Assembly: GCF_000876655.1 (NCBI RefSeq)
Contig: NZ_JYCN01000022.1
Location: 62,001 to 126,000 of the forward strand
Source of the DNA: Arthrobacter sp. SPG23
GTDB lineage: Bacteria; Actinomycetota; Actinomycetes; Actinomycetales; Micrococcaceae
Length of the DNA stretch: 64,000 nt
Reading direction: 5' to 3'
Shown here: piece after piece, positions 1 through 64,000 of the stretch
Numbering within the stretch: position 1 is the first letter of the stretch
How the letters are laid out: each line of letters begins with the position of its first letter
The notes under the pieces: generated by a model
The model's database searches: none
What the model was told of the DNA's origin: nothing
Seen by the model: the letters and a program-made list of their open reading frames with translations, nothing else
Program-made: the position numbers and the translations under genes

Positions 1-37
1 CTCCAAGGCCACGCAGCAGGTTTATCAGCTGACCCAT
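1..37 (-). CDS. 5' end of a gene downstream of sigE (partial, possible anti-sigma factor)
   Basis: An ATG lies 8 nt beyond the sigE stop on the same strand and opens a frame reading MGQLINLLRGLG before the window ends. Close spacing suggests an operon with sigE. In actinobacteria the gene after sigE is commonly a zinc-binding anti-sigma factor, so that is the inferred identity, but twelve residues contain no diagnostic motif. It could equally be a different small protein. Confidence 0.35.
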   Translation of the reverse strand, partial: MGQLINLLRGLG

Positions 38-45
38 GGAGCCGA

Positions 46-675
46 TCAGAGGATGCCGGCGATGCGCGGCAGTTTGAGCCGCGGCTTGAGGGACTGCCTG
101 GTGCGGGGATCACGGTGCGCCAGCTTTTCCCGGAGCATGGTGCGCCCGCGGTGGATGCGGGACCGCACGGTTCCGAGTTTGACGCCCAACGCCTCGGCCA
201 CCTCGTCATAGGACAGGCCTTCGAGGTCGCAAAGTACGACGGCGGCCCGGAAGTCCGGGGGCAGTTCCTCCAGGGCCGCCTGCACGTCGAGGTCCAGGTT
301 GTTGAATTCGAAGCTCTGTTCCGGGCCGGGTTCGCGGCCGGGCAGCCGCGATTCGGCGTCTTCCGCGAGGGCGTCGAAGCGGATGCGGCTCTTGCGGCGG
401 GCCTGGTCCAGGAAGAGGTTGGTGGTGATCCGGTGCAGCCAGCCGTCCAGGGTGCCGGGCTTGAAGTTCTCCAGCGACCGGAAGACGCGGACGAACACCT
501 CCTGGGTGAGGTCTTCGGCGTCGTACTTGTTGCCGGTCAAACGGTAGGCAAGGCGGTAGACCTTGGCGGAGTGGTTCGTGACCACTTCCTCCCAGGTTGG
601 CCTGACCCACTCGGCTTCTGACTGGGCCACTGAATCTTCAATTGCCGGGACAGGTGCCACAACTGATGCTGACAT
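46..675 (-). CDS. sigE: ECF RNA polymerase sigma factor, SigE type
   Basis: A 209-aa extracytoplasmic-function sigma factor that directs RNA polymerase to envelope or heat stress promoters. Region 2 is visible around residues 35-100 ([23 protein letters not shown], then [19 protein letters not shown]), and region 4 around 135-190 ([30 protein letters not shown], then [11 protein letters not shown]). The ATG start is supported by a GGGGAG ribosome site about 7 nt upstream. A short acidic N-terminal extension precedes region 2, as in mycobacterial and streptomycete SigE. The next gene begins 8 nt after its stop, suggesting co-transcription with a regulator. Confidence 0.9.
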
Positions 676-976
676 CGTCCACTCCCCTCGTGGATGGTAC
701 TAACGCCTGAATGGTGCTGACACCAGTACTTCGGCGCCGATCACCTCCTGGATGAGCGGATAATCATCATTTCAAAGTTGGCTGGGAATTTCCTGACTTT
801 CCCGGGGCTTCAGCCTTGGGCGGAAACATGCCTCCCATGCCGGCGGACCGGAAACGGTGGTTCCTGTCACATCGGGCCGGAGCCACAGGCCGCCCGGCCG
901 TCACCTCCGGGCCCGGCACCCCCGGACACAGTACGCTGTTAGGAACAATCCCCTGCCGCCCAGAAAGCGAATCCTC
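676..976. promoter_or_regulatory. sigE / O-methyltransferase divergent intergenic region
   Basis: About 300 bp between two divergent genes with no convincing ORF. On the minus strand it carries a 10-nt sequence fully complementary to the 16S rRNA 3' end (740-749), and further upstream an imperfect GGGAA...TTCCC inverted repeat (about 788-807). No promoter could be placed with confidence; an autoregulated ECF promoter is expected here but not demonstrated. Confidence 0.4.
740..749 (-). other. Perfect anti-SD complement in the sigE leader, without an ordinary start codon
   Basis: The minus strand reads AGGAGGTGAT, a complete match to the anti-Shine-Dalgarno sequence. No ATG, GTG or TTG follows at 5-10 nt; the only overlapping start is the GTG inside the motif, which would give a 14-codon ORF ending at TAG before the sigE ribosome site. 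It may be a leader-peptide or ribosome-binding regulatory element, or chance. Confidence 0.35.
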
Positions 977-1609
977 ATGAGCGCCGATAAGTCCACGAGC
1001 TGGTCCTATGCAGAAGATCTGCCTGCCGAGGATGAAGTATTGCTGCATGCTCGGGAGCGTTCCTTTGAACTGGGCGTGACCCCGGTCGGACCGGGCGTCG
1101 GAGCGGTGCTGACCGTACTGGCGGCAGCTTCGAAAGCACAGACAGCGGTGGAAATCGGCACGGGCGCCGGCGTGTCCGGTGTCTGCCTGCTCCGCGGCCT
1201 CGGCCCCCAGGCGGTCCTGACCACCATCGACGTGGACGTGGAACACCTCAGGGCGGCACGGGAGGCATTCCAGGAAGCCGGAAGCCCTGCCAACCGCACG
1301 CGCACCATTTCCGGCCGTGCCGGCGACGTGCTGCCGCGGCTGACCGACGGCGCCTACGACCTTGTGTTCATCGACGCGGACAAGCCGGGCATCCCGGGCT
1401 ATGTAGAGCAGGCCATCCGCCTGTTGAAGCGCGGGGGCCTGCTGATCATCAACGACGCCCTCGACAAGGACCGTGTGGCCAACCCGGCGGCCCGGGATTC
1501 AACCACGGTGGTTCTTCGCCAGGTGGGCAAGGCAATCCGCGACGACGAACGGCTGGCCTCGGCCATGCTGCCCACCGGTGACGGTTTGTTGGTAGCGGTC
1601 AAGAAATAA
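977..1609 (+). CDS. Class I SAM-dependent O-methyltransferase
   Basis: A 210-aa cytosolic methyltransferase of the catechol/caffeoyl-CoA O-methyltransferase-like family. The SAM-binding glycine loop is VEIGTGAGVSG near residues 53-63, followed by the acidic TTIDVD strand. FIDADKPG near residue 130 is the conserved metal/SAM site, and LIINDAL near residue 158 is the second acidic strand. The ATG at 977 is preferred over an in-frame extension back to 857 because conserved sequence begins only after it and the length then fits the family. The substrate cannot be told from sequence. The equivalent gene lies next to sigE in many actinobacteria. Confidence 0.85.
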   Translation: MSADKSTSWSYAEDLPAEDEVLLHARERSFELGVTPVGPGVGAVLTVLAAASKAQTAVEIGTGAGVSGVCLLRGLGPQAVLTTIDVDVEHLRAAREAFQEAGSPANRTRTISGRAGDVLPRLTDGAYDLVFIDADKPGIPGYVEQAIRLLKRGGLLIINDALDKDRVANPAARDSTTVVLRQVGKAIRDDERLASAMLPTGDGLLVAVKK

Positions 1610-1645
1610 GGAAGGACCCGCAGCCATACGGCTGCGGGCCCTTCC
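1610..1645. terminator. Bidirectional terminator hairpin
   Basis: A 16-bp stem (GGAAGGACCCGCAGCC pairing with GGCTGCGGGCCCTTCC, one mismatch) around an ATAC loop. It sits between the convergent methyltransferase and DUF3117 genes and can serve both. Confidence 0.85.
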
Positions 1646-1654
1646 CGAGCAAAT

Positions 1655-1822
1655 CTATTCGGTAACGCCGACGAGGCATTCCTTGAGGTTTGCCGCCTCT
1701 GCCGCGTTAAGTTCGACCACAAGCCGCCCCCCGCCTTCGAGCGGCACACGCATAATCAAGCTGCGGCCCTCTTTGGTTACTTCCATAGGGCCGTCGCCGG
1801 TGCGTGGTTTCATAGCCGCCAT
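1655..1822 (-). CDS. DUF3117 domain-containing protein
   Basis: A 55-aa protein beginning MAAMKPRTGDGPMEVTKEGR and containing MRVPLEGGGRLVVEL. This matches the very conserved short DUF3117 family, which is found almost only in actinobacteria and has no assigned function. The ATG at 1822 is chosen because GGAGGGG lies 9 nt upstream; an in-frame TTG start 18 nt further upstream would swallow that ribosome site. Basic and acidic residues are spread through the protein and no membrane segment is present. Confidence 0.9.
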   Translation of the reverse strand: MAAMKPRTGDGPMEVTKEGRSLIMRVPLEGGGRLVVELNAAEAANLKECLVGVTE

Positions 1823-2065
1823 GAGGAAAATCCCCTCCAATAGTCCCAGGACCTACCAGCCCGGGCGGGCTGTGGCCGCGTCGTCAATCAAGCCGCTATG
1901 GCGGCCTTGCAGCTACCGCCATGGCTGAACAGATGTGAATGCAATTTGTTCATGCTTAACCCCTATTATCCTGTAATTACCCGGCTGTAGCTAATTGATG
2001 GATTTTCTTCATCACTTGGAAAATTGTGGCCGACTGTGGCCTCCGTCATAATGCCGCGGACCGGC
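1823..2065 (-). promoter_or_regulatory. Leader and promoter region of the DUF3117 gene
   Basis: On the minus strand a GATAAT-type -10 lies near 1968-1973. It is followed by a 21-codon ORF (ATG at 1953, TGA at 1888) beginning MNKLHSHLF, with a GGGG tract 6 nt before its ATG. The stop codon lies at the edge of a GCCGC-TATG-GCGGC hairpin (about 1890-1906). The long leader could hold a translated attenuator, but only the hairpin and open frame are seen. Confidence 0.3.
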
Positions 2066-3352
2066 TCAGGGCGGATAGTCTCCCCCGCCCGGCAGCTGGG
2101 CCCAGGCCCACAGCCACACGATCCAGACAATCTGGAGCAGGACGAACATGGTGACCACGGTTCCCCGGTAGGCGCGGGAACGCGACAGGAGGGCTGCGCT
2201 CAGCGCCAGCGGAAAGAGCGGCAGCAGCATCCGGAATGTGCTGGTTTGCGGGTGCAGGAACACAAGCAGGTAACCCATGTAGCAGACACACCAGAGCCGC
2301 AACTCGGCCCCCAGGGCCACCACGGGCGGAGAACTCATCAGCAGCGCGAAGGCGGCAACGAACACAAATGGCGCCAGGATGCCCAGCACGGGCCCGAAAA
2401 GCTGGATCCCGGTGTCGAACCAGGGTTTAAAGGGAACCAGGTCATGGCCGCGCCAGACGGTTTCCGTCTTGGTATAGGCAGCGGGATCACCGGTTACCGC
2501 CCAGGCGATGGCGGGCCACATCAGGGCGCTGAGTCCGCTGATGGCGGTCAAAGCCGCAAGGGCCAGGAGGTCACGTCTGCTGTGCGGCGGGTCCGTCCGG
2601 CCACCCGGGACGGCGGGACGGGTGCGCTCCCACAGACGGTAGGCGAGCAACCCTCCGGCCATGGCGGCAAACGGAACCCCCGTGGGCCGGGAAAGGCACA
2701 TCAGGACGACTACCGGCATAGCCCACAGATATCGCCTCTGCATGACCAGGAGCAGTGCCGACGCCAGCAGCAGCAGGTTCAGCGACTCGGCATAGGGAAC
2801 CTGGAGGACGGCGGCCACGGGGAAGGTGGAGAAGAAGGCCACCCCCCACATCGCCGTGCGGTGGGCGGCTTTCTGCCGGAAGAGGCAATACACCACCAGG
2901 GCGGCGCCCAGCCCGGCAGCCATTGCGATGAACGTGAGTGCCAGGGCGGGATCCAGGCCCGTCATGGCCGACACTGCCCGCCCCAGCATCGGAAAGAGCG
3001 CGTAAAAAGCCCAGGCGTTCTCCCGCACGTTACCGCCGTCGTCCACGGGAAGCTGACGCGGGTAACCGTTCAGGAGCACCTCGCCGTACCAGCGGGCGTC
3101 CCAGATGTTGATGAAGTTCCAGTAGTCAGGCTTGGCGGGGAACCATGGATTGACTCCCTGGTGCAGGGCGGCCGCCATAAAGATGCAGGCGCTGACAATC
3201 CGTGCAGCGACATAGACGCATGCCACCTGCGCCCACCATGGCCACCCGCCCGCGCGTGCAGCGGCCGATCCCATCCTTTTCCGAACCAAGGCGTTCAGTC
3301 CCGGGTTTCCCTCCTGCACCACCCGTCCCGCGGAAGCGCCCTGTTGGCTCAA
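2066..3352 (-). CDS. PIG-V-like membrane mannosyl/glycosyltransferase
   Basis: A 428-aa polytopic protein with about ten hydrophobic segments. After the first membrane helix comes NIWDARWYGEVLLNGYP, the WDA-x-WY motif typical of PIG-V/GT-C glycosyltransferases that use polyprenyl-phosphate sugars on the outer face of the membrane. A later PYAESLNLLL segment fits the same family. The likely role is adding mannose or a related sugar to an envelope acceptor; the acceptor is unknown. Its start overlaps the stop of the upstream DivIVA-domain gene by 4 nt (ATGA), indicating translational coupling. Confidence 0.7.
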   Translation of the reverse strand: MSQQGASAGRVVQEGNPGLNALVRKRMGSAAARAGGWPWWAQVACVYVAARIVSACIFMAAALHQGVNPWFPAKPDYWNFINIWDARWYGEVLLNGYPRQLPVDDGGNVRENAWAFYALFPMLGRAVSAMTGLDPALALTFIAMAAGLGAALVVYCLFRQKAAHRTAMWGVAFFSTFPVAAVLQVPYAESLNLLLLASALLLVMQRRYLWAMPVVVLMCLSRPTGVPFAAMAGGLLAYRLWERTRPAVPGGRTDPPHSRRDLLALAALTAISGLSALMWPAIAWAVTGDPAAYTKTETVWRGHDLVPFKPWFDTGIQLFGPVLGILAPFVFVAAFALLMSSPPVVALGAELRLWCVCYMGYLLVFLHPQTSTFRMLLPLFPLALSAALLSRSRAYRGTVVTMFVLLQIVWIVWLWAWAQLPGGGDYPP

Positions 3353-3708
3353 GGCCCGCTCTCCCCCCGCTGCGCCGGCGCGTGGAGTTCCATCCGCAGC
3401 CGTTCAATTTCGCGGTCCTTGGCGGCAAGCTGGTCCCTGAGATCGTCCAAGACCTGGTCAACCTGATCCATGCGGTAGCCGCGCAGTCCCAGGGCAAACC
3501 GGACCCGGTCAATATCGGCAGGCGAGGCCTCCGCAGGAAGCAGTACCGGGGGCAGCGAGGCGACGGGCTCGTCGAAACCGTCCAAAAGCGCGGACTCGGC
3601 GGCCCGCCGGCGACGAAAGACACCCGACGCGGAGTCAGCTCCGAAGAAGAGCGCGGCGCCGATCAGAGCGATGGCGAGGAATATCAGGAAGAAACTCACA
3701 GGCTCCAT
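3349..3708 (-). CDS. Small membrane-anchored DivIVA-domain protein
   Basis: A 119-aa protein. Residues 4-23 form one N-terminal membrane helix (VSFFLIFLAIALIGAALFFG), followed by a short basic stretch FRRRR and a linker. Residues 62-110 match a DivIVA-type domain (ADIDRVRFALGLRGYRMDQV, then DQVLDDLRDQLAAKDREIERLR), predicted as coiled coil. DivIVA/Wag31 proteins mark curved membrane and organise polar growth; this one is much shorter and carries its own membrane anchor. The ATG at 3708 is the first that leaves the membrane helix at the N-terminus; longer frames read antisense to the LOG gene. It is coupled by ATGA overlap to the glycosyltransferase. Confidence 0.75.
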   Translation of the reverse strand: MEPVSFFLIFLAIALIGAALFFGADSASGVFRRRRAAESALLDGFDEPVASLPPVLLPAEASPADIDRVRFALGLRGYRMDQVDQVLDDLRDQLAAKDREIERLRMELHAPAQRGESGP

Positions 3709-3731
3709 CGTGCCAGACGCCGGCGCAGCCG

Positions 3732-4559
3732 TTACTCCGGTCGCTGGTTGCCGTTCGGCCCGACCGCTCCGTTGCCTGCACTGGTTCCCGGCGACGGCCG
3801 GATGGCACCGTGGATCACCAGGTCCACAGCATGTGCAGGCTCGTCCACAACCTGGATGAGGCTCAGGTCCTTCTCGGAGATCATGCCGTCCTCCACGAGC
3901 GTGCCCCTGATCCAGTCGATCATCGGCCCCCAGAAAGCAGTGCCGAGGAGCACGATCGGGAACGAGGTGACCTTCCGGGTCTGGACCAGGACCATCGCCT
4001 CGAAGAGTTCGTCCAGGGTGCCCAGGCCGCCCGGAAGCACAATAAAGCCCTGGGCATACTTCACGAACATCGTCTTCCGCGCGAAGAAATAGCGGAAGTT
4101 GATCCCGAGGTCCACCCACTGGTTGAGGCCTTGTTCGAACGGGAGCTCAATGCCGAGACCTACGGAGACACCGTTGCCCTGGACGGCACCCTTATTGGCC
4201 GCTTCCATGGAGCCCGGCCCGCCGCCGGTAATGACCGCCACCCCGGCTTCGGCCAGCTTGCGGCCCACCTCAACGCCAAGCTCGTAGTAGACGGAGCCGG
4301 GCTTGGTGCGGGCGGACCCGAACACGCTGACGGCCGGCCCCAGATCCGCGAGTGCTCCAAAGCCTTCAACGAACTCGCTCTGGATCCTGAGGACCCGCCA
4401 CGGATCCGTGTGGACGAACTGACCCGGCCCTTTCGTGTCCAGCAGGTGCTGGTCCGACATCTCCACTGCCGCCTGTTTGCGCCGCAGCTCCAGCGGACCC
4501 TTGTGACGGGTGGCAATGGGAGGTACTGGAGTTGGAGAAGGCTGCGGATCGGTACTCAT
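3732..4559 (-). CDS. TIGR00730 / LOG-family Rossmann-fold protein
   Basis: A 275-aa protein of the lysine-decarboxylase-like/LOG family, whose characterised members are cytokinin riboside 5'-monophosphate phosphoribohydrolases or nucleotide 5'-monophosphate nucleosidases. VITGGGPGSMEAANKGA (about residues 135-151) and FIVLPGGLGTLDELFE (about 195-210) carry the PGGxGTxxE active-site motif. The first 60 residues are a charged extension not needed for the fold. The ATG at 4559 lies 6 nt behind a TAGCCT -10 box, so the mRNA is probably leaderless. It precedes the DivIVA gene by only 23 nt and may be co-transcribed with it. Confidence 0.85.
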   Translation of the reverse strand: MSTDPQPSPTPVPPIATRHKGPLELRRKQAAVEMSDQHLLDTKGPGQFVHTDPWRVLRIQSEFVEGFGALADLGPAVSVFGSARTKPGSVYYELGVEVGRKLAEAGVAVITGGGPGSMEAANKGAVQGNGVSVGLGIELPFEQGLNQWVDLGINFRYFFARKTMFVKYAQGFIVLPGGLGTLDELFEAMVLVQTRKVTSFPIVLLGTAFWGPMIDWIRGTLVEDGMISEKDLSLIQVVDEPAHAVDLVIHGAIRPSPGTSAGNGAVGPNGNQRPE

Positions 4560-4723
4560 CCACCAAGGCTAGCGCGGTTCGACAAGCGCGGCGGTCCGGC
4601 GCGTCCGAACCCGCAGGAGCAGGAACCCGGGGCGCTGACCTGCAGGTATCTCTTGAATTACGATCTGCATGAAGTTGGAGTGATTGCCGTCATATCCCGC
4701 TAATGTTCGCTAGATTCTCTCTT
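4560..4723. promoter_or_regulatory. Divergent leaderless promoters for the LOG gene and gluA
   Basis: On the minus strand TAGCCT (4566-4571) is followed by 6 nt and the LOG ATG. On the plus strand TAGATT (4711-4716) is followed by 7 nt and the gluA ATG. Neither gene has a Shine-Dalgarno sequence at a usable distance. No clear glutamate-responsive operator was recognised. Confidence 0.6.
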
Positions 4724-5479
4724 ATGACTACTCAAGTGCCCGGCGATGCGCTCGTCTCCCTGAAAGCCGTGAACAAGCACTACGGCCAGCTGCACGTACT
4801 GAAGGACATCAACCTCAACGTCCGCAAGGGCGAAGTTGTTGTGGTCATCGGACCTTCCGGTTCCGGCAAATCCACTCTTTGCCGGGCCATCAACCGTCTG
4901 GAGACGATCGATGACGGCAAGATCGCCATCGACGGCAAGGAACTTCCGGAGGAAGGCAAGGAACTTGCCAAGCTGCGCGCCGACGTCGGCATGGTCTTCC
5001 AGTCATTCAATCTCTTCGCCCACAAGACCATCCTCGAAAATGTCACCTTGGGGCCCATCAAGGTAAAGGGTGTACCCAAGGCGCAGGCCGACAAGGACGC
5101 CATGGCGCTCCTGGAACGCGTCGGCGTCGGACACCAGGCACCCAAGCTGCCGGCCCAGCTCTCCGGCGGCCAGCAGCAGCGTGTGGCCATTGCCCGCGCC
5201 CTGGCCATGAAGCCGAAGGTCATGCTCTTCGACGAACCCACCTCTGCCCTTGATCCGGAGATGATCAACGAAGTCCTTGACGTCATGATCCAGCTGGCCA
5301 AGGAAGGGATGACCATGATCGTGGTCACCCACGAAATGGGCTTCGCCCGTAAGGCCGCCGACCGCGTGGTGTTCATGGCGGACGGCCAGATCGTCGAGGA
5401 CGCGACTCCTGAAGAGTTCTTCACGAACCCGAAGAGCACCCGCGCCAAGGATTTCCTCTCCAAGCTCCTCACTCACTGA
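4724..5479 (+). CDS. gluA: Glutamate ABC transporter ATP-binding protein
   Basis: A 251-aa cytosolic ATPase of the polar amino acid uptake family. Walker [10 protein letters not shown] is at residues 43-51, the signature [16 protein letters not shown] near 148, Walker B VMLFDEP near 170, and the switch histidine in VVTHEMGFA near 206. It heads a four-gene cluster ordered ATPase, binding protein, permease, permease, the gluABCD order of Corynebacterium glutamicum. The ATG at 4724 is chosen because it sits 7 nt after a TAGATT -10 box and conserved sequence starts just after it. Confidence 0.88.
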
Positions 5480-5548
5480 TCACCCGAGTCCGCATCAACT
5501 CAGTTCGCACCCAGGCCACCACAGTGGCCGCCTATGAAAGGTAATGTC

Positions 5549-6433
5549 ATGAAGGCATTTTTGACCCGACGAAAGTCCTTTGTGGTTGCAGCATCAGCAG
5601 CCCTCGCTCTGACACTGAGCGCCTGCGGCGGCGGCGGCGGAACCACCAGCAACCCCTCAGTCGCGGAGAAGCCAACCTTTGCGGCAGGCAGCACCATGGA
5701 GAAGCTCTCCAAGGCCGGTTCCATCAAGATCGGCACAAAGTTTGACCAGCCCCTCTTCGGCCAGGTTGGCCTGGACGGCAAGCCCATCGGTTTTGACGTT
5801 GAGATGGGGAAACTGATTGCTGCCAAGCTGGGCATCCCTGCCGACAAAATCGAATGGTCTGAGACCGTCTCGGCCAACCGCGAACCCTTCATCGAGCAGG
5901 GCAAGGTGGATCTGGTCATCGCCACCTACACCATCAACGACAAGCGCAAGCAGGTCGTCAGCTTCGCCGGACCGTACTACGAGGCCGGACAGGCCCTGAT
6001 GGTCAACAAGGACAACGACACCATCAAGAAGCCCGAAGACGTCAAGGGCAAGAAGGTCTGCTCCGTGACCGGGTCCACCCCCGCTGGCACCATCGTTGAA
6101 AAGTACGGAGCCGAACTCGTTCCGGCAGCTACCTACTCGGCCTGCCTGGAACCGCTGCGCAACAAGCAGGTGGAAGCCATCACCACGGACAACGTGATCC
6201 TGGCCGGCTTCGTGGACAAGGAACCCGAAGCTTTCAAGCTCGCCTCGGATGAAACCTTCACCAAGGAGCCTTACGGCATCGGCCTGAAGAAGGACGACAC
6301 CGTTTTCCGCAACTGGATCAACGACCAGCTGGAAGAGTTCAGCAAGGACGGGTCGTACAAGAAGGCCTGGGAAGCAACCGCTGGCTCCGTCATCAAGACG
6401 GCCCCGGAACTCCCCGCCATCAACCGCTACTAA
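5549..6433 (+). CDS. gluB: Glutamate-binding lipoprotein
   Basis: A 294-aa extracellular solute-binding protein of family 3. The signal peptide has a basic start (MKAFLTRRK), a hydrophobic core and an LSAC lipobox with the lipidated cysteine near residue 26, then a Gly-rich linker. DVEMGKLIAAKLGI and TYTINDKRKQVVSFAGPYY are typical of amino acid-binding lobes. The second of two in-frame ATGs is chosen because AAAGG lies 7 nt upstream and the peptide then begins directly with the signal sequence. It captures glutamate or a close analogue and delivers it to GluCD. Confidence 0.87.
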   Translation: MKAFLTRRKSFVVAASAALALTLSACGGGGGTTSNPSVAEKPTFAAGSTMEKLSKAGSIKIGTKFDQPLFGQVGLDGKPIGFDVEMGKLIAAKLGIPADKIEWSETVSANREPFIEQGKVDLVIATYTINDKRKQVVSFAGPYYEAGQALMVNKDNDTIKKPEDVKGKKVCSVTGSTPAGTIVEKYGAELVPAATYSACLEPLRNKQVEAITTDNVILAGFVDKEPEAFKLASDETFTKEPYGIGLKKDDTVFRNWINDQLEEFSKDGSYKKAWEATAGSVIKTAPELPAINRY

Positions 6434-6528
6434 GCAGCTCGGGGCGGTTGCCGGAGTCCGCTCACCGCGGTTCCGGCAACCGCCCACCCATCTTCGCTCC
6501 CGTCCGCGACACACAGCCGAAGGATGTT

Positions 6529-7179
6529 ATGGACGTCATCATCGAAAACCTGCCACTTTACTGGGAGGGCTTTCTCCGAACCCTGTTCCTGTCTGCCGTA
6601 TCCGGAGTCATCGCCCTGGTGCTGGGAACGGTGCTGGCCGCAGCCCGGGTCTCCCCCGTTGCTGCCCTCCGCGGCTTCAGCATGACCTATGTGGAGATCC
6701 TGCGGAACACCCCCCTGACGATTGCCTTCTTCTTTGCGGCGATCGTCCTCCCCAGGCTCGGGGTGAAATTCGAGCAGTTTGAAGTGGCCGCGATCATCGC
6801 CCTCAGCGCTTACACAGCAGCCTTCATCGCCGAAGCAGTGCGCTCGGGTGTCAACAGCGTTCCCGTCGGGCAGGCCGAGGCAGCACGCAGCATTGGCATG
6901 AAATTCGGCCAGGTGCTCTCCCTCATCATTCTTCCGCAGGCTTTGCGGACGGTGATCCCGCCGTTGATCAACATCCTGATTGCGCTCGTGAAGAACTCCT
7001 CCGTTGCCGGCGCGTTCTTCGTGCTGGAATTGTTCGGTTACGGCCGCCAGCTCGCCAATGCCAACGGTGATGCGGTGCTGGCCGTCCTCCTCGGTGTGGC
7101 CTTCTTCTACCTGCTGATCACTGTTCCGCTGGGCATCCTGGCGAGCACCGTCGAACGAAAGGTGGCGATCGCCCGATGA
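6529..7179 (+). CDS. gluC: Glutamate ABC transporter permease
   Basis: A 216-aa inner-membrane permease of the His/Glu/Gln/Arg/opine family with about five membrane helices. The cytoplasmic coupling loop is AEAARSIGMKFGQVLSLIILPQA near residue 120. It begins MDVIIENLPLYWEGFLRTL. The start at 6529 has GAAGGA 4 nt upstream; the longer in-frame extension to 6448 has no family character. Its stop overlaps the gluD start by 4 nt, so the two permeases are translationally coupled and probably form a heterodimer. Confidence 0.87.
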   Translation: MDVIIENLPLYWEGFLRTLFLSAVSGVIALVLGTVLAAARVSPVAALRGFSMTYVEILRNTPLTIAFFFAAIVLPRLGVKFEQFEVAAIIALSAYTAAFIAEAVRSGVNSVPVGQAEAARSIGMKFGQVLSLIILPQALRTVIPPLINILIALVKNSSVAGAFFVLELFGYGRQLANANGDAVLAVLLGVAFFYLLITVPLGILASTVERKVAIAR

Positions 7180-8015
7180 GCTCAGTCCTGTACGACGTCC
7201 CGGGGCCAAAAGCCCGAAGGGTCTCACTGATCGGCTCCGTTGTCGGTTCCCTCCTCATTCTTGGACTGCTGGCCTGGATCATCAGCACGCTTGCTCAGCA
7301 AGGCATTTTCGAGGGACGGCGCTGGGCCATCTTCACGCGCGCGGATGTCTGGACGCTGCTGGGCAACGGTATCGGCGCAACCCTCAGCGCTGCCGCTGTT
7401 GCCGCCGTCATCGCGTTCCCCTTGGGACTGCTGCTCTGCCTGATGCGTATTTCCGACCTCGCCGCCATCCGGGTTCCCACCCGGATCGTGCTGGAATTCC
7501 TTCGCGGCATGCCTGTCGTCCTGATGATGTTCTTCGTTCTGCTGGTCTTTGGCACCAACCAGTTCATCGCGGTGGTGGCAGGCCTTGTCCTGTACAACGC
7601 GGCCGTCTTCGCGGAGATCATCCGCGCCGGTATCCAGTCCCTCCCCAAGGGCCAGCGCGAAGCAGGTCTGACCATTGGTCTGACAAGCTTCCAGTCACGC
7701 ATGATCATCGAACTGCCACAGGCGGTCCGAAGGATGATGCCCTCACTCGTGGCCCAGCTCGTGGTGCTGCTGAAGGACACGTCCCTGGGCTACATCGTTG
7801 CCTACGGTGAGCTGCTCCGTGCGGTACAGGTCATGGCGGACTTCCTGGGAACCCAGTTCCTGTTCCCGGTCTTCTTCGTGGCCGCCGCGATCTACATTGC
7901 CATCAACATCTGCGTTTCCCGCATCGCAGTCTGGATCGAACGCCGCGGCTCCAAGAAGGCCGCCGGCGGAGTCGCCAAGGCTGAGCCTGAGCCGATCGAG
8001 GCAGAAGTGGCATAG
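7176..8015 (+). CDS. gluD: Glutamate ABC transporter permease
   Basis: A 279-aa permease partner of GluC. The first 80 residues hold a membrane helix (VGSLLILGLLAWIISTL) and a periplasmic stretch. The transporter core follows, with coupling loop REAGLTIGLTSFQSRMIIELPQA near residue 155. The C-terminus is a hydrophilic tail rich in Lys, Ala and Glu. It starts inside the gluC stop (ATGA) and ends just before a strong terminator, closing the operon. Confidence 0.87.
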   Translation: MSSVLYDVPGPKARRVSLIGSVVGSLLILGLLAWIISTLAQQGIFEGRRWAIFTRADVWTLLGNGIGATLSAAAVAAVIAFPLGLLLCLMRISDLAAIRVPTRIVLEFLRGMPVVLMMFFVLLVFGTNQFIAVVAGLVLYNAAVFAEIIRAGIQSLPKGQREAGLTIGLTSFQSRMIIELPQAVRRMMPSLVAQLVVLLKDTSLGYIVAYGELLRAVQVMADFLGTQFLFPVFFVAAAIYIAINICVSRIAVWIERRGSKKAAGGVAKAEPEPIEAEVA

Positions 8016-8035
8016 CAATCACGACGTGAAATACC

Positions 8036-8069
8036 AGGAAGGCCCGGATCGAGAGATCCGGGCCTTCCT
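8036..8069. terminator. Terminator hairpin between gluD and dapE
   Basis: A perfect 15-bp stem (AGGAAGGCCCGGATC with GATCCGGGCCTTCCT) and GAGA tetraloop. It sits between convergent genes and can act in both directions. Confidence 0.9.
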
Positions 8070-8093
8070 GCATGTGAAGGGTCGTCGTCCTGC

Positions 8094-9218
8094 CTAGTTG
8101 GCCAGCCACATCCGCAGCGCCCGCAGGCATTCGCGGATCGCGTCGGCGTCGACGTGTTCGTTGTCCTTGTGCGCCAGCAGGGGATCGCCCGGGCCGAAGT
8201 TCACGGCGGGGATCCCCAGCTCACTGAAACGCGCGACGTCGGTCCAGCCGTATTTGGGTTTCGGCTCCGCGCCAACCGCGGCCACAAAAGACGCGGCAGC
8301 GGGATGGTTCAGTCCCGGCCGGGCGCCGGCGGCGCTGTCCGTCTTAACGACGTCGAACCCGTCGAGGAGCTCCCGTACGTGGGCTTCGGCCTGCTCCGGG
8401 GTCTTGTCCGGAGCAAAGCGGTAGTTGATTTCCACCACGCACCGGTCAGGAATGACGTTCCCGGCGGTGCCTCCGTTGATCTTCACCGCATTGAGGCTTT
8501 CGCGGTAGTCCAGGCCGTCCACATTAATGGTGGCCGGTTCATACGCGGCCAGCCTCGCGAGGACGGGCGCTGCGGCATGGATGGCGTTGCTGCCCATCCA
8601 GGCCCGGGCGGAGTGCGCTGCCTCCCCGACGGTGGTTGCCTCGAAACGCATGGTGCCGTTGCATCCGCCTTCCACTGTGCCGTGCGTCGGCTCCAGCAGG
8701 ATCGCAAAGTCGCCGTTCAGCAGGTCGCCGTGGTTGCGGACCAGCCGCCCGAGCCCGCTCTTGACCGCCTCCACTTCTTCGTGGTCGTAGAACACGAAGG
8801 TGACGTCCTTGCCCGGCTCCGCGCCGCCGTCGAACATTGTTGCCGCCAGCGCCAGCTGCACCGCGACTCCGCCTTTCATGTCCGTGGTGCCGCGGCCGTA
8901 CAGCAGTCCTTCCCCCGGGGCTCCGGACGGCCAGAACGAGGGGACGGTGCCGAGGGCCCCTTCGGTGGTCGGCAGGGGCACGGTATCCAGGTGCCCGGCA
9001 AGGATAACCCGCTCAGCGCGGCCCAGGTCGGTACGGGCAATGATGGAATCGCCGTCGCGGACGACGTCGAGCTGCGGAATCTTCAGCAGGGCATGTTCGA
9101 CGGCGTCGGCCAGTTCCTTCTCGTTGGCCGAGACACTGTTGATGTCGATGAGTGCAGCGGTGAGGAGGGCAACGTCCTGGCGGAGATCCAGGCGGACAGA
9201 GGCGGTTTGAGCAGTCAC
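8094..9218 (-). CDS. dapE: Succinyl-diaminopimelate desuccinylase
   Basis: A 374-aa M20 metallohydrolase that removes succinate from N-succinyl-LL-diaminopimelate, giving LL-DAP for lysine and peptidoglycan. Metal-site motifs are visible: LAGHLDTVPL (about residue 75), GRGTTDMKGGVAVQLALA (about 110), and YDHEEVEAVKSGLGRL with the catalytic glutamate (about 148). The C-terminal GPGDPLLAHKDNEHVD gives the final histidine. The GTG start lies 6 nt behind a TAGACT -10 box, so no ribosome site is expected. dapD is divergent only 50 bp away, and dapC lies 6 kb downstream. Confidence 0.92.
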   Translation of the reverse strand: MTAQTASVRLDLRQDVALLTAALIDINSVSANEKELADAVEHALLKIPQLDVVRDGDSIIARTDLGRAERVILAGHLDTVPLPTTEGALGTVPSFWPSGAPGEGLLYGRGTTDMKGGVAVQLALAATMFDGGAEPGKDVTFVFYDHEEVEAVKSGLGRLVRNHGDLLNGDFAILLEPTHGTVEGGCNGTMRFEATTVGEAAHSARAWMGSNAIHAAAPVLARLAAYEPATINVDGLDYRESLNAVKINGGTAGNVIPDRCVVEINYRFAPDKTPEQAEAHVRELLDGFDVVKTDSAAGARPGLNHPAAASFVAAVGAEPKPKYGWTDVARFSELGIPAVNFGPGDPLLAHKDNEHVDADAIRECLRALRMWLAN

Positions 9219-9224
9219 GATGAC

Positions 9225-9262
9225 AGTCTAGTTCGAGACCTGCTCCCGCCTCTCGATAGACT
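9225..9262. promoter_or_regulatory. Near-symmetric divergent dapE/dapD promoter
   Basis: The 50-bp gap holds AGTCTA-gt-TCGAGA, a 12-nt centre, then TCTCGA-TAGACT. Each arm is the other's reverse complement apart from a 2-nt insertion, and one flanking C/G pair extends the symmetry. Each TAGACT is a -10 box 6 nt before a start codon (dapE GTG at 9218 on minus, dapD ATG at 9269 on plus). The two promoters must overlap and may be controlled by one dimeric protein. Confidence 0.6.
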
Positions 9263-9268
9263 GGGGCC

Positions 9269-10300
9269 ATGACTGAAACCGCTGCTGCTTCCGCCGTGCC
9301 CGCTGACAATTCCGCGTCCGCCGACGCCCGCTCCGCCTATGGCTACGGCGTGGCCACCATTTCCACCCGTAACGGCGAGGCTACGGTGCTGGACGTCTGG
9401 TTCCCCGCGCCGTCCCTTGGAACCGCAGCGGAGAGCCTCCGGAACGTGGAGGGTGCGGATCCCGTGCTGGCCGAGATCGCTGCAGCCGGTGCCGATGCGG
9501 ACCGCGGCACCGAACAGCGCGTTGTTTTCGTCCAGGTGCACCTTGACGAAGCCCCTGCCGACACCGCGGATGCGTACCTCCGCCTGCACCTGCTCTCGCA
9601 CCGTCTGGTCCGGCCCAACACCATTAACCTTGACGGCATCTTCGGCAAGCTCCCCAACGTCGTGTGGACGAATTTCGGTCCGGCTGCCGTTGACGGCTTC
9701 GAAGTGACCAGGGCCAAGCTGCGCAAGCGCGGCGCCGTGACCGTCTACGGCGTGGACAAGTTCCCGCGCATGGTGGACTACGTGGTTCCCGCAGGCGTCC
9801 GGATTGCCGACGCCGACCGCGTCCGGCTGGGAGCGTACCTTGCCGAGGGCACCACCGTGATGCACGAAGGGTTCGTCAACTTCAACGCCGGCACGCTGGG
9901 CACCTCCATGGTTGAAGGACGCATCTCAGCCGGCGTTGTCACCGGCGACGGCACGGATGTTGGCGGCGGCGCCTCGATCATGGGCACGCTGTCCGGCGGC
10001 GGCAAGGAGAAGATCTCCCTCGGCGAACGTGTGCTCCTGGGCGCCAACTCCGGTGTGGGAATCAGCATCGGCGACGACTCGGTGGTGGAGGCCGGCCTGT
10101 ACGTCACAGCCGGAACCCGCGTCCGCGTGATCGGTCCGAAGGACGCCGACGGCGAGGACACCACCCGTGTGGTCAAGGCCGTTGAGCTCTCCGGTGTGCC
10201 CAACCTGCTGTTCCGCCGCAATTCGGCGAGCGGCGCCGTTGAGGTGCTCCCCCGCAAGGGCCAGACCGTGGAACTCAACGAGGCACTCCACGCCAACTGA
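9269..10300 (+). CDS. dapD: Tetrahydrodipicolinate N-succinyltransferase (actinobacterial type)
   Basis: A 343-aa enzyme that succinylates tetrahydrodipicolinate using succinyl-CoA, the committed step of the succinylase DAP branch. The middle ([20 protein letters not shown], then VVWTNFGP) and the left-handed beta-helix ([20 protein letters not shown], then [24 protein letters not shown]) match mycobacterial-type DapD. The first 20 residues are an Ala/Ser-rich extension. The ATG follows a TAGACT box by 6 nt. DapC and DapE, the next enzymes of the route, are encoded within 8 kb. Confidence 0.92.
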
Positions 10301-10355
10301 TTCCGCCCGCCCGCAGAAGTCGACCGGCCCGTCCAGGGCCTGAGGGAGTAGCCTC

Positions 10356-11207
10356 GTGTCACGGAGACGTGGCCTGCGCCGCCTGCTTGTACTGGGGCTG
10401 GCCCTGGCCCTGATTGCCGGCGGCGTCTACACGGCCGTGGCCTTTATCCAGCGCTCGGAAACGCTCATCGCCGAAAAGTGCACCGCCGCCGTCGGGTCCC
10501 GGAAAGCCGAACTGGCCACCGACCAGGCAGCCAATGCCGCACTGATCACCGCCGTCGCCGTTCGCCGGGGGCTGCCGCCCAGGGCGGCGAGCATCGCGTT
10601 GGCCACTGCCATGCAGGAATCCAAGCTGCGCAACATCGAGCACGGGGACACGGCCGGGCCGGATTCGCGCGGACTGTTCCAGCAGCGCCCCTCGCAAGGC
10701 TGGGGCACCGCGGAACAGGTCATGGACCCGTACTATTCGACCGGGGCCTTCTACGACGCACTGGTGAAGATTCCGGGATATGAGTCGCTGGAAGTCACGG
10801 CCGCCGCGCAGCAGGTCCAGCGCTCGGCCTACCCCGCAGCCTATGCCGAGCATGAGGACATGGGCCGGGCCTTTGCCTCCGCCCTGACCGGCCAGTCGCC
10901 CGCGGCATTGGACTGCACCCTCAAATCGCCCGAGCGCGCCGGGGATGTCCAGGCCGTCCTCGCTGAACTGAACGCGGCTTTCGGGAATGTCCAGGCGTCG
11001 GCGGACGGCAGCACGATCGCGCTCGAGGCGGACGGCAGCGAGGCCTGGGCCGTGGCGCAGTGGGCTGTGGCCAACGCGAAGTCGTTGTCCGTGACGGAGG
11101 TCGGGGTGGAAGGACGCAGCTGGGACCGGGCGTCCCGGAACGGCTGGCAGCCCTCCGCGGCCCAGGCCGGCCAGGTCACGGTCACGGTCGCCGCCGGGAC
11201 TCCCTGA
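10356..11207 (+). CDS. Secreted or membrane-anchored lysozyme-like protein
   Basis: A 283-aa protein with a basic N-terminus (MSRRRGLRRLL) and one membrane helix up to about residue 30. The lysozyme-like region (about 60-180) has ALATAMQESKLRNIEHGD with a candidate catalytic Glu, then SRGLFQQRPSQGWGT, resembling transglycosylase-like folds. The last 80 residues are a separate domain. Close relatives are often labelled 'heavy metal transporter' in databases; nothing here supports that. The GTG start has AGGGAG about 8 nt upstream. A role in peptidoglycan turnover is inferred. Confidence 0.6.
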   Translation: MSRRRGLRRLLVLGLALALIAGGVYTAVAFIQRSETLIAEKCTAAVGSRKAELATDQAANAALITAVAVRRGLPPRAASIALATAMQESKLRNIEHGDTAGPDSRGLFQQRPSQGWGTAEQVMDPYYSTGAFYDALVKIPGYESLEVTAAAQQVQRSAYPAAYAEHEDMGRAFASALTGQSPAALDCTLKSPERAGDVQAVLAELNAAFGNVQASADGSTIALEADGSEAWAVAQWAVANAKSLSVTEVGVEGRSWDRASRNGWQPSAAQAGQVTVTVAAGTP

Positions 11208-11210
11208 CGG

Positions 11211-11822
11211 TCAGACGAGCAGTTCCACCACGGGCTGGACGTAGCTCCGGAACACCTCGGGCTGGGATAGCAGTTCCCTGCTCATGATGATTTTGTCCGG
11301 CTCCAGGTACCAGGCCCGTGGTTCAGTCAGCGGAAGTTCGATGATGGTCAAGTCGAAGTCCCGCGACCCGCGGCCCACTTCCAGCAGGCGGTCCTCCACC
11401 ATGTCGCCCAGGAGTTGCGGTGCGCCGCTGGCCTCCCGTTCGGCTTCCAGCGCCGCGTATTCGGCGCGACGCTCCCGCGCCCACGTCAGGGCTGAACCGA
11501 AATGTGCCTGCAGCACGCGCTGGAGGGCCGGGGAGTTGCCAAAGGCCTCGAAGTCGGGCGGCGTCACGTCGGGAGTCATTTGGGGATGCGCCTTGAGCAG
11601 CTGCTCCCACCAGGCCTCCCATTCAGTCTTCAGCGCGCTGATCCCGCCTACTTCGGACGTGAGGTTGGTGTGGTCCACGGAACGGATTTTGGGTGCCAAA
11701 TGGCAAAGTGCCGGGCGCCCGGCGGAGTTGAGGCCTGCGGCGTCGCGAACATAGAGCGCAATGAGCATGGGACCCGAGGTGTCCATGGTGATTCGCCAGC
11801 CAGGACCGCCTGTTTGGTGCAT
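11211..11822 (-). CDS. Hypothetical protein
   Basis: A 203-aa soluble protein I do not recognise. It begins MHQTGGPGWRITMDTSGPML. It has Trp-rich helical stretches (LKTEWEAWWEQLLKAHPQM) and a conserved-looking C-terminal part (DFDLTIIELPLTEPRAWYLE, then SRELLSQPEVF) that might be a degenerate enzyme or cell-envelope-associated fold. The ATG at 11822 is preferred to one 21 nt further upstream because AAGGGAGG lies between them, 8 nt before 11822. It converges tail-to-tail with the lysozyme-like gene, with only 3 nt between stops. Confidence 0.6.
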   Translation of the reverse strand: MHQTGGPGWRITMDTSGPMLIALYVRDAAGLNSAGRPALCHLAPKIRSVDHTNLTSEVGGISALKTEWEAWWEQLLKAHPQMTPDVTPPDFEAFGNSPALQRVLQAHFGSALTWARERRAEYAALEAEREASGAPQLLGDMVEDRLLEVGRGSRDFDLTIIELPLTEPRAWYLEPDKIIMSRELLSQPEVFRSYVQPVVELLV

Positions 11823-11898
11823 CCGAATGGCCTCCCTTGGCATGTTTACTGTCCCAGTGTATTCCCGATGACTACTGACGTTAATGGCTGGCTGAAGA

Positions 11899-12519
11899 CT
11901 AGCCCAGACTCTGCAGATGCGAGGACAGGACGTCCCTGCACATGTCGGCAGTCATCCATTCCGGCTGCAGCAGGGCGTGCATCGTCAATCCGTCGAGGGT
12001 GGCCAGGAGCCGCTCCGCTTCGGTGACCAGGGCCTGGTGCCCGTCGCCGTCCCCCGGATCCCCGGCCGGCCGGAGTTCCATGATCAGCCACCCCACCAGG
12101 GCGGCCACTGCACGGTGGCTGCGGTCAGCTTCAGCAGCCAGGAACGGCCTGATCCGGGCGGCGTTCTTGAATGCCATCCAGACGCATGCGTCCACCGCCC
12201 GCTCCTCGTCCAGCGGGAGGAACTGGCCCAGCAGGGTTAAGACGCCTTCCCGGTGCCCGGGTGTCCCGGGTTCCTGCTGGCTGAGGTGTCCCCTGGCCTG
12301 GTCCAACCTGGCGGTGATCCTGTCCACCACAACCCCAAAGGAATGGGCCAATAACTCGTCGCTGCTGGCGAAGTAATGGCGGACGGAACCAACTGCCAGT
12401 CCGGCTTCGTCGGCCACCTCACGCAGCGAGGCCCGTTCCAGTCCGTCCGCCGCGATGATCCTGAAAACTGCTTCGACAACTTCCTGGCGCCGGACTGCGG
12501 CATCAACAATTTTGGGCAC
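11899..12519 (-). CDS. TetR-family transcriptional regulator
   Basis: A 206-aa repressor-type regulator. The N-terminal helix-turn-helix (residues 8-54) reads RQEVVEAVFRIIAADGLERA then SLREVADEAGLAVGSVRHYF, close to BetI-like TetR proteins. The C-terminal helical region would bind a ligand. It starts with GTG. It lies divergent from galE, and an inverted repeat GCACA-GT-TGTGC lies just upstream of its start at 12532-12543. The target is probably itself and possibly galE; the ligand is unknown. Confidence 0.8.
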   Translation of the reverse strand: MPKIVDAAVRRQEVVEAVFRIIAADGLERASLREVADEAGLAVGSVRHYFASSDELLAHSFGVVVDRITARLDQARGHLSQQEPGTPGHREGVLTLLGQFLPLDEERAVDACVWMAFKNAARIRPFLAAEADRSHRAVAALVGWLIMELRPAGDPGDGDGHQALVTEAERLLATLDGLTMHALLQPEWMTADMCRDVLSSHLQSLG

Positions 12520-12531
12520 CCCTATTATTTA

Positions 12532-12543
12532 GCACAGTTGTGC
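12532..12543. promoter_or_regulatory. Candidate TetR operator
   Basis: A perfect 5-bp inverted repeat GCACA-GT-TGTGC placed 13 nt upstream of the TetR start, between the divergent TetR and galE genes. Binding is inferred from position only. Confidence 0.35.
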
Positions 12544-12587
12544 CGCCAAGGTGTGGGCAACACGGGCGGAAGCCCTGCGACTTGGGA

Positions 12588-12593
12588 TAGCGT
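12588..12593 (+). promoter_or_regulatory. Leaderless -10 box of galE
   Basis: TAGCGT lies 7 nt before the galE ATG, which has no Shine-Dalgarno sequence. Confidence 0.5.
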
Positions 12594-12600
12594 TGAGTCC

Positions 12601-13614
12601 ATGAGAATTCTGGTTACAGGCGGCACCGGCTACATCGGGTCCCACACTGTTCTGTCCCTGCAGGAAGCCGGCCATGAGGTAGTGGTCATCGACAACCTGG
12701 TCAATTCAAGCGAGGAGTCGCTGCGCCGCGTAGCCGAGCTCAGCGGCAAGGAAACTGTATTCCACAACGTCGACCTCGTGGACGAGCCGGCCGTCGACGC
12801 CGTCTTCGCGCAGGACCGGATCGATGCAGTGATCCACTTCGCCGGGCTCAAGGCCGTGGGCGAATCCGTCCGGGAGCCGCTGAAGTACTACTACAACAAC
12901 CTCGTAGGCACCCTGAACCTCATCCGCGCCATGGACCGGCATGATGTACGCTCCCTGGTGTTCAGCTCCTCCGCCACTGTGTACGGCGAGCACAATCCCA
13001 TCCCCTACGTGGAAAAGATGGAGATCGGCGCCAACAATCCCTACGGCCGGACCAAGGAACAGATCGAGGACATCCTCTCCGACCTCGGTGCCGCGGACAA
13101 CCGCTGGCACATTGCACTCCTGCGGTACTTCAACCCCGTGGGAGCGCACCCCTCCGGCCGGATCGGAGAAGACCCGCAGGGCATTCCCAACAACCTGGTT
13201 CCGTTCATCGCCCAGGTCGCCGTGGGCCGCCGCGAGAAGCTGATGGTCTTCGGTGGCGACTACGACACTCCTGACGGCACCTGCCTGCGTGACTACATCC
13301 ACGTCGTGGACCTTGCCGAGGGCCACGTCGCGGCCCTCAACCATGTGGCTGACCGCGCCGGAGTCTTCCGCTGGAACCTCGGCTCCGGCAAGGGATCTTC
13401 TGTGCTGGAAGTGCTGCGTTCCTTCGAAAAGGCCGTGGGCCACAAGCTCCCCTACGAGATCACCGGCCGCCGGGCGGGAGACCTCCCGGCGTTCTGGGCT
13501 GACGCCACATCGGCACTGGCGGACCTGAGCTGGTCCACCACGAAGACCGTGGACCAGATGTGCGAGGACCACTGGCGCTGGCAAAAGAACAACCCGCTGG
13601 GCTATAACTCCTGA
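12601..13614 (+). CDS. galE: UDP-glucose 4-epimerase
   Basis: A 337-aa short-chain dehydrogenase-fold enzyme interconverting UDP-glucose and UDP-galactose (or the N-acetyl forms) for envelope sugars. NAD-binding VTGGTGYIGSHT is at residues 5-16, the catalytic Ser/Thr strand is VFSSSATVYGE (about 120-130), and the YxxxK pair is in PYGRTKEQ (about 148). Family motifs RYFNPVGAHPSGRIGE and GTCLRDYIHVVDLA follow. The ATG at 12601 starts directly at the Rossmann fold; the longer frame to 12376 crosses the TetR gene. Confidence 0.92.
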   Translation: MRILVTGGTGYIGSHTVLSLQEAGHEVVVIDNLVNSSEESLRRVAELSGKETVFHNVDLVDEPAVDAVFAQDRIDAVIHFAGLKAVGESVREPLKYYYNNLVGTLNLIRAMDRHDVRSLVFSSSATVYGEHNPIPYVEKMEIGANNPYGRTKEQIEDILSDLGAADNRWHIALLRYFNPVGAHPSGRIGEDPQGIPNNLVPFIAQVAVGRREKLMVFGGDYDTPDGTCLRDYIHVVDLAEGHVAALNHVADRAGVFRWNLGSGKGSSVLEVLRSFEKAVGHKLPYEITGRRAGDLPAFWADATSALADLSWSTTKTVDQMCEDHWRWQKNNPLGYNS

Positions 13615-13659
13615 TCTCGACACGCTCGATCCACGGACTCGGTCACGGGTGAGATAACA

Positions 13660-13702
13660 AACGACGCCGGCCGCGCACCTGGGGTGCGCGGCCGGCGTCG
13701 TT
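13660..13702. terminator. Terminator between galE and gltA
   Basis: A perfect 20-bp stem (AACGACGCCGGCCGCGCACC with its complement) and a 3-nt loop, followed on the plus strand by TCTTCTTTAT. It separates convergent genes and can serve both. Confidence 0.92.
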
Positions 13703-13720
13703 CTTCTTTATGCCACCTGG

Positions 13721-15004
13721 CTAGCTGGCCGGGTAGTTGCGCTCCGGCTCTCCTGTGTAGAGCTGGCGCGGACGGCCGATCTTGGTGCTGGGATCGTTGA
13801 TCATTTCGCGCCACTGGGCAATCCAGCCCGGGAGGCGCCCGATCGCGAACAGCACCGTGAACATCTTCTCCGGGAAGCCCATGGCCTTGTAGATCAGGCC
13901 GGTGTAGAAGTCCACGTTCGGGTAGAGCTTGCGCTGGATGAAGTAGTCGTCGCCCAGGGCCTTCTCTTCGAGGCGCATGGCGATGTCCAGCAGTTCGTCG
14001 TTGCCGCCGAGCTTGCCGAGCACTTCGTGTGCCGTGTCCTTGACGATCCTGGCCCGCGGGTCGTAGTTCTTGTAGACGCGGTGCCCGAAGCCCATGAGGC
14101 GGACGCCGTCTTCCTTGTTCTTGACCTTCTCCATGTAGTCCTCGGGCTTGATGCCCTCGGTCTGGATCTGGCGCAGCATCTTGAGCACTGCCTCGTTGGC
14201 GCCGCCGTGGGCAGGGCCGAAGAGCGCGTTGATGCCTGCGGATACGGAGGCGAAGAGGTTGGCGTTTGACGAGCCCACCAGGCGCACAGTCGACGTGGAG
14301 CAGTTCTGCTCGTGGTCCGCGTGCAGGATCAGGAGCAGGTCCAGGGCCTTGACCATGACCGGGTCCAGCTCGTACTGCTCGGCCGGGAGGCCGAAGCTGA
14401 GGCGCAGGAAGTTCTCCACGAGGTTCATGGAGTTGTCCGGGTAGAGCATGGGCTGGCCGATGCTCTTCTTCAGCGCGTACGCCGCGATGACCGGCATCTT
14501 GGCCAGGAGCCGGTACGTGGAGACTTCCACGTGCTCGGCGTTGAACGGGTCCAGGGAGTCCTGGTAGAAGGTGGAGAGTGCCGACACCGCCGAGGACAGC
14601 ACGGGCATCGGGTGCGCGTCGCGCGGGAAGCCGCCGAAGAAGCCCTTCAGCTCTTCATGCAGCAGGGTGTGGCGGCGGATGCGCTGGTCGAAGGCGTCCA
14701 GTTCGGTGGGCGTCGGCAGGTTGCCGTAGATCAGCAGGTAGGAAACTTCCAGGAAGCTGGAGTGCTGGGCCAGCTGCTCGATCGGGTAACCGCGGTACCG
14801 CAGGATCCCGGCATCGCCGTCGATGTAGGTGATGGCCGAAGTGGTGGCCGCGGTGTTCATGAAACCGGGGTCAAAGGCAACGGCGCCTGTCTGCTTCAGC
14901 AGTTTGGAAACGTCGTAGCCTTCGTTTCCTTCTACAACCTTGATGCGCGGGAGTTCGAGTTCGCCGCCCGCGTGGCGCAGGGTTGCGCTGGTGGTCTCAG
15001 TCAT
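13721..15004 (-). CDS. gltA: Citrate synthase
   Basis: A 427-aa type II-like citrate synthase that condenses oxaloacetate and acetyl-CoA in the TCA cycle. FDPGFMNTAATTSAITYIDG and ILRYRGYPIEQLA mark the N-terminal part. The active-site region includes HADHEQNCSTSTVRLVGSS (first His, about residue 245-263), LMGFGHRVYKNYDPRA (second His, about 315) and NVDFYTGLIYKAMGFP (catalytic Asp, about 375). Length is as expected. GAGGAGA lies just upstream of the ATG. The 248-bp upstream gap separates it from dapC. Confidence 0.95.
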   Translation of the reverse strand: MTETTSATLRHAGGELELPRIKVVEGNEGYDVSKLLKQTGAVAFDPGFMNTAATTSAITYIDGDAGILRYRGYPIEQLAQHSSFLEVSYLLIYGNLPTPTELDAFDQRIRRHTLLHEELKGFFGGFPRDAHPMPVLSSAVSALSTFYQDSLDPFNAEHVEVSTYRLLAKMPVIAAYALKKSIGQPMLYPDNSMNLVENFLRLSFGLPAEQYELDPVMVKALDLLLILHADHEQNCSTSTVRLVGSSNANLFASVSAGINALFGPAHGGANEAVLKMLRQIQTEGIKPEDYMEKVKNKEDGVRLMGFGHRVYKNYDPRARIVKDTAHEVLGKLGGNDELLDIAMRLEEKALGDDYFIQRKLYPNVDFYTGLIYKAMGFPEKMFTVLFAIGRLPGWIAQWREMINDPSTKIGRPRQLYTGEPERNYPAS

Positions 15005-15252
15005 GGAGTCTCCTCATGAGGCGCCAGGGCCTCTCTGTAGAAAGCTTGATCCAACCTCCGGTGGAGCCGCCCGAGGAGCCTGCAAGGCAGGGATTCCAAC
15101 GGCCGGGCTGCCTTCTTGTAGAAAGCCACCATTGATAGTCAGTTAAAAAGTACCGCTCCAAGGCAGGCTCGCACTAATCCGATAGTGCCGAAATGCCCCG
15201 AAAACGCCCCCGTTGTGTTGCGTGTCACACCATTGTTACGGACCCGTAGCCG
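15005..15252 (-). promoter_or_regulatory. Upstream region of citrate synthase
   Basis: A 248-bp gap with no ORF. On the plus strand it contains a duplicated GTAGAAAGC motif (15037-15045 and 15118-15126), both following a GGGC(C/T) and pyrimidine stretch. On the minus strand this reads GCTTTCTAC, the second copy being nearer the likely promoter. No promoter could be assigned firmly. Confidence 0.3.
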
Positions 15253-16401
15253 CTACGCCCCGGCGGTCAGCCTCGCCGCCGCAGCGTCGATCCGCTCGTC
15301 CGCGGCCGTCAGTGCCACCCGGATGAAGCCGTTGCCGGCATCGCCGTAGAAGACGCCGGGACCCACTACGATGCCGAGCTCGGCCAGCCTGCCTACGGTG
15401 TCCCAGGTTGCCTCCCCGGCAGTGCACCACAGGTAGAGCCCGGCCTGGGACTCGTGGATTGTCAGTCCGAACGCTTTGAGTGCCGGAACGATCCGTTCCC
15501 GCCGCCCGCGGTAAAGGTCCTTTTGCGCCTGAACGTGGGCGTCGTCCGCCAGTGCCACCCGCATGGCTTCCTGCACCGGGTAGGGAACGATCATGCCGGC
15601 GTGCTTGCGGCTGTTGACCAGGTTGGCCATGATCACCGGATCACCGGCCACGAAGGCAGCACGGTACCCCGCCAGGTTGGACTGCTTGCTCAGCGAATAC
15701 ACTGCGAGCAGGCCGTCGTGGGATGCCCCGGCGACGCGGGGATCCAGGATGCTGGGCACCGGGCTGCCGCCGCGCTGGACGTCCCACTCTCCCCAGCCGA
15801 GCTCCGCGTAGCATTCATCGGAAGCAACCACGGCGCCCACTTCGCGGGCCTGGTCCACGATCCGCTTCAAGGACGCCGCGTCACGGACGCTTCCGGTGGG
15901 GTTGGCAGGCGAGTTGACCCAGACGAGCCGGACGCGCTGCCGTGTCTCCGGATCCAGTTCATCGAGGTCGTCAGCGGCGATCTGTTCAGCGCCGGCGAAG
16001 GTCGCCCCGATGTCGTAGGTGGGGTAGGCAACCGTGGGGCGGACGACGACGTCGCCGGACTTCAGGCCCAGGAGGAACGGCAGCCATGCCACGAGTTCCT
16101 TGGACCCGACGGTGGGCATCACGTCCCGGGGATCAAGGCCGGGAACTCCGCGGCGGCGTGCAAACCAGTCGGCAATGGCTGCCCGTAGCGCTGGCGTGCC
16201 GTGCACTGTGGGGTACCCGGGGGCGTCAGCGGCCCGCTGGAGCGCCTCCTGGATCAGGGCGGGCGTGTGGTCCACCGGGGTGCCGATGGAAAGGTTGACA
16301 GCCCCTCCGGGATGCTCCGCGGCCCTGGCGAGATACGGTGCCATGGCCTCCCACGGGTAGTCGGGCAGGCTGAGGCCGAAGCTGCGTACCGCTGATGTCA
16401 C
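15253..16401 (-). CDS. dapC: Succinyldiaminopimelate transaminase
   Basis: A 382-aa PLP fold-type I aminotransferase that makes N-succinyl-LL-DAP from the keto precursor with glutamate. VNLSIGTPVDHTP opens the domain, WVNSPANPTGSV is the substrate/PLP asparagine motif (about residue 170), and YSLSKQSNLAGYRAAFVAGD holds the PLP lysine (about 238) and C-terminal arginine. It starts with GTG 10 nt after the fdxA stop, so the two form an operon. This linkage with ferredoxin is the usual actinobacterial arrangement and supports DapC over other aminotransferases. Confidence 0.9.
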   Translation of the reverse strand: MTSAVRSFGLSLPDYPWEAMAPYLARAAEHPGGAVNLSIGTPVDHTPALIQEALQRAADAPGYPTVHGTPALRAAIADWFARRRGVPGLDPRDVMPTVGSKELVAWLPFLLGLKSGDVVVRPTVAYPTYDIGATFAGAEQIAADDLDELDPETRQRVRLVWVNSPANPTGSVRDAASLKRIVDQAREVGAVVASDECYAELGWGEWDVQRGGSPVPSILDPRVAGASHDGLLAVYSLSKQSNLAGYRAAFVAGDPVIMANLVNSRKHAGMIVPYPVQEAMRVALADDAHVQAQKDLYRGRRERIVPALKAFGLTIHESQAGLYLWCTAGEATWDTVGRLAELGIVVGPGVFYGDAGNGFIRVALTAADERIDAAAARLTAGA

Positions 16402-16411
16402 GCCAGGCGCC

Positions 16412-16738
16412 TCAGTGATCCTGGTTCTGGGGCGGCAGGGCGGCGATCATGGGGTGGTCGGTGTGGGTGTTGCCCACCTTCGCGGCACCGCCGGGCGATC
16501 CCAGTTCGTCGAAGAATTCAACGTTGGCCTTGTAGTAGTCGGCCCATTCGTCGGGGGTGTCATCCTCGTAGTAGATGGCTTCGACGGGGCAGACCGGTTC
16601 GCACGCGCCGCAGTCGACGCATTCATCCGGGTGGATGTAGAGGGACCGCTCACCCTCGTAGATGCAGTCGACGGGGCATTCCTCGATACATGCCTTGTCC
16701 TTGACATCTACACACGGCTGCGCGATTACGTACGTCAC
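16412..16738 (-). CDS. fdxA: 7Fe ferredoxin
   Basis: A 108-aa soluble electron carrier. The first cluster motif, C-x7-C-x3-CP (residues 9-22), lacks the middle cysteine of a normal 4Fe site and fits a [3Fe-4S] cluster. The second, C-x2-C-x2-C-x3-CP in DECVDCGACEPVCPVEAIYY, fits [4Fe-4S]. The C-terminal extension (DEWADYYKANVEFFDELGSP) is typical of actinobacterial FdxA. It is followed by dapC after 10 nt. Confidence 0.93.
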   Translation of the reverse strand: MTYVIAQPCVDVKDKACIEECPVDCIYEGERSLYIHPDECVDCGACEPVCPVEAIYYEDDTPDEWADYYKANVEFFDELGSPGGAAKVGNTHTDHPMIAALPPQNQDH

Positions 16739-16893
16739 GTCCCTTGCCTCTCCACGTTGGTTCCGGCGTTTGGCCGGATATCATTCCCGGCCTGAGCGCC
16801 GGACTGCTGACTTCTGAGCCTATTATCTACCAGCCTGTTCCCGCGAACCTAGCGCGTCATACAAACCCCCGGCGTCATACTGGCGCAGCGTCC

Positions 16894-16899
16894 TAGTAT
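16894..16899 (+). promoter_or_regulatory. Leaderless -10 box for the SH3-like protein
   Basis: TAGTAT followed by 6 nt and GTG at 16906. A duplicated GCGTCATAC lies just upstream (16854-16862 and 16872-16880, 18 bp apart). Confidence 0.5.
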
Positions 16900-16905
16900 G
16901 AAGTG

Positions 16906-17151
16906 GTGAATTCGCAGACCCCAGCTCCCCGCCAGTTCCTCGAAGGCGCCCCCCTGGGCACGAGGGTGGTGGTGCGTTACAGGATATCGGAGGGCCTGAC
17001 GGATGCGCTGGGCGACCTGGTGGGGATCAGCCAGACGGAATGCACCGTCCGGACCCGGCGGACCGACGTCGTCATTCCCCTGGCCATGGTGGTGGCAGCG
17101 AAGCCGGTGCCACCGGCGCCGGCGCGGCGTGCCCCGCGGAGCGCGCCCTAG
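16906..17151 (+). CDS. Small SH3-like domain protein
   Basis: An 81-aa protein. Its core GTRVVVRYRISEGLTDALGD, then LVGISQTECTVRTRRTDVVIPL, resembles the SH3-like N-terminal domain attached to Rv0428c-type acetyltransferases, but no acetyltransferase domain follows. The tail is Pro/Ala/Arg-rich. Of two consecutive GTG codons the second is chosen because it lies 6 nt after a TAGTAT box, matching the spacing of other leaderless genes here. Function unknown; possibly an accessory domain working in trans. Confidence 0.6.
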   Translation: MNSQTPAPRQFLEGAPLGTRVVVRYRISEGLTDALGDLVGISQTECTVRTRRTDVVIPLAMVVAAKPVPPAPARRAPRSAP

Positions 17152-17202
17152 AGAACCACAATGCCTGGCCACACTGCTTCTACGAATCGGCCCGGTGCGC
17201 CG

Positions 17203-17586
17203 TCAGGCCGGCAGCTGCGGCTTCCGGTAGCGCCGGCACCACAGGAGCATCAGCACGGTTGTCCCGGCGATGCCGTAGATCCAGGTGTTCCCCGGAAGGT
17301 CTGCGGCGATGAGCCGTTTGCCGGGCTCCAGCATCGCCAACCAGCCCGCCAGGACATAGGCCAGCAGGCCGAGTACCGCCGTCGGGATAACCGACCGAAA
17401 GGCCGCTCCGAGGAGCAGCTGGACGGACCCCAGGAGGACCAGCGCTGCCACAGCACCCCAGGGAAGCACGACGCCGGCCAGCATCCACTGCTGGCGGTGC
17501 AGGGCCGTGCCGGCCATGGCAACAAAAAGGGCTGCCGGTACGGCGGCGGCGATGCCGCCTGCCATACCGGCAGCCCTAGTGCTCAC
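17203..17586 (-). CDS. Hypothetical four-helix membrane protein
   Basis: A 127-aa protein with four hydrophobic segments (about residues 8-28, 35-57, 64-86, 98-117) and a short basic C-terminus RRYRKPQLPA. Nothing identifies a function. It begins 27 nt after the typA stop on the same strand and may be read from the typA transcript. Confidence 0.6.
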   Translation of the reverse strand: MSTRAAGMAGGIAAAVPAALFVAMAGTALHRQQWMLAGVVLPWGAVAALVLLGSVQLLLGAAFRSVIPTAVLGLLAYVLAGWLAMLEPGKRLIAADLPGNTWIYGIAGTTVLMLLWCRRYRKPQLPA

Positions 17587-17613
17587 GACAGTGATGACCC
17601 GAACGTGCCGGGA

Positions 17614-19542
17614 TCAGACCTTGGCGCGGGCGCGGTTGGCCTTGGCACGCTCGTTGGTGTCAAGGATGACCTTGCGGATACGGATGGACTCCGGGGTCAC
17701 CTCAACGCATTCGTCCTCGCGGGCGAATTCGAGGGACTCTTCGAGGGTCAGGTCGCGCGGCGGCGTCAGGTTCTCGAAGGTGTCGGAGGAGGCTGCACGC
17801 ATGTTGGTGAGCTTCTTTTCCTTAGTGATGTTGACGTCCATGTCGTCCGCGCGGGAGTTCTCGCCGACGATCATGCCCTCGTAGACCTCGGAAGTGGGCT
17901 TCACGAAGAAGGAGCCGCGTTCCTGCAGGTTGATCATGGCGAACGGCGTCACAACACCGGCGCGGTCGGCGATCATCGAACCGTTGGTGCGGTACTCGAT
18001 CGGACCGGCCCAGGGCTCGTAGCCCTCGGAGATGGAGGCCGCGATGCCGGCACCGCGGGTGTCCGTGAGGAACTTGGTGCGGAAGCCGATCAGGCCACGG
18101 GCCGGAACGATGAATTCCATGCGGCACCAACCGGTACCGTGGTTGGCCATGTTGGTCATGCGGCCCTTGCGGGCTGCCATGAGCTGGGTGACGGCGCCAA
18201 GGTACTCTTCCGGCACGTCGATGGTCATGTGCTCCATCGGCTCGTGGATCTTGCCGTCGATGGTCTTGGTAACAACCTGCGGCTTGCCAACGGTCAGTTC
18301 GAAGCCTTCGCGGCGCATCTGCTCGACCAGGATGGCCAGCGCCAGCTCGCCACGGCCCTGTACTTCCCAGGCGTCGGGACGCTCGGTGGGGAGAACCTTG
18401 ATGGAGACGTTACCGATCAGTTCCTTGTCCAGGCGGTCCTTCACCTGGCGTGCCGTAACCTTGGCGCCCTTGACCTTGCCGGCCAGCGGCGAAGTGTTGA
18501 TACCGATGGTCATGGAGATCGCGGGATCGTCCACCGTGATCAGCGGCAGCGGCTGCGGGTTCTCGGCGTCGGTCAGGGTCTCACCGATGGTGATGTCCTC
18601 GATGCCGGCGACGGCCACGATCTCGCCCGGGCCGGCGGACTCGGCCGGAACACGGTCGAGGGCCTTGGTGGCCAGCAGTTCGGTGATCTTGACGTTCTTC
18701 AGCTCGCCATTGGCGCGTGCCCAGGCAACGGTCTGGCCCTTGCGCAGGGTGCCGTTGTAGATGCGGAGCAGAGCCAGGCGGCCCAGGAACGGGGAGGCGT
18801 CAAGGTTGGTGACGTGTGCCTGCAGGACGCCGTTCGGGTTGTACGTCGGTGCCGGGATGTGCTCGATGATGGTCTTGAACAGCGGCTCAAGGTCCTCGTT
18901 CTCCGGAGCCGTGCCGTCGGCCGGCTGCTCGAGGGAAGCGCGGCCAACCTTGGCGGCTGCGTAGACAACCGGGACTTCGAGGATCTTGTCCAGGTCCAGG
19001 TCCGGAACTTCGTCGGCAAGGTCGGAGGCAAGGCCCAGGAGCAGGTCCATGGACTCGTGGACAACTTCTTCGATCCGCGCATCGGGGCGGTCGGTCTTGT
19101 TGACGAGCAGGATCACCGGCAGGTGGGCGGCCAGGGCCTTGCGCAACACAAAGCGGGTCTGGGGCAGGGGGCCCTCAGAGGCATCGACGAGGAGGACGAC
19201 GCCGTCGACCATGGACAGACCGCGCTCCACCTCGCCGCCGAAATCGGCGTGGCCTGGGGTGTCGATCACGTTGATCGTGATGGTCTCGCCCTTGGAGGAC
19301 GGTCCGTTGTAGGCCACCGTGGTGTTCTTGGCCAGGATGGTGATGCCCTTTTCGCGTTCCAGGTCACCGGAGTCCATGACGCGGTCTTCGAGGTGGTTGT
19401 GCTCGGCAAAGGAGTTGGTCTGCTTGAGCATGGCGTCGACCAAGGTGGTCTTGCCGTGGTCAACGTGGGCCACGATCGCGACGTTGCGCAGGTCACTGCG
19501 CGATGCAGTGGCTACCGCGGTGTTGGTGGTGGTTTCAGACAT
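17614..19542 (-). CDS. typA: Ribosome-associated translational GTPase TypA/BipA
   Basis: A 642-aa EF-G-like GTPase that acts on the ribosome under stress or low temperature. The P-loop is [10 protein letters not shown] (residues 25-34), switch II is [14 protein letters not shown] (about 88), and the guanine motif is [10 protein letters not shown] (about 143). The C-terminal BipA-specific domain includes [20 protein letters not shown] and [20 protein letters not shown]. Length is normal for the family. No strong ribosome site precedes the ATG. Confidence 0.95.
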
Positions 19543-19815
19543 GCGTTATTGCTCGATTCAGTGGTGAAGTCAGCTGTGGTATCGCGACATTTCCAACCGG
19601 AACGCACGACGGACGAGACCCTTTGGCACAGGGCGCCTTCTACAAGTCTAAGCGCTAGGTCATTTATTGGCCTAAAAACCCGAATTCGGCGTCCGTCGGC
19701 CGCCGTTACAGGATCGTCACCGCCATGGGACGAATAGTGCCCAAAGTTACTGGATATTCGCTCTGCTATGCCCCATCATTACGGAGGTAACAACAAGCAC
19801 AGCCGGAGACCATAG

Positions 19816-20766
19816 ATGCGCAACGCCTCAGTTCCACCCCGCTTCGTCGCACCTATGATCGCCCTCGGCGTTCTGATGGCCGGCTGCGGGCAGGTACCAC
19901 AGACCCCGGCCGCCGCGCCTGAACCAGCCGGCTCCTCCGCCAGTGCCACGGCCCAGCCGCCTGCAGGGGCCGTTCCTTCGAAATCTGCAGCTGCACCGAA
20001 GAAGGCATCCGCGCCGCCGGTCGCTGCCTCGCCGGGCGCCCCGGTTGCCGCCGGCTCCGCAGTGAAGCCGCAGCTCGTTCCGGAGCTCGACCCTGCCGCC
20101 ATGGCCCCCGGATCCGTTTATAAGAACCCTGCCAACGGCCGCAACGAAGTGATCGTGGCCAACATGCGGCGGACCGCCGTCCTGATCGGGGATTCCCAGT
20201 CCGAACCGGAAGCCGGCTGGCCGCGGCAGGGCCTGGCCGCCATGGGCTACAACGTTTTCTTCTGCGGCCGCGGCGGTACAGGGTATGTCGCTTCGAACGG
20301 CAAGACCGGCAACTACATCGACGCCCTGCAGCGCGGTGACTGGCAACTCCCCTACGGCTCCCCCGCGCTGGTTGTCATTGAGGGCGGTGGAAATGATGCC
20401 GCACGCGGAGCCACGGATGCCCAGATCGTGGCTAATGCCGAACGCCTGATTGCGTCGCTCAAGCAGCGCTACCCGGGGTCCAAGTTCGCGATGATCGGCA
20501 CCCTGGCCCGCGGGATCAACTACGGCGGGGGACGCCGGTCACAGGTGGATGCACTGCTCAGCACGGTCGCGGCCAAGCACACCATTCCTTTCATCAGCGT
20601 CGGAGACTGGCTGACCAAATACAACCTGGCCAAGGAACTGGCCGACGGTGTACATATGAACAGCGTCGGCCATAAGGCGCTGGGCACGATCCTGGCTGGA
20701 AGACTGAAGGAACTGGGTCTTGAGGCGCCGGTCCTGCCCGCCACCTCGGCCTTGCCGGTAAGTTGA
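19816..20766 (+). CDS. Secreted SGNH/GDSL-type hydrolase lipoprotein
   Basis: A 316-aa protein. A short signal peptide ends in lipobox LMAGC (Cys24). An Ala/Pro/Ser-rich linker runs to about residue 90. The hydrolase domain has block I VLIGDSQSEPE with the nucleophile Ser, an oxyanion block FCGRGGTGY, GGGNDA as block III, and DGVHMNSVGH with the Asp-x-x-His pair as block V. This fits an extracellular esterase or deacetylase on envelope glycans; the substrate is unknown. GGAG lies 9 nt before the ATG. Confidence 0.8.
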   Translation: MRNASVPPRFVAPMIALGVLMAGCGQVPQTPAAAPEPAGSSASATAQPPAGAVPSKSAAAPKKASAPPVAASPGAPVAAGSAVKPQLVPELDPAAMAPGSVYKNPANGRNEVIVANMRRTAVLIGDSQSEPEAGWPRQGLAAMGYNVFFCGRGGTGYVASNGKTGNYIDALQRGDWQLPYGSPALVVIEGGGNDAARGATDAQIVANAERLIASLKQRYPGSKFAMIGTLARGINYGGGRRSQVDALLSTVAAKHTIPFISVGDWLTKYNLAKELADGVHMNSVGHKALGTILAGRLKELGLEAPVLPATSALPVS

Positions 20767-20812
20767 TCCGGGCATCCGGCCTGGGGCTGAAGCTTTCAGC
20801 CTAAGATCCGGC

Positions 20813-20863
20813 AAAGAAGGAGCCGGTGCCCACCCACAACGGGCGGATACCGGCTCCTTCTTT
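20813..20863. terminator. Bidirectional terminator
   Basis: AAAGAAGGAGCCGGT pairs perfectly with ACCGGCTCCTTCTTT over 15 bp, with a smaller GCCC/GGGC pairing in the loop. It sits between the SGNH hydrolase and the convergent peptide ABC operon. Confidence 0.9.
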
Positions 20864-20886
20864 ATGCGCCCTGAGGCGACCCCTGC

Positions 20887-22629
20887 TCAGGCTACCTCGG
20901 GCGGCAGCATCAGCCGGGCGCCCGGAATGGCGTTGAGCAGCGCCTTCGTGTAGTCCCGCTGCGGCGCGTCGAAGACTTCATCCGTTGAACCGGTTTCGAC
21001 CAGCTTGCCCTTTTCCATCACGCACACGTGGTCGGCGATCTGCCGGACCACCGCGAGGTCATGGGTAATGAAGAGGTAGGTCAGGCCCAGCCTGGACTGG
21101 AGTTCAGCGAGCAGGTTCAGCACCTGCGCCTGGACCAGCACGTCGAGGGCGGAGACCGCCTCGTCGCAGATGATCACCTCGGGGTCGAGCGCCAGCGCAC
21201 GGGCAATGGCAACACGCTGCCGCTGACCGCCGGACAGTTCGTTCGGGTAACGCTGCATGGTGGACTGCGGCAGCGCCACCTGGTCCAGCAGTTCCCGGAC
21301 CTTCTTCTCGCGGCTGGCCTTGTCGCCGATCTTGTGGGTGCGCAGCGGTTCCTCGATGGTCCGGAAGATGTTGTACATCGGGTCGAGGGAACCGTACGGA
21401 TCCTGGAAGATCGGCTGCACGCGGCGGCGGAACGCGAAGATCTCCTTGTTGTTCAGCGTGGACGTGTCCACGCCGTCGAACACGATCTTGCCTGACGTCG
21501 GCTGCAGGAGGTTCAGCACCATCTGCGCCACAGTGGACTTGCCGGAACCCGACTCCCCCACGATCGCCGTCGTGGTGCCGCGTTTGACGCTGAAGGAGAC
21601 GTCGTCCACAGCGGTGAAGTCGGTCGACTTACCGAAGCCGGAACGCAGCTTGAAAACCTTCTTCAGGTTCTGGATCTGCAGCACGTCTTCGGTCATGGTC
21701 GGCTCGACAACGACCGCCCCGCGCGGAGTCGTGCCGGGAGCAAGCAGTTCGTCCGATTCAACGCCAAGCTCCTTGGCCACCTGGATGCGCCGTGAGGCCA
21801 GCGACGGGGCCGAGGCAACAAGGCGCTGCGTGTACGGGTGCTGCGGGTTCTGCAGCAGCTCCAGCGAGGGTCCTGCTTCCACGACCTGGCCGCGGTACAT
21901 CACCACCACTTTGTCCGCGCGCTCGGCGGCGAGGCCGAGGTCGTGCGTAATCAGCAGTACGGCCGTGCCCAGTTCCGCCGTCATTGTTTCAAGGTGATCG
22001 AGGATCTGGCGCTGCACGGTCACGTCGAGCGCGGAAGTGGGCTCGTCGGCGATGAGGAGCCGCGGCTGGCAGGAGAGGCCGATGGCGATCAGCGCGCGCT
22101 GGCGCATGCCGCCGGAGAACTCGTGCGGGTACTGCTTCGCGCGGCGCTCGGCATCGGGAAGGCCTGCCTGAGCCAGGACTTTGGCAACGTCCGCCGGGCC
22201 GCTGGGACGGCCGTTGGCCCGCAGCGTTTCCTTGACCTGGTAGCCGATCTTCCAGACCGGGTTGAGGTTGGACATCGGGTCCTGCGGGACCATGCCGATG
22301 GTGTTGCCGCGCAACTCGATCATGCGCTTTTCCGGGGCATGGGATATGTCCTCGCCGTCAAGGAGGATCTGCCCGCCGGAGACCCGGCCGTTGGCCGGCA
22401 GCAGGCCGATGGCGGCCAACGCCGTCGTCGACTTACCCGAGCCCGACTCCCCCACAATTGCGACGGTTTCGCCCGGCATGATGGTCAGGTGGGCGTTCCG
22501 GACGGCCTGGACCTCACCGGAACCGGTCTTGAAGGAAATGGCCAGGTCACGGATCTCCAGCAGCGGCTTGTCCGCCAGGTCCGCCTCACTGATTCGGACG
22601 TCTGCAGTTGTCATGATTGCCTCGTTCAT
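20887..22629 (-). CDS. Oligopeptide ABC transporter, fused double ATPase (operon 1)
   Basis: A 580-aa protein with two complete nucleotide-binding domains, equal to DppD and DppF fused. Domain 1 has Walker A GESGSGKST (60-68), signature FSGGMRQRALIAIGL and Walker B LLIADEP. Domain 2 begins about residue 320 with [27 protein letters not shown] and VIICDEAVSALD. The last carries EAVSA where most have EPTSA, a common variant. The start overlaps the upstream permease stop (ATGA); an internal ATG at 22614 with GAGG 5 nt upstream is an alternative. It is the last gene of operon 1. Confidence 0.88.
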   Translation of the reverse strand: MNEAIMTTADVRISEADLADKPLLEIRDLAISFKTGSGEVQAVRNAHLTIMPGETVAIVGESGSGKSTTALAAIGLLPANGRVSGGQILLDGEDISHAPEKRMIELRGNTIGMVPQDPMSNLNPVWKIGYQVKETLRANGRPSGPADVAKVLAQAGLPDAERRAKQYPHEFSGGMRQRALIAIGLSCQPRLLIADEPTSALDVTVQRQILDHLETMTAELGTAVLLITHDLGLAAERADKVVVMYRGQVVEAGPSLELLQNPQHPYTQRLVASAPSLASRRIQVAKELGVESDELLAPGTTPRGAVVVEPTMTEDVLQIQNLKKVFKLRSGFGKSTDFTAVDDVSFSVKRGTTTAIVGESGSGKSTVAQMVLNLLQPTSGKIVFDGVDTSTLNNKEIFAFRRRVQPIFQDPYGSLDPMYNIFRTIEEPLRTHKIGDKASREKKVRELLDQVALPQSTMQRYPNELSGGQRQRVAIARALALDPEVIICDEAVSALDVLVQAQVLNLLAELQSRLGLTYLFITHDLAVVRQIADHVCVMEKGKLVETGSTDEVFDAPQRDYTKALLNAIPGARLMLPPEVA

Positions 22630-23576
22630 CGTTGGCGGCTCTTCGGATCCAGGGCGTCGCGCAGGGCATCGCCGAGCATAATGAAGCTCAGGACAGTGAC
22701 CGAGAGCGCCATTGCCGGGTAAAGCAGGATCGCCGGGTTGGTGCGGACAGAGGATTTGGCTGCGGCGATGTCGTTGCCCCAGGACATGATGCTGCCTGGC
22801 AGACCGATACCGATGAACGACAGCGTGGCTTCCGCGACGATGAAGACGCCGAGCTCCATGGTGGCGAGGACGATGATCGGAGCGAGGGCGTTCGGCAGCA
22901 CGTGCCTGATGAGTGAGCCGATGCGCGAGACGCCCAGCGAACGCGCAGCAGTCACGAAGTCGGCGTTGCGCACTTCGATCACCGCTCCGCGCGTGATCCG
23001 GGCCATCTGCGGCCAGCCCAGCACCACCAGGACCATGACCACGGTCCAGACACCCCGGTTTTCCCGCATGAAGGGCAGCTGCGAGACCACCAGCGCGCCC
23101 AGGATAAGGGGCAGGGCGAAGAATATGTCGCCGAGACGGGCAATTACCGAGTCGATCCAGCCGCCGTAGAATCCCGCGAGGGCGCCGAGGGTGACCCCGA
23201 TGATGAGGACGAAGATCACGGAGAAGACGCCCACCATCAGCGATGCCTGGGTGCCGTGGATGATGCGGGAATACACGTCGCAGCCCTGGAAGGTGAAGCC
23301 GAGCGGGTGCCCGGCTGCCGGGGCGCCGTCGGAATTCGCCAGCTGGCAGTTGTCGTTCGGTGCCACCTGGGTGAACAGGCCCGGAAAGAGCGCCACGATG
23401 ATGATCAGTGCGATCATCACGGCGGAAATGATGAACAGCGGACGACGGCGGAGCTTGCGCCAGGCATCGGCCCAGAGGCTCAGCGGTGCCTGGTCTGTTT
23501 TGAGCGAGTCTGTTGCGAGCAGAGGGGTCTCCTCCACGGGGGCAACGAAGTGCTCGATTACGCGGTTAGTTTTCAT
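22626..23576 (-). CDS. Oligopeptide ABC transporter permease, DppC type (operon 1)
   Basis: A 316-aa permease with one N-terminal helix, a periplasmic loop (SDGAPAAGHPLGFTFQGCDVY) and about five core helices. The coupling loop is NADFVTAARSLGVSRIGSLI (about residue 205), and the C-terminus is typical (LGDALRDALDPK). The ATG at 23576 has AAGGAT 5 nt upstream; the longer frame extends into the DppB gene. It overlaps the upstream gene by 11 nt and the downstream ATPase by 4 nt. Confidence 0.87.
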   Translation of the reverse strand: MKTNRVIEHFVAPVEETPLLATDSLKTDQAPLSLWADAWRKLRRRPLFIISAVMIALIIIVALFPGLFTQVAPNDNCQLANSDGAPAAGHPLGFTFQGCDVYSRIIHGTQASLMVGVFSVIFVLIIGVTLGALAGFYGGWIDSVIARLGDIFFALPLILGALVVSQLPFMRENRGVWTVVMVLVVLGWPQMARITRGAVIEVRNADFVTAARSLGVSRIGSLIRHVLPNALAPIIVLATMELGVFIVAEATLSFIGIGLPGSIMSWGNDIAAAKSSVRTNPAILLYPAMALSVTVLSFIMLGDALRDALDPKSRQR

Positions 23577-24495
23577 AACGGATCCTTGGATCAAGCCAGG
23601 CGTACAGCAAATCGACCAACAGGTTGGCAATGACGAAGACAAGCACCAGGACGCTGACGATCGCGACCACGGTGGGGCCCTCGCTGCGGATGACAGCCTG
23701 GAACAGCTTCTGGCCGACGCCCGGGACGTTGAAGATGCTCTCCGTGACGATGGCGCCGCCCATCAGGCCGCCGAGGCTGGCGCCCAGGTAGGTGATGACC
23801 GGAATCATCGAGTTACGCAGGATGTGGGTGACCACAACGCGGGGCCGTGACAGGCCTTTCGCGGTGGCGGTGCGCACGTAGTCCGCGTTCATGTTCTCGA
23901 TCACCGATGCACGGGTGAGCCGCAGGACGTAGGCGAAGGAAACCAGTCCCAGCACAGTGGCCGGCAGGATCAGGTTGCCCCAGTCCGCGTTCGCTCCCAC
24001 CGTTGGTTTCGCCCAGCCAAGCTGCACACCGATCAGCAGCTGCAGGACGAAGCCGAGTACGAAGGTGGGGATGGCGATGACCACCAGCGACGCGACGAGC
24101 ACCGTCGCGTCGAAGATCTTCCCCTTGCGGAGTCCGGCAATGAGGCCGAAGGTCACGCCGAAAACAGTCTGGATAATGAGGGCTTCGACGGCAAGCATGA
24201 CCGTCACCGGGAAGATCCGGCCAAGGGATGCCGCGATCGGCTGGCCGGTGAAATCGACTCCCAGGTTGAAGGTGAACAGGTTCTTGAGGAAGAGCCCGTA
24301 CTGCACCCAGAACGGCTGGTCGAGGTTGTACTGCTGGCGGAGCTGCGCGATGACGGCTTCGCTGGGGGGCCGGTCGCCGAACAGCGCCCGGATGGGGTCG
24401 CCCGGAAGGGCAAAGACCATGAAGTAGACGAGCAGCGTGGTTCCGATGAACACCGGAATGATCTGCAGCAGGCGCCGGAGGATGTACTGGATCAC
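23566..24495 (-). CDS. Oligopeptide ABC transporter permease, DppB type (operon 1)
   Basis: A 309-aa permease of normal length, starting MIQYILRRLLQIIPVFIGTT, the standard DppB N-terminus. The coupling loop NADYVRTATAKGLSRPRVVV is near residue 200, and YAWLDPRIRYEN closes the protein. It pairs with the DppC-type protein encoded next to it. Confidence 0.88.
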   Translation of the reverse strand: MIQYILRRLLQIIPVFIGTTLLVYFMVFALPGDPIRALFGDRPPSEAVIAQLRQQYNLDQPFWVQYGLFLKNLFTFNLGVDFTGQPIAASLGRIFPVTVMLAVEALIIQTVFGVTFGLIAGLRKGKIFDATVLVASLVVIAIPTFVLGFVLQLLIGVQLGWAKPTVGANADWGNLILPATVLGLVSFAYVLRLTRASVIENMNADYVRTATAKGLSRPRVVVTHILRNSMIPVITYLGASLGGLMGGAIVTESIFNVPGVGQKLFQAVIRSEGPTVVAIVSVLVLVFVIANLLVDLLYAWLDPRIRYEN

Positions 24496-24567
24496 AGCAA
24501 CGCCTCCCGGGCGTTTATGGAGCTAAGGGGGATCATGTAGGACAGCTTTCGTGCCGGTTCCAAGGCT

Positions 24568-24599
24568 ATGGGGGCCCGGCTTTGTGGCCGAACCCCCAT
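24568..24599 (-). terminator. Attenuator-like hairpin between binding protein and permease (operon 1)
   Basis: ATGGGGG pairs with CCCCCAT, with an inner CGGC/GCCG pairing. It lies 30 nt after the binding-protein stop and before the DppB start, with no T-run on the minus strand. Such hairpins usually stabilise or partly terminate the message so that the binding protein is made in excess. Confidence 0.5.
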
Positions 24600-24629
24600 G
24601 AGCTTTTTGACGTGGATTTGTGCCGAGGA

Positions 24630-26315
24630 CTACTTGGCGGTGATGGCCCAGTACTGCAGAACACCGTTCCAGCCAGCGTCAACGTTGCTGACGTTCTGGC
24701 TCCAGACAGCCTGGCGTGCGGAGTACCACAGCGGCAGGTTGGGGAGTTCCTCGAAGAGGATCTCCTGCGCCTGGGTGAACTTCTTGTTGGCGTCGTCCGT
24801 GGACTTGGCGCCGAGGCCTTCGGTGAGGAGCTTGTCGAACTCAGGGTTCGTGTAGCCCTCGTAGTTGGCGCTGGCACCGGTCTTCAGGAGCGGGCCGAGG
24901 AAGTTGTACAGCGACGGGTAGTCGGCCTGCCAGCCGGCCCGGGTCAGGCCGGGAAGGTCCTTGGCCGTGCGCAGCTTCAGGATTTCAGCAAACTTGGCGA
25001 ACGGCTGGCCTTCGGCCTTGATCCCCAGGTTGTTCTTGAAGTTGTTGGCAACGGCGTCGATCCATTCCTTGTTGCCGCCGTCAGTGTTGTAGGCGAGCTG
25101 CAGGGTCTTGTCAGCCGGCCACGGGCTGATGGCGTCGGCCTTCGTCCACAGGTCCTTCGCCTTGGCGGCGTCGAACTTCAGAACATCGGAACCGGCAACA
25201 TTTTCGTTGTAGCCGTCAACGGCGGGGGAGGTGAAGTCCTTGGCCGGGATGCGGGTTCCGGAGAAGATGACCTTGGTGATCTCTTCACGGTTGATGGCCA
25301 TGGACAGCGCCTGGCGGCGGAGCTTGCCCGCCTCGCCCTGGAACTCGGGCAGGTAGCCCGGGATGTTCAGGGTGGAGTTGCCTGCATACGGCTTGTTCAG
25401 GTGGTTCTCCGGGAAGTCCGTGGTGTAGGTCTTCAGGGCGTCGGTCGGCAGGACGTCCGTGACATCGAGGTTGTTGCTCTGGATGTCGGTGTAGGCCGGA
25501 GCGGGATCGGTGTAGAACTTGAAGGTCACGCCGCCGTTTTTGGCAGCACGTGCACCCTGGTAGTCGGCGTTCTTGACCAGTTCGATCTGGCTGTCGTGCT
25601 GCCAGGCACCTTCCTTGGCCATTTTGTACGGGCCGTTGCCAACCGGGTTTTCGCCGAACTTCTTCGGGTTCTTGATCGCCTCGGCGGGCAGCGGCATAAA
25701 GGCGGAGTAGCCAAGGCGGAGGGGCCAGTCGGCTTCAGGCTGGGTCAGCTTGACCGTGATGGTTGAATCGTCCTTCAGTGCCAGGCCTGAGAGAGTTTCC
25801 GCGGTGGGGGCCGGAACGTCGGTGTCCTTGCCGTCCGCGCCCTTCTCCGTCTTGGTGGCGCTCACTGCGTCGTAGCCTTCGATGGATTCGAAGAAGCTGC
25901 TGTTGCTCTGGGCGTTGGTGCTCAGGGCGGCGAAGTTCCAGGCGTCAACAAAGCTCTTGGCGGTCACGTCCTCGCCGTTGGTGAACTTGCTGCCGGACTT
26001 GACCTTGATGGTGTAGTTCTGGCCGTCCGGGGACTCGATGGACTCTGCCAGTGCGTTGACCGACTTGCCGCTGGGGTCGTAGCTCCGCAGGCCCTCGAAC
26101 AGGAGCTCGACGACGCGGCCGCCGTAGACCTCGCCCGTATCGGCGGGCATCAGGGGCTTCTGCGGTTCGTTGCTGTACGCGGTGATGACCTTGTTGGGGT
26201 CGCCTGCAGCCTGGCTGGCACCGTCTGTGGAGCCGCCTCCGGCGCCGCATCCGGTCAGGGCAAGGGCCGCGATGGCAACCATGCCCAGTGCTTTGGAAGT
26301 GCGCGAAAAACGCAT
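24630..26315 (-). CDS. Oligopeptide-binding lipoprotein (operon 1)
   Basis: A 561-aa family 5 extracellular solute-binding protein. The signal peptide MRFSRTSKALGMVAIAALAL ends in lipobox LTGC (Cys22). Family landmarks include VVELLFEGLRSYD, the lobe hinge segment PVGNGPYKM, RRQALSMAINREEI and AGWQADYPSLYNFL. The ligand is probably an oligopeptide. The ATG at 26315 has AGGAGG just upstream inside an 18-nt block identical to that of the operon 2 binding protein; the 65-codon upstream extension has no signal-peptide sense. Confidence 0.87.
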   Translation of the reverse strand: MRFSRTSKALGMVAIAALALTGCGAGGGSTDGASQAAGDPNKVITAYSNEPQKPLMPADTGEVYGGRVVELLFEGLRSYDPSGKSVNALAESIESPDGQNYTIKVKSGSKFTNGEDVTAKSFVDAWNFAALSTNAQSNSSFFESIEGYDAVSATKTEKGADGKDTDVPAPTAETLSGLALKDDSTITVKLTQPEADWPLRLGYSAFMPLPAEAIKNPKKFGENPVGNGPYKMAKEGAWQHDSQIELVKNADYQGARAAKNGGVTFKFYTDPAPAYTDIQSNNLDVTDVLPTDALKTYTTDFPENHLNKPYAGNSTLNIPGYLPEFQGEAGKLRRQALSMAINREEITKVIFSGTRIPAKDFTSPAVDGYNENVAGSDVLKFDAAKAKDLWTKADAISPWPADKTLQLAYNTDGGNKEWIDAVANNFKNNLGIKAEGQPFAKFAEILKLRTAKDLPGLTRAGWQADYPSLYNFLGPLLKTGASANYEGYTNPEFDKLLTEGLGAKSTDDANKKFTQAQEILFEELPNLPLWYSARQAVWSQNVSNVDAGWNGVLQYWAITAK

Positions 26316-26409
26316 TCCGCCTCCTATGAGTTGTGGGAGTTGAGTAGGGAAAGGCTTGTGCTTCCCCGCAGGCCGGGCACAGAGGTGTCCTGTGACGTGG
26401 CATACATAA

Positions 26410-26445
26410 GTGAGTAGCCTAACCTCACAATGTCCAAATATTGGA
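26410..26445 (-). promoter_or_regulatory. Promoter/operator region of peptide operon 1
   Basis: On the plus strand GTGAG-TAGCCTAAC-CTCAC is a 5-bp inverted repeat with a central TAGGCT -10-like box on the minus strand. Next to it is a TCCAA-ATA-TTGGA palindrome (26433-26445). The block AGTAGCCTAA (26413-26422) is repeated in front of operon 2 at nearly the same distance from its start codon. Confidence 0.45.
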
Positions 26446-26554
26446 ACTCTGTTGCCAAACTGTAACTCGGTCACAATTTGACCACTAGCGTCAACACTGG
26501 AGCATTTCAAGTCATATGTTACTCACTGGTATGCTACCTCCAATGTGACGGAGG

Positions 26555-28393
26555 CTACTCCACTCCACTCGCCAGCAACTGCGCCCGCAGCTCCCGCCGC
26601 TCACGCTGTTTTTCGGGGTCCGGCAAGGGCACCGCGGCAAGGAGTCGCTGGGTGTAGGGCACCTGCGGGTTGCGGAGGATCTGGTCGCGGGTGCCTTGTT
26701 CCACGATCCTCCCCCGCTGCATCACGCAGATGCGGTCGGCCAGCACGTCGACCACCGCCAGGTCGTGCGTCACGAAGAGGCACGCGAAGCCGAGGTCCTT
26801 TTGGAGGTTCTGGAAAAGTTCAAGCACTTTGGCCTGGACGGACACGTCGAGTGCGGATGTCGGCTCGTCCGCCACCATCAGCTTGGGTTTGAGCGAGAGT
26901 GCCCGCGCAATGCCCACACGCTGCTTTTGTCCGCCAGACAACTCATGCGGATACCGGTTGCGGTAGCTGCGGGGCAGTTCAACCTGGTCAAGCAGGGCCT
27001 CGATCCGCTTCTGCAGGCCGCTTCCTTTGGCCTCCCCGGCCAGGAACATAGGTTCGCCGATGCTCTCGCCGATCGGAAGGCGCGGGTTCAGCGACGACGA
27101 CGGGTCCTGGAACACCATGCCGATGTGCCGTCGGACCTGATGCAGCTGCTTGCCGTTTTTCTTGGCGGCGGAAATGTCCTGGCCCACCACCCGCATGGTG
27201 CCGGCGGCGACTGGAAGCAGCCCCACGGCGGCCCGTCCGATGGTGGTCTTGCCGGAACCTGATTCGCCCACGAGCCCCACCACCTGGCCCGGGTAGATCA
27301 TGAGGTTTGCGCCTTCGACGGCCCTAAAGGCGGGCACACGGCCCTGTTTGGGGTACTCGATGGCCACATCGGTAAGTTCAAGTACCGGTTCGCCCTGCGG
27401 CCGCTCGGCAGCCGCAGCGGCAGCAAGCGCGGCAGCGTTCTCCCGCTCTCGCCGGACCAGTTCCTCAGGATCCACCGACTCCAGTTCGGCGTGGGTCGCT
27501 GCGGCCAGCGCGGCGGTAACGTCCACCTCTTCGCCGGCCTCCGCACCGCCCTGGCCGAGGTGCGGCACTGCCGCCAGAAGTGCCTGGGTGTACTCGTGCC
27601 GGGGGTTGCGGAAGACCTGCTCGGCCGTTCCCGTCTCGACTATCAGGCCCTGCCGCATCACGGCGATCCGGTCTGCAAGGTCCGCCACCACGCCCATGTC
27701 GTGGGTAATCAGCACAATGGCGCTGTCCAGCTTGTTCCGCAGGTTGCGCATGAGATCCAGGATCTCGGCCTGGACCGTCACGTCCAAGGCTGTGGTGGGC
27801 TCATCGGCAATCAGCAGTTTGGGGTCGCAGGACAGCGACTGGGCAATCATGGCCCGTTGACGCTGGCCGCCGGACAACTGGTGCGGATAGGACCTGAAGG
27901 CCTTCTCCGGGTCCGGAAGCTCCACCAGTTCAAGCATCCGCAGCGCACGTTCCTTGGCCTGGGCCGGTGAAACTTCATTGTGTAGCCGTACTGTCTCCAC
28001 GATCTGCGCGCCCACCGTGTACACGGGGTTGAGGGCGGTCATCGGCTCCTGGAAGATCACGGCCACATCCTTGCCGCGCACCTCCCGGATGTTGGCGGCG
28101 TTGGCGCCGAGGAGCTCTTTCCCGGAGAGTCGGACGCTGCCGGACACCCGGCTGTTGCTGGGCAGGAGGCCCAGCAAGGCCATGGAACTGGCACTCTTGC
28201 CGGAACCTGACTCCCCCACAATCGCCAGGACTTCGCCTGCCCTGACCTCGTAATTCAGGCCGATGGCCGCGGGCACCCACTTCTTGTCCACGCCGAAGTC
28301 CACGCTAAGGTCGCGGACCTCGAGGACAACCGCTCCCTTCGCCGGATCATGCGCCGGCGCGGGGTCCTGGTTCGGAGTGATGTTGTCAGTCAT
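26555..28393 (-). CDS. Oligopeptide ABC transporter, fused double ATPase (operon 2)
   Basis: A 612-aa double ATPase, paralogous to the operon 1 ATPase. Domain 1 has GESGSGKSA (60-68), LSGGQRQRAMIAQSL and LLIADEPTTALD. An Ala/Glu-rich linker (about residues 265-320) separates domain 2, with GESGSGKTTIG, LSGGQKQRVGIARAL and [12 protein letters not shown]. The ATG at 28393 has AAGGGA 6 nt upstream. It is separated from its permeases by an oppositely oriented PH-domain gene, so it probably needs its own promoter or antisense-spanning readthrough. Confidence 0.87.
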   Translation of the reverse strand: MTDNITPNQDPAPAHDPAKGAVVLEVRDLSVDFGVDKKWVPAAIGLNYEVRAGEVLAIVGESGSGKSASSMALLGLLPSNSRVSGSVRLSGKELLGANAANIREVRGKDVAVIFQEPMTALNPVYTVGAQIVETVRLHNEVSPAQAKERALRMLELVELPDPEKAFRSYPHQLSGGQRQRAMIAQSLSCDPKLLIADEPTTALDVTVQAEILDLMRNLRNKLDSAIVLITHDMGVVADLADRIAVMRQGLIVETGTAEQVFRNPRHEYTQALLAAVPHLGQGGAEAGEEVDVTAALAAATHAELESVDPEELVRRERENAAALAAAAAAERPQGEPVLELTDVAIEYPKQGRVPAFRAVEGANLMIYPGQVVGLVGESGSGKTTIGRAAVGLLPVAAGTMRVVGQDISAAKKNGKQLHQVRRHIGMVFQDPSSSLNPRLPIGESIGEPMFLAGEAKGSGLQKRIEALLDQVELPRSYRNRYPHELSGGQKQRVGIARALSLKPKLMVADEPTSALDVSVQAKVLELFQNLQKDLGFACLFVTHDLAVVDVLADRICVMQRGRIVEQGTRDQILRNPQVPYTQRLLAAVPLPDPEKQRERRELRAQLLASGVE

Positions 28394-28469
28394 GACGGTT
28401 CCCTTCCGCCCAGGCCGCGTACGCACCGGAGATTAGTGCTGGGGCCTGGAATCCTGAATTATTAGGGGC

Positions 28470-29099
28470 ATGAGCAGTGTGCCGCACGCCGGAAATGTTG
28501 AAGTCTTCAAAGCCCGCACCAACAAGTGGTTCGCGTGGCTCGCCTGGCTGGTTGCAGCGCTCGGCCTCGCCGTCACTGCGGCCGCCGGAGAACCGGCCGC
28601 CCTGCTGGGCACGGGCCCGCTGCTGCTGATCGGCTTTCTGGGCTGGCTGCTGTTCTGGATGCCGGCTGTGGTGATCCACGACGGGGGCATAACCCTGGAG
28701 AATCCGTTCCGCTCCGTTGACATTCCGTGGGCCGCCCTCGTGAACGTCGATACCCGGTTCGCCCTGACCCTGGTTACGCCGGCACGGAACTACGTCTCGT
28801 GGGCGGCCCCCGCGCCAGGCATCTGGGGCGGCCGCAACGCCCGTCCCGAGGATCTCAAGGGCCTTCCTTCCGCGACCTACGGACCGGGAAAGTCCGTGCG
28901 CCCGGGGGACCTGAAAACCACCGATTCCGGCCAGGCGGCCCGGCTGGTGCGCGGGCGCTGGGAAGAACTGGTCGAAGCGGGCGCGCTGGATGCAGGCAAT
29001 GCCGAGACAGCCGCCGTCACCGTGACATTCCGCTGGATGGCAATTGCCGCCACGGTCGCGCTCCTGGCCGCAAGCTGCTGGGGCGTGGCGATTCCGTAG
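28470..29099 (+). CDS. PH domain-containing membrane protein
   Basis: A 209-aa protein with two N-terminal membrane helices (about residues 20-58) and one C-terminal helix (about 185-206). Between them lies a bacterial PH-like segment (VVIHDGGITLENPFRSVDIP, then WAALVNVDTRFALTLVTP), typical of actinobacterial membrane PH-domain proteins of unknown function. It is inserted against the direction of peptide operon 2, between the permease and ATPase genes, with 24 nt to one neighbour and 76 nt to the other. No link to peptide transport is evident. Confidence 0.7.
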   Translation: MSSVPHAGNVEVFKARTNKWFAWLAWLVAALGLAVTAAAGEPAALLGTGPLLLIGFLGWLLFWMPAVVIHDGGITLENPFRSVDIPWAALVNVDTRFALTLVTPARNYVSWAAPAPGIWGGRNARPEDLKGLPSATYGPGKSVRPGDLKTTDSGQAARLVRGRWEELVEAGALDAGNAETAAVTVTFRWMAIAATVALLAASCWGVAIP

Positions 29100-29123
29100 G
29101 GAGAATACCCGGACAGCCCGCAT

Positions 29124-30224
29124 TCAGTCGCCCGCAGAGCCGTCGGCTGCCGAAGCGGAAATCTTCCGCGCCTCCGCAGCGGGCTTTACGTCTTTAGCCT
29201 TCTTGGCGTTGAACTTCTTCTGCCGTGGATCGAACGCATCACGAAGTCCGTCGCCGATGAAGTTGATGCTCAGGCAGATCAGGACGATGAAGAGGCCCGG
29301 GAACCAGAACAGCCATGGCCGGGTGGCGAATGCTTCCTGGTTTTGTGAGATGAGCAGGCCCAACGAAGTGTCCGGTGACTTCACGCCGACGCCGAGGTAG
29401 CTCAGGGCCGTTTCCAGCAGGATGGCAGCGGACATGGTCAGGGTCACGTTGACGATCAGCACGCCTATGGCATTGGGCAGGATGTGCTTGAAAATGATCC
29501 GTGAATTGCTGGCGCCCGAGATGCGTGCCGCATCGACGAACTCCCGTTCACGGAGGGTGAGGAACTCCCCGCGCATCAGCCGGGCGAGGCCGACCCAGCT
29601 GACGAGGCCGAGGAAGATTCCAAGGATCAGGATGCCGTTGCTGGCCGCGAACCCCGAAAACCAGCCGCCCTGGTCCCTACGGTTGACGCTCTGGGCCACC
29701 ACGGCGGCGAGCAGCAGCACGGGGATGATGATGATGACATCGGTGATCCGCATCAGCACGGCTTCGACCCAGCCGCGGAAGTACCCGGACAGGCCGCCGA
29801 TCACGGTGCCCAGCAGGCCCGCGATGGTCCCGATGAGGAGCATGATGATGATGGACTGCTGGGCTCCACGCATGGTCATGGCGAAGAGGTCGCGGCCGAT
29901 CCGGTCCTGTCCGAACGGGTGTTCGCCCCAGGCCGGCGGCCACAGGGACGCGGTCGGAACGCCGTCATTGACGAGCGGCGAGACGTCCAGGTGGTTGTAT
30001 TTCCACCAGCCCGGAATCCCGGCCCAGCCCACGGAGGTGAACGCCATCAGGAAGATGATGGCAAAAATGAACAGGCCTACGATGGCTCCGCTGTGGCCCA
30101 GGAACCTCTTTCGGACTATCTGCCCCTGGCTCAGCCCTTTCGCGTCCGGCTCAAGGGACGCACCCGGCAGCCTGGGGTGTGAGTGCTCGGCGAGGAATTC
30201 TTCCTGCTGGGTTGGCTGGCTCAT
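29124..30224 (-). CDS. Oligopeptide ABC transporter permease, DppC type (operon 2)
   Basis: A 366-aa DppC-family permease with a longer cytoplasmic N-terminus (about 50 residues) than its operon 1 paralogue. The periplasmic loop contains WGEHPFGQDRIGRDLFA, a standard DppC signature. The coupling loop is REFVDAARISGASNSRIIFK (about residue 238). The C-terminal tail past DGLRDAFDPRQKKFNAKKAK is basic and Ala-rich. Its start overlaps the upstream permease stop by 4 nt. Confidence 0.87.
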   Translation of the reverse strand: MSQPTQQEEFLAEHSHPRLPGASLEPDAKGLSQGQIVRKRFLGHSGAIVGLFIFAIIFLMAFTSVGWAGIPGWWKYNHLDVSPLVNDGVPTASLWPPAWGEHPFGQDRIGRDLFAMTMRGAQQSIIIMLLIGTIAGLLGTVIGGLSGYFRGWVEAVLMRITDVIIIIPVLLLAAVVAQSVNRRDQGGWFSGFAASNGILILGIFLGLVSWVGLARLMRGEFLTLREREFVDAARISGASNSRIIFKHILPNAIGVLIVNVTLTMSAAILLETALSYLGVGVKSPDTSLGLLISQNQEAFATRPWLFWFPGLFIVLICLSINFIGDGLRDAFDPRQKKFNAKKAKDVKPAAEARKISASAADGSAGD

Positions 30225-31762
30225 GCCTTAATCCTTACGCGGGGATCGAGTGCGGAATACGCAAGGTCTGCGATCAAGTTGAACACCATCGCGGTCACTG
30301 CCACGCAAACGAAAACGCCCATGACGGGATTGGGATCCGTGTGCATGATGCCGTCCAGGAAGAGGAACCCCATGCCCCGGACGGAGAACACGGTCTCCGT
30401 GATGACGGCACCGCCGATGAGGGCCCCGATATCAAACGCAACGATGGTAGCGATGGGAATCAGTGCGTTGCGGAACGCGTGTCCCATCACCACGGACCTC
30501 TCAGAGAGGCCTTTGGCCCGGGCCGTCCTGATGTAATCCATGTTCATGATTTCCAGCATGGACGACCGGGTGAACCGCGTGTAGCTTGCCAGCGAAACAA
30601 GGATCAGGGCCATGGTCGGAAGAATCAGATGGGTGAAGGTGTCCAGCGTCAGGATCCAGAAGTCGCCCTGGATATTGGGGGTGCCTGCCCCGATGGTGGC
30701 GATCGGCCTGCCCCGGACCCTGCTGTTGCTGAAGTAGCTCGGCCAGGCCTGCATGAATCGGTCCATGAGGACCAGGCCGCCCACCAGGAAGGAAGTGATG
30801 CCGGCGGCGCGCATTGACTGGCCCCGGTCGTAACCGCCCATCAGGTAGCCCACGGCAACGCCCACGCCGACTGTCGCGATGCCCAGCAGGACGATCATGA
30901 CGGCCGTCGCCTGGTTCAGGAGCGGCTGGACCGCGAAGTACGCCACCACTCCAAGTGCCACAACGATCAGCGACGCTTGCAGCGCCTTACGGTTCTTGAG
31001 CCCCGCCACCAGGAGGGTGACGGCGAAGGCCAGGCCCACCCCGGCAATTGCAATGACCACGGGGCCAAGGCCGGGGTTCCGGAACCACTGGACAACGGAG
31101 AAATAGACCAGGATGAGGCTGACCGCGAGGAACACAATGCCGCCTGAAACTATGCGGCGACGGGCCGCCCCGCCCACGGCTACGGCCACTATCAGGCCCG
31201 CGACGGCGCCGATCCCCAGGGCCACGGGCAGCGGAATTTCAGGATTGCGGAGAAAGTCGTTGAACCCGATGGCCCCGTATTCCTTCAGCAGCACCGCAAC
31301 CCAGAAGATGGGTAGCGAGAAGAACAGGAAGGCCATGAACGTCACGCCGTAGTCCAGGGCGCTGTACTGCCGAAGCGCCGTGATGATGCCCAGGGCAATG
31401 CCGATAAGGATGGCCAGGATCGTGGCGCCGGTGACAAGTGTCAGGGTCTGCACCAGCGCAAATCCCAGCGCATCGGTAATCGGCTGTCCGGCGATATTCT
31501 TTCCGAGGTCGCAGGAGCTGCCGAAAGGAACGAGGCACCTGGCTGCCCCGCTGAGCCATTTGAAGTACCGCAGTGGCGCGGGGGTGTCCAGGTCAAGAAG
31601 CTGGCTGCGCGAGTCCATGAGTTGTTGTTTGTTCGGAGCGCTGCTTGCGCGGAACTCCTCCAGCGGATCCCCTGACGACGCTGTCAGAAGATACACGAGG
31701 AATGATGCCCCGAGAAGTATGAGTGCGGCCGTAATCAGTCGCCGGACGATGTACGTCACCAT
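30221..31762 (-). CDS. Oligopeptide ABC transporter permease, DppB type, with extra membrane insert (operon 2)
   Basis: A 513-aa DppB-family permease, about 200 residues longer than its operon 1 counterpart. Residues 1-170 and 346-513 align with a normal DppB (MVTYIVRRLITAALILLGAS at the start; coupling loop MDYIRTARAKGLSERSVVMG near 408; YSALDPRVRIKA at the end). Residues about 172-345 are an insert with roughly six hydrophobic segments separated by short basic loops (GGAARRRIV, GLKNRKAL, GGYDRGQSMRAAG). It may be an actinobacterial lineage feature; its role is unknown. Confidence 0.85.
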   Translation of the reverse strand: MVTYIVRRLITAALILLGASFLVYLLTASSGDPLEEFRASSAPNKQQLMDSRSQLLDLDTPAPLRYFKWLSGAARCLVPFGSSCDLGKNIAGQPITDALGFALVQTLTLVTGATILAILIGIALGIITALRQYSALDYGVTFMAFLFFSLPIFWVAVLLKEYGAIGFNDFLRNPEIPLPVALGIGAVAGLIVAVAVGGAARRRIVSGGIVFLAVSLILVYFSVVQWFRNPGLGPVVIAIAGVGLAFAVTLLVAGLKNRKALQASLIVVALGVVAYFAVQPLLNQATAVMIVLLGIATVGVGVAVGYLMGGYDRGQSMRAAGITSFLVGGLVLMDRFMQAWPSYFSNSRVRGRPIATIGAGTPNIQGDFWILTLDTFTHLILPTMALILVSLASYTRFTRSSMLEIMNMDYIRTARAKGLSERSVVMGHAFRNALIPIATIVAFDIGALIGGAVITETVFSVRGMGFLFLDGIMHTDPNPVMGVFVCVAVTAMVFNLIADLAYSALDPRVRIKA

Positions 31763-31872
31763 GGTGCAAAGCCTCGATATCCGGGCCGGGGTCTCACCGG
31801 GCCCATCGCTGAATCAGTCCGGCTGCCCGCATGAGGTGGGCGGGAAGCGGCAGAGTGCCGGTGGTGCCGGAG

Positions 31873-31910
31873 AAGGCGCCGGGACGTTCGTGCATTTGTC
31901 CCGGCGCCTT
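31873..31910 (-). terminator. Attenuator-like hairpin between binding protein and permease (operon 2)
   Basis: A perfect 13-bp stem AAGGCGCCGGGAC / GTCCCGGCGCCTT with a 12-nt loop, in the gap after the binding-protein gene. Its position matches that of the hairpin in operon 1. Confidence 0.7.
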
Positions 31911-31940
31911 CACCTGCTGTTTGCTCGCTGAGCGGGGGCC

Positions 31941-33719
31941 TTACTTCTCAGCCCACTCCCAGAAGTTCCACCAGACACCGGTCTGGTTCGGCATGAACTT
32001 CACGCCCGTGATCCGGTCGCTGTAAGCGTCCACTCCGACGGACTGGAAGAGCGGAAGGCCGTAGGCGGACTCCCAGATCTTCTTGTCGATCTCCTTGCTG
32101 AGCTCATCCTGCTTGCTGCGGTCGGTGGTGACGATCAGTTCGTCCATCAGCTTGTCTGCTTCCGGATCGCTGAACTGGTTGAAGTTGGATCCGTTGCCGC
32201 TGCGGAAGATCTGAGGTACGCCGGAAACACCGACACCCGGGTTGATCCAGCCGAAGATGGTGGCGTCATAGCTGCCGTCGCCGAGGGCCTTGCCCCAGTC
32301 AGATTTGCCGAGGCCGCCGTCAACGATCTTGAAGCCGGCCTTGGTGGCGGATTCGCGGATCAGGGAGAAAGCGTCAACGCGGTTGGGGTTGTCCTTGTTG
32401 TACATGATCCGGATTTCAGGCGTCTTGCCGGCAAGCAGCGCCTTGGCACCGTCGATGTCCACGTCCTGGTATGCGGAAGAACCGTTGTTCTTGGCCGAAT
32501 CGGCATATGCAGCCTGGGCCGGAACAAACAGCTGCGAGTCCAGCGGCTTGGCCTCCGGGTCGAGCTTCTTCACAATCTTGTCCACGATGTCCTTGCGCGG
32601 GACGGTCTTCATGAACGCCTCGCGGACGCTCTTTTCGGCCAGCGGACCCGAGTAGTTCAGGTCGATGTGGTCGTAGGAGAGCTGGTTGCCCTGTTCCACG
32701 GTGACGCCCTGGCTTTCCAGCGCCTTGAGCTGCTCGATGGTATCTGCCGAGGCCTGCGGGGCAATGATGTCCGCTTCACCGTTCTTGAGTGCCTGCACCT
32801 GTGCCGGAGCGGAACCGATGTAGCGGACCGTGATTTCGTCCAGGCTGGCTTCCGGGCCCCAGTTGTAGTCCTTGTTGCGGACCATGGTCAGGGACTGGTC
32901 CTGGGTGACGCTCTTAACGATGTACGGGCCGTTGGAGAGGAAGAGGCTCGGATCGGACGGCAGGGTCTTGGTGTCGAAGCCGGTGTTCCAAAGATCCGCC
33001 ATGGCCTTCAGCTTCTCGTCGGCCGGCTTCGGGGCCTTGGGGTCGCCCTTCGGCTTTTCCTTCAGGTAGTCCACCAGCGCCTGCGCGTCGGTCAGTCCGG
33101 CTTTCTTGGCCAGCACGTGCGCTGCGATGTCGATCCCGGGGCCGCCAAGGATGGTTTCCCAGTCGGCGAAGGGCTTGGAGTACTTGATGGTCATGGAGCG
33201 GTTGCTGTCACCGATTTCGGGGAAGTCGGTGAGCTTGAGGCCGGTGGGATCACCCGCGTAGGAGAAGTAGGACGTGCCGGTCTTCGCTTCCGGGTCGGCG
33301 TCGTCGTAGTAGCCCGAGAAAGCAGTCCACTGCAGCAGGAGGTCGGCTGCCGTCACCGGAGTGCCGTCGGACCATTTGACTCCCTCATTGATGGTGTACT
33401 TCACCGTCAGGGGGTCATCGGAAGTCTTTTCCATCTTGCCGAACTTCTCGTTGCGAACAACATTCAGCTGGTTGTCGATGTAGTAGAAACCCGAGTGGGT
33501 GGCGTAGCTGATCTTCGAGTTGATGTCAGTGTTGCCGTCGGCAGTGTTGGGGTTGAACGTGTTGAACGCGTTCACCTCGACCACCGTGGCTGAACCACCC
33601 TGTTTGCCGGCAGTAGCGCTTGACGGGGTTGTCCCGCCGCTGTTGCCGGCGCAGGCGCTGAGAGCTAGCGCAGCAGCAGCCGCGACGCCTATCGCTTTGG
33701 AAATACGACCTAAGCGCAT
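31941..33719 (-). CDS. Oligopeptide-binding lipoprotein (operon 2)
   Basis: A 592-aa family 5 solute-binding protein. The signal peptide MRLGRISKAIGVAAAAALAL ends in lipobox LSAC (Cys23). Family stretches include TVKYTINEGVKWSDGTPVTA, LFLSNGPYIVKSVTQDQSL and SYDATIFGWINPG. It heads operon 2 and probably binds oligopeptides. The ATG is preceded by AGGAGG within the same 18-nt sequence (33715-33732) as in operon 1, strong evidence for a common origin of the two operons. Confidence 0.87.
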   Translation of the reverse strand: MRLGRISKAIGVAAAAALALSACAGNSGGTTPSSATAGKQGGSATVVEVNAFNTFNPNTADGNTDINSKISYATHSGFYYIDNQLNVVRNEKFGKMEKTSDDPLTVKYTINEGVKWSDGTPVTAADLLLQWTAFSGYYDDADPEAKTGTSYFSYAGDPTGLKLTDFPEIGDSNRSMTIKYSKPFADWETILGGPGIDIAAHVLAKKAGLTDAQALVDYLKEKPKGDPKAPKPADEKLKAMADLWNTGFDTKTLPSDPSLFLSNGPYIVKSVTQDQSLTMVRNKDYNWGPEASLDEITVRYIGSAPAQVQALKNGEADIIAPQASADTIEQLKALESQGVTVEQGNQLSYDHIDLNYSGPLAEKSVREAFMKTVPRKDIVDKIVKKLDPEAKPLDSQLFVPAQAAYADSAKNNGSSAYQDVDIDGAKALLAGKTPEIRIMYNKDNPNRVDAFSLIRESATKAGFKIVDGGLGKSDWGKALGDGSYDATIFGWINPGVGVSGVPQIFRSGNGSNFNQFSDPEADKLMDELIVTTDRSKQDELSKEIDKKIWESAYGLPLFQSVGVDAYSDRITGVKFMPNQTGVWWNFWEWAEK

Positions 33720-33798
33720 TCCGCCTCCTATGTTTCTGTGGTGTTGAAAAGACCGCCGCTGTAGGCGCCGGCCAGACCGCCCATTCCCCCAGTGAGAA

Positions 33799-33829
33799 TG
33801 TGGCTAGCCTCACATGAGCAGTAGCCTAA
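33799..33829 (-). promoter_or_regulatory. Promoter/operator region of peptide operon 2
   Basis: TGTGGCTAGCCTCACA (33799-33814) is an imperfect palindrome around GGCTAGCC. AGTAGCCTAA (33820-33829; TTAGGCTACT on the coding strand) repeats the block seen in front of operon 1, about 100 nt from each start codon. TAGGCT inside it fits a -10 box. Confidence 0.45.
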
Positions 33830-33971
33830 ACCCGAAAAGAATGCCCATGGGACCAAAGTTGCCCGTGGGTAAAGGTTGTTACCGAGCTGCAACAATGGAC
33901 AGCCGAACCGTTGTTAACCGCGGGAGAACGCGGAAGAGGATAACTCCGCCCGGGTTGGTCCAACCACAAGA

Positions 33972-34002
33972 AAAGCCCCGATTCCGGAGGAATCGGGGCT
34001 TT
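33972..34002. terminator. Terminator downstream of ychF
   Basis: A perfect 14-bp stem AAAGCCCCGATTCC / GGAATCGGGGCTTT with a GGA loop, followed by TTCTTG on the minus strand. It ends the ychF transcript. Confidence 0.9.
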
Positions 34003-34053
34003 CACTGTTAATGCTCAATCACTGACTGTGTCTGAGCCTTGCGGCGCTGCCTG

Positions 34054-35139
34054 CTAGACGTTGAAGCGGAACTCCACCACGTCGCCGTCGGCCATGACAT
34101 ATTCCTTGCCTTCGATGCGGACCTTGCCGCGGGCCTTGGCCTCAGCCATGGAGCCGGCCTCGATGAGGTCGTCGAAGGAGACGACTTCGGCCTTGATGAA
34201 GCCGCGCTGGAAATCGGAGTGGATCACGCCGGCCGCCTGCGGAGCGGTGTCCCCTTGGTGGATGGTCCAGGCGCGGGTTTCCTTGGGACCGGCCGTCAGG
34301 TAGGTCTGCAGTCCCAGCGTGTGAAAGCCGACGCGCGCCAGCTGGTCGAGCCCCGACTCGTCCTGGCCGTTCATTTCCAGCATTTCGCGGGCTTCTTCCT
34401 CGTCCAGCTCCACGAGGTCGGATTCAAGCTTGGCGTCGAGGAAGACGGCGTCCGCCGGAGCGACCATGGCGCGCAGTTCTTCCTGCTTTTCGGGGTTGCC
34501 CAGAATTCCTTCGTCCGAGTTGAAGACGTAGATGAAGGGCTTGGCGGTGAGAAGGCCGAGCTCCTTGAGGTGCCCCATCTCGAGCTTGTCGCTCTTGATC
34601 GAGGAGAAGATGGTGTCGCCGCGTTCAAGTACGGCCTGTGCCGCCTTGATGGCGGCCAGTTCGGCCGCGTCGCGCTTTTTGATCTTGACTTCTTTTTCGA
34701 TCCGGGGAATGGCATTTTCGATGGTCTGAAGGTCAGCCAGGATCAGTTCGGTGTTGATGGTCTCCATATCGGAGCGGGGATCCACCTTGCCGTCAACGTG
34801 GATGACGTCGGGGTCATCGAACACGCGGACGACCTGCGCGATGGCCTCCGCTTCGCGGATGTTGGCGAGGAACTTGTTGCCCAGGCCTTCGCCCTCCGAC
34901 GCGCCCTTGACGATACCGGCGATGTCGACGAACGACACCGCAGCAGGCAGCAGGCGCTGCGATCCGAAGACAGCGGCCAGCTTGGCAAGCCGCGGGTCCG
35001 GCAGGTTGACCACACCGACGTTCGGCTCGATCGTTGCGAACGGGTAGTTCGCAGCGAGCACCTGGTTGCGGGTCAGTGCGTTGAAAAGGGTTGATTTGCC
35101 GACGTTGGGCAGTCCGACGATGCCAATAGTAAGAGCCAC
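34054..35139 (-). CDS. ychF: Redox-regulated Obg-like ATPase YchF
   Basis: A 361-aa Obg-family P-loop protein that prefers ATP and binds ribosomes. The P-loop is GLPNVGKST (9-17). [20 protein letters not shown] is switch II/G3 (about 68-87). FNSDEG stands at the base-specificity position, which explains ATP preference. The C-terminal TGS domain ends [17 protein letters not shown], then [17 protein letters not shown]. The GTG at 35139 gives MALTIGIVG, the family's usual start; a TAGAAT box lies 8 nt upstream, and the longer frame to 35310 runs antisense into rmuC. Confidence 0.93.
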
Positions 35140-35239
35140 GAGCACTAATTCTACCGGTAATCGGGCCCGGCCCTTATCTGACGCCTGGCGCGCGGGCGTC
35201 TGCGCCAAAAATGTCAGGGGCCCGTGCCAAAGTGAACCC

Positions 35240-36451
35240 ATGGACGCTTTTGCACTGATACTTGCCCTGCTGATGCTGATACTCGGCGCCGTGATAGGCG
35301 CAGCCTGCACCTATGTCGTGTTCCGGCGCCGGACCGTGGCCCTGGAGCAGGATTTCGACGGCGTCTCTGCCCGCCTTTCGGAGGTCAACGCGCAGTTCGC
35401 GGCGGCCGACGCCGAGCGGCGCCTTCTGTCGGTACAGAACCGGGAGCTGGGCGAGTCACGCAACCAGGACGGCAGCGTCCTCCGGGCCCTCGCCCCCGTG
35501 GCGGAGAAGCTCACGGCGGTGCAGCAGCAGGTGTCCCTGCTGGAACGCGACCGCTTGGAACAATACGGGCAGCTGGCACAGCAGTTACAGGAAGCACGTC
35601 TCTCCGACGAGCAGCTTCTCCGCTCAACCCATGCCCTGGAGTCCGCCCTGCGGTCCAACAGCGCCCGCGGCCAGTGGGGTGAAGTCCAGCTGCGGCGGGT
35701 TGTGGAAGCCGCCGGCATGCTCCGCCACGTGGACTTCCACGAGCAGCAACACAGCGCCGGTGCGGGCGCCGCTGTACGGCCCGACCTCGTAGTCCAGCTC
35801 CCTGGTGAGAAGCAGCTGGTGGTCGACGCCAAGGTGCCCTTGTCGTCCTACCTTGAGGCCCAGGACCTGGGGACTTCGGCGGGACGCCAGCAGCAGGGGC
35901 CCGCACTCAACGGCCAGAACGCGTTGCTGGCAGCACACGCCAAAGCCCTCAAAGCCCATGTGGACGCACTGAGCAACAAGAAGTATTGGGACATTCCCGG
36001 CAACTCGCCGGAACTCGTGATCTGCTTCCTGCCGGCAGAATCCATTCTGGCCGCCGCGCTGGCGGCGGATCCCGGCCTCCTGGACTACGCGCTGGCCAAG
36101 AACGTGGTGCTGGCGTCCCCCGGCACATTGTTGGCCGTCTTGAAGTCCGTGGCTTTCACCTGGCGCCAGGACGTGCTGACAGACAGCGCACGGGAGCTGT
36201 TTGAGCTGGCGCGGCAACTCTACGAGCGGATGGGAACGCTCGGCGAAAACGTCACCAAGCTGGGGTCGTCGCTGAAAACGTCCGTGGACCGCTACAACTC
36301 GATGGTCGGAACACTCGAAGCGCGTGTCCTTCCCACGGCGCGAAAGCTCAACGCACTGGAAGCCGACGGGCTGGTGACGCCGCCCGCGATCGAGGTGATG
36401 CCGCGGTCGGTGGCTGCCCCGGAACTCCAATCGGAGGAGTCAGCCGCGTAG
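35240..36451 (+). CDS. rmuC: DNA recombination protein RmuC
   Basis: A 403-aa protein with an N-terminal membrane helix (ALILALLMLILGAVIGAACT), a coiled coil (about residues 30-130) and the RmuC nuclease-like domain. Diagnostic segments are RGQWGEVQLRRVVEAAGM, RPDLVVQLPGEKQLVVDAKV and DIPGNSPELVICFLPAES. RmuC limits inversions and repeat rearrangements. The ATG at 35240 is chosen because it starts the membrane helix; a CAAAGT box 6 nt upstream may be a weak leaderless -10. It is divergent from ychF. Confidence 0.9.
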   Translation: MDAFALILALLMLILGAVIGAACTYVVFRRRTVALEQDFDGVSARLSEVNAQFAAADAERRLLSVQNRELGESRNQDGSVLRALAPVAEKLTAVQQQVSLLERDRLEQYGQLAQQLQEARLSDEQLLRSTHALESALRSNSARGQWGEVQLRRVVEAAGMLRHVDFHEQQHSAGAGAAVRPDLVVQLPGEKQLVVDAKVPLSSYLEAQDLGTSAGRQQQGPALNGQNALLAAHAKALKAHVDALSNKKYWDIPGNSPELVICFLPAESILAAALAADPGLLDYALAKNVVLASPGTLLAVLKSVAFTWRQDVLTDSARELFELARQLYERMGTLGENVTKLGSSLKTSVDRYNSMVGTLEARVLPTARKLNALEADGLVTPPAIEVMPRSVAAPELQSEESAA

Positions 36452-36504
36452 CACGCGGTGGCGCTTCCCGTCCGGCCGCGTAACCCGCAGCCGGGCGGGA
36501 GGCA

Positions 36505-36587
36505 GCCGGCTGGCTGTCAGGCCCGGCAGGAGTGAGCCGGCTGGCTGTCAGGCCCGGCAGGAGTCAGCCGGCTGGCTGTCAGGCCCG
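36505..36587. repeat. 31-bp tandem repeat overlapping the ispH stop codon
   Basis: Two complete units and a 21-bp third unit begin at 36505, 36536 and 36567, each starting GCCGGCTGGCTGTCAGGCCC. The first two units differ at one base near their ends (GTGA versus GTCA). The last copy contains the ispH stop codon, so the block is a tandem duplication of the ispH 3' end. Each unit also holds the self-complementary AGCCGGCT. Confidence 0.9.
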
Positions 36588-37658
36588 CGCTCCGCGTCCG
36601 CCCAGGGCACGAGTCACGTCGCCGGACTTCTTGAGAGTGGCGCGCAGCTCCTTGGGCAGGGAGAAGAGCAGGTCTTCCTCCGCAGTAACCACTTCTTCCA
36701 CGGCACCGTAGCCGTAGTCGGCCAGGAGCCGGAGCACGTCCTTGACCAGGACCTCCGGAACAGATGCGCCGGACGTCACGCCAACTGTCGCGACGCCTTC
36801 GAACCAGGCCTCGTCCACTTCGTTGGCGAAGTCGACGCGGTAGGAGGCCTTTGCACCGTACTCCAGCGCAACCTCCACGAGGCGGACGGAGTTTGAGGAG
36901 TTGGCTGAGCCCACCACAATGACCAGGTCGGCCTGCGGAGAGATCTTCTTGATGGCCACCTGCCGGTTGGTGGTGGCGTAGCAGATGTCATCGCTGGGCG
37001 GATCCTGGAGCGTCGGGAAGCGTTCCTTCAGCAACCGGACCGTTTCCATCGTTTCATCCACGCTCAGAGTTGTCTGCGAAAGCCAGATGACCTTTTCCGG
37101 ATCCCGGACCGTCACCTTGTCCACCTCGTGCGGGCCGTTGATGATCTGGATGTGCTCGGGCGCTTCGCCGGCCGTTCCTTCAACTTCCTCGTGGCCGTCG
37201 TGGCCAATGAGAAGGATGTCGAAGTCGTCCTTGGCGAAACGGACGGCTTCCCGGTGCACCTTGGTCACCAGCGGACACGTGGCGTCAATGGTGCGCAGGC
37301 CGCGGTCCTCTGCCGACTGCACCACTGCGGGCGATACACCGTGGGCCGAAAAGATCACCAGGGCACCTTCGGGGACCTCATCGGTCTCATCAACGAAGAT
37401 GGCTCCCTTCTCCTCCAGCGAGCTCACGACGTGGACGTTGTGAACGATCTGCTTGCGGACGTACACCGGCGGGCCATAGTGTTCCAGCGCCTTCTCAACC
37501 GCAATGACTGCCCGGTCCACTCCGGCGCAGTATCCGCGGGGAGCCGCAAGCAGCACCTTCTTGGGACCCTGCACGGGGGCCGCAGCCAGCACGTCCTCAG
37601 GCGACCGGCGCCTGCGTGGAATTGACGGCATGGGGATGGAGACTGCTGAGGTGGTCAT
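36579..37658 (-). CDS. ispH: 4-hydroxy-3-methylbut-2-enyl diphosphate reductase
   Basis: A 359-aa iron-sulfur enzyme, last step of the MEP isoprenoid pathway, making IPP and DMAPP. The three cluster cysteines are in [12 protein letters not shown] (about residue 44), [12 protein letters not shown] (about 128) and [13 protein letters not shown] (about 225). Catalytic Glu/His motifs IFSAHGVSP and VGSANSSNS are present. The first 30 residues are a Pro/Arg-rich extension. The ATG lies 6 nt behind a TAGCAT -10 box (37665-37670), so the mRNA is probably leaderless. Its 3' end carries tandem repeats. Confidence 0.94.
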
Positions 37659-37667
37659 TGTTCAATG

Positions 37668-38540
37668 CTACCGGGAACGCTGGTCACGTCCGGCGCCCGA
37701 AACAACGGCGCCGGCAACGACGCGGAGAATGACACCGGCAACGATGAGGACTGCGCCCGCGATGAGTGTCGCCAGGATCCACTGACCGAACCGCTCGGAT
37801 GATGCCGCCACAAATTCGCTCTTGAAGATGTCCGCCACTTCGTTCCCGCTTGCTGTCCCGCCGACCGCGAGGCCGGCCGCGTCGGAGCCGAGTTTCCACA
37901 CCGCCGCCAGCACCAGCGCTCCTGCTCCCGTGCCCACCAGCACAATCCAGCGACGCCGCGCGGCAATGAGGGCCAGCAGGAGCGCAATAGCGGAGCCGGC
38001 AGCCACCGCACTACCCATGGGGGCATAGGCCGACACCTGGTCCACGAGTTGCCGCTGGCTCGGCTGTCCGATGCCGATGAGCGTCTGATCCGGCGCGTCC
38101 AGCGGAACGTTCGTTGCTTCCGAGATCTGTTTGGTCAGCAGGCCGACCAGGGGCGCTACGTCCAGGGTGAGGGATGTGGACGGTTCAGCGTCCGTCGAGC
38201 CGGATCCGGAACCCTGGAAATTAAGCCGGTGGCTTTTCCTCAGCGTCTCCTCCCAGGCCGCCGGATAACCCGGGAGCGTCGTCAGGGACTTGGCAGCCGC
38301 ATCCAGGATCGGCTGCACCAGTTCCGTGAACGGCTCAGGAATCCGGCCGGCGGGATCGATGCTGCCAACTGCTGCCGAGGCCAGCCGCTCCTGGAAGACG
38401 GCGTCCTTGCCCAGCGGAGCGGCGAGGGACACAAAGCCGTCCTCCTGGACAATGTTCCGGTCAACCCAGATGGCGGGAACGGCGACGGCGGCCAGCAGCA
38501 GTCCAAGGATGACGGCGGCAGCTGAGACAAAGGTGCGCAA
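37668..38540 (-). CDS. Hypothetical membrane protein
   Basis: A 290-aa protein with one N-terminal helix (about residues 5-28) and an extracytoplasmic region of about 145 residues (DGFVSLAAPLGKDAVFQERL, then VQPILDAAAKSLTTLPGYPA). Two helices follow around 170-215 and one near 255-280, ending in basic residues GRDQRSR. The extracytoplasmic part may be a small ligand- or protein-binding domain. I do not recognise the family. It starts with TTG, with GAGGA 5 nt upstream. It lies directly upstream of ispH (9 nt) on the same strand but spans the ispH promoter. Confidence 0.6.
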   Translation of the reverse strand: MRTFVSAAAVILGLLLAAVAVPAIWVDRNIVQEDGFVSLAAPLGKDAVFQERLASAAVGSIDPAGRIPEPFTELVQPILDAAAKSLTTLPGYPAAWEETLRKSHRLNFQGSGSGSTDAEPSTSLTLDVAPLVGLLTKQISEATNVPLDAPDQTLIGIGQPSQRQLVDQVSAYAPMGSAVAAGSAIALLLALIAARRRWIVLVGTGAGALVLAAVWKLGSDAAGLAVGGTASGNEVADIFKSEFVAASSERFGQWILATLIAGAVLIVAGVILRVVAGAVVSGAGRDQRSR

Positions 38541-38692
38541 GGGATTCCTCGGTTGTTGGGGGCGGTACTGCCATCCTAGGGGTGCCGGCGGGGAAGCAAA
38601 AAATGTCGCCGGACAGTGGTAGAGCTATGGATAGAGTTGATTCGGTTTGATGCCAGTCCGTTTTGATGCACTGCCACCCGCAAAGGATTCCC

Positions 38693-40012
38693 ATGCCCCA
38701 GGCTCCCTCCCCTCACGGGCTTCCCGTGCCTGACAAGATGCCCGCGGCCACCACCGTTCCTGCCACGGCTGCCGAAACGAGCCCGGACAACCCGTGGCCC
38801 CTGCAGCTCCTGTCCCAGAAGCTCAAAGCACACATCGACCGGACGCCCTCAGCGTGGGTCGAAGGCCAGGTCATTGAGTTGAACCGCAGGGGCGGCAGCG
38901 CCTTCATGACGCTCCGGGACGTCGACGCCGAGATTTCGCTGCCCGCGTCGATTTGGTCGAAGGTGCTGGACCGCCAGGACGTTCCCCTGGAGCGGGGATC
39001 CAGGGTGGTGGCACTCCTGAAAGCCGAATTCTGGCTGAAGACCGGACGCCTCAACATGTCGGTGAAGGACATCCGGCCGGTGGGGCTCGGGGATTTGCTG
39101 GCGCGGATTGAGCGGCTTCGCCATGCTCTTTCCATGGAAGGACTTTTTGCCGATTCCCGGAAGAAACGCCTCCCGCTCCTCCCCCACCGGATCGGCTTGA
39201 TCACCGGACGCGACTCCGACGCCAAGAAAGACGTGTTGCGCAATGCCGCGCTCCGGTGGCCCGCCGTCGAATTCGAAATCCGGGAAGTCGCCGTGCAGGG
39301 AAACACCGCCGTTTCCCAGATTATGGGCGCGCTCCGGGAACTCGATGCCGATCCCCATGTTGACGTCATTGTGATTGCCCGCGGCGGCGGTGCACTCGAG
39401 GACCTCCTCCCCTTCAGCAATGAGGATCTGATCAGGGCGGTGTCCAACGCCTCCACGCCGGTGGTCAGCGCGATCGGCCACGAGGCGGACCGCCCCATCC
39501 TCGACGACGTCGCGGACCTTCGGGCGTCCACCCCCACGGATGCCGCCAAGCGGATTGTTCCCGACGTCGTTGAGGAACTTGCCCGTGTGCGGCAGGCCCG
39601 TGACCAGCTCCGGCGCGGAGTGAACCGGCTGGTGGAGCGGGAATCCGACCGGCTGGCATCCCTGCATTCACGGCCCGTGCTCGCTGCGCCGGAGGTCATG
39701 GTCAGCGCCCGCGCCGAAGACGTGGCACGGCTTAGCAGCCGCTCCCGTGCAGCCATCAGCACGGCAGTGCTGAGGGGGGCCGATCAGATCCACCATCTCC
39801 GCAGCCAGGTGCGCTCCCTCTCCCCGCAGCAGACGTTGGACCGGGGCTACGCCGTGGTGCAGGTCGCCGGAACGGCGCAGGCCGAAGACGCACCGCTGGC
39901 AGTCGTTCGGCACCCCTCGCAGGCTCCGGAGGGCTCGGATCTTTTCGTACGGGTTGCCGGCGGCTCCTTTTCCGCCCGGTCCACGGGCGGCCAGCGGATT
40001 TCCGACAGCTGA
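38693..40012 (+). CDS. xseA: Exodeoxyribonuclease VII large subunit
   Basis: A 439-aa catalytic subunit of ExoVII, which degrades single-stranded DNA from both ends. The N-terminal OB-fold reads VEGQVIELNRRGGSAFMTLR (about residues 56-75). The nuclease core has HRIGLITGRDSDAKKDVLRN, VDVIVIARGGGALEDLLPF and SAIGHEADRPILDDVADLRA, then a coiled coil and a short C-terminal domain (SPQQTLDRGYAVVQ). AAAGGA lies 5 nt before the ATG. xseB follows after 64 nt. Confidence 0.94.
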   Translation: MPQAPSPHGLPVPDKMPAATTVPATAAETSPDNPWPLQLLSQKLKAHIDRTPSAWVEGQVIELNRRGGSAFMTLRDVDAEISLPASIWSKVLDRQDVPLERGSRVVALLKAEFWLKTGRLNMSVKDIRPVGLGDLLARIERLRHALSMEGLFADSRKKRLPLLPHRIGLITGRDSDAKKDVLRNAALRWPAVEFEIREVAVQGNTAVSQIMGALRELDADPHVDVIVIARGGGALEDLLPFSNEDLIRAVSNASTPVVSAIGHEADRPILDDVADLRASTPTDAAKRIVPDVVEELARVRQARDQLRRGVNRLVERESDRLASLHSRPVLAAPEVMVSARAEDVARLSSRSRAAISTAVLRGADQIHHLRSQVRSLSPQQTLDRGYAVVQVAGTAQAEDAPLAVVRHPSQAPEGSDLFVRVAGGSFSARSTGGQRISDS

Positions 40013-40076
40013 ACCAGCAGCGCGCCGGACACATCCCGGCAGCACCCATCCACTCACCTAAGCAGGGAGCAACACA

Positions 40077-40307
40077 TTGGCAGCAGAACAGAACCCGAAC
40101 GCGGACATCGAGGCACTGAGCTATGAGGAGGCCCGCGAGCAGCTCGTGGCGGTCGTGGGCAAACTGGAAGCAGGGGGTGCCAGCCTGGAGGACTCACTGG
40201 CGCTGTGGGAGCGGGGCGAGGCCCTGGCCCAGCGCTGTGAGGAGTGGCTGGAGGGCGCCCGCAAGCGGCTTGCCGCCGCCCGCAACCAGGCCGGTCCGGA
40301 GTCCTAG
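40077..40307 (+). CDS. xseB: Exodeoxyribonuclease VII small subunit
   Basis: A 76-aa helical protein that binds the XseA coiled coil. The signature [20 protein letters not shown] and [20 protein letters not shown] is complete. It begins with TTG; GGGAG lies about 8 nt upstream, and no ATG or GTG is available before the conserved sequence. Length is normal. Confidence 0.93.
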
Positions 40308-40335
40308 GCCGCAGCGTCCTTGGCGCCGCTAACCG

Positions 40336-41190
40336 TCAGGATCTTTCCACGAGGCTGCGCTCGAGGTCCACGTCGAACTCCGTGGCCGGCCATTCGAGGT
40401 TGAGGTCTTCCAGGGCCTGGAGCAGTAGCTGCTGCACGGCGATGCGCGCGTACCACTTCTTGTTCGCGGGGATCACGTGCCAGGGCGCCACTTCGGTATG
40501 CGTCTTGTCGAAGGCAGCCTGGTAGGCGGCCATGTAGTCGTCCCAGAAGGCACGTTCCTTCAAGTCGCCGCTACTGTATTTCCAGTGCTTTGAAGGATCG
40601 TCCAGCCGGGCCAGCAGGCGGGATTTCTGTTCGTCCCGGCTGATGTTCAACATCACTTTGACGATTCGGGTGCCGTTGGCCGCAAGCCGTGCTTCAAATT
40701 CGTTGATCGCCGCATAGCGTCGCTCCAGCTCCTCGGGCGAAGCCCAGCTGTGGACGCGGTGGATGAGGACGTCCTCATAATGCGACCGGTCAAAGACGCC
40801 CACCATGCCGGCGGCGGGCACTTCCTTTTCGATCCGCCAGAGGAAGTCGTAGGACTTTTCCTCATCGGTGGGCGCCTTGAACGCCTTGAGCTGCACACCC
40901 TGCGGGTCCATGGCCCCCACAACGTGGGCCACGATGCCGCCCTTTCCCGCCGTATCCATGGCCTGGAGGATGAGCAGGACGCGCTTGGTGCCACCAAATT
41001 TGGCTTCGGCGAACAACTTCTCCTGGAGGGTGGCAAGCTTGCCGTCGACTTCGGCGAGGAGGGCCTGTCCGTCGGATTTGCCGCCCGGGTATCCCGGAGT
41101 GGAATCCGGATCCACGTCGGACAGCCTGAATCCATCACCAGCTGCGAGGGTTCCGGAGGGGTGTTCGTCGAATGTTTCGATTCCTGACAT
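40336..41190 (-). CDS. Polyphosphate kinase 2 family phosphotransferase
   Basis: A 284-aa PPK2-type enzyme that moves phosphate between polyphosphate and nucleotides. Walker A is QAMDTAGKGGIVAHV (about residues 76-90), Walker B FDRSHYEDVLIHRVH (about 133-147), and the lid module has RIVKVMLNISRDEQKSRLLA and DDPSKHWKYSSGDLKERAFW. WHVIPANKKWYARIA follows near the end. The single-domain length suggests a class I or III nucleoside mono/diphosphate-using enzyme; class cannot be fixed by eye. GGAAGG precedes the ATG by 5 nt. Confidence 0.88.
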   Translation of the reverse strand: MSGIETFDEHPSGTLAAGDGFRLSDVDPDSTPGYPGGKSDGQALLAEVDGKLATLQEKLFAEAKFGGTKRVLLILQAMDTAGKGGIVAHVVGAMDPQGVQLKAFKAPTDEEKSYDFLWRIEKEVPAAGMVGVFDRSHYEDVLIHRVHSWASPEELERRYAAINEFEARLAANGTRIVKVMLNISRDEQKSRLLARLDDPSKHWKYSSGDLKERAFWDDYMAAYQAAFDKTHTEVAPWHVIPANKKWYARIAVQQLLLQALEDLNLEWPATEFDVDLERSLVERS

Positions 41191-41295
41191 GTGAAGCCTT
41201 CCGCCGATGTGCCGCCAGTCCGGAGCACCGCTTCCTCGCGGCCGCCTCCGGCTGCCGCCGCCCGGGAGACACCGGGCGGCACTGCTGCCATCAGG

Positions 41296-42516
41296 CTAGT
41301 TCCCCTGGTACCGGCTCAGGAAGTCCCCCATCCGGCCAATTGCCTCTTCAATATCCTTAACGTTGGGCAGCGTGACCATCCGGAAGTGATCCGGGCGTAC
41401 CCAGTTGAAGGCGCGGCCGTGGGAAACGAGGATCTTCTGCTCGCGGAGCAGGTCGAGGACAAACTTTTCGTCGTCCCGGATGTGGAAGACCTCCGGATCC
41501 AGTTTCGGAAACAGGTACAACGCTCCCCTGGCCTGCTGCGTACTGACGCCGGGGATGGCATTGAGCAGGTCGTAAGCCTTGTTCCGCTGTTCCAGCAGGC
41601 GGCCGCCGGGCAGGATCAGATCGTTGATGCTTTGGTATCCGCCCAAAGCCGTCTGGATGGCGTGCTGGGCGGGAACGTTGGCGCACAAGCGCATGTTGGC
41701 AAGGAGGCTGATGCCCTCGAGGTAGTCTGCTGCGTCCTTCTTCGGCCCGGAAATCGCCATCCAGCCGGCCCTGTAGCCGCACACGCGGTACGCCTTGGAC
41801 AACCCGCTGAAGGTCAGGCACAGGACGTCGTCGCCGGTGAGGCCCGCGAGGTTCACGTGGACGGCGTCCTCGTACAGGATCTTCTCGTAGATTTCATCCG
41901 CGAAAAGAACCAGTCCGTGCTTTTCAGCCAGGGCCACGATCCTCTTAAGGGTCTCCTCGGGATACACCGCGCCGGTGGGATTGTTCGGGTTGATCACCAC
42001 GATTCCCTTGGTCCGCGGGGTGATCTTGGATTCGAGGTCCTCCAGGTCCGGCTGCCAGCCGGACTCTTCATCGCAGAGGTAGTGCACGGGCTTTCCGCTT
42101 GCGAGGGCCACGGAGGCAGTCCACAGCGGGTAGTCGGGGGTGGGGATCAGAACCTCGTCGCCGTCGTCGAGCAGCGCCATGAGCGACATGGTGATGAGCT
42201 CGCTGACGCCGTTGCCGAGGTAGATGTCGTCCACGTGGATGTTCTGGATTCCGCGGGTCTGGTAGTACTGCGACACCGCGGTCCGGGCGGAGAATATGCC
42301 CCGGGAATCACTGTAGCCCTGGGCATGCGGCAGGTGGCGGATCATGTCCACCAGGATCGCGTCCGGCGCTTCAAAACCAAACGGGGCCGGGTTTCCGATG
42401 TTCAGTTTGAGGATCCGGTGACCCTCTGCCTCCATCTGCTGGGCGGCCTGAAGAATCGGTCCACGGATGTCGTAGAGGACATTATGAAGCTTGGTGGACT
42501 GCTTGAATTCTGCCAT
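41296..42516 (-). CDS. alaA: Alanine/valine-type aminotransferase (AlaA family)
   Basis: A 406-aa PLP-dependent class I aminotransferase. MAEFKQSTKLHNVLYDIRGP and LKLNIGNPAPFGFEAPDAI are characteristic of AlaA, which makes alanine from pyruvate with glutamate. VINPNNPTGAVYPEE is the PLP pocket asparagine region, and FSGLSKAYRVCGYRAGW contains the PLP lysine. It stands alone; a strong hairpin upstream separates it from the osmoprotectant operon. Confidence 0.85.
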   Translation of the reverse strand: MAEFKQSTKLHNVLYDIRGPILQAAQQMEAEGHRILKLNIGNPAPFGFEAPDAILVDMIRHLPHAQGYSDSRGIFSARTAVSQYYQTRGIQNIHVDDIYLGNGVSELITMSLMALLDDGDEVLIPTPDYPLWTASVALASGKPVHYLCDEESGWQPDLEDLESKITPRTKGIVVINPNNPTGAVYPEETLKRIVALAEKHGLVLFADEIYEKILYEDAVHVNLAGLTGDDVLCLTFSGLSKAYRVCGYRAGWMAISGPKKDAADYLEGISLLANMRLCANVPAQHAIQTALGGYQSINDLILPGGRLLEQRNKAYDLLNAIPGVSTQQARGALYLFPKLDPEVFHIRDDEKFVLDLLREQKILVSHGRAFNWVRPDHFRMVTLPNVKDIEEAIGRMGDFLSRYQGN

Positions 42517-42577
42517 CCATCAAATATGCCATATGGAGGATGTACTTCAGCTGAGACTTGACTCACACGCGAAACGA

Positions 42578-42620
42578 CGACGGCGCCTGCCGGACCAGGC
42601 AGGTCCGGGAGGCGCCGTCG
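42578..42620. terminator. Terminator downstream of the osmoprotectant operon
   Basis: An 11-bp outer stem CGACGGCGCCT / AGGCGCCGTCG enclosing a 7-bp inner stem CCGGACC / GGTCCGG. It lies 22 nt beyond the last operon stop and ahead of alaA. Confidence 0.85.
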
Positions 42621-42642
42621 GGCTCGTTTTACGTGGCTGGGG

Positions 42643-43599
42643 CTACTTGACCAGTCCCTTGTCCTTGAGCCAGGCAGCCGCAGCGTCCTTCGGATTCTGC
42701 TTCTGCGTCCCGCTGACAGCGCGGTTGAGGTTGATCAGGTCCTCCGTGGTGAGGATCTTCGAAACGGAGTTGAGCGCTTCCTTCGCCTTGTCGGTCATCT
42801 TGGCCTTGTTGTACAGGGGCAGGACCTGCTGGGCGATGAAGTTGTTCTTAGGGTCATCCAGGACCACCAGGTCGTTGTCGGCGATGGCCGGCGTGGTGGT
42901 GTAAATGTCCGCGACCTGCACCTGGTCCCCGAGCAGCGCCTTGACGGTGATGGGGCCGCCGCCGTCGCTGAACGGTTCCAGCTTCTTGGGCTCGCAGCCA
43001 TAGTTCTTCTTCAACCCCGGCAGGCCGTAGGCGCGCTCGGCGAAGGTAGCCGGGGCCCCGACGACAAGCTCGCTGCAGACCTTGGCTAGGTCCTCAATCG
43101 ACTTGAGCTGGTACTTCTCCGCCGTAGCCTTGGTCACCACCATGGCGTCCTTGTCCTCGGCTTTGGACGCTTCCAGCACGGCCAGGCCCTCCGGCAGCTT
43201 GGCCGGGAGCGCGTTGTAGATGTCCTCCGCCGAAACCTCGGTGGCTTCCTTGTTCACATGCAGCAGGAGGTTGCCGCTGTAGTCGGGAATGACGTCCACG
43301 GAGCCGTCCTGCACAGCCTTGAAGTACACCTCGCGCGAGCCGATGTTGGGCTTGGTGCTTGCGGTCACGCCGGCGGCATTCAGGGCGCCGGCATAGACCT
43401 CGGCGATGATCTGGCTTTCGGGGAAGTCCGCAGATCCGATCACCAGCGCAGAACCTGATCCGGAACCGCTGGTGGCCGGCGCACTTCCAAGCGGATCCGA
43501 ACCGCCACCGCATGCGGACAGGGCCAGGGCCAGCCCGACTCCGGCGGCCAGGCCGCCGAATGCGCGGCGCCCCAGGATACTAGGGTGGGTTTCCTTCAT
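42643..43599 (-). CDS. Osmoprotectant (glycine betaine/choline) binding lipoprotein, OpuBC/ProX type
   Basis: A 318-aa substrate-binding lipoprotein. The signal peptide has a twin-arginine-like GRRAF start and ends in LSAC (Cys30), then a Gly/Ser linker. VIGSADFPESQIIAEVYAGA is the typical OpuAC/OpuBC opening, and VIPDYSGNLLLH and VADIYTTTPAIADNDLVVLD hold ligand-site residues. It is last in an ATPase-permease-permease-binding protein operon, which points to import of betaine, carnitine or choline-type compounds in osmotic stress. Confidence 0.86.
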   Translation of the reverse strand: MKETHPSILGRRAFGGLAAGVGLALALSACGGGSDPLGSAPATSGSGSGSALVIGSADFPESQIIAEVYAGALNAAGVTASTKPNIGSREVYFKAVQDGSVDVIPDYSGNLLLHVNKEATEVSAEDIYNALPAKLPEGLAVLEASKAEDKDAMVVTKATAEKYQLKSIEDLAKVCSELVVGAPATFAERAYGLPGLKKNYGCEPKKLEPFSDGGGPITVKALLGDQVQVADIYTTTPAIADNDLVVLDDPKNNFIAQQVLPLYNKAKMTDKAKEALNSVSKILTTEDLINLNRAVSGTQKQNPKDAAAAWLKDKGLVK

Positions 43600-44342
43600 G
43601 ATGTACCTCCTTGAACAACAGGCTCCGCGGTCACGGAGTCTGTGAGATCAACCGGTGCCTGCTGGCTCCGGCCTGGCGTGGCAGAGGCTCCCCTGGTCAG
43701 GAACAGCCTCTGGAAAACAGCGAGCAGCAGATCGACGGCGATTGCCAGCGCTGCGATGAGCAGCGAGCCGCCCAGCATCTGCGGAAAATCAGACAGCACC
43801 AGGCCGTCGAACAGATACCGGCCAAGGCCACCGAGGTTGATGTAGGCCACCACTGAAACTGTGGCGATCACTTGGAGCACACCGGTCCTGAACCCGCCGA
43901 ACATCACGGTCAGGGCATTGGGAAATTCCGCCCGGAACAGCACCTGCAGTTCGGTCATGCCCATGGCCCGGGCCGCGTCAACGACGTTCCGGTCCACGCT
44001 GGCAATCCCGGCGTAGGTTCCGGCGAGCAGCGGGGGCACCGTAAGGATCACCAGCGCCCAGATGGGAGGCATCAGTCCGATGCCGGCGAGGAGCACGAAA
44101 AGGGTCAGCAAGCCCAGGGTGGGCAGTGCCCGCAACGCGCCGGCCAAGGCAACCACCGCCACGCGGCCGCGGCCGGTGTGGCCGACATAAAGGCCGATGG
44201 GGACGGCTATGGCGGTGGCAATCAGCATCACGAGACCCGTGTATTGCAGGTGCTCAGCCAGCCGGGCAGGAATGCCCGCGCTTCCGGTCCAGTGCAGCGG
44301 GTCGCCCAGCCAGGCGAACGTGTCCGTAAAGACGTTGCTCAT
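43596..44342 (-). CDS. Osmoprotectant ABC transporter permease, OpuBD type
   Basis: A 248-aa permease with six predicted membrane helices. It starts in a region typical of the family (HLQYTGLVMLIATAIAVPIG), and the coupling loop is RNVVDAARAMGMTELQVLFR (about residue 127). SVVAYINLGGLGRYLFDGL follows. It overlaps both neighbours by 4 nt (ATGA type), so the operon is tightly translated. Confidence 0.86.
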   Translation of the reverse strand: MSNVFTDTFAWLGDPLHWTGSAGIPARLAEHLQYTGLVMLIATAIAVPIGLYVGHTGRGRVAVVALAGALRALPTLGLLTLFVLLAGIGLMPPIWALVILTVPPLLAGTYAGIASVDRNVVDAARAMGMTELQVLFRAEFPNALTVMFGGFRTGVLQVIATVSVVAYINLGGLGRYLFDGLVLSDFPQMLGGSLLIAALAIAVDLLLAVFQRLFLTRGASATPGRSQQAPVDLTDSVTAEPVVQGGTS

Positions 44343-45049
44343 GCCGACGCACCGCCCGCCCGGACGTCGGACAGTCGCTCTGCAGCCGAAGGAAGCGCAG
44401 CCTTGTCAGTCCGTGCAGCGGCCCTGGTCCAGGGCGTCAGCAGCCGTTCAAGGAGCACCAGGACGGCATCCATGAGCAGAGCCAGCACCAGGATGGCGAT
44501 GATTCCGACCACCACCTCGGTGATAAAGCCCCGCTGGAGGCCCGACGTGAACAGCATCCCCAGGTTGCCGATGCCCAGGAGGGCGGCCACGCTCACCAGC
44601 GAGATGTTGCTGACGGACACCACCCGCAGCCCGGCGAAAAGGACCGGAAGGGAAAGCGGGAGGTCGATCTGGAGGAAACGCGCACCGGGCTTGAAGCCCA
44701 TGGCGACTGCGGCCTGGCGGAGATCGTCATCCACGGAGTCGAAGGCATCGAGCGCTGCCCGCACCAGGAGTGCCACGGCGTAGATCGTGAGGGCCACAAT
44801 CACGTTGACCGGGTCCAGGACCCTGGTCCCCAGGATTGACGGGAGAATGATGAACAGGGCGAGGGACGGGATCGTGTAGAGCAGTGACGTGGCCGTGACA
44901 ACCACGGAGCGCAAGGTCCTGTTCCGGCGGGCGAACTGGGCCAGAGGAATCGAGAGCACCAGGCCAAGGACCATCGGAATTATGGCCAGCACCAGGTGCT
45001 GGCCGGCGAGCTCGAACACCCGTGCGCTGTTGGCCAGGAACCATTCCAT
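44339..45049 (-). CDS. Osmoprotectant ABC transporter permease, OpuBB type
   Basis: A 236-aa permease paralogous to its neighbour. GQHLVLAIIPMVLGLVLSIP and SLLYTIPSLALFIILPSILG are characteristic. The coupling loop DDDLRQAAVAMGFKPGARFL is near residue 117. The C-terminal tail is Ala/Arg-rich. It begins at the ATPase stop with a one-base overlap. Confidence 0.86.
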   Translation of the reverse strand: MEWFLANSARVFELAGQHLVLAIIPMVLGLVLSIPLAQFARRNRTLRSVVVTATSLLYTIPSLALFIILPSILGTRVLDPVNVIVALTIYAVALLVRAALDAFDSVDDDLRQAAVAMGFKPGARFLQIDLPLSLPVLFAGLRVVSVSNISLVSVAALLGIGNLGMLFTSGLQRGFITEVVVGIIAILVLALLMDAVLVLLERLLTPWTRAAARTDKAALPSAAERLSDVRAGGASA

Positions 45050-46146
45050 CAGAGGGCACCCTGCCGGACGAGCCGGGCCGATTCGATCACCGCGAGCACC
45101 TCATCCGCCTTAAGGACGCCGGCAAACCTGCCGTCCGCGTCGACGGCCACGCCCAGACCCGAGGGGGAGGACAGCGCCGCGTCAAGGGCACGCCGGAGCG
45201 TGTCCCCTTTCCGGAAGAGCGAGCCACCGGGGATCAGCACCGGACCGGCACCCGGGCTTGCCCAGCCCTGCGGACGGGACTCAGCATCCAGAACCAGCAT
45301 CCAGTCGCCGCCCAGTCCGGCTGCACCGGACTCCAGGTCGCGGTGGCTGACGGTCGGAACGTCATGGAGGGTGACGGCGTCCGAGGGACTGAACGCCAGG
45401 TGACGGAACCCCCGGTCCTTGCCCACGAAGGAAGCCACGAAGTCGTTGGCGGGCGCCCTGAGGATCTCCTCCGGGGTGGCGTACTGGGCCAGTATGCCTC
45501 CTGTGGCGAACACAGCGACCTTGTCGCCCAGCACGGTGGCTTCGTCGATGTCGTGGGTGACGAAAACGATGGTCTTAGCCAGGTCCCGCTGCAGCCGGAG
45601 GAGCTCCTGCTGCAGTTCATCCCGCACCACCGGGTCCACGGCGCTGAACGGTTCGTCCATGAGCAGCACCGGCGGGTCCGCTGCGAGCGCCCGTGCCACC
45701 CCTACCCGCTGCTGCTGGCCGCCGGACAACTGGGAGGGGTACCGCCTGCCCAGCACCGAGGCGAGCCCGACGACGTCGAGAAGTTCTTCGGCGCGCTTGC
45801 GCGCCTCTGCCTTGGGCACCCCGTTAAGCCGCGGGACTGTGGCGATGTTGTCCAGAACCGAGCGGTGCGGCATCAGTCCGGAGGATTGCATCACGTAGCC
45901 CATGGACCGCCTCAGCTGCGCAGCAGGCACCGAGGTAACGTCCTTCCCGTCGACGGTGATGGTGCCGGACGTGGGCTCCACCATGCGGTTGATCATCCGC
46001 AGGGAGGTGGTCTTGCCGCACCCCGAAGGACCAACGAAAGCCGTGATAGAGCCTTTGTCGATGGACATGGTGAGGTTGTCCACGGCCGGCTGCCCGCCCT
46101 GGTACTGCTTGGTGACGCTCTGGAATTCGATCATGGCTTCAGCCAT
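45049..46146 (-). CDS. Osmoprotectant ABC transporter ATPase with one CBS-like domain
   Basis: A 365-aa ATPase of the OpuA/ProV class. Walker A is GPSGCGKTT (about residue 39), signature [15 protein letters not shown], Walker B LLMDEPFSAVD. Residues about 270-365 resemble a CBS motif (DTLRRALDAALSSPSGLGVA, then VDADGRFAGVLKADEVLAVI). Related transporters usually carry a tandem CBS pair that senses ionic strength; the first repeat here is degenerate or missing. Start at 46146 or 46134 (MIEFQS); no ribosome site settles it. Confidence 0.86.
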   Translation of the reverse strand: MAEAMIEFQSVTKQYQGGQPAVDNLTMSIDKGSITAFVGPSGCGKTTSLRMINRMVEPTSGTITVDGKDVTSVPAAQLRRSMGYVMQSSGLMPHRSVLDNIATVPRLNGVPKAEARKRAEELLDVVGLASVLGRRYPSQLSGGQQQRVGVARALAADPPVLLMDEPFSAVDPVVRDELQQELLRLQRDLAKTIVFVTHDIDEATVLGDKVAVFATGGILAQYATPEEILRAPANDFVASFVGKDRGFRHLAFSPSDAVTLHDVPTVSHRDLESGAAGLGGDWMLVLDAESRPQGWASPGAGPVLIPGGSLFRKGDTLRRALDAALSSPSGLGVAVDADGRFAGVLKADEVLAVIESARLVRQGAL

Positions 46147-46380
46147 TTCCGGGCTTACCTAACTGTTGGCGGCAACATCGGACGGTCAAGCCGGAAGATC
46201 ATAAGCATGCTGATTTTCGGCTGTAAAGCAGGTAATACACAGCGTAACCAGCGGCCCGGACAAAGTCAGCGGTGCCGCGGCTACCGTAAGCATTCGGTGA
46301 CCTGCGCCTTTTGGATGGGTGGCGGTGCCGGACTGCGCCATTCATGCAGCCGGGCACCGCCGCCGTATCTCCTTCGCGCG

Positions 46381-47580
46381 TCAACTGCGCTTCCGTTTGC
46401 CCCGCTTCCCATCGCCGCCGGCGCGGTCGCCGGCCTTTTCATGTCCGTAGCGCTCGGCCGCCCGCTGGCTCTTGCCCGCAACCACCACCTTCTGGTGCCA
46501 TTCCCGCTGGTACGCCCGCCGGGCTGCAGCGTCATGCCGGCGGTTGAGCGCCGCAAGCTCACGCTGGAGCTTGAGGTAGCTCTCCCACCTGCGGATCTCC
46601 AGCGTCCCGTCGGCGAGCGCCGCCTGGACAGCACAGCCGGGCTCCCGATCGTGCGCGCAGTCGGCGAAGCGGCACCCGCCGAACAGCTCCTCGAGATCCC
46701 CGAACATCTCCCCCATGCCGTCCTCGGCGTCGAAAAGCCCGAAGCCGCGCACGCCGGGGGTGTCCATGAGCACCGCACCCCCAGGCAGCGGGACAAGCTC
46801 CCGGGATGTGGTGGTGTGCCTGCCTTTGCCGTCGCCGGACCGGACCGGCCCAACGTCCTGGGCGTGATGCCCGGCCAGGGCGTTGATCAGCGTGGACTTT
46901 CCGGCGCCGGAGGGGCCCAGCAGGACCAGGGTCCCCCCGGCCGGCACGTGTCCGAGCAGTTCGTCGAGGCCGTCGCCCTGTTCCGCCGAGGTGGTGACCA
47001 CGGCAACGCCGGCAGCCTGCAGGATGACCTTCCCGACGACGTCGTCCGCGATGTCGGCAAGGTCCGCTTTGGTGATGATCACCAGCGGGGTGGCTCCCGA
47101 ATCCCACGCTGCCACCAGCGTCCGCTCCAGCCGGTTGTGGGTGAGCGGCCGGTCCACCGGGACTACCACCCCCACAACATCGACGTTGGCGCCCAGGACC
47201 TGTGCCTCGGAGGATGCCTCGAAGGCGCGCTTGCGGCTCAGCGCCGACTGGCGGGGCAGCACAGCGATGACGGCGGGCTCTCCCGCCGAATTAGCGCCGA
47301 GCCACACCCAGTCGCCGGTGGCGGGAATTTCGCCGTGGACCGGGTAGGGCAGGTGCCGGAGCTCCGCGGCCCCGGCAACCAGGACCCTGTTCCGGTCCAC
47401 GCGGACCACCCGCCCGGGGCTCTCCCCGCCGGGGGCGGGATGGGCGTCGAAGAGTGCTGCCGTCCGCGCTGTGAAGCCATAGGGCACGGGACCGGCCATC
47501 GGTGAAACTGACGGGGTCAAAACTGAACGGGTAGTTGTTGAATCTTTTTCGGTCAGCACGTGACCTGGAGTTGTTTTCAA
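46381..47580 (-). CDS. rsgA: Ribosome small-subunit-dependent GTPase RsgA
   Basis: A 399-aa circularly permuted GTPase that acts in late 30S maturation. The OB-like domain (about residues 55-125) is followed by the out-of-order GTPase motifs: G4 IITKADLAD (about 170), then G1 GPSGAGKSTLINALAG (about 225) and G3 DTPGVRGFGL (about 272). The zinc site is C-RFAD-C-AHDREPG-C. The C-terminal 60 residues are strongly basic (ending GGDGKRGKRKRS), suited to rRNA binding. A TTG start with AGAGG 8 nt upstream is likely; MAGPVPYGF at residue 28 is an alternative. Confidence 0.9.
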   Translation of the reverse strand: MKTTPGHVLTEKDSTTTRSVLTPSVSPMAGPVPYGFTARTAALFDAHPAPGGESPGRVVRVDRNRVLVAGAAELRHLPYPVHGEIPATGDWVWLGANSAGEPAVIAVLPRQSALSRKRAFEASSEAQVLGANVDVVGVVVPVDRPLTHNRLERTLVAAWDSGATPLVIITKADLADIADDVVGKVILQAAGVAVVTTSAEQGDGLDELLGHVPAGGTLVLLGPSGAGKSTLINALAGHHAQDVGPVRSGDGKGRHTTTSRELVPLPGGAVLMDTPGVRGFGLFDAEDGMGEMFGDLEELFGGCRFADCAHDREPGCAVQAALADGTLEIRRWESYLKLQRELAALNRRHDAAARRAYQREWHQKVVVAGKSQRAAERYGHEKAGDRAGGDGKRGKRKRS

Positions 47581-47941
47581 TGAAGAACCTCTGGTGAGGC
47601 CCCGTAGGCACGGACTCCGCTGTTTGATTCAGCCGGTAGGGGTCAGGACGTGCGGTTGGCCGGGGCAGGAATAATGACGTGGCTGGCGCGCGTGGCGCGC
47701 AGGAATATTGCAGTCATCGTCTCCACCTCCCCTGTCCGCGATCATGACTTTTTGACGTCAGTCCATGTGCTTCGCCGGGTGCATTCGCCGGCGGCTTTTC
47801 AAGGGTAAACCGTCCAGCGCGGCTTGGCTAGGGGTCACGCCGTGCCGGGCAGCGGGCCAGGGCGGCTGCCCGGAAGGCCGACCATGCGCCTGAGCTTGCT
47901 GACCCCTCCCGGCGACTGGTCCTTCGGCCTAGAGTGGGTCT
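47581..47941. promoter_or_regulatory. rsgA / pirin divergent intergenic region
   Basis: 361 bp containing a 24-codon ORF on the minus strand (47643-47717) and, further upstream, a TGACGTCA palindrome inside a larger imperfect CATGACT...AGTCcATG inverted repeat (about 47743-47772). At the other end is the pirin -10 box TAGAGT (47930-47935). No other gene seen. Confidence 0.5.
47643..47717 (-). CDS. Short upstream ORF, possible leader peptide of rsgA
   Basis: A 24-aa frame reading MTAIFLRATRASHVIIPAPA then NRTS, with a near-ideal ribosome site (GGAGGTGG, 7 nt before the ATG). It ends 62 nt before the rsgA start. Codons 7-12 (CGCGCC ACG CGCGCC) can fold as GCGCGC-CAC-GCGCGC, so translation of the peptide could affect local RNA structure. 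It may be a leader peptide or a free microprotein. The ribosome site is the main evidence; conservation has not been tested. Confidence 0.5.
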   Translation of the reverse strand: MTAIFLRATRASHVIIPAPANRTS

Positions 47942-49033
47942 GTGACGAACCTCGAAGTAAGCCCCAAGGAAGAACTGTGCCCGCCGGGACAGCCGGGAGG
48001 ATATGCCGGAAACGGTCCGTGCCTGCAGTTGTGGCCGGCGCGGGAAGTTCCGCTCGGCGGAGTCCGGGCCATGAACGTCTTCCGGACCCTTCCGCAACGG
48101 GGCCTGCCCACCGTGGGCGCCTGGTGCTTCCTGGACAGTTTCGGCCCGGACCGGGTGGCCATGTCCGTCCTGCCGCACCCGCACACCGGCTTGCAGACCG
48201 TAACGTGGCCCCTGGCCGGCACCATCAGGCACCGCGACAGCGTGGGCAGCGATGTGATTGTGCGTCCGGGAGAGCTCAACATCATGACCGCTGGCAACGG
48301 CGTCTCGCACTCCGAGTTCGCCGTGCCGCCGCACCGCCCGTCCCCCGGCGAAACGACCAATGCCGGTCCTTCGGGCGCCGGGACCGTCGCGGCGGGGGCT
48401 TCCGATGCCAGGACGGAACTGCCGCTGCAGCGCGGCCTCCAGTTGTGGGTCGCCCTTCCGGACGGCGAGCGCCACCGGGCACCGGCCTTCGAGCAGCACC
48501 GCAACCTCCCGGAAGTAACCGGAGACGGTTTCACGGCAACGGTGATGGTGGGAAGCTTCGCCGGAGCGACCTCTCCGGCCACGATGTACTCCCCGATCGT
48601 TGGTGCGGACATCACCTGCACCGGATCAGTCGTCCTGCCGCTTGACCCCGTCTTTGAGCATGCGGTGCTGGTGCTCGACGGCGGCATCAGCCTCGACGGG
48701 CAGGACGTGCCGCCGGGTCCGCTGGGTTACCTCGGGACCGGCCGGCGCCTGCTGGAAGTCGACGCGCTGCCCGGAACACGGTTCATTTTGCTGGGCGGGG
48801 AACCGTTCCAGGAAGAGCTGCTGATGTGGTGGAACTTTGTGGGCAGGACCCACGATGAAGTTGCCCAGGCCCGCCAGGACTGGGAGGACCAGGCGGACCT
48901 CCCGGACCCGAAGGCTGCGGACTCGCGGTTCGGGCTGGTCCGCGGGCACGGACCGGAGGCGGGGGCCGAGGCCGGGCGCATTCCCGCGCCTCCCCTGCCG
49001 GGCGTCCGGCTCCGCCCCCGCACACGCTCCTAA
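47942..49033 (+). CDS. Pirin family protein
   Basis: A 363-aa bicupin. The N-terminal cupin holds the metal-binding His motif SVLPHPHTGLQTVTWPLAG (about residues 75-93) and GELNIMTAGNGVSHSEF (about 112). The C-terminal cupin includes SPATMYSPIVGADI and ILLGGEPFQEELLMWWNFVG. Bacterial pirins are quercetinase-like dioxygenases or bind metabolic enzymes; which applies is unknown. The GTG start follows TAGAGT by 6 nt, so it is probably leaderless. An acidic/Gly-rich tail ends the protein. Confidence 0.85.
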   Translation: MTNLEVSPKEELCPPGQPGGYAGNGPCLQLWPAREVPLGGVRAMNVFRTLPQRGLPTVGAWCFLDSFGPDRVAMSVLPHPHTGLQTVTWPLAGTIRHRDSVGSDVIVRPGELNIMTAGNGVSHSEFAVPPHRPSPGETTNAGPSGAGTVAAGASDARTELPLQRGLQLWVALPDGERHRAPAFEQHRNLPEVTGDGFTATVMVGSFAGATSPATMYSPIVGADITCTGSVVLPLDPVFEHAVLVLDGGISLDGQDVPPGPLGYLGTGRRLLEVDALPGTRFILLGGEPFQEELLMWWNFVGRTHDEVAQARQDWEDQADLPDPKAADSRFGLVRGHGPEAGAEAGRIPAPPLPGVRLRPRTRS

Positions 49034-49074
49034 GGTGTGTTGCCGGCCGACGGATGCCGCGCGGAGTCCGGAGG

Positions 49075-50055
49075 CTACCCCTGTTCGGCCACCAGTTGCA
49101 GGACCCCGAAGACGGGGTCCTGCTGCAGGACCCGAACGTCCGTGACGCCTTCGGCGGCGAGGGTCCGCTTGAAGGAGTCCTGCAGGCGGACCACGTTCAT
49201 CCCGAGGCCGCTGCCCAGGATCACCGGGCCCTGGATGCCCAGTTTCCGCAATGCCTGGGCGGCAAGTCCGGCGAGATCCCGGCCTGCCTGCTCAACAAGG
49301 GCCTGGCTGGCGGCGTGCCCCGCGTCCGCCGCCTCCACAACGAGCCGCGCCTGCTGGGCCCAGTAGCGCCGGCCGGTCTCCGGTGAGTGGAAAAGCGCTA
49401 TCAGCTTGTTGGGGTCGTCGATCTTGCAGGACCGCAGCAGGGCGGTGGTGAGTTCGTCTGGCTCCAGGCCCTGGTTCATGCGGCGGAGGCTGTGCCGGAC
49501 AGCTTCGCGGCCCAGCCAGTAACCGCTGCCTTCGTCCCCGAGCAGGTAGCCCCAGCCGCCCGCCCGTGCCTCCTCGCCCCGGTCATTCTTGCCCCAGGCA
49601 GCCGAGCCGGTGCCGGCAATGACGGCCACCCCGGTGCTTGCCCCGCCGGCCGCCAGTAGCAGCCGGGAGTCATGGACCACCGTGATTTTGGCGCCGGGCA
49701 CATGGGGGGCGATCAGCGCTGAAAGCGCGGCAGCGTCCTCGTCCGTGTCGATACCCCCGGCCCCGGCGTAGACCTGGGAAACCGCCCCTCCGCCGATCTT
49801 TGCGAACAGCTCGGCCAGGTGCAGTGCCGCCTCCTCGCGGCTGACGTTCTGCACGTTTGAGCTGCCAACGCTTTCATCGGCCACGGCCCTGCCGCTTTCA
49901 AAGCGGACACCGCGGGTCTTCGTGCCGCCGATATCCAGGCCGATCACCGCACCGGGCAGCCCCCCGGACGGCGAGGCCGGCGCGGCCGGAGCGTCGGGGA
50001 CGCCGCCGGTGGAAGGAACAGAATCCGTTGCCGGCAGGTTGTCAGAATTAGTCAC
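49075..50055 (-). CDS. BadF/BadG-type ATPase, N-acetylglucosamine kinase-like
   Basis: A 326-aa sugar-kinase-fold protein. After a 35-residue Pro/Ala/Ser-rich N-terminus comes the phosphate-1 motif GLDIGGTKTRGVRF. YAGAGGIDTDED and VIAGTGSAAWGKNDRG mark phosphate-2 regions, and GGWGYLLGDEGSGYWLG is the GlcNAc-kinase-like signature. It probably phosphorylates an amino sugar from cell-wall recycling. The GTG start lies 6 nt behind TAGTCT (50062-50067 on the plus strand as AGACTA). It is divergent from the nitronate monooxygenase-like gene. Confidence 0.8.
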   Translation of the reverse strand: MTNSDNLPATDSVPSTGGVPDAPAAPASPSGGLPGAVIGLDIGGTKTRGVRFESGRAVADESVGSSNVQNVSREEAALHLAELFAKIGGGAVSQVYAGAGGIDTDEDAAALSALIAPHVPGAKITVVHDSRLLLAAGGASTGVAVIAGTGSAAWGKNDRGEEARAGGWGYLLGDEGSGYWLGREAVRHSLRRMNQGLEPDELTTALLRSCKIDDPNKLIALFHSPETGRRYWAQQARLVVEAADAGHAASQALVEQAGRDLAGLAAQALRKLGIQGPVILGSGLGMNVVRLQDSFKRTLAAEGVTDVRVLQQDPVFGVLQLVAEQG

Positions 50056-50061
50056 GTGAAC

Positions 50062-50067
50062 AGACTA
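50062..50067 (-). promoter_or_regulatory. Leaderless -10 box of the GlcNAc-kinase-like gene
   Basis: TAGTCT on the minus strand, 6 nt before the GTG start. It lies just upstream of the divergent nitronate monooxygenase-like start. Confidence 0.5.
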
Positions 50068-50091
50068 CTGAGTGACCACAAGGAGCAGGGA

Positions 50092-51141
50092 ATGACGGAC
50101 GCCATTTTCGGTACACGAATCATCGCCGCACCCATGGCAGGGGGAACATCGACACCCCGGTTTGTGCAGGCCGTGCACCGCGCCGGCGGGTTGGGCTTCC
50201 TGGCCGCGGGCTATAAGACAGTCGCAGCCATGCAGTCCGACATCCGCGAGGTCCGCGCCGCCGGTGCACGCTTCGGCCTGAATCTCTTCGTCCCCGACCG
50301 GGCGCAGCTCAATCCGCCGCCCGCTGCCAGGGATCAGTTGGAGAGCTACCGGCGGAGCCTCGAGCCGGACGCCCGTCGCTACGGGGTGGCCCTTCCCGGG
50401 CTGCGGCTCGACGACGATGACGCCTGGCAGGACAAGATGGACGCGCTGCTGGCGGATCCGGTGGAGTTTGTCAGCTTCACCTTCGGACTGCCGGAGCAAG
50501 ACGAAGTGCGCGCGCTCAAGGGCGCCGGTTCCATGGTCATTGCCACCGTCACCAGTACGGCGGAAGCCGCGCTTGCGGCGGAACGCGGAGCGGACGTCCT
50601 GGCGGTCCAGCACAGCAGTGCGGGCGGCCACAGTGCAGCCTTCCTGCCCCCGGGAAGCACAACCCGCTCCCCTGGCCCCGCGACGACGGCGGAACTGCTC
50701 GCCGCGGTGCGCAGCACAGTCGGTGTGCCCTTGGTTGCGGCCGGCGGGATCATGGATTCCGCAGGCCTTGACTCGGTGCTGGCCGCGGGCGCAACGGCAG
50801 CCCAGCTGGGTACGGCGTTGCTTCGCAGCGACGAAAGCGGCTCGCGCCAGCTCCACAAGGACGCCCTCGCCAGCCAGGCCTTTACGGAGACCCGGATGAC
50901 CCGTGCGTTCACCGGCCGGCAGGCACGGGCCCTGGCTAATTCCTTCGTCCGGGATCATGAAGACGCGCCGGAGGGGTACCCTGCGATCCACCACCTCACC
51001 GCTCCGATCCGGGCGGCAGCCGCCGCTGCGGGAGACCCGGAGAGGCTGAATCTGTGGGCGGGAACCGGGTGGCGGCAGGCGGAAACCGGTCCGGTCGCGG
51101 ACATCATGTCCGGGATGCTCGGGGGGTCGGAGCTTTCCTGA
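50092..51141 (+). CDS. Nitronate monooxygenase-like FMN enzyme
   Basis: A 349-aa TIM-barrel flavoprotein of the 2-nitropropane dioxygenase/NMO family, which oxidises alkyl nitronates. IIAAPMAGGTSTPRFVQAVH is the N-terminal FMN region, VQHSSAGGHSAAF carries the GGH motif with the probable catalytic His, and PLVAAGGIMDSAGLDSVLAA binds phosphate. TRAFTGRQARALANSF is a family C-terminal motif. The ATG at 50092 has AAGGAG 6 nt upstream; the 12-codon extension to GTG 50056 is less likely. Confidence 0.85.
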   Translation: MTDAIFGTRIIAAPMAGGTSTPRFVQAVHRAGGLGFLAAGYKTVAAMQSDIREVRAAGARFGLNLFVPDRAQLNPPPAARDQLESYRRSLEPDARRYGVALPGLRLDDDDAWQDKMDALLADPVEFVSFTFGLPEQDEVRALKGAGSMVIATVTSTAEAALAAERGADVLAVQHSSAGGHSAAFLPPGSTTRSPGPATTAELLAAVRSTVGVPLVAAGGIMDSAGLDSVLAAGATAAQLGTALLRSDESGSRQLHKDALASQAFTETRMTRAFTGRQARALANSFVRDHEDAPEGYPAIHHLTAPIRAAAAAAGDPERLNLWAGTGWRQAETGPVADIMSGMLGGSELS

Positions 51142-51209
51142 CCGCCCGCGCAACACCAGGTGCCGCAATGTCAGTGTCCCGCGCAACGCCAGGTGCCGGC
51201 GCGGGCGGT
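51141..51209. repeat. Two direct repeats inside a long-stem hairpin
   Basis: A 19-bp sequence CGCGCAACxCCAGGTGCCG occurs at 51147-51165 and 51180-51198 (18 of 19 identical, 33-bp period). The flanks ACCGCCCGCGC (51141-51151) and GCGCGGGCGGT (51199-51209) pair perfectly over 11 bp. It sits between convergent genes and may act as terminator. Confidence 0.7.
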
Positions 51210-51213
51210 GGCC

Positions 51214-52197
51214 TCAGCCTTCAGAACGTGCCCGGATCAGTCCCGCCAGCAGCCCGGGCCCCTCGGTCAGGACCATTTCCCGGAACAGCCTGACCTGATC
51301 CGGCTCGGCCTCGTGGCCGCTGCGGCGTTCGCGCCATGCCAGGCCGATTTCACGGAACGCCAGTCCGGATGCCAGCGGCACCTCCACCCAGCCAAGGTTT
51401 CCGGTGTGCTCACTCACTGTCCGGCCCGGAGCCAGGCCGCCGGGCGGGAGGATGCTGACACCGAGCCCGGCGGATACAAGCCCACGGACGGTGTGGGAAT
51501 CCTGGCTTTCGAAGGCGATGCGGGGGCGGAACCCGGCTTCGCGGAACAGCGCGTCCGTGAGCGACCGCATGCCGTATCCGTGCCCCATCGCCACGAACGG
51601 ATCCTGCCTGATGTCAGCGAGCCGGGCGCTCTTCCGGCGGGCCAGCGGGTGTTGATGGTGCACCACCAGCCGCAGGGGTTCCCGGTAGAGGGCGGCTGAG
51701 CCGATGCTGCGTCCCGCAGGGGCAACGGGCGCCGTCAGGACGAGATCAGCGGTCCCCGCCGCGAGTTCCGCCAGGCAGCCGTCCCGGGCGCCCTGGCTCA
51801 GGTCGAAGGCAGTCTGCGGGTGGCGGTGGTGGAACGCGTTGATCAGCAGCGGCAGCGTGGCCTCGCCAAAGGTGTGCTGGAATGCCACGGCAATCCTGCC
51901 CCGCACCACCTCGGATTCGTGCCGCACCAGGTCCAGCCCGGTCCGGAACTCGTTGAGCGCCGCATCGATGTACGGCAGCAGAGCCTTGGCCGCCGGAGTC
52001 AGCCGGATTCCCCTGCCATCGCGGATCAGCAGTTCGGTGCCCACGACGGCACTGGCCCGGGCGAGCGCCCGGCTGACCGTGGACTGCGGTATGCCGAGTA
52101 TTTCCGCCGTTTCCGTCACGTGCTGCGTCCGTCCCAGTTCGGACAGGACGGGGAGCAACGGAAGCAACTGCGCCAGCTGTTTGTGCTCGATATCCAT
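51214..52197 (-). CDS. LysR-family transcriptional regulator
   Basis: A 327-aa LysR regulator. The helix-turn-helix (about residues 15-65) reads VLSELGRTQHVTETAEILGI, then PQSTVSRALARASAVVGTEL. The effector domain follows from about 95 (RGRIAVAFQHTFGEATLPLL). AGGAAGG lies 6 nt before the ATG. It is divergent from an MFS exporter with a 90-bp gap containing a T-N11-A inverted repeat, the normal arrangement for a LysR protein controlling its neighbour. Confidence 0.88.
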   Translation of the reverse strand: MDIEHKQLAQLLPLLPVLSELGRTQHVTETAEILGIPQSTVSRALARASAVVGTELLIRDGRGIRLTPAAKALLPYIDAALNEFRTGLDLVRHESEVVRGRIAVAFQHTFGEATLPLLINAFHHRHPQTAFDLSQGARDGCLAELAAGTADLVLTAPVAPAGRSIGSAALYREPLRLVVHHQHPLARRKSARLADIRQDPFVAMGHGYGMRSLTDALFREAGFRPRIAFESQDSHTVRGLVSAGLGVSILPPGGLAPGRTVSEHTGNLGWVEVPLASGLAFREIGLAWRERRSGHEAEPDQVRLFREMVLTEGPGLLAGLIRARSEG

Positions 52198-52246
52198 CGG
52201 GCCTTCCTAAAATTGATCCGTTATCAGCATTGGTCCTATGTAAATC

Positions 52247-52261
52247 ATGCATTGGAAGCAT
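52247..52261. promoter_or_regulatory. LysR-type T-N11-A site
   Basis: ATGC-ATTGGAA-GCAT is a symmetric T-N11-A motif in the LysR/MFS gap, centred about 34 nt upstream of the MFS start. This overlaps the expected -35 region of its leaderless promoter (TACGCT at 52276-52281, 6 nt before the ATG). Confidence 0.5.
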
Positions 52262-52287
52262 GCGATCCGGCGATCTACGCTGGCTTC

Positions 52288-54123
52288 ATGCACATGCTGT
52301 CAAAGCGGGACATGCCTCACCCCGGGCCGTGGGCGGGCCATCCGAAGGGCTCTGCTGCCTACGGACGGCTGCTTGCGGGCCTGGCGTTCGCCGGGGTGGC
52401 GACGTTCGCGCAGCTCTACTCGACGCAGGCCGTGCTGCCCATCATGGCCACGGACCTGCGGATCACGGCGGCCGAAGCGGCGCTCACCATCTCGCTGGCG
52501 ACCGTGGGGCTCGCGGCCACTGTCATCCCGTGGTCCTTCCTGGCGGACAGGATCGGCCGGGTCCGGGCCATGACCCTGGGCATTTCTGCCGCGACCGTCC
52601 TGGGCCTGCTGGTTCCCCTTGCCGCCACCTTTCCCATGCTCCTGGGGCTCCGCTTGCTCGAAGGCATGGCACTGGGCGGGATACCGGCGATCGCCATTGC
52701 CTACCTGAACGAGGAAGTCCACAAGGCGCACGCCGCCATGGCAGCCGGGAGCTACGTTGCGGGGACCACGCTGGGCGGCCTGTCGGGACGGCTGGTTGCC
52801 GGCCCCGTCGCTGAGCTCTGGGGATGGCGGGCGGCCACCTTGGCCGTCTCCGTCCTGGCAGCTGTCGCTGCCGTCCTGTTCCTTGTCCTGGTGCCCAAGG
52901 CCCGCGGCTTCACGCCTGCACGCGCCAGCGGATTCCGCGGGGCCGCGAGGACCCTTGCCGGCCATCTGCGCAATCCCCGCCTGCTGGCCCTCTATGTCCA
53001 GGCCTTCCTGCTCATGGGCGGCTTCGTGGCCGTCTACAACTACCTCGGCTTCCGGCTTTCCGGTGATCCGTTCGGGCTGCCGGCCACCGTGATCAGCCTC
53101 ATCTTCGTGGCATACCTGTCCGGCACGGTGACCTCCAGGCTGGCTGGAGCCCTCACGCTGAAGTTCGGGCGGCGGACCATCCTGCTGGCCGGAATCGTGC
53201 TGATGATCCTTGGCCTGGCGCTGACACTGACGCAGCTGCTGGTCCTGATCCTGGCCGGTCTTTTGGTTTTCACCGGAGGATTCTTTGCGGCGCACAGCAT
53301 CGGGGCGGGCTGGACCGGAGGGATCGCCACCACCGGCAGGGCGCAGGCTGCCTCGCTGTACAACCTGGCCTACTACCTTGGCTCCAGTGCAATCGGGTGG
53401 GCAGGCGGCCTGGTTTTCCAGTCATTCGGTTGGACTGCGCTCGCCCTGACGGTCATCGGCCTGGGATGCACGACGGCGGTGATCACCGCCGTCGTGCATC
53501 CCGCGGCTGACGCGGGGAAGCCGGCCCCGGGGCAACCGGCGTCCGGGCAGCCCGCCCCCGGGCCAGCCGGCCCTCAAACAGCCGGCCTCCAAACAGCCGG
53601 CCCCTTGGCAAGGGGATCCGGCCGGCTAGCGCGTTCCCTCGACTGCCTGCAGGAGGTCCGCCACAATGTCCGCAGCGTCCTCCAGCCCCACGGACAAGCG
53701 GAGCAGGCTGGCAAGCGGCCTGGCCTCGGCGGCAACGGGCCGGTGGGTCAGCCCGGCCGGGTGCTGGATAAGGGTATCGATGCCGCCCAGGGACACGGCG
53801 TGGGTGATCATCCGGACCGCCGCCGGCACCCGCTCGGCATGCTCGGCGCTGGCCAGTTCAAACGCCAGCAGCGACCCGGGTCCGGACATCTGGGTCCCCA
53901 CCAGCCCCAGCGGGTCGCACTCCGGGAGTCCCGGGTAATGGACCGCCTTCACCAGCTCGTGTCCGGCCAGGGCTGCTGCAACCTTGTGGGCGGTTGCCTG
54001 CTGCGCCCGGACCCGCACCGGAAGCGTGGCGAGCCCGCGGTGCAACAGGTAGGCCGGCCAGGGCGTCAGGATTCCGCCGGTCACGGCCCGGACCTGGCGG
54101 AGCCTGGTGGTCCACTCCGTTGA
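52288..54123 (+). CDS. MFS transporter (YnfM-like) with run-on C-terminus
   Basis: A 611-codon frame. Residues about 25-405 form a 12-helix MFS exporter: ATFAQLYSTQAVLPIMATDL, then the A-motif FLADRIGRVRAMTLG, and a second-half motif GALTLKFGRRTIL. The YnfM subfamily exports small molecules. After VVHPAADAGK the sequence becomes a Pro/Gly/Gln repeat region (GQPASGQPAPGPAGPQ) and then a 165-residue hydrophilic tail lying antisense over the 3' part of the trans-sulfuration gene. No stop occurs where the family normally ends. The tail composition is that of an antisense shadow. The ATG follows TACGCT by 6 nt. Confidence 0.75.
   Translation: MHMLSKRDMPHPGPWAGHPKGSAAYGRLLAGLAFAGVATFAQLYSTQAVLPIMATDLRITAAEAALTISLATVGLAATVIPWSFLADRIGRVRAMTLGISAATVLGLLVPLAATFPMLLGLRLLEGMALGGIPAIAIAYLNEEVHKAHAAMAAGSYVAGTTLGGLSGRLVAGPVAELWGWRAATLAVSVLAAVAAVLFLVLVPKARGFTPARASGFRGAARTLAGHLRNPRLLALYVQAFLLMGGFVAVYNYLGFRLSGDPFGLPATVISLIFVAYLSGTVTSRLAGALTLKFGRRTILLAGIVLMILGLALTLTQLLVLILAGLLVFTGGFFAAHSIGAGWTGGIATTGRAQAASLYNLAYYLGSSAIGWAGGLVFQSFGWTALALTVIGLGCTTAVITAVVHPAADAGKPAPGQPASGQPAPGPAGPQTAGLQTAGPLARGSGRLARSLDCLQEVRHNVRSVLQPHGQAEQAGKRPGLGGNGPVGQPGRVLDKGIDAAQGHGVGDHPDRRRHPLGMLGAGQFKRQQRPGSGHLGPHQPQRVALRESRVMDRLHQLVSGQGCCNLVGGCLLRPDPHRKRGEPAVQQVGRPGRQDSAGHGPDLAEPGGPLR
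53595..53627. terminator. Hairpin at the MFS / trans-sulfuration 3' junction
   Basis: AGCCGG-CCCCTT, loop GGC, AAGGGG-at-CCGGCCGGCT. It could end transcripts from both sides, but it lies inside the MFS open frame and touches the trans-sulfuration stop codon. Confidence 0.55.
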
Positions 54124-54789
54124 CGCCGCCACCACACCGCCCATGGCATCCCCGTGTCCGCCGAGGAATTTGGTGGCGCTGTGCAGCACCAGTGTGGCGC
54201 CGTGGGCCAGGGGCTGTTGCAGCACCGGGCTGGCAAAGGTGTTGTCCACCAGTACCGGCACGCCGTCAGCGTCACGCGAGAGCTGAGCGATGTCCACCAG
54301 TTCCAGGCTGGGGTTGGCGGGCGTCTCCACCATCACCAATCCCGTGTCCGGTCGCAGGGCCGCACGGACTCCGTCCGCCGTCGTGAACGCCACCTCGGTG
54401 CCCAGGACGCCCGAGGCCAGGACGTGGTCGCTGCCGCCGTAGAGCGGCCGCACCGCCACCACGTGCTTCCTGCCGGCAGCCACAGTCGCGAGGAGGACTG
54501 CCGACAGCGCGGCCATCCCGGTGGCAAAGGCCACCGCCTCGGGAGCGCCTTCGAGCACGGCCACGCCCTCCTCGAAGCGGGCCACGGTGGGATTCCACAG
54601 GCGCTGGTAGACGGTGCTCTGGCCTTCCAACGGCATCCCGCCGCTGGCCATTTGTTCATAGGCCCGGCCGCCGTCGTGGACGGACGGAAGCGGCGCAGTG
54701 GTGGAGAGGTCAATCGGCACGGCGTGCACGCCTTGGTCGGTGAGGCCGGTACGGCCTGCATGGACAGCCAGTGAATCGGGAGAAAGCAC
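53626..54789 (-). CDS. Cystathionine gamma-synthase/lyase family PLP enzyme
   Basis: A 387-aa trans-sulfuration-family enzyme. YQRLWNPTVARFEEGVAVLE is a family opening, AVRPLYGGSDHVLASGVLG forms the PLP pocket, ETPANPSLELVDI and LVDNTFASPVLQQPL are characteristic, and LHSATKFLGGHGDAMGG contains the PLP lysine (about residue 205). The exact reaction (cystathionine synthesis, lysis or methionine gamma-lysis) cannot be separated by eye. The GTG at 54789 has AAAGGAG 5 nt upstream. The divergent Lrp-family gene suggests amino-acid-responsive control. Confidence 0.85.
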   Translation of the reverse strand: MLSPDSLAVHAGRTGLTDQGVHAVPIDLSTTAPLPSVHDGGRAYEQMASGGMPLEGQSTVYQRLWNPTVARFEEGVAVLEGAPEAVAFATGMAALSAVLLATVAAGRKHVVAVRPLYGGSDHVLASGVLGTEVAFTTADGVRAALRPDTGLVMVETPANPSLELVDIAQLSRDADGVPVLVDNTFASPVLQQPLAHGATLVLHSATKFLGGHGDAMGGVVAASTEWTTRLRQVRAVTGGILTPWPAYLLHRGLATLPVRVRAQQATAHKVAAALAGHELVKAVHYPGLPECDPLGLVGTQMSGPGSLLAFELASAEHAERVPAAVRMITHAVSLGGIDTLIQHPAGLTHRPVAAEARPLASLLRLSVGLEDAADIVADLLQAVEGTR

Positions 54790-54800
54790 GGGACTCCTTT

Positions 54801-54843
54801 GAATTATTCGCCATTGAATCCGGCAAGTCTCTGGCAATAATTC
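54801..54843. promoter_or_regulatory. Candidate Lrp operator between the trans-sulfuration gene and Lrp
   Basis: GAATTATT (54801-54808) and its exact reverse complement AATAATTC (54836-54843) are 35 bp apart centre to centre, extended by GCC/GGC on the inner sides. They lie upstream of the trans-sulfuration start codon. Confidence 0.45.
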
Positions 54844-54921
54844 GGAGTTTCATAGGGCATACGAATGGAACTGTCGGAAAATGAAGTTTATGATGAACTC
54901 ATAACCCTTGGAGGAGGCCCT

Positions 54922-55425
54922 GTGAGCAGCGGTGCGAAGAATATTCGGCTCGGCGCGGGAACCGAACCGCTGGACGCCATCGACGAACGGCTGCTGGCCG
55001 CCCTCGTGGATGACGCCCGCATCTCAAACAAACAGCTGGCCGAGCTCGTGGGCATCGCCCCGTCCACCGCGCTCATGCGTACCCGGGCACTGTCCGAACG
55101 CGGCATCATCCAGGGCTTCGAAGCGAAACTGAGCCTGTCCGCCATCGGCCGGTCCGTCCAGGCGCTCATCGCCGTCCGGCTCCGCGCCCACGACCGCGAA
55201 CAAATCGACCGCTTCACGTCCCGGGTACCCCGGCTCCCGGCCGTGCTCTCCACCTTCCACACCTCCGGCTCGGTGGACTACCTCCTGCACATTGCCGTGG
55301 CCACCACCGAAGACCTCCGCGACTGGGTCCTGGACAACCTGGCGACCGATCCCGTGGTGGGCCACACCGAAACCACACTGGTGTTCGAACACATCCAGGG
55401 CAACCACGGGCCGCTTCCGGACTGA
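54922..55425 (+). CDS. Lrp/AsnC-family regulator
   Basis: A 167-aa regulator. The helix-turn-helix (about residues 20-65) reads DERLLAALVDDARISNKQLA, then ELVGIAPSTALMRTRALSER. The RAM ligand domain follows (SVQALIAVRLRAHDREQIDR, then DYLLHIAVATTEDLRDWVLD). The GTG at 54922 is chosen because GGAGGAGG ends 4 nt upstream; an in-frame ATG at 54865 would put that site inside the gene. It is divergent from the trans-sulfuration gene and probably controls it. Confidence 0.87.
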   Translation: MSSGAKNIRLGAGTEPLDAIDERLLAALVDDARISNKQLAELVGIAPSTALMRTRALSERGIIQGFEAKLSLSAIGRSVQALIAVRLRAHDREQIDRFTSRVPRLPAVLSTFHTSGSVDYLLHIAVATTEDLRDWVLDNLATDPVVGHTETTLVFEHIQGNHGPLPD

Positions 55426-55478
55426 CGCCCCCGGGCGGGCCGCTGGCCGGGCTGGACGCCCGGGTTACCGGCCTGCCC

Positions 55479-55718
55479 CTAGTGCCAGATGTAGAGTCCG
55501 GAATGCGCGGCGCCCATGATGTCGCTCCGAAGCACGTCCAGCTGCTCCCGGCGGAGCGCTGCAGCGCGTTCGCGTTCGGCCCAGTCGGAGAGAATCACCC
55601 GCCGGCGTTCGGCCCAACGGACCAGCGCGGCGCCCAGCCCGGCCGCAGCCGACTCGACGACGGTGGGCCTTCGGTAGGGGCTGCATGCAGCTGAACCGGT
55701 GGCGGAGACTGTGCTCAT
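55479..55718 (-). CDS. Small hypothetical protein coupled to the ArsR-like gene
   Basis: A 79-aa protein beginning MSTVSATGSAACSPYRRPTV. It is Arg-rich and helical in the middle (RWAERRRVILSDWAERERAA, then ALRREQLDVLRSDIMGAAHS) and ends GLYIWH. No membrane segment or known motif was found. Its ATG overlaps the stop of the ArsR-like gene (ATGA), so the two are translationally coupled; it may modulate that regulator or bind a metal through its terminal His residues. Function unknown. Confidence 0.6.
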   Translation of the reverse strand: MSTVSATGSAACSPYRRPTVVESAAAGLGAALVRWAERRRVILSDWAERERAAALRREQLDVLRSDIMGAAHSGLYIWH

Positions 55719-56476
55719 GGCACTTTCCTTTCAGGACTTTCCGGTTGTGTGTTCTGACGTTGGATGTTCTGGCGTTCTACATTCCGTGGCATGCGGGCCC
55801 GGCTTCCCGCCGATGCGGGAACGCCGAGGATGGGGAAGGCGTTCAGGTGGATCTGGACCGGGCGGGCGCCTTCCTGCTCACCTTCGTTCCTGATGTCCTC
55901 CAGCAGCCGGTGGCCGAAGGCTTCCAGGGCGCTGGTGTACCTCGCGAGCTGGTCCGCCGTGAGCCGCGCATTCGCGGTGCTGATGAGGGCGGCGTGGAGC
56001 CATTCAGCATCGAGGCTTTCGCTCCCGTGCGCCATGAAGTCCGCAAGCACGGCCTGCCTGCTGTGTTCAAACTCGCGGGTGACCAGCCTGGACGCTTCCT
56101 CTGTTGCCGGGGAAGCTGCCAGCTCCGGGGACGCGATCTGGATGGCCCCGCGCGGGCGTTCCCACCAGCGCTCCCGCGCCGTGCCTTTGCCCTCAACCTC
56201 CCTGACAAAGTCATGCTTTGCCAGTTGCCGAAGGTGGTAACTCGTGGATCCGCTGGACTCGTTGAGCAGTTCGCCCAGACTGCAGGCCGTCTGTGCCCCG
56301 TAGCGGGAGAGCATCTCAAGGATCTGCACCCGCAGGGGGTGTGCCAGTGCTTTCAGTGAGGCTGTATCGACGCGCCGCACCGGAAACGGCACATTGTCCT
56401 CAGCCGGCAGGACGGAGTCTGTGGCGCTTTCCGCGGGCGGGACTGCTGCTGGCGCCGCCTCCGGTGAACTTTTCAT
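55715..56476 (-). CDS. ArsR-like winged-helix regulator
   Basis: A 253-aa regulator. A Pro/Ala-rich N-terminus (about 35 residues) is followed by an ArsR/HTH_20 domain (LKALAHPLRVQILEMLSRYG, then ELLNESSGSTSYHLRQLAKH) with a wing VREVEGKGTARERWWERP. The C-terminal half is helical and effector-like. The last 25 residues are Gln/Asn/Arg-rich. The ATG at 56476 lies 6 nt behind TATTTT, with a -35 TTGCAA at 17 bp spacing inside the operator array, so translation is leaderless and autoregulation is likely. It lies downstream of an MFS exporter on the same strand. Confidence 0.83.
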   Translation of the reverse strand: MKSSPEAAPAAVPPAESATDSVLPAEDNVPFPVRRVDTASLKALAHPLRVQILEMLSRYGAQTACSLGELLNESSGSTSYHLRQLAKHDFVREVEGKGTARERWWERPRGAIQIASPELAASPATEEASRLVTREFEHSRQAVLADFMAHGSESLDAEWLHAALISTANARLTADQLARYTSALEAFGHRLLEDIRNEGEQEGARPVQIHLNAFPILGVPASAGSRARMPRNVERQNIQRQNTQPESPERKVP

Positions 56477-56488
56477 ACGTCCAAAATA
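56477..56488 (-). promoter_or_regulatory. Leaderless promoter of the ArsR-like gene
   Basis: On the minus strand -35 TTGCAA (56506-56511), 17-bp spacer, -10 TATTTT (56483-56488), then 6 nt to the ATG. The -35 lies within the operator repeats. Confidence 0.65.
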
Positions 56489-56490
56489 CG

Positions 56491-56554
56491 CTTGCAAAGG
56501 AACCTTTGCAAGCGTTTCTTTGCAAGCATTTCTTTGCAAGGATTTGTTTGCATC
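56491..56554. repeat. 14-bp operator array with TTTGCAAG core
   Basis: CTTTGCAAG occurs at 56504, 56518 and 56532 with exact 14-bp period, and a degenerate fourth copy GTTTGCATC starts at 56546. A first copy in inverse orientation, CTTGCAAAG (56491-56499), forms with the first direct copy the palindrome CTTGCAAAGG-AA-CCTTTGCAAG. The array overlaps the -35 of the ArsR-like gene, as expected for cooperative autorepression. Confidence 0.75.
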
Positions 56555-56629
56555 GGATTCGTGGCACGTCGACGGCGCCCCGGCGCGATCAGGAGCGCCC
56601 CGGCGCCCACCCGCGGATTTTGGTTCCGG

Positions 56630-57871
56630 TCAGACTGGCCGGCGTACTGCGGCAGCGAGCGTCACGGCAGCAAGAACGAAGGCCAGGAGGGCGCAGAGCA
56701 CTACGAATCCGGCCACTGCCGCCTGCAGCCCGTAGGCCGCCGTCGCAATTCCCAGGCCGATCACCGGCAGCGCGCTGCCAAGGTAGGTGATCACATAGAC
56801 GGTGCTGATGATCTGCGCGTGCCGCGACGCCTCCACTTTTCCGGCCACGTCGTTGAACACGGTCCGGAAGGACACTCCCTGGCCAACGCCGGCGGCCACG
56901 CTTGCGGCGATCAGCAGCCACGGGCTCGTCCAGGCGGCGGCAGCGGCAATCAGGAGTACAGACACTGCCAGCACTGCCAGGCCGGCGGGCACCACAAACC
57001 TCCCGCGGACGGCCAGCAACTGGCTGAGGGCGGAAGCGCCGAGCGTCAATCCGGCCAGCAGTCCGATGAGGGGGCGGGAATCGGCGCCGACGATCTGGGC
57101 GAAGTAGCCGGGCGCCAGCGAAAGGCAAAAGCCGAAGACGGAGAAGCTCAGGAACCCAACGGCGGAAGCCAGCCAGAAGGCGCCCCGGGCTTCACGCGAA
57201 ACGGAGGGGCGGCGGGGCGCCAGCACCTTCAGGGGCTGCGGGCCGGCGACGGACGTGATGGCGGGCCGCGCCTTGAGCAGGTACAGCGGCACCAGCATGG
57301 CGATGAGGACAACCGAGTGGAGGTAGTACGGCGTGGAGGTTGGCCCCGGCAGGAGCGAGAGGATTCCCCCGATAGCCGGGCCGGCTGCGACTCCCCCGGC
57401 GGACGCCAGCAGGGTAAAGCGTGAGGCCCAGTCGGGGCGGGCGGGCAGCAGTTCACGCAGCGCAGCGGAACTGGCGCCGGTAGCCAGGGCCACGGCGACG
57501 CCCTGGAAGGCGCGCCCCGCGGACAGCATCGCCAGGTTGTCCGCATTGGCAAAGACCAGCCCGCCGAACAGTCCCACGACCACCGCGAGCAGCAGCGCCG
57601 CCCGGCGGCCGATGTAATCGGACCAATGCCCGGCCAGCATGAGCGTGGACACAAGGGCCAGGACATAGGCGGAAAATGCCACCGTAATCCCGAACGACCC
57701 GATGCCAAGATTCGCCTGGAGCAGCGGGTACAGCGGGGTTGCCAGGTTGGCGCCGACGAGCAGCGTGAAAATCACGACGCCGGCCATCACCAGCCGCGCT
57801 GTGGTGGAAGCGTCCCATGCCCAGCCGCCGGCGGTAGCCGGACGCATGCGGAGTTCGCTGAAGACAGTCAT
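56630..57871 (-). CDS. MFS transporter
   Basis: A 413-aa exporter with 12 predicted helices. GVVIFTLLVGANLATPLYPL starts the first helix; the A-motif is HWSDYIGRRAALL. RAFQGVAVALATGASSAALRELLP (helices 4-5) suggests a drug/sugar-efflux-type protein. Substrate unknown. The start at 57871 (MTVFSELRM) has AAAGG 8 nt upstream; an in-frame ATG at 57967 cannot be excluded. It is divergent from the Lrp/CorA pair and upstream of the ArsR-like gene. Confidence 0.83.
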   Translation of the reverse strand: MTVFSELRMRPATAGGWAWDASTTARLVMAGVVIFTLLVGANLATPLYPLLQANLGIGSFGITVAFSAYVLALVSTLMLAGHWSDYIGRRAALLLAVVVGLFGGLVFANADNLAMLSAGRAFQGVAVALATGASSAALRELLPARPDWASRFTLLASAGGVAAGPAIGGILSLLPGPTSTPYYLHSVVLIAMLVPLYLLKARPAITSVAGPQPLKVLAPRRPSVSREARGAFWLASAVGFLSFSVFGFCLSLAPGYFAQIVGADSRPLIGLLAGLTLGASALSQLLAVRGRFVVPAGLAVLAVSVLLIAAAAAWTSPWLLIAASVAAGVGQGVSFRTVFNDVAGKVEASRHAQIISTVYVITYLGSALPVIGLGIATAAYGLQAAVAGFVVLCALLAFVLAAVTLAAAVRRPV

Positions 57872-57983
57872 TGTGCGTGCCTTTGCCTGCAGTGCCGGTC
57901 CTCGCCCGCTCCTTGTGGGAACGCCGCGGTCCGGGCGGAAAGAATTGATACCTACAGAATGGGTCATGCCTGAGCCTGGAGGC

Positions 57984-58013
57984 CAAAATAGGTGACAGAA
58001 TTGAGCAAAATAG
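57984..58013. promoter_or_regulatory. Candidate Lrp binding sites, CAAAATAG direct repeat
   Basis: CAAAATAG at 57984-57991 and 58006-58013, 22 bp apart (two helical turns), in the gap between the MFS and Lrp genes. Confidence 0.4.
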
Positions 58014-58032
58014 TCAATGATGCCCAGTAGAT

Positions 58033-58554
58033 ATGAACCGGAGTGACGATTTGAACAGCTTGGACACCACGGACCTGAAGATCCTCCTGGAACTGATCCG
58101 GGATCCGCGGGTCCAGATCGGCGAACTCAGCGACACCCTGGGCATCGCCCGCAACACGGCGCAGTCGCGGGTCCGCCGGATGCTCCGCTCCGGCCTGCTG
58201 CACGACGGCGGACGGGAGATTGACCTCGAGGCGGTGGGGTACGACGTCGTCGCTTTCGTGACCATCGAGGTCAGCCACCGCGAACTCGACGGCGTGGTGG
58301 GCGCCCTGCGCCTGATTCCGCAGGTCCTGGAGGTCCACGAGATCTCCGGCCGCGGCGACGTCTGGTGCCGGGTGGTGGCCACAGACACCCACAACCTGCA
58401 AACGGCGCTGCGGTCGATCCTCAGGATCAAGGGCGTGATCCGGACGGAAACCGTGCTGGCGCTGCACACGCATATCCCGTACCGCACTGAGCCGCTTATC
58501 AGCCGGCTTGCCCAGGGCGGCGCGGAGGCGCCAACCCGCAAGAGACTGGGATAA
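58033..58554 (+). CDS. Lrp/AsnC-family regulator
   Basis: A 173-aa regulator. The helix-turn-helix (about residues 10-55) reads LDTTDLKILLELIRDPRVQI, then GELSDTLGIARNTAQSRVRR. The RAM-like domain follows (DVVAFVTIEVSHRELDGVVG, then VHEISGRGDVWCRVVATDTH). The start is uncertain: ATG at 58033, or TTG at 58051 which has GGAG 9 nt upstream. It ends 6 nt before the CorA gene, so both are probably in one operon; control of the divergent MFS gene is also plausible. Confidence 0.85.
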   Translation: MNRSDDLNSLDTTDLKILLELIRDPRVQIGELSDTLGIARNTAQSRVRRMLRSGLLHDGGREIDLEAVGYDVVAFVTIEVSHRELDGVVGALRLIPQVLEVHEISGRGDVWCRVVATDTHNLQTALRSILRIKGVIRTETVLALHTHIPYRTEPLISRLAQGGAEAPTRKRLG

Positions 58555-58560
58555 TGGCTC

Positions 58561-59556
58561 GTGACCATCATTGACAACGCCGTGTACGTGGACGGCCGCC
58601 GGACCGCCGAGCCGCACAACCTTGAGCAGACCTTTGAGACCCTGGCAGACCACGGCGGCATGGCCTGGATCGGGCTGTACCGGCCCAACGAGGCCGAAAT
58701 GTCCGCCGTGGCCCGGGAGTTCGGACTCCACCTGCTCGCGGTGGAGGATGCCATCTCGGCCCACCAGCGCCCCAAGCTGGAACGCTACGACGACGTCCTC
58801 TTCACTGTGCTTCGCCCTGCCCGGTACCTCGACGACACGGAAACGGTGGAGTTCGGGGAGCTGCACGTGTTCACGGGCTCGAACTTCGTGATCACAGTCC
58901 GGCATGCGGAGACAGCCGGAGTGGCCCAGGTGCGGCAACGGCTGGAGGGCCGCCCCGAACTTCTGTGCCACGGGCCGGAAGCCGTGCTCTACGCCCTATT
59001 GGACCAGGTGGTGGACGACTACGTTCCCGTTGCTGCCGGACTGGAGAACGACATCGATGAAATCGAGGACCAGCTGTTCAGCGGGGACTCCGCGGTCTCC
59101 CGCAGGATCTATGAGCTGGCCCGCGAAGTGATCCAGTTCCAGCGGGCCATCCATCCGCTGCCGGGAATGATGCAGCTGCTCAGGCGCGGCTTCGACAAAT
59201 ACGAAGTGAACACGGAACTGCAGCACCACCTCCGCGACGTGGAGGACCACGTGGAGCGGCTGATCTCCCGCGCTGATACCTTCCGCGACATCCTCCAGAA
59301 TGCGCTCACCCTGGACGGCACCCTGACTGCCAACCGGCAAAACGAGGCGAGCGCCGAACAGAACGAGCAGGTCAAGAAGATCTCGTCCTGGGCGGCCATT
59401 TTCTTCGCCCCGTCCTTCGTGGCCGGGGTCTACGGCATGAATTTCGACCACATGCCTGAACTGCACTGGGCTTTCGGCTATCCGCTGGCGATTGCCATGA
59501 TGGCCGCAACGGCAACACTCATGTACGTCATCTTTAAGCGGAAGGGCTGGCTCTAG
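58561..59556 (+). CDS. corA: CorA-type magnesium/cobalt transport protein
   Basis: A 331-aa CorA-family ion channel subunit. The large cytoplasmic N-terminal domain and long coiled helices (HPLPGMMQLLRRGFDKYEVN, then TELQHHLRDVEDHVERLISR) lead to two C-terminal membrane helices. The selectivity motif YGMNFDHMPEL (about residue 295) and basic tail FKRKGWL are intact. Homopentameric channel for Mg2+ and possibly Co2+/Ni2+. The GTG start lies 5 nt behind GATAAT, 6 nt after the Lrp gene, so it may also have its own leaderless promoter. Confidence 0.92.
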   Translation: MTIIDNAVYVDGRRTAEPHNLEQTFETLADHGGMAWIGLYRPNEAEMSAVAREFGLHLLAVEDAISAHQRPKLERYDDVLFTVLRPARYLDDTETVEFGELHVFTGSNFVITVRHAETAGVAQVRQRLEGRPELLCHGPEAVLYALLDQVVDDYVPVAAGLENDIDEIEDQLFSGDSAVSRRIYELAREVIQFQRAIHPLPGMMQLLRRGFDKYEVNTELQHHLRDVEDHVERLISRADTFRDILQNALTLDGTLTANRQNEASAEQNEQVKKISSWAAIFFAPSFVAGVYGMNFDHMPELHWAFGYPLAIAMMAATATLMYVIFKRKGWL

Positions 59557-59567
59557 GAGCCGCCGGC

Positions 59568-60041
59568 ATGACTGGTTCCCAGGCCGGCGGCCCGCAGCCG
59601 GCTCTTCGCCCGGGCCGGATCCTCGTCCCCGGCACCGCCCGGCAGCTGGGTACGTTCGGATTGTTCGCCCCGGCCCCCGGCCAGCGGCGGACCGTGGACG
59701 TCACCGGAGGGCCGCTGGAGGTAAAGAGCGCCGAAGGGGACCTTTTGTGGGTAGGTTTCCGCGAACTCACCGGCGCGGCAGCGCCCGCCCGGGACTTCGC
59801 CGCCCTGGCCGGCCGGTTCGGGGAGTGGGTGGTGGACGGGCTCCCGTCCCGGGCCGGTGCCGCCGGTTCCCCGGAGTGGCAGCGATTCCTGGACGTCGTG
59901 GACGTGTTGTTTGCCGCGGACGTGACCCTGTTCGTCATCGGTCCGGCGCTGCCGGAGTTCGGCCCGGACAGTCCGTTGTCGCGCCTTCTCCGGGTGGATT
60001 CCGACCACGAGCTTCCGGCCGCGCATTCGTCCGGGAGCTAG
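59568..60041 (+). CDS. AFG1/ZapE-like C-terminal domain protein lacking the ATPase
   Basis: A 157-aa protein. The segment WVGFRELTGAAAPARDFAAL, AGRFGEWVVDGLP, then SPEWQRFLDVVDVLFAADVT matches, from my knowledge of the family, the region of AFG1/ZapE ATPases that follows their P-loop domain (pattern F-x-x-L-C-G-P-x-x-x-x-D-Y-x-x-L-A-x-x-F). No Walker A or B motif is present and the gene is too short to encode them, so any activity would be scaffold-like or inhibitory. AGGAG lies 8 nt before the ATG. It shares its stop with the convergent kinase-like gene in CTAG (60038-60041). Confidence 0.6.
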   Translation: MTGSQAGGPQPALRPGRILVPGTARQLGTFGLFAPAPGQRRTVDVTGGPLEVKSAEGDLLWVGFRELTGAAAPARDFAALAGRFGEWVVDGLPSRAGAAGSPEWQRFLDVVDVLFAADVTLFVIGPALPEFGPDSPLSRLLRVDSDHELPAAHSSGS

Positions 60042-62728
60042 TCCCGCTCCGACTGGACAATGGTCACGGTGCCGGCGCCGCCGTCGACCTCTATCCGCTG
60101 ACCGCTCGCGATCCGGCGGGTCGCCACTCCGGTGCCCAGCACGGCGGGGATGCCGTATTCCCGGGCCACGATGGAGCCGTGGCTCAGTGGACCGCCAACG
60201 TCGGTGACGACGGCCGACGCCATGGCGAACAGCGGAGTCCATGCGGGAGTGGTGATGCGGGCCACCAGCACCTCCCCCGGCTGCATCAGGGAAAAGTCTT
60301 CGGGACCGGCCAGCACCCGGGCAGGAGCACTGACCCGCCCCTGGCTGGCGCCCACACCCTTGATGGTGTTCCCCTGTTGGTCCTGGGACCCCTCCGGCAT
60401 CATCCCGGCGAGGGACCGCTGCAGCCACCGGATCTCCGGCAGCATCTGCGGGGCGGTGGCGCTGCGCTGCCCCCGCCAGCTCAACCGGCGCTCAGCGACT
60501 GCCTCAGCCAGGACCGGCCGGTCAGCACCGGTAATTGCCGCCGGGCCGCCCGGGGCCGCAAGGCCGAATTCGACGGCGCTGCCGACTTCCTGGTGTCGAA
60601 GCCAGAACACGTCGCCGGGGTCTGCAATGAGGCCGGCCGCCACCAGCCGCTGCCCCAGTTCGCGGAGCATGCGCCGCATCAGCGGCCACCCGAGCCCGAC
60701 GTCGGCAAGCGCGTCTTCGCGGATCGGCGCCGGCCCCTGCGCCCACCGGAGCAGACGAACGAAGGCCTTCCTGCGGGCAGGGTGCAAGCGCGCCAGTATC
60801 CTGTTCGTGCTGTCCTCACGGCGGGCGGCAGCGAGCGCCTGCCGCCGGTGCGGGTCGTTGCCCTGCCCGCGCAGGTAGAACTTGAGCGTGTCCAGCAGCG
60901 GGGACGCGTCGTCCGCCGGCACGGGATTGACGAAGTCCAGGTTGTAGACGGTGTGCCCGAAGCGGTCCAGGTGCTGCTGGAAACGGTCCTCCCACTGCTG
61001 CCACAGGCCTGGATCCATCCCGCTGGGAGGCGTCCCCGACAGCTGGGCCCGGGCCAGTGATTTTGTCGGCGTCGCCAGGATGGCCTCTGTGAGCCCGGGG
61101 ACGTCGCGGGACCACCCGGCCAGGTCGAAGAGGGATTTCTCGGCCCGGATCGGCTGGCTGTCGTAGCCGAGCAGGAACGTCGCCGCAGGCGGGTCGCCGT
61201 CCTGCCGGACAAACTTGTCGTAGAACTTCTGGAACGCGAGTTCGCTGGACGTCGCGATCGGAATGATGGACTGGACGGCCGTGTAGTACACCGTGCCGGC
61301 GTCAAGCAGCGCAGATACCCCCTCCAGCAGTTCCTGCCCGCCCAGGTCTGCAACGGGCTTCGCGGACCATGCCTCCACCACGCGCACATAGCGCGGGTGG
61401 GAATAGTCACGCCAGCCCTGGACCCCCATATGCGCTTCGCCCCGTATAAGGGCACGGACAGCTGCGGGCGTCTTGCCCATCAGCCGCCACAACGCGGCTG
61501 TCCGGTAGTAGTAATAGGCGTAGCCGTTGATGACAGGCAGTCCAAGATCGGTGTCGCGGAGGCTGTTCCCGCCGAACGCCTCGTCCATCAGGGCATGCAG
61601 GGACCGCGACACTGAACCGTCAATCAAGTCGGCGAACAAGGGAGACAGCGGATCGGGAAGCTGCTCCACAATGCTCGCCCGGAAATAGAGCCCCTTCGGG
61701 TACGGCACGCTCCAGTCGCGCGGGACTTCCCCCGCGGGCTCGGGCAGTGCGGTGATGGGACGTGACTGGAGAATGAAGAACCTGCCGTCCGCCAGCGCCC
61801 ACTCGATATCCTGCGGCGATCCAAAGTGCCGGGCGATGCGGGTTCCGTAGCCGGCCAGCAGTGCAGCCGCTGCATCGTCGAGCACGGGTTGGTGCCTGCG
61901 GGAAGCGGGGACAGGTTCCTCGCGCGTGCCCCGGCCGGCGTACGCCGTCATGACCTCCTTGTCGGCCGTCCGGCGGGAAACCACCTTGCCGGTCGCGGCC
62001 TCCACCACGACGTCGTCAGTGGAGACGGCTCCGCTGACCACGGATTCGCCCAGCCCCCATGCGGCAGCGAGCACGATCTGGTCGCGGCGCCCGTTGGCCG
62101 GGTTGGCGGTGAACATGACTCCCGCGGCGTCCGCGGCCACCATCTGCTGGACTACCACGGCCAGCCGGACCTGGTCCGGCCTGATACCTTCCCGGGCACG
62201 GTAGACCATCGCCCGGGAGGTCCAGAGGGAGGCCCAGCAGTTGATGACTGCGTCGATCAAGGCATCGGCGCCATAGACGTTGAGGTACGTGTCCTGCTGG
62301 CCCGCGAAACTTGCAGAAGCGAGGTCTTCGGCGGTGGCTGAGGAACGTACCGCCACGGCCGTTTCCATGCCTGCGCCGGGGCCGGGGCCCGGGCCGGGAT
62401 CGTGGCCGGGGCCCAGCTGGCGGTAGGCCTCACGGATTTCAGCGGCTATCACGTCCGGCATCGTGCCGGCGCTAAAGAGTGCGCGGATCTGCCCGGAGGC
62501 TTCCCCGTAGTCACGGGGCGTGGCGGAGGCCGGCAGGGCTGCGTACTCCTGGATCCGCCCGGCCAGCTGGTTGTCCCGGACAAACAGCTCGTAGGCGCCG
62601 GTGGTGATCAGGAATCCCGGGGGTACCGGCAGCCCCGCCCGAACGAGTTCGCCCAGCCCGGCGCCCTTGCCGCCCGCCGTCGCGACGTCGTCCCGGCCGA
62701 CTTCGCGGAAATCACTGATGTAAACCAT
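60038..62728 (-). CDS. PEP-synthase/rifampicin-phosphotransferase-like protein
   Basis: An 896-aa protein. The N-terminal ATP-grasp region (about 1-330) has GGKGAGLGELVRAGLPVPPG, AVRSSATAEDLASASFAGQQ and VMFTANPANGRRDQIVLAAA. A large middle region follows. The C-terminal swivelling domain contains the phospho-His motif VGGPLSHGSIVAREYGIPAV. It ends soon after, so the PEP-binding TIM barrel of true PEP synthase is absent. This ATP-grasp/middle/His order and length fit rifampicin phosphotransferase and uncharacterised relatives. A Gly-Pro run (HDPGPGPGPGAGM) interrupts the ATP-grasp domain. The ATG at 62728 has GGAGG 10 nt upstream. Confidence 0.75.
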   Translation of the reverse strand: MVYISDFREVGRDDVATAGGKGAGLGELVRAGLPVPPGFLITTGAYELFVRDNQLAGRIQEYAALPASATPRDYGEASGQIRALFSAGTMPDVIAAEIREAYRQLGPGHDPGPGPGPGAGMETAVAVRSSATAEDLASASFAGQQDTYLNVYGADALIDAVINCWASLWTSRAMVYRAREGIRPDQVRLAVVVQQMVAADAAGVMFTANPANGRRDQIVLAAAWGLGESVVSGAVSTDDVVVEAATGKVVSRRTADKEVMTAYAGRGTREEPVPASRRHQPVLDDAAAALLAGYGTRIARHFGSPQDIEWALADGRFFILQSRPITALPEPAGEVPRDWSVPYPKGLYFRASIVEQLPDPLSPLFADLIDGSVSRSLHALMDEAFGGNSLRDTDLGLPVINGYAYYYYRTAALWRLMGKTPAAVRALIRGEAHMGVQGWRDYSHPRYVRVVEAWSAKPVADLGGQELLEGVSALLDAGTVYYTAVQSIIPIATSSELAFQKFYDKFVRQDGDPPAATFLLGYDSQPIRAEKSLFDLAGWSRDVPGLTEAILATPTKSLARAQLSGTPPSGMDPGLWQQWEDRFQQHLDRFGHTVYNLDFVNPVPADDASPLLDTLKFYLRGQGNDPHRRQALAAARREDSTNRILARLHPARRKAFVRLLRWAQGPAPIREDALADVGLGWPLMRRMLRELGQRLVAAGLIADPGDVFWLRHQEVGSAVEFGLAAPGGPAAITGADRPVLAEAVAERRLSWRGQRSATAPQMLPEIRWLQRSLAGMMPEGSQDQQGNTIKGVGASQGRVSAPARVLAGPEDFSLMQPGEVLVARITTPAWTPLFAMASAVVTDVGGPLSHGSIVAREYGIPAVLGTGVATRRIASGQRIEVDGGAGTVTIVQSERD

Positions 62729-62873
62729 GACCGCGATGCCTCCTGTCCGGCGGGGCCCTCCCGGGCGCCCCTGATTCACAACATACTGGCACGCGGAGCG
62801 GCATCCTGCCATGGCCGGGGCTTTCCGGTCCCGGACCTGTCCTTCGGCCCTTCCGCTACCCCGCCCGGGTCCC

Positions 62874-62879
62874 TAGTGT
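62874..62879 (+). promoter_or_regulatory. Leaderless -10 box of the GerW-family gene
   Basis: TAGTGT followed by 6 nt and the ATG at 62886. Confidence 0.5.
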
Positions 62880-62885
62880 GGGTCC

Positions 62886-63236
62886 ATGGCTGAGGCATTT
62901 TCCTCCCTCGTGGAGACGTTCAGGAACGTGGGTGTGGCGAGGGCTTACGGCGCTCCGGTGCAGATCGGGGGCGAGGAACTAATTCCCGTGGCGTTGGTGT
63001 CCTTCGGCTTCGGCGGCGGGGGTGACTCCGGTCCGGAGGGCGCCAACGGGGCCGCGGAAGGCGGCGGCGGAGGAGGCTTCGTACTCCCGCTCGGCGCTTA
63101 CCTGACGGACGGGCAGGGCCGTTTAGTGTTCCGGGCCAATACACTGACGCTTCTCGCGGGGCTGGTCCCGGTGGTGTGCGCCGTAGGGATGGCAGTTCGC
63201 GGAGTGATCAAGACGGTCAACGCAAGCCGGCGGTAG
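62886..63236 (+). CDS. GerW (YtfJ) family protein
   Basis: A 116-aa protein. TFRNVGVARAYGAPVQIGGE, then ELIPVALVSFGFGGGG, and a Gly-rich low-complexity stretch match the GerW/YtfJ family, first named for spore germination in Bacillus but common in non-sporulating actinobacteria. One C-terminal hydrophobic segment (TLTLLAGLVPVVCAVGMAVR) suggests membrane attachment. Function outside sporulation is unknown. Its 3' end overlaps that of the convergent protease gene by 20 nt. Confidence 0.8.
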   Translation: MAEAFSSLVETFRNVGVARAYGAPVQIGGEELIPVALVSFGFGGGGDSGPEGANGAAEGGGGGGFVLPLGAYLTDGQGRLVFRANTLTLLAGLVPVVCAVGMAVRGVIKTVNASRR

Positions 63237-63975
63237 CCCTGATCCAGTCCAGTTCGTAGGGAACAGAAGCCGACAGGTTCAGGTAGGCGGGGGCCGGCGG
63301 CAGTTCAATCGCGTTCGTCACCCCGACCAGTTTCTGGTCACCGTGGTCTGACCAGATGACCGGACCGCCGCTGTCGCCACGGTTCGCTGACGTATGCGGC
63401 GAATACGTGCAGAACTGCCAGGGTCCCGCGATGTCCGGGCAGGCCTCCGCGGGGACCGCTGTGAGCCGGGTTTCAACCAGCCGGGGCGCCGGATCGCATT
63501 GTGCCGCAGGGTTGAACGGGTCGCCCGTACAGCCATAACCCGCCACGGTGACCTCTGCCCCGACCGGAGCCGGCGTGGACGCCAACTCAATGGTGGGCTC
63601 GGACACGGCCGAGTCCAGGAAGAGCAAGGAAATGTCGTCTTTGATCCTTGCGGGATCGTAGTGCGGCATGGGGACGGCCCTCGCCACCCCGATGGTGTAT
63701 TCGGATCGTTTCTGGCCATAGTGGAATGTCACGGCGATGGCGGACGGGCTGCGTCCGTTGTTGCTGATGCAGTGCGCCGCCGTGACCACGGTGTCTTCCG
63801 TGATCAATGATCCGGTGCAGGAAGCAATTCCTTCCGGGTAGGCCAGTTCCACCCTGACGGCCCACGCGTACTCGTCGGAGTCCGCCCTGCTCCCGTTGTA
63901 GACGGCGAGGGCCGGAGTGGCCGAGGCTGCCGTTAGGGCTGCTGCGAAGAGTGCCGACAGCAGCGGCGCCACCAA
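63217..63975 (-). CDS. Secreted trypsin-like serine protease (5' end beyond or near the window edge)
   Basis: At least 252 aa. A hydrophobic signal stretch (LLSALFAAALTAASATPALA) is followed by a mature N-terminal part VYNGSRADSDEYAW. The catalytic triad is visible: His in VVTAAHCISNNG, Asp in KDDISLLFLDSA and Ser in NRGDSGGPVIWSD. Cysteines near the active site fit the usual disulfides. The GTG at 63975 is the first start seen, but upstream codons inside the window read RRRRL, a typical positively charged signal-peptide start, so the true start probably lies past 64000. Confidence 0.83.
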   Translation of the reverse strand: MVAPLLSALFAAALTAASATPALAVYNGSRADSDEYAWAVRVELAYPEGIASCTGSLITEDTVVTAAHCISNNGRSPSAIAVTFHYGQKRSEYTIGVARAVPMPHYDPARIKDDISLLFLDSAVSEPTIELASTPAPVGAEVTVAGYGCTGDPFNPAAQCDPAPRLVETRLTAVPAEACPDIAGPWQFCTYSPHTSANRGDSGGPVIWSDHGDQKLVGVTNAIELPPAPAYLNLSASVPYELDWIRATAGLR

Positions 63976-64000
63976 TCGCCGGCGCCGGCGCGGGCGCGGG

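Follow-up and report, generated by a model that had tools for sequence, protein, structure and literature searches.

A short leader ORF within a predicted structured RNA element precedes the RsgA-family GTPase gene rsgA2 in Arthrobacter and other Actinomycetota

Analysis of a 64,000-nucleotide stretch of the Arthrobacter sp. SPG23 genome (hereafter the window) and of related loci revealed a short leader ORF (uORF) in front of rsgA2, a gene coding for a paralog of the RsgA/YjeQ family of GTPases. This uORF would be the translated portion of a structured leader RNA that acts in cis on rsgA2 and in which the traffic of ribosomes, and not the peptide, sets the expression of the gene, a reading to which we assign a probability of roughly 0.6 on the basis of sequence comparisons. 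The features of the leader region are collected in Table 1.

Table 1. Position of the uORF, of its predicted structural parts and of the associated features in the window.
Feature	Position	Strand	Remarks
Leader ORF (uORF)	47643..47717	minus	ATG at 47717 to TGA at 47643; 24 codons; peptide MTAIFLRATRASHVIIPAPANRTS
uORF ribosome-binding site (SD1), GGGGAGGTGG	47723..47732	minus	almost invariant in alignment A1
Apical hairpin GCGCGC-CAC-GCGCGC (GCGCGCCACGCGCGC)	47686..47700	minus	within the uORF
3' arm in the uORF, GTCATTATTCCTGCCCCGG	47660..47678	minus	predicted partner of SD1 and AUG
Entire predicted structured element	47652..47739	minus	covariance model R1 match, 92.1 bits, the window sequence itself being among the 34 used to build R1
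Second conserved motif, CGGGGCCTCACCAGAGG	47588..47604	minus	GGGG tract and small hairpin holding the rsgA2 SD (GAGG)
rsgA2, RsgA/YjeQ-family GTPase paralog	46381..47580	minus	TTG start; TIGR00157, PF03193
Promoter-like TAGCCA-N17-TACCCT	47802..47830	minus	5' of the leader; read by eye

The first-pass annotation had proposed a 24-codon ORF with an ideal ribosome site before an rsgA gene. The ORF is real, far above chance expectation, and the sequence that precedes it is a near-perfect SD, almost invariant among relatives; the uORF has the window's single instance of GGAGGTG with an ATG 6 or 7 nt further on. The gap between the site and the ATG, given at first as 7 nt, is slightly shorter (6 nt past GGAGGTG, 5 nt past GGAGGTGG), while the 62 nt counted from the stop codon of the uORF to the gene are exact when measured to the TTG codon at 47580, and the GCGCGC hairpin ascribed to the coding part does lie inside the ORF. 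The upstream palindrome TGACGTCA is also present, at 47753-47760 within an inverted repeat of the 5' leader, but it was set aside as a part of the conserved element, since it was not found in the 110 nt 5' of the ORF in any of nine close relatives (L003-L011) and is thus lineage-specific. Finally, the downstream gene does belong to the RsgA family (a protein of 399 residues that scores 148 bits against TIGR00157, for a cutoff of 100, and also matches PF03193), but it is a paralog rather than the housekeeping copy: another RsgA, 37% identical to this one, is encoded on contig C14 of the same genome, hence the name rsgA2.

Of the 78 loci of the Arthrobacter group that were compared (the window's own and L062-L138; the distant GTPases L139 and L140 and the loci L032-L061 were left out), 77 have a short ORF ahead of rsgA2, with an ATG located 6-7 nt past GGAGGTG or, in two loci, GGGGGTG; as the ATG and the SD belonged to the search pattern, they must not be counted a second time in this proportion. 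The sole locus without the element is L138, in which the match to rsgA2 begins at query residue 50. In the 543,721 bases of the 77 related loci, 74 copies of GGAGGTG spaced 6 or 7 nt from an ATG were found at the target; off target, this combination was never found with an ORF of 15-40 amino acids and twice with a longer or unclosed one, ORFs below 15 amino acids being left out of this count. The uORF measures 24-30 codons across the 77 loci (26 codons in 44 of them) and is closed by TAG (43 loci), TGA (24) or TAA (10). Gap blocks inside it are of 3, 6, 9, 12 or 15 nt, with blocks of 1 and 5 nt in the distant L131 only, all of them counted as alignment rows and not as independent events. In L004, a close relative outside the 78 loci, the tail of the uORF is frame-shifted from about codon 16, for a total of 29 codons, and the frame is therefore kept with exceptions. 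Frame +2 of the same region is likewise free of stop codons in 58 of the 77 rows, which makes an open frame alone weak evidence. At codons 1-3, nearly all 77 loci carry ATGANTG, with an NTG triplet in the second frame after the AUG; an overlapping second-frame start at this NTG is a hypothetical possibility.

Conservation in relatives had been expected for the peptide as well as for its ribosome site, and the two differ in this respect: the site is almost invariant, but in 33 disjoint pairs of loci the pN and pS of the uORF are both 0.108 (pN/pS 1.00), with 90, 96 and 86 differences at the three codon positions. In 30 of the same pairs, rsgA2 has a pN of 0.057 and a pS of 0.358 (pN/pS 0.16), with 714, 552 and 3177 differences. 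Synonymous sites thus change about three times more slowly in the uORF than in rsgA2, and amino acids change faster. Codon 2 of the uORF encodes Thr in 42 loci, Ile in 25 and Asn in 10 of the 77, its first base being conserved in 100% and its third in 99% of them while the middle base is free. Arginine is found at codon 10 in 59 of the 77 loci, and the recurrent residues fall where the GCGC hairpin lies. These comparisons indicate that evolution keeps the ribosome site, the rough size and the RNA fold of the uORF rather than its peptide.

The conserved RNA helix predicted for the element involves the leader ORF itself, SD1 and the AUG pairing with the 3' half of the same ORF. When 33 loci chosen from all groups were folded as single sequences and compared by eye, the SD1/AUG region lay in a helix with this 3' half in most cases, with a small GC hairpin inside it at about codons 7-10. 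For 34 Arthrobacter-type elements (alignment A2), the 18-pair structure leaves 94.1% of the cells paired, against 40.2-56.4% in slid controls. RNAalifold predicted only 2 pairs from the plain alignment of 77 rows, which led to the use of clade alignments together with a covariance model. In the covariance-model alignment of 76 elements across groups (A4, which omits L131 and, with E > 0.02, L081, L090 and L100), 86.3% of the cells are paired and 94 cells carry two-sided changes, compared with a shuffled mean of 33 (0 of 500 shuffles), slid controls being lower on every measure; the alignment having been fitted to the structure, these pairing and covariation counts are favoured.

Comparisons with recoded and exchanged sequences bear on the same helix. 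In 76 of 77 loci, SD1 and the AUG pair more with the 3' half than they do on average in 40 synonymous recodings; the total folding energy is no better than that of synonymous recodings of the uORF. As a partner of the SD1 arm, the locus's own tail did better than its shuffled versions in 73 of 77 loci (z below -1.65 in 31), and in swaps between SD1 arms and the tails of other loci the own tail was hardly better (mean rank 0.436). At E 1, the covariance model leaves L131, L138, L147 and L149 unmatched, and outside the element it matched weakly once, in L123 (E 0.026), besides the opposite strand of the element itself. A search of Rfam with positions 40000-56000 of the window returned no match up to E 1. 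Among six relatives, no Rfam family reached threshold for the element; a tRNA was found elsewhere in L148, and three matches among the six fell below their cutoffs. The sub-cutoff match to mir-6827 (27 bits against 80) covers the element of L148.

The element is linked to rsgA2. Of 150 genomes of the genus, 91 have a single match to the covariance model (E 0.01). Thirty-seven of the 150 (G000-G036) were also searched for rsgA2, which 30 of them have; the element occurs in 21 of the 30, each time just upstream of rsgA2 by coordinates, so that its location was cross-checked for 21 of the 91 matches. It occurs in none of the seven genomes without rsgA2 or with fragments only (G009), and the nine other rsgA2-bearing genomes gave no match to the element at E 0.01. 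Relatives of rsgA2 are found in 50 of 248 genomes of the order (E 1e-40) and in 98 of 296 genomes of the phylum (E 1e-50), the own genus being included in both counts.

In a Streptomyces-like genus of the same class, sampled through 30 loci fetched from 59 genomes with a match, a pattern search found an ORF led by GGAGGT before rsgA2 in 28 loci, and a like ORF starting with TTG was seen by eye in the remaining two. In 23 of these 28 loci, the SD arm is complementary to the ORF tail over a Watson-Crick block of 6 or more, typically GGAGGT/ACCTCC. The genus also has a GGGC-GCU-GCCC hairpin, at roughly the codons where the Arthrobacter group has its own. The start codon of rsgA2 is TTG in the 27 loci of the 28 in which it could be assigned. 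The peptide of this genus has a pN of 0.137 and a pS of 0.107 (pN/pS 1.28; 13 pairs, from an alignment that omits L260 and the loci with no assigned start). In other families, a short SD-led ORF was found within 330 nt in 13 of 36 loci, compared with 42 of 2,585 random windows from the same loci, these windows not being matched for intergenic position and the gene starts being guessed. Inspected by eye, several of these short ORFs again pair their SD with their own tail, and the leader peptides of different families look unrelated. In the one locus used as a canonical-rsgA control (L173), no SD-led start was found within 400 nt upstream. A similar predicted layout, built with different peptides, is found before rsgA2 in the Streptomyces-like genus and in some other families.

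The start codon of rsgA2 is weak, the script-assigned starts of 72 loci being TTG in 44, GTG in 27 and ATG in one (TTG or GTG in 71 of 72). Directly 5' of the gene, a GGGG-CC...-RAGG motif is conserved, and the SD of the gene can fold into a small hairpin. Folding simulations did not reveal a consistent switch at this second ribosome site. Wherever on the uORF the simulated ribosome was placed (start, middle or stop), the mean pairing of the rsgA2 SD shifted by at most 0.07, and an erm-type switch, in which a uORF ribosome sitting on the first arm would free the rsgA2 SD, received no support from the simulations and was rejected. The cost of opening the rsgA2 initiation region drops clearly in the Paenarthrobacter group only, with the ribosome at the uORF stop (-6.2 kcal/mol, 12 of 15). 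A ribosome at the uORF start changes the mean cost by +0.9 to 1.4 kcal/mol in Arthrobacter-group loci and by -0.7 in Streptomyces-like loci. A second helix, between the uORF tail and the GGGG region, would form a duplex stronger than the swapped-pair mean in 49 of 71 loci and, compared with shuffles, has a z below -1.65 in 44 of 71. One Pseudarthrobacter group has this duplex in a very strong form, while in group A4 it is no better than swaps; in the Paenarthrobacter group, where it is no better than swaps either, it is unfairly measured because the spacer is short. Among Streptomyces-like loci, a Watson-Crick block of 6 or more in this helix is limited to 9 of 28. Both the simulations and the second-helix test omit L094, L111, L124 and L133 (no assigned start) and L080 (misplaced), and the latter also omits L131, which falls outside its groups.

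These results bear on a variant of the best explanation, translational coupling, according to which ribosomes terminating on the uORF would open the rsgA2 hairpin or reinitiate at the TTG. Such coupling would suit the weak start codon and the lower opening cost that the Paenarthrobacter group shows when a ribosome occupies the uORF stop; outside this group, however, the spacer is long and variable and the mean opening cost shows no drop, and we regard the variant as unlikely.

Part of the same evidence would also suit a structured leader bound by a protein, in which the hairpin would be an RNA operator, for RsgA2 or a ribosomal protein for example, and the ORF incidental. Constraint on nucleotides and not on amino acids, compensatory changes in the helix, the frame-shifted tail in L004 and the second open frame in 58 of 77 rows all speak in its favour. 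An operator would, however, have no need of a strong SD, and this possibility, which we consider quite unlikely, is at odds with the presence of an ATG behind a near-perfect SD in 77 of 78 loci, with the use of three different stop codons at a nearly constant length, with the frame-keeping nature of almost all indels of the uORF and with the similar ORF layouts that other families build from different sequences.

Leader ORFs ahead of resistance genes often act as nascent-peptide sensors, and the recurring residues of the uORF, such as the arginine at codon 10, could be read as the mark of a sensor of the erm or cysteine-leader type, on which a drug or a metabolite would stall the ribosome through the peptide. 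Such a sensor is nevertheless very improbable here: the residues that recur are those of the GCGC hairpin, the peptides of different families look unrelated by eye, and a conserved (stalling) peptide was rejected on account of the equality of pN and pS (ratio 1.00) and, in the second genus, by a pN that exceeds pS (ratio 1.28). A functional microprotein encoded beside rsgA2, for which the good ribosome site and the roughly constant length might speak, is the least credible of all, amino-acid constraint being absent in both genera and the window's peptide having no match in Pfam.

The promoter-like sequence upstream of the leader was missed by a scan for the sigma-70 consensus, and a pattern search recovered its CYAGCCA...TANNNT form in 45 of 77 loci. 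In the window and in many of the loci L062-L137, the candidate promoter would have CCTAGCCA as -35 and TANNNT as -10. A TAGCCA/TGGCTA inverted repeat, with its parts about two helical turns apart, was seen by eye in several relatives, and may correspond to a predicted operator overlapping the promoter. By a loose pattern, promoter-like sites of an AT-rich TTGAC/GTGGC type are present at 21 of 28 Streptomyces-like rsgA2 loci and at only 1 of 77 Arthrobacter-group loci. No terminator-like site was detected when intrinsic terminators were sought between 47480 and 48000 of the window, in a scan that terminators devoid of a T-run would escape. The divergent neighbour on the plus strand (47942-49033) has no match in NCBIfam; from its appearance, we presume it to be pirin-like. 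On the 3' side of rsgA2 and on the same strand, ABC transporter genes (43596-46146) code for a ProV-like ATPase (best NCBIfam match, under cutoff) and, as judged by eye, for two permease-like proteins.

Control by leader ORFs is already a known kind of regulation, and the special trait here is the peptide-independent SD paired within its own ORF. In Actinomycetota, a figure legend of PMC7157823 states that wblC is subject to uORF-mediated transcription attenuation, and the whiB7/wblC system, as presented there, likewise has a short ORF before an actinobacterial translation-stress gene. The rsgA2 leader differs in that no terminator-like site was found in the region scanned and in that the gene encodes an RsgA GTPase instead of a regulator; the intrinsic terminator that a transcription attenuator of the whiB7/ARE-ABCF type would have between uORF and gene was not found by the same scan. 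Passages of PMC12121999 on the toiL uORF of topAI-yjhQ in E. coli describe several kinds of translation stress sensed by one uORF, and propose that a hairpin across the uORF and the next ribosome site represses the gene. SD1 of the rsgA2 leader would in contrast be paired inside its own ORF, and no sequence relation is claimed. In the Streptomyces ARE-ABCF uORF leaders tiaA and are5sc, ribosome sites overlap alternative hairpins, according to passages of PMC12421871. As portrayed in these passages, they resemble the rsgA2 leader as actinobacterial uORFs with ribosome sites in helices, but differ by their predicted terminator/anti-terminator pairs, their response to named drugs and the ABCF ATPase gene that they precede.

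The S. coelicolor pair of RsgA paralogs SCO6149/SCO5211 is given among the WblC-activated genes in PMC7157823, in passages that make no mention of a leader ORF. From the order of the names there, we take SCO6149 to be the activated member, and we infer orthology of the S. coelicolor paralog with the window's rsgA2. No description of leader-ORF control of rsgA was found among the open-access papers that the searches listed, subscription papers being outside their scope. In the passages retrieved from open-access texts that combine RsgA with "leader peptide", the latter term occurs only in a reference on ErmBL, and where RsgA is combined with a uORF, in passages of PMC7157823, the uORF is that of wblC.

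Under the preferred reading, the uORF as a translated leader set by ribosome traffic, the conserved ORF is very probably translated in the cell and probably senses how well ribosomes work. The SD and start codon, the helix and the linkage to the gene are kept, the frame is nearly always kept and the peptide is free, which argues that the act of translating is itself the signal. The first-pass suggestion that a translated leader could sense translation itself fits this pattern of conservation, from which the regulation would be deduced, but pN = pS speaks against the importance then given to the peptide. Ribosomes loading and moving on the uORF would open or close the helices, and rsgA2 output would follow the translation state, whichever peptide is made; the switch may lie in the alternative helix that joins the uORF tail to the GGGG tract ahead of the rsgA2 SD. 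As the simulations revealed no consistent switch, the direction of regulation is taken from analogy with the wblC, ARE-ABCF and toiL leaders, and the likeliest sense would then be a rise in RsgA2 upon impaired translation of the uORF. It is possible, though doubtful, that the element represents an ancient sensor of ribosome availability in Actinomycetota, in which pairing between a near-perfect SD and an anti-SD located in the coding tail of the ORF itself would provide feedback independent of any ligand or specific peptide. Free or poorly initiating 30S subunits would then be read out directly and would set the level of a 30S-maturation GTPase.

In the Arthrobacter group, the Streptomyces-like genus and parts of other actinobacterial families, an RsgA-family GTPase of 30S assembly would thereby be tied to a translated leader whose apparent input is the activity of ribosomes and not a peptide. 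The element offers a concrete and mutable handle on the matching of ribosome-assembly factors to translation capacity, and gives a hint as to why many actinobacteria retain a second RsgA.

Follow-up and report, generated by a model that had tools for sequence, protein, structure and literature searches.

Rv2034 of Mycobacterium tuberculosis, an ArsR protein, is a dimeric autorepressor that binds an inverted repeat with a 4-bp spacer located over its own promoter (PMC3338718). LugJ of Staphylococcus lugdunensis is a winged-helix repressor that acts as a dimer on a transporter operon, from which it is released by the ligand lugdunin (PMC11980582). In the window (the whole 64-kb stretch of Arthrobacter DNA analysed here), four 18-bp operators of the form TGCAAAG-N4-CTTTGCA, set at 14-bp steps, cover the promoter of an HTH_20/ArsR-type regulator gene. 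The inverted repeat with a 4-bp spacer over the own promoter, which is the mark of an Rv2034-like operator, is found here as TGCAAAG-N4-CTTTGCA over the -35/-10 spacer. The features of the locus are the following:

55479..55718, minus strand: 79-aa partner ORF, which starts on the regulator stop with a 4-nt ATGA overlap
55715..56476, minus strand: regulator gene, 253 aa (P0001); Pfam HTH_20 and HTH_5, winged helix followed by C-terminal helices
56483..56488, minus strand: putative -10 TATTTT, 6 nt from the ATG; TANNNT is kept here in homologues
56493..56510, minus strand: operator O1, TGCAAAGGTTCCTTTGCA, 14/14, full palindrome inside the -35/-10 spacer
56506..56511, minus strand: TTGCAA forming the O1/O2 junction and the putative -35, 17 bp from TATTTT; homologues have it in the same register
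56507..56524, minus strand: operator O2, TGCAAAGAAACGCTTGCA, 12/14, with TGCA in common with O1
56521..56538, minus strand: operator O3, TGCAAAGAAATGCTTGCA, 12/14
56535..56552, minus strand: operator O4, TGCAAACAAATCCTTGCA, 12/14, distal end of the ladder
56630..57967, minus strand: MFS transporter gene (PF07690, E 3e-25), upstream of the array

The MFS gene, the regulator and the ATGA-coupled 79-aa ORF lie where the earlier note on this DNA had placed them. Its 14-bp array also stands as four cores at that spacing, with starts that had been given one base too low. The palindromic TTGCAA cores start at 56492, 56506, 56520 and 56534; copies of TTTGCAAG on the plus strand start at 56505, 56519 and 56533, and an inverse copy occupies 56491-56498. 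A degenerate repeat, TTTGCATC, is located at 56547 and its degenerate core TTGCAT at 56548. The 64-kb window has three occurrences of the pattern TTGCAA-N8-TTGCAA (0.00 expected from shuffles), and the pattern is unique to the array locus in the 4.7-Mb genome (reversed-pattern control 0). When the window was scanned with TGCAAAG-N4-CTTTGCA, the sole sites scoring at least 11/14 were the four operators of the array. No second array was found elsewhere in the same genome, and operator matches with three mismatches were no commoner there than those of the control, giving no sign of a wider regulon.

The repeat unit had been taken to be an iteron-like TTTGCAAG. What holds of this reading is an operator array tied to the type of regulator; the unit itself, to judge from aligned arrays, is an 18-bp palindrome, and TTTGCAAG marks where two overlapping operators meet, with TGCA in common, TTGCAA being the overlap. 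The half-sites TGCAAAG and CTTTGCA have their centres 11 bp apart within one operator, the palindrome being centred in the 8-bp spacer. Over 91 distinct arrays, conservation of the first T of TTGCAA is 0.96-0.98 in the array interior, as compared with 0.61 in Arthrobacter and 0.36 in the others at the left end of the array; outside Arthrobacter, the right end has T in place of the final A. O4, in which the outer T of TTGCAA is missing, behaves like the array ends of homologues. Because the outer T and A of TTGCAA are lost only at array ends, the unit should be the palindrome around the spacer. A dimer site centred on TTGCAA was rejected on the same ground, as the palindromes flanking the spacer persist where the outer letters are lost. 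Replication iterons were likewise discarded: the repeats are overlapping palindromes in a regulator promoter, the assembly is chromosome-sized and none of the 3 neighbouring proteins is a Rep protein.

The promoter proposed earlier (TTGCAA, 17 bp, TATTTT, 6 nt, ATG) is correct as sequence. On the minus strand, TTGCAA (56511-56506) is followed after 17 bp by TATTTT (56488-56483) and after 6 nt by the ATG at 56476, so that transcription of the regulator gene would start without a leader. A scan with the sigma-70 consensus scored this promoter too weak for detection; the layout TTGCAA-17-TANNNT-ATG is nevertheless found again in homologues. In these, the most palindromic operator is the promoter-proximal one, which falls between the -35 and the -10. 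Conservation of C and T in its CTTTGC half-site amounts to 0.84-1.0, whereas the same C and T vary in the array interior. The weak consensus match, together with distal operators that reach upstream of the -35, could suit an activator, O2-O4 recruiting RNA polymerase and the array serving as an activating platform. This appears unlikely, as the -35/-10 spacer contains the best operator, TTGCAA doubles as the -35, the -10 falls within the last operator in part of the homologues and the characterised relatives that were found are repressors.

Close homologues were collected by tblastn and pattern searches, yielding 110 loci, some of which are the same species drawn from two collections, with 91 distinct arrays. 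The earlier note had proposed a search for these repeats beside the same type of regulator in other genomes, homologous loci lacking them being what would speak against it. At least one operator precedes the homologous gene in 110/110 of these close loci, and the repeats recur in 28/29 distant ones (see below). Two or more operators in register are present in 87/91 distinct arrays, the number per array ranging from 1 to 5. Spacings between consecutive exact TTGCAA cores are 14 bp in 159/162 cases and 28 bp in 3/162, the latter being limited to cases of a degenerate middle core; if one mismatch is allowed, 262 pairs lie at 14 bp and 0-1 at 13 or 15. These figures indicate, at the level of sequence comparison, that the 14-bp step is under selection. 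The distance from the last operator to the start codon is 17/18 bp in 51 arrays and 3/4 bp in 24 arrays. As these two classes differ by one period, the promoter may have slid by one ladder unit in some lineages, a TTGCAA-like core being kept as the -35.

A triple-core pattern was found in 11 of 395 sampled genomes of the class (reversed-pattern control 0); a gene of the family lies directly 3' of it in ten of them and about 1.4 kb off in the remaining one (G337). In 13 genomes, perfect sites are concentrated at the locus of the regulator itself. Within the genus the occurrence is patchy (34/150 genomes). A one-mismatch operator-like TGCTAAGCAGGCTTTGCA is located away from the regulator in two related genomes (G000:C10:169352 and G059:C1:2492297). 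Two loci bear unexpected labels, probably through contamination or misnaming: L099, labelled Stenotrophomonas maltophilia, resembles a Microbacterium locus, and L086, labelled Sphaerisporangium, resembles Cellulosimicrobium.

The regulator scores 34.6 bits with HTH_20 (cut-off 27) and 30.4 bits with HTH_5 (cut-off 22), as compared with 40.5 bits, below the cut-off of 55, with the ArsR/SmtB metalloregulator model NF033788. The ELCVCDL-type cysteine metal site is absent from P0001, whose single cysteine lies in TACSLGELL, and no cysteine is invariant in the family alignment (A1). The AlphaFold model (pLDDT 84) consists of a winged helix, then a long helix and then two more. Invariant residues of the recognition helix and wing are S79-YHLR-L85 and GTARERWWE (98-106). 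The nearest fold in the PDB is 4g6q (Kfla_6221 of Kribbella flavida; E 3e-5, 19-20% identity).

The family is far from local, since the A1 regulator profile matches 112/247 sampled genomes of the class. Distant relatives were picked by their similarity to A1, and the proportions of ladders given here hold for HTH_20 members selected by this profile. Of 29 loci taken from the best-scoring ones, most of them from other genera, 28 show a 14-bp chain, and chains at 12, 13, 15 or 16 bp are absent from all. In a further sample of 100 lower-scoring A1 members, 51 retain a TGCAAAG-type ladder. The other 49 were examined with a motif-free score that combines palindromes with a direct repeat at steps of 10-22: 14 bp is the best step in 25 of them and significant in 19, and 13 bp is the best in 5, while 14 bp was chosen in 8/200 control windows from the same loci. 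This score is biased to 12 bp (59/200 control windows), which makes single-locus steps of 10-12 bp unreliable, and it gave another step to 9/51 known 14-bp arrays. The divergent cores are TTGCGCAA, TTCGCGAA/TTTGCGAA, TTGGCCAA, TTTCGAAA and TTGTACAA, and their junctions are still self-palindromic. With a spacer of 3 the step is usually 13, following the rule that the step equals the spacer plus 10. Ladders of 13 bp, partly with 3-bp spacers, lie upstream in L215, L219, L238, L272 and L286. Upstream of the regulator in L223, GAAG/CTTC inverted repeats are found at 22 bp, not 14.

Cores and recognition helices change together. The helix SSG(S/A)TSYHLRQ goes with TTGCAA, (V/P)SLVSYHLRK with TTGCGCAA, NSGTASYHLR with TTCGCGAA, SSASASYHLRQ with TTGGCCAA and SPSSCSFHLR with TTTCGAAA. 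In a comparison made at 28-45% identity outside the helix, which controls for relatedness only roughly, regulators that share a core have a helix identity of 0.80 (607 pairs), and those that differ in core one of 0.53 (1391 pairs). L219 and L286 combine a 13-bp step with TTGCAA cores and a helix of the TTGCAA type, indicating that core and step are separable. There is thus strong comparative evidence that the ladder would be bound by the neighbouring regulator. It is extremely improbable that the repeats instead serve the MFS gene as a terminator or RNA element: their palindromes do form terminator-like stems (3 vs 0.5 expected), but the stems with T tails lie on the plus strand, opposite to that gene; a match in Rfam is absent, arrays are present whatever gene is upstream, and an RNA element would explain neither the 14-bp period nor the covariation of core and helix.

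The 79-aa ORF, which the earlier note had described as coupled to the regulator gene, is a genuine, selected partner of the latter: median dN/dS in frame is 0.15 for the 79-aa group and 0.26 for a 75-aa group, against 1.3-2.2 in the other frames. In 74/80 loci the stop of the regulator gene overlaps with or touches an ORF of 62-102 aa, and such a small ORF adjoins nearly all Micrococcales homologues. The order is reversed (array, small ORF, regulator) in five loci, and a profile of the small protein (A2) finds three of these five ORFs (L102, L105 and L107; E 3e-9 to 7e-5). The 79-aa protein gave no significant match in Pfam, and its model is one helix spanning residues 20-73. An amphipathic or membrane-binding helix was considered and dropped, the hydrophobic moment being not above that of shuffles. 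The likeliest guess is that the protein modulates either the regulator or an exporter. In four Streptomyces loci (L121, L122, L157 and L159), an ORF of 60-74 aa with a RLGWTLVEVGLRLA-like motif lies 3' of the regulator; the A2 profile does not recover those of L121 and L122, and no homology is claimed.

A DNA-binding first gene, a small second gene and an autorepressed operator with multiple sites recall a toxin-antitoxin module, as do the 4-nt overlap, the fast evolution of the small second protein and the patchy occurrence in the genus (34/150 genomes). Such a module is nonetheless very improbable here, given that syntenic positions are stable in Arthrobacter and Microbacteriaceae, that other lineages have an MFS exporter as second gene and the order is swapped in some loci, and that no toxin or antitoxin domain of Pfam or NCBIfam was detected in either gene.

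The neighbourhood varies between lineages. In Arthrobacter (loci L034-L060) the gene order is MFS, array, regulator and small ORF. About 10 loci of Microbacteriaceae have the array followed by the regulator, the small ORF and then an abutting MFS gene (Pfam-confirmed), while in another family of the class the regulator and an MFS gene overlap by 4 nt (11 genomes). The upstream region holds ABC exporter genes in L102, L105 and L112. The association with exporters thus recurs, the exporters differing between lineages. The MFS gene of the window was rejected as a target of the regulator because no operator is located upstream of it (best score 8/14). As this gene lies upstream of the array and lacks an operator, the window system may have no cargo other than the regulator and the small protein. 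Lrp/AsnC-like genes (54865-55425 and 58033-58554 in the window) flank the block formed by the MFS gene, the array and the regulator and recur in almost every Arthrobacter locus.

Comparison of the loci shows an array of fixed step, its linkage to the regulator, covariation of core and helix and a real small ORF. The reading that best accounts for them, and which we regard as probable, is that the array is the autorepressor operator of the adjacent regulator, bound by dimers on overlapping palindromes; dimeric binding, repression, cooperativity and release by a ligand are the steps that we infer. The process could be pictured as follows. One dimer would bind each 18-bp TGCAAAG-N4-CTTTGCA palindrome, with both recognition helices on one face of the DNA, because the centres of the half-sites are about one turn apart. 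The overlap of neighbouring palindromes by TGCA would fix the 14-bp step, which amounts to about 480 degrees, that is, a 120-degree turn, three steps making 42 bp or four turns. A dimer on the perfect palindrome O1, over the -35/-10 spacer, would block RNA polymerase, and O2-O4 would cooperatively add dimers and steepen the response. A ligand would then free the repressor, raising the synthesis of the regulator and its coupled small protein, plus that of the exporter where it belongs to the operon.

Simultaneous occupancy of all operators may be sterically impossible, because dimers that share TGCA would have half-site centres 3 bp apart in one groove. Neighbours could therefore exclude each other, with dimers on every second site (28 bp), and the extra sites would increase the local concentration and make repression graded, with no need for an unbroken spiral of protein. 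The lack of any parity preference among arrays of 1-5 operators would allow such a partly filled ladder. The strict 14-bp step, with 28-bp spacings confined to degenerate middle cores, suggests on the other hand that neighbours matter to each other. We consider this alternation a serious possibility, to which we would give a little under half the weight; it competes solely with the cooperative filling, not with the rest of the autorepressor reading. A 120-degree step that comes back in phase after 42 bp would suit a helical polymer, and the sharing of TGCA could equally force alternation. The autorepressor reading can be extended, tentatively and with slightly less than even confidence, to a large family of winged-helix repressors in actinobacteria, whose dimers would sit on palindromes every 14 bp (13 with a spacer of 3) and form a helical polymer of three dimers per four turns. 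This rule, set by the protein, would outlast changes of helix and letters, making the sites predictable.

Operator arrays, autorepression and inverted repeats with a 4-bp spacer are all of known kinds. The cassette had been put forward as an undescribed small regulatory system, and no description of it was found in open-licence papers, nor one of a winged-helix family with a fixed, overlapping 14-bp ladder and interchangeable cores. If true, the present reading would provide an operator grammar for common, barely characterised actinobacterial regulators, in which the geometry is fixed and the letters change. It would also make the link between recognition helix and core visible. Sites of the family could be predicted from sequence alone, which would help in tracing what triggers exporter operons in antibiotic producers and soil bacteria, and engineers would have at hand a series of repressors matched to their operators by nature.

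Rv2034 resembles the window system by its winged helix and by an operator of inverted-repeat-N4 type covering its own promoter. It differs by having one palindrome and no ladder, with CCGTAAGT half-sites, and by its size of about 15 kDa, without the long C-terminal helical region of the window regulator (PMC3338718). LugJ can be likened to the latter through its paper, which cites 4G6Q, the best fold match here, and differs by the single palindrome reported and by its ligand lugdunin (PMC11980582). Kfla_6221 (4g6q), although the closest solved fold, is described as a protein of unknown function with no known operator. Rv2034 and LugJ support dimeric binding and autorepression by analogy only. 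A structural question is raised by the ladder itself, namely how two dimers of a winged-helix protein could occupy the four common base pairs together, or whether they take turns. Repressor dimers that assemble helically on tandem operators are known from the met-box arrays of MetJ and the heptad arrays of the Omega repressor. These are ribbon-helix-helix proteins on units of 8 or 7 bp, whereas the window system would place a winged helix on overlapping palindromes.
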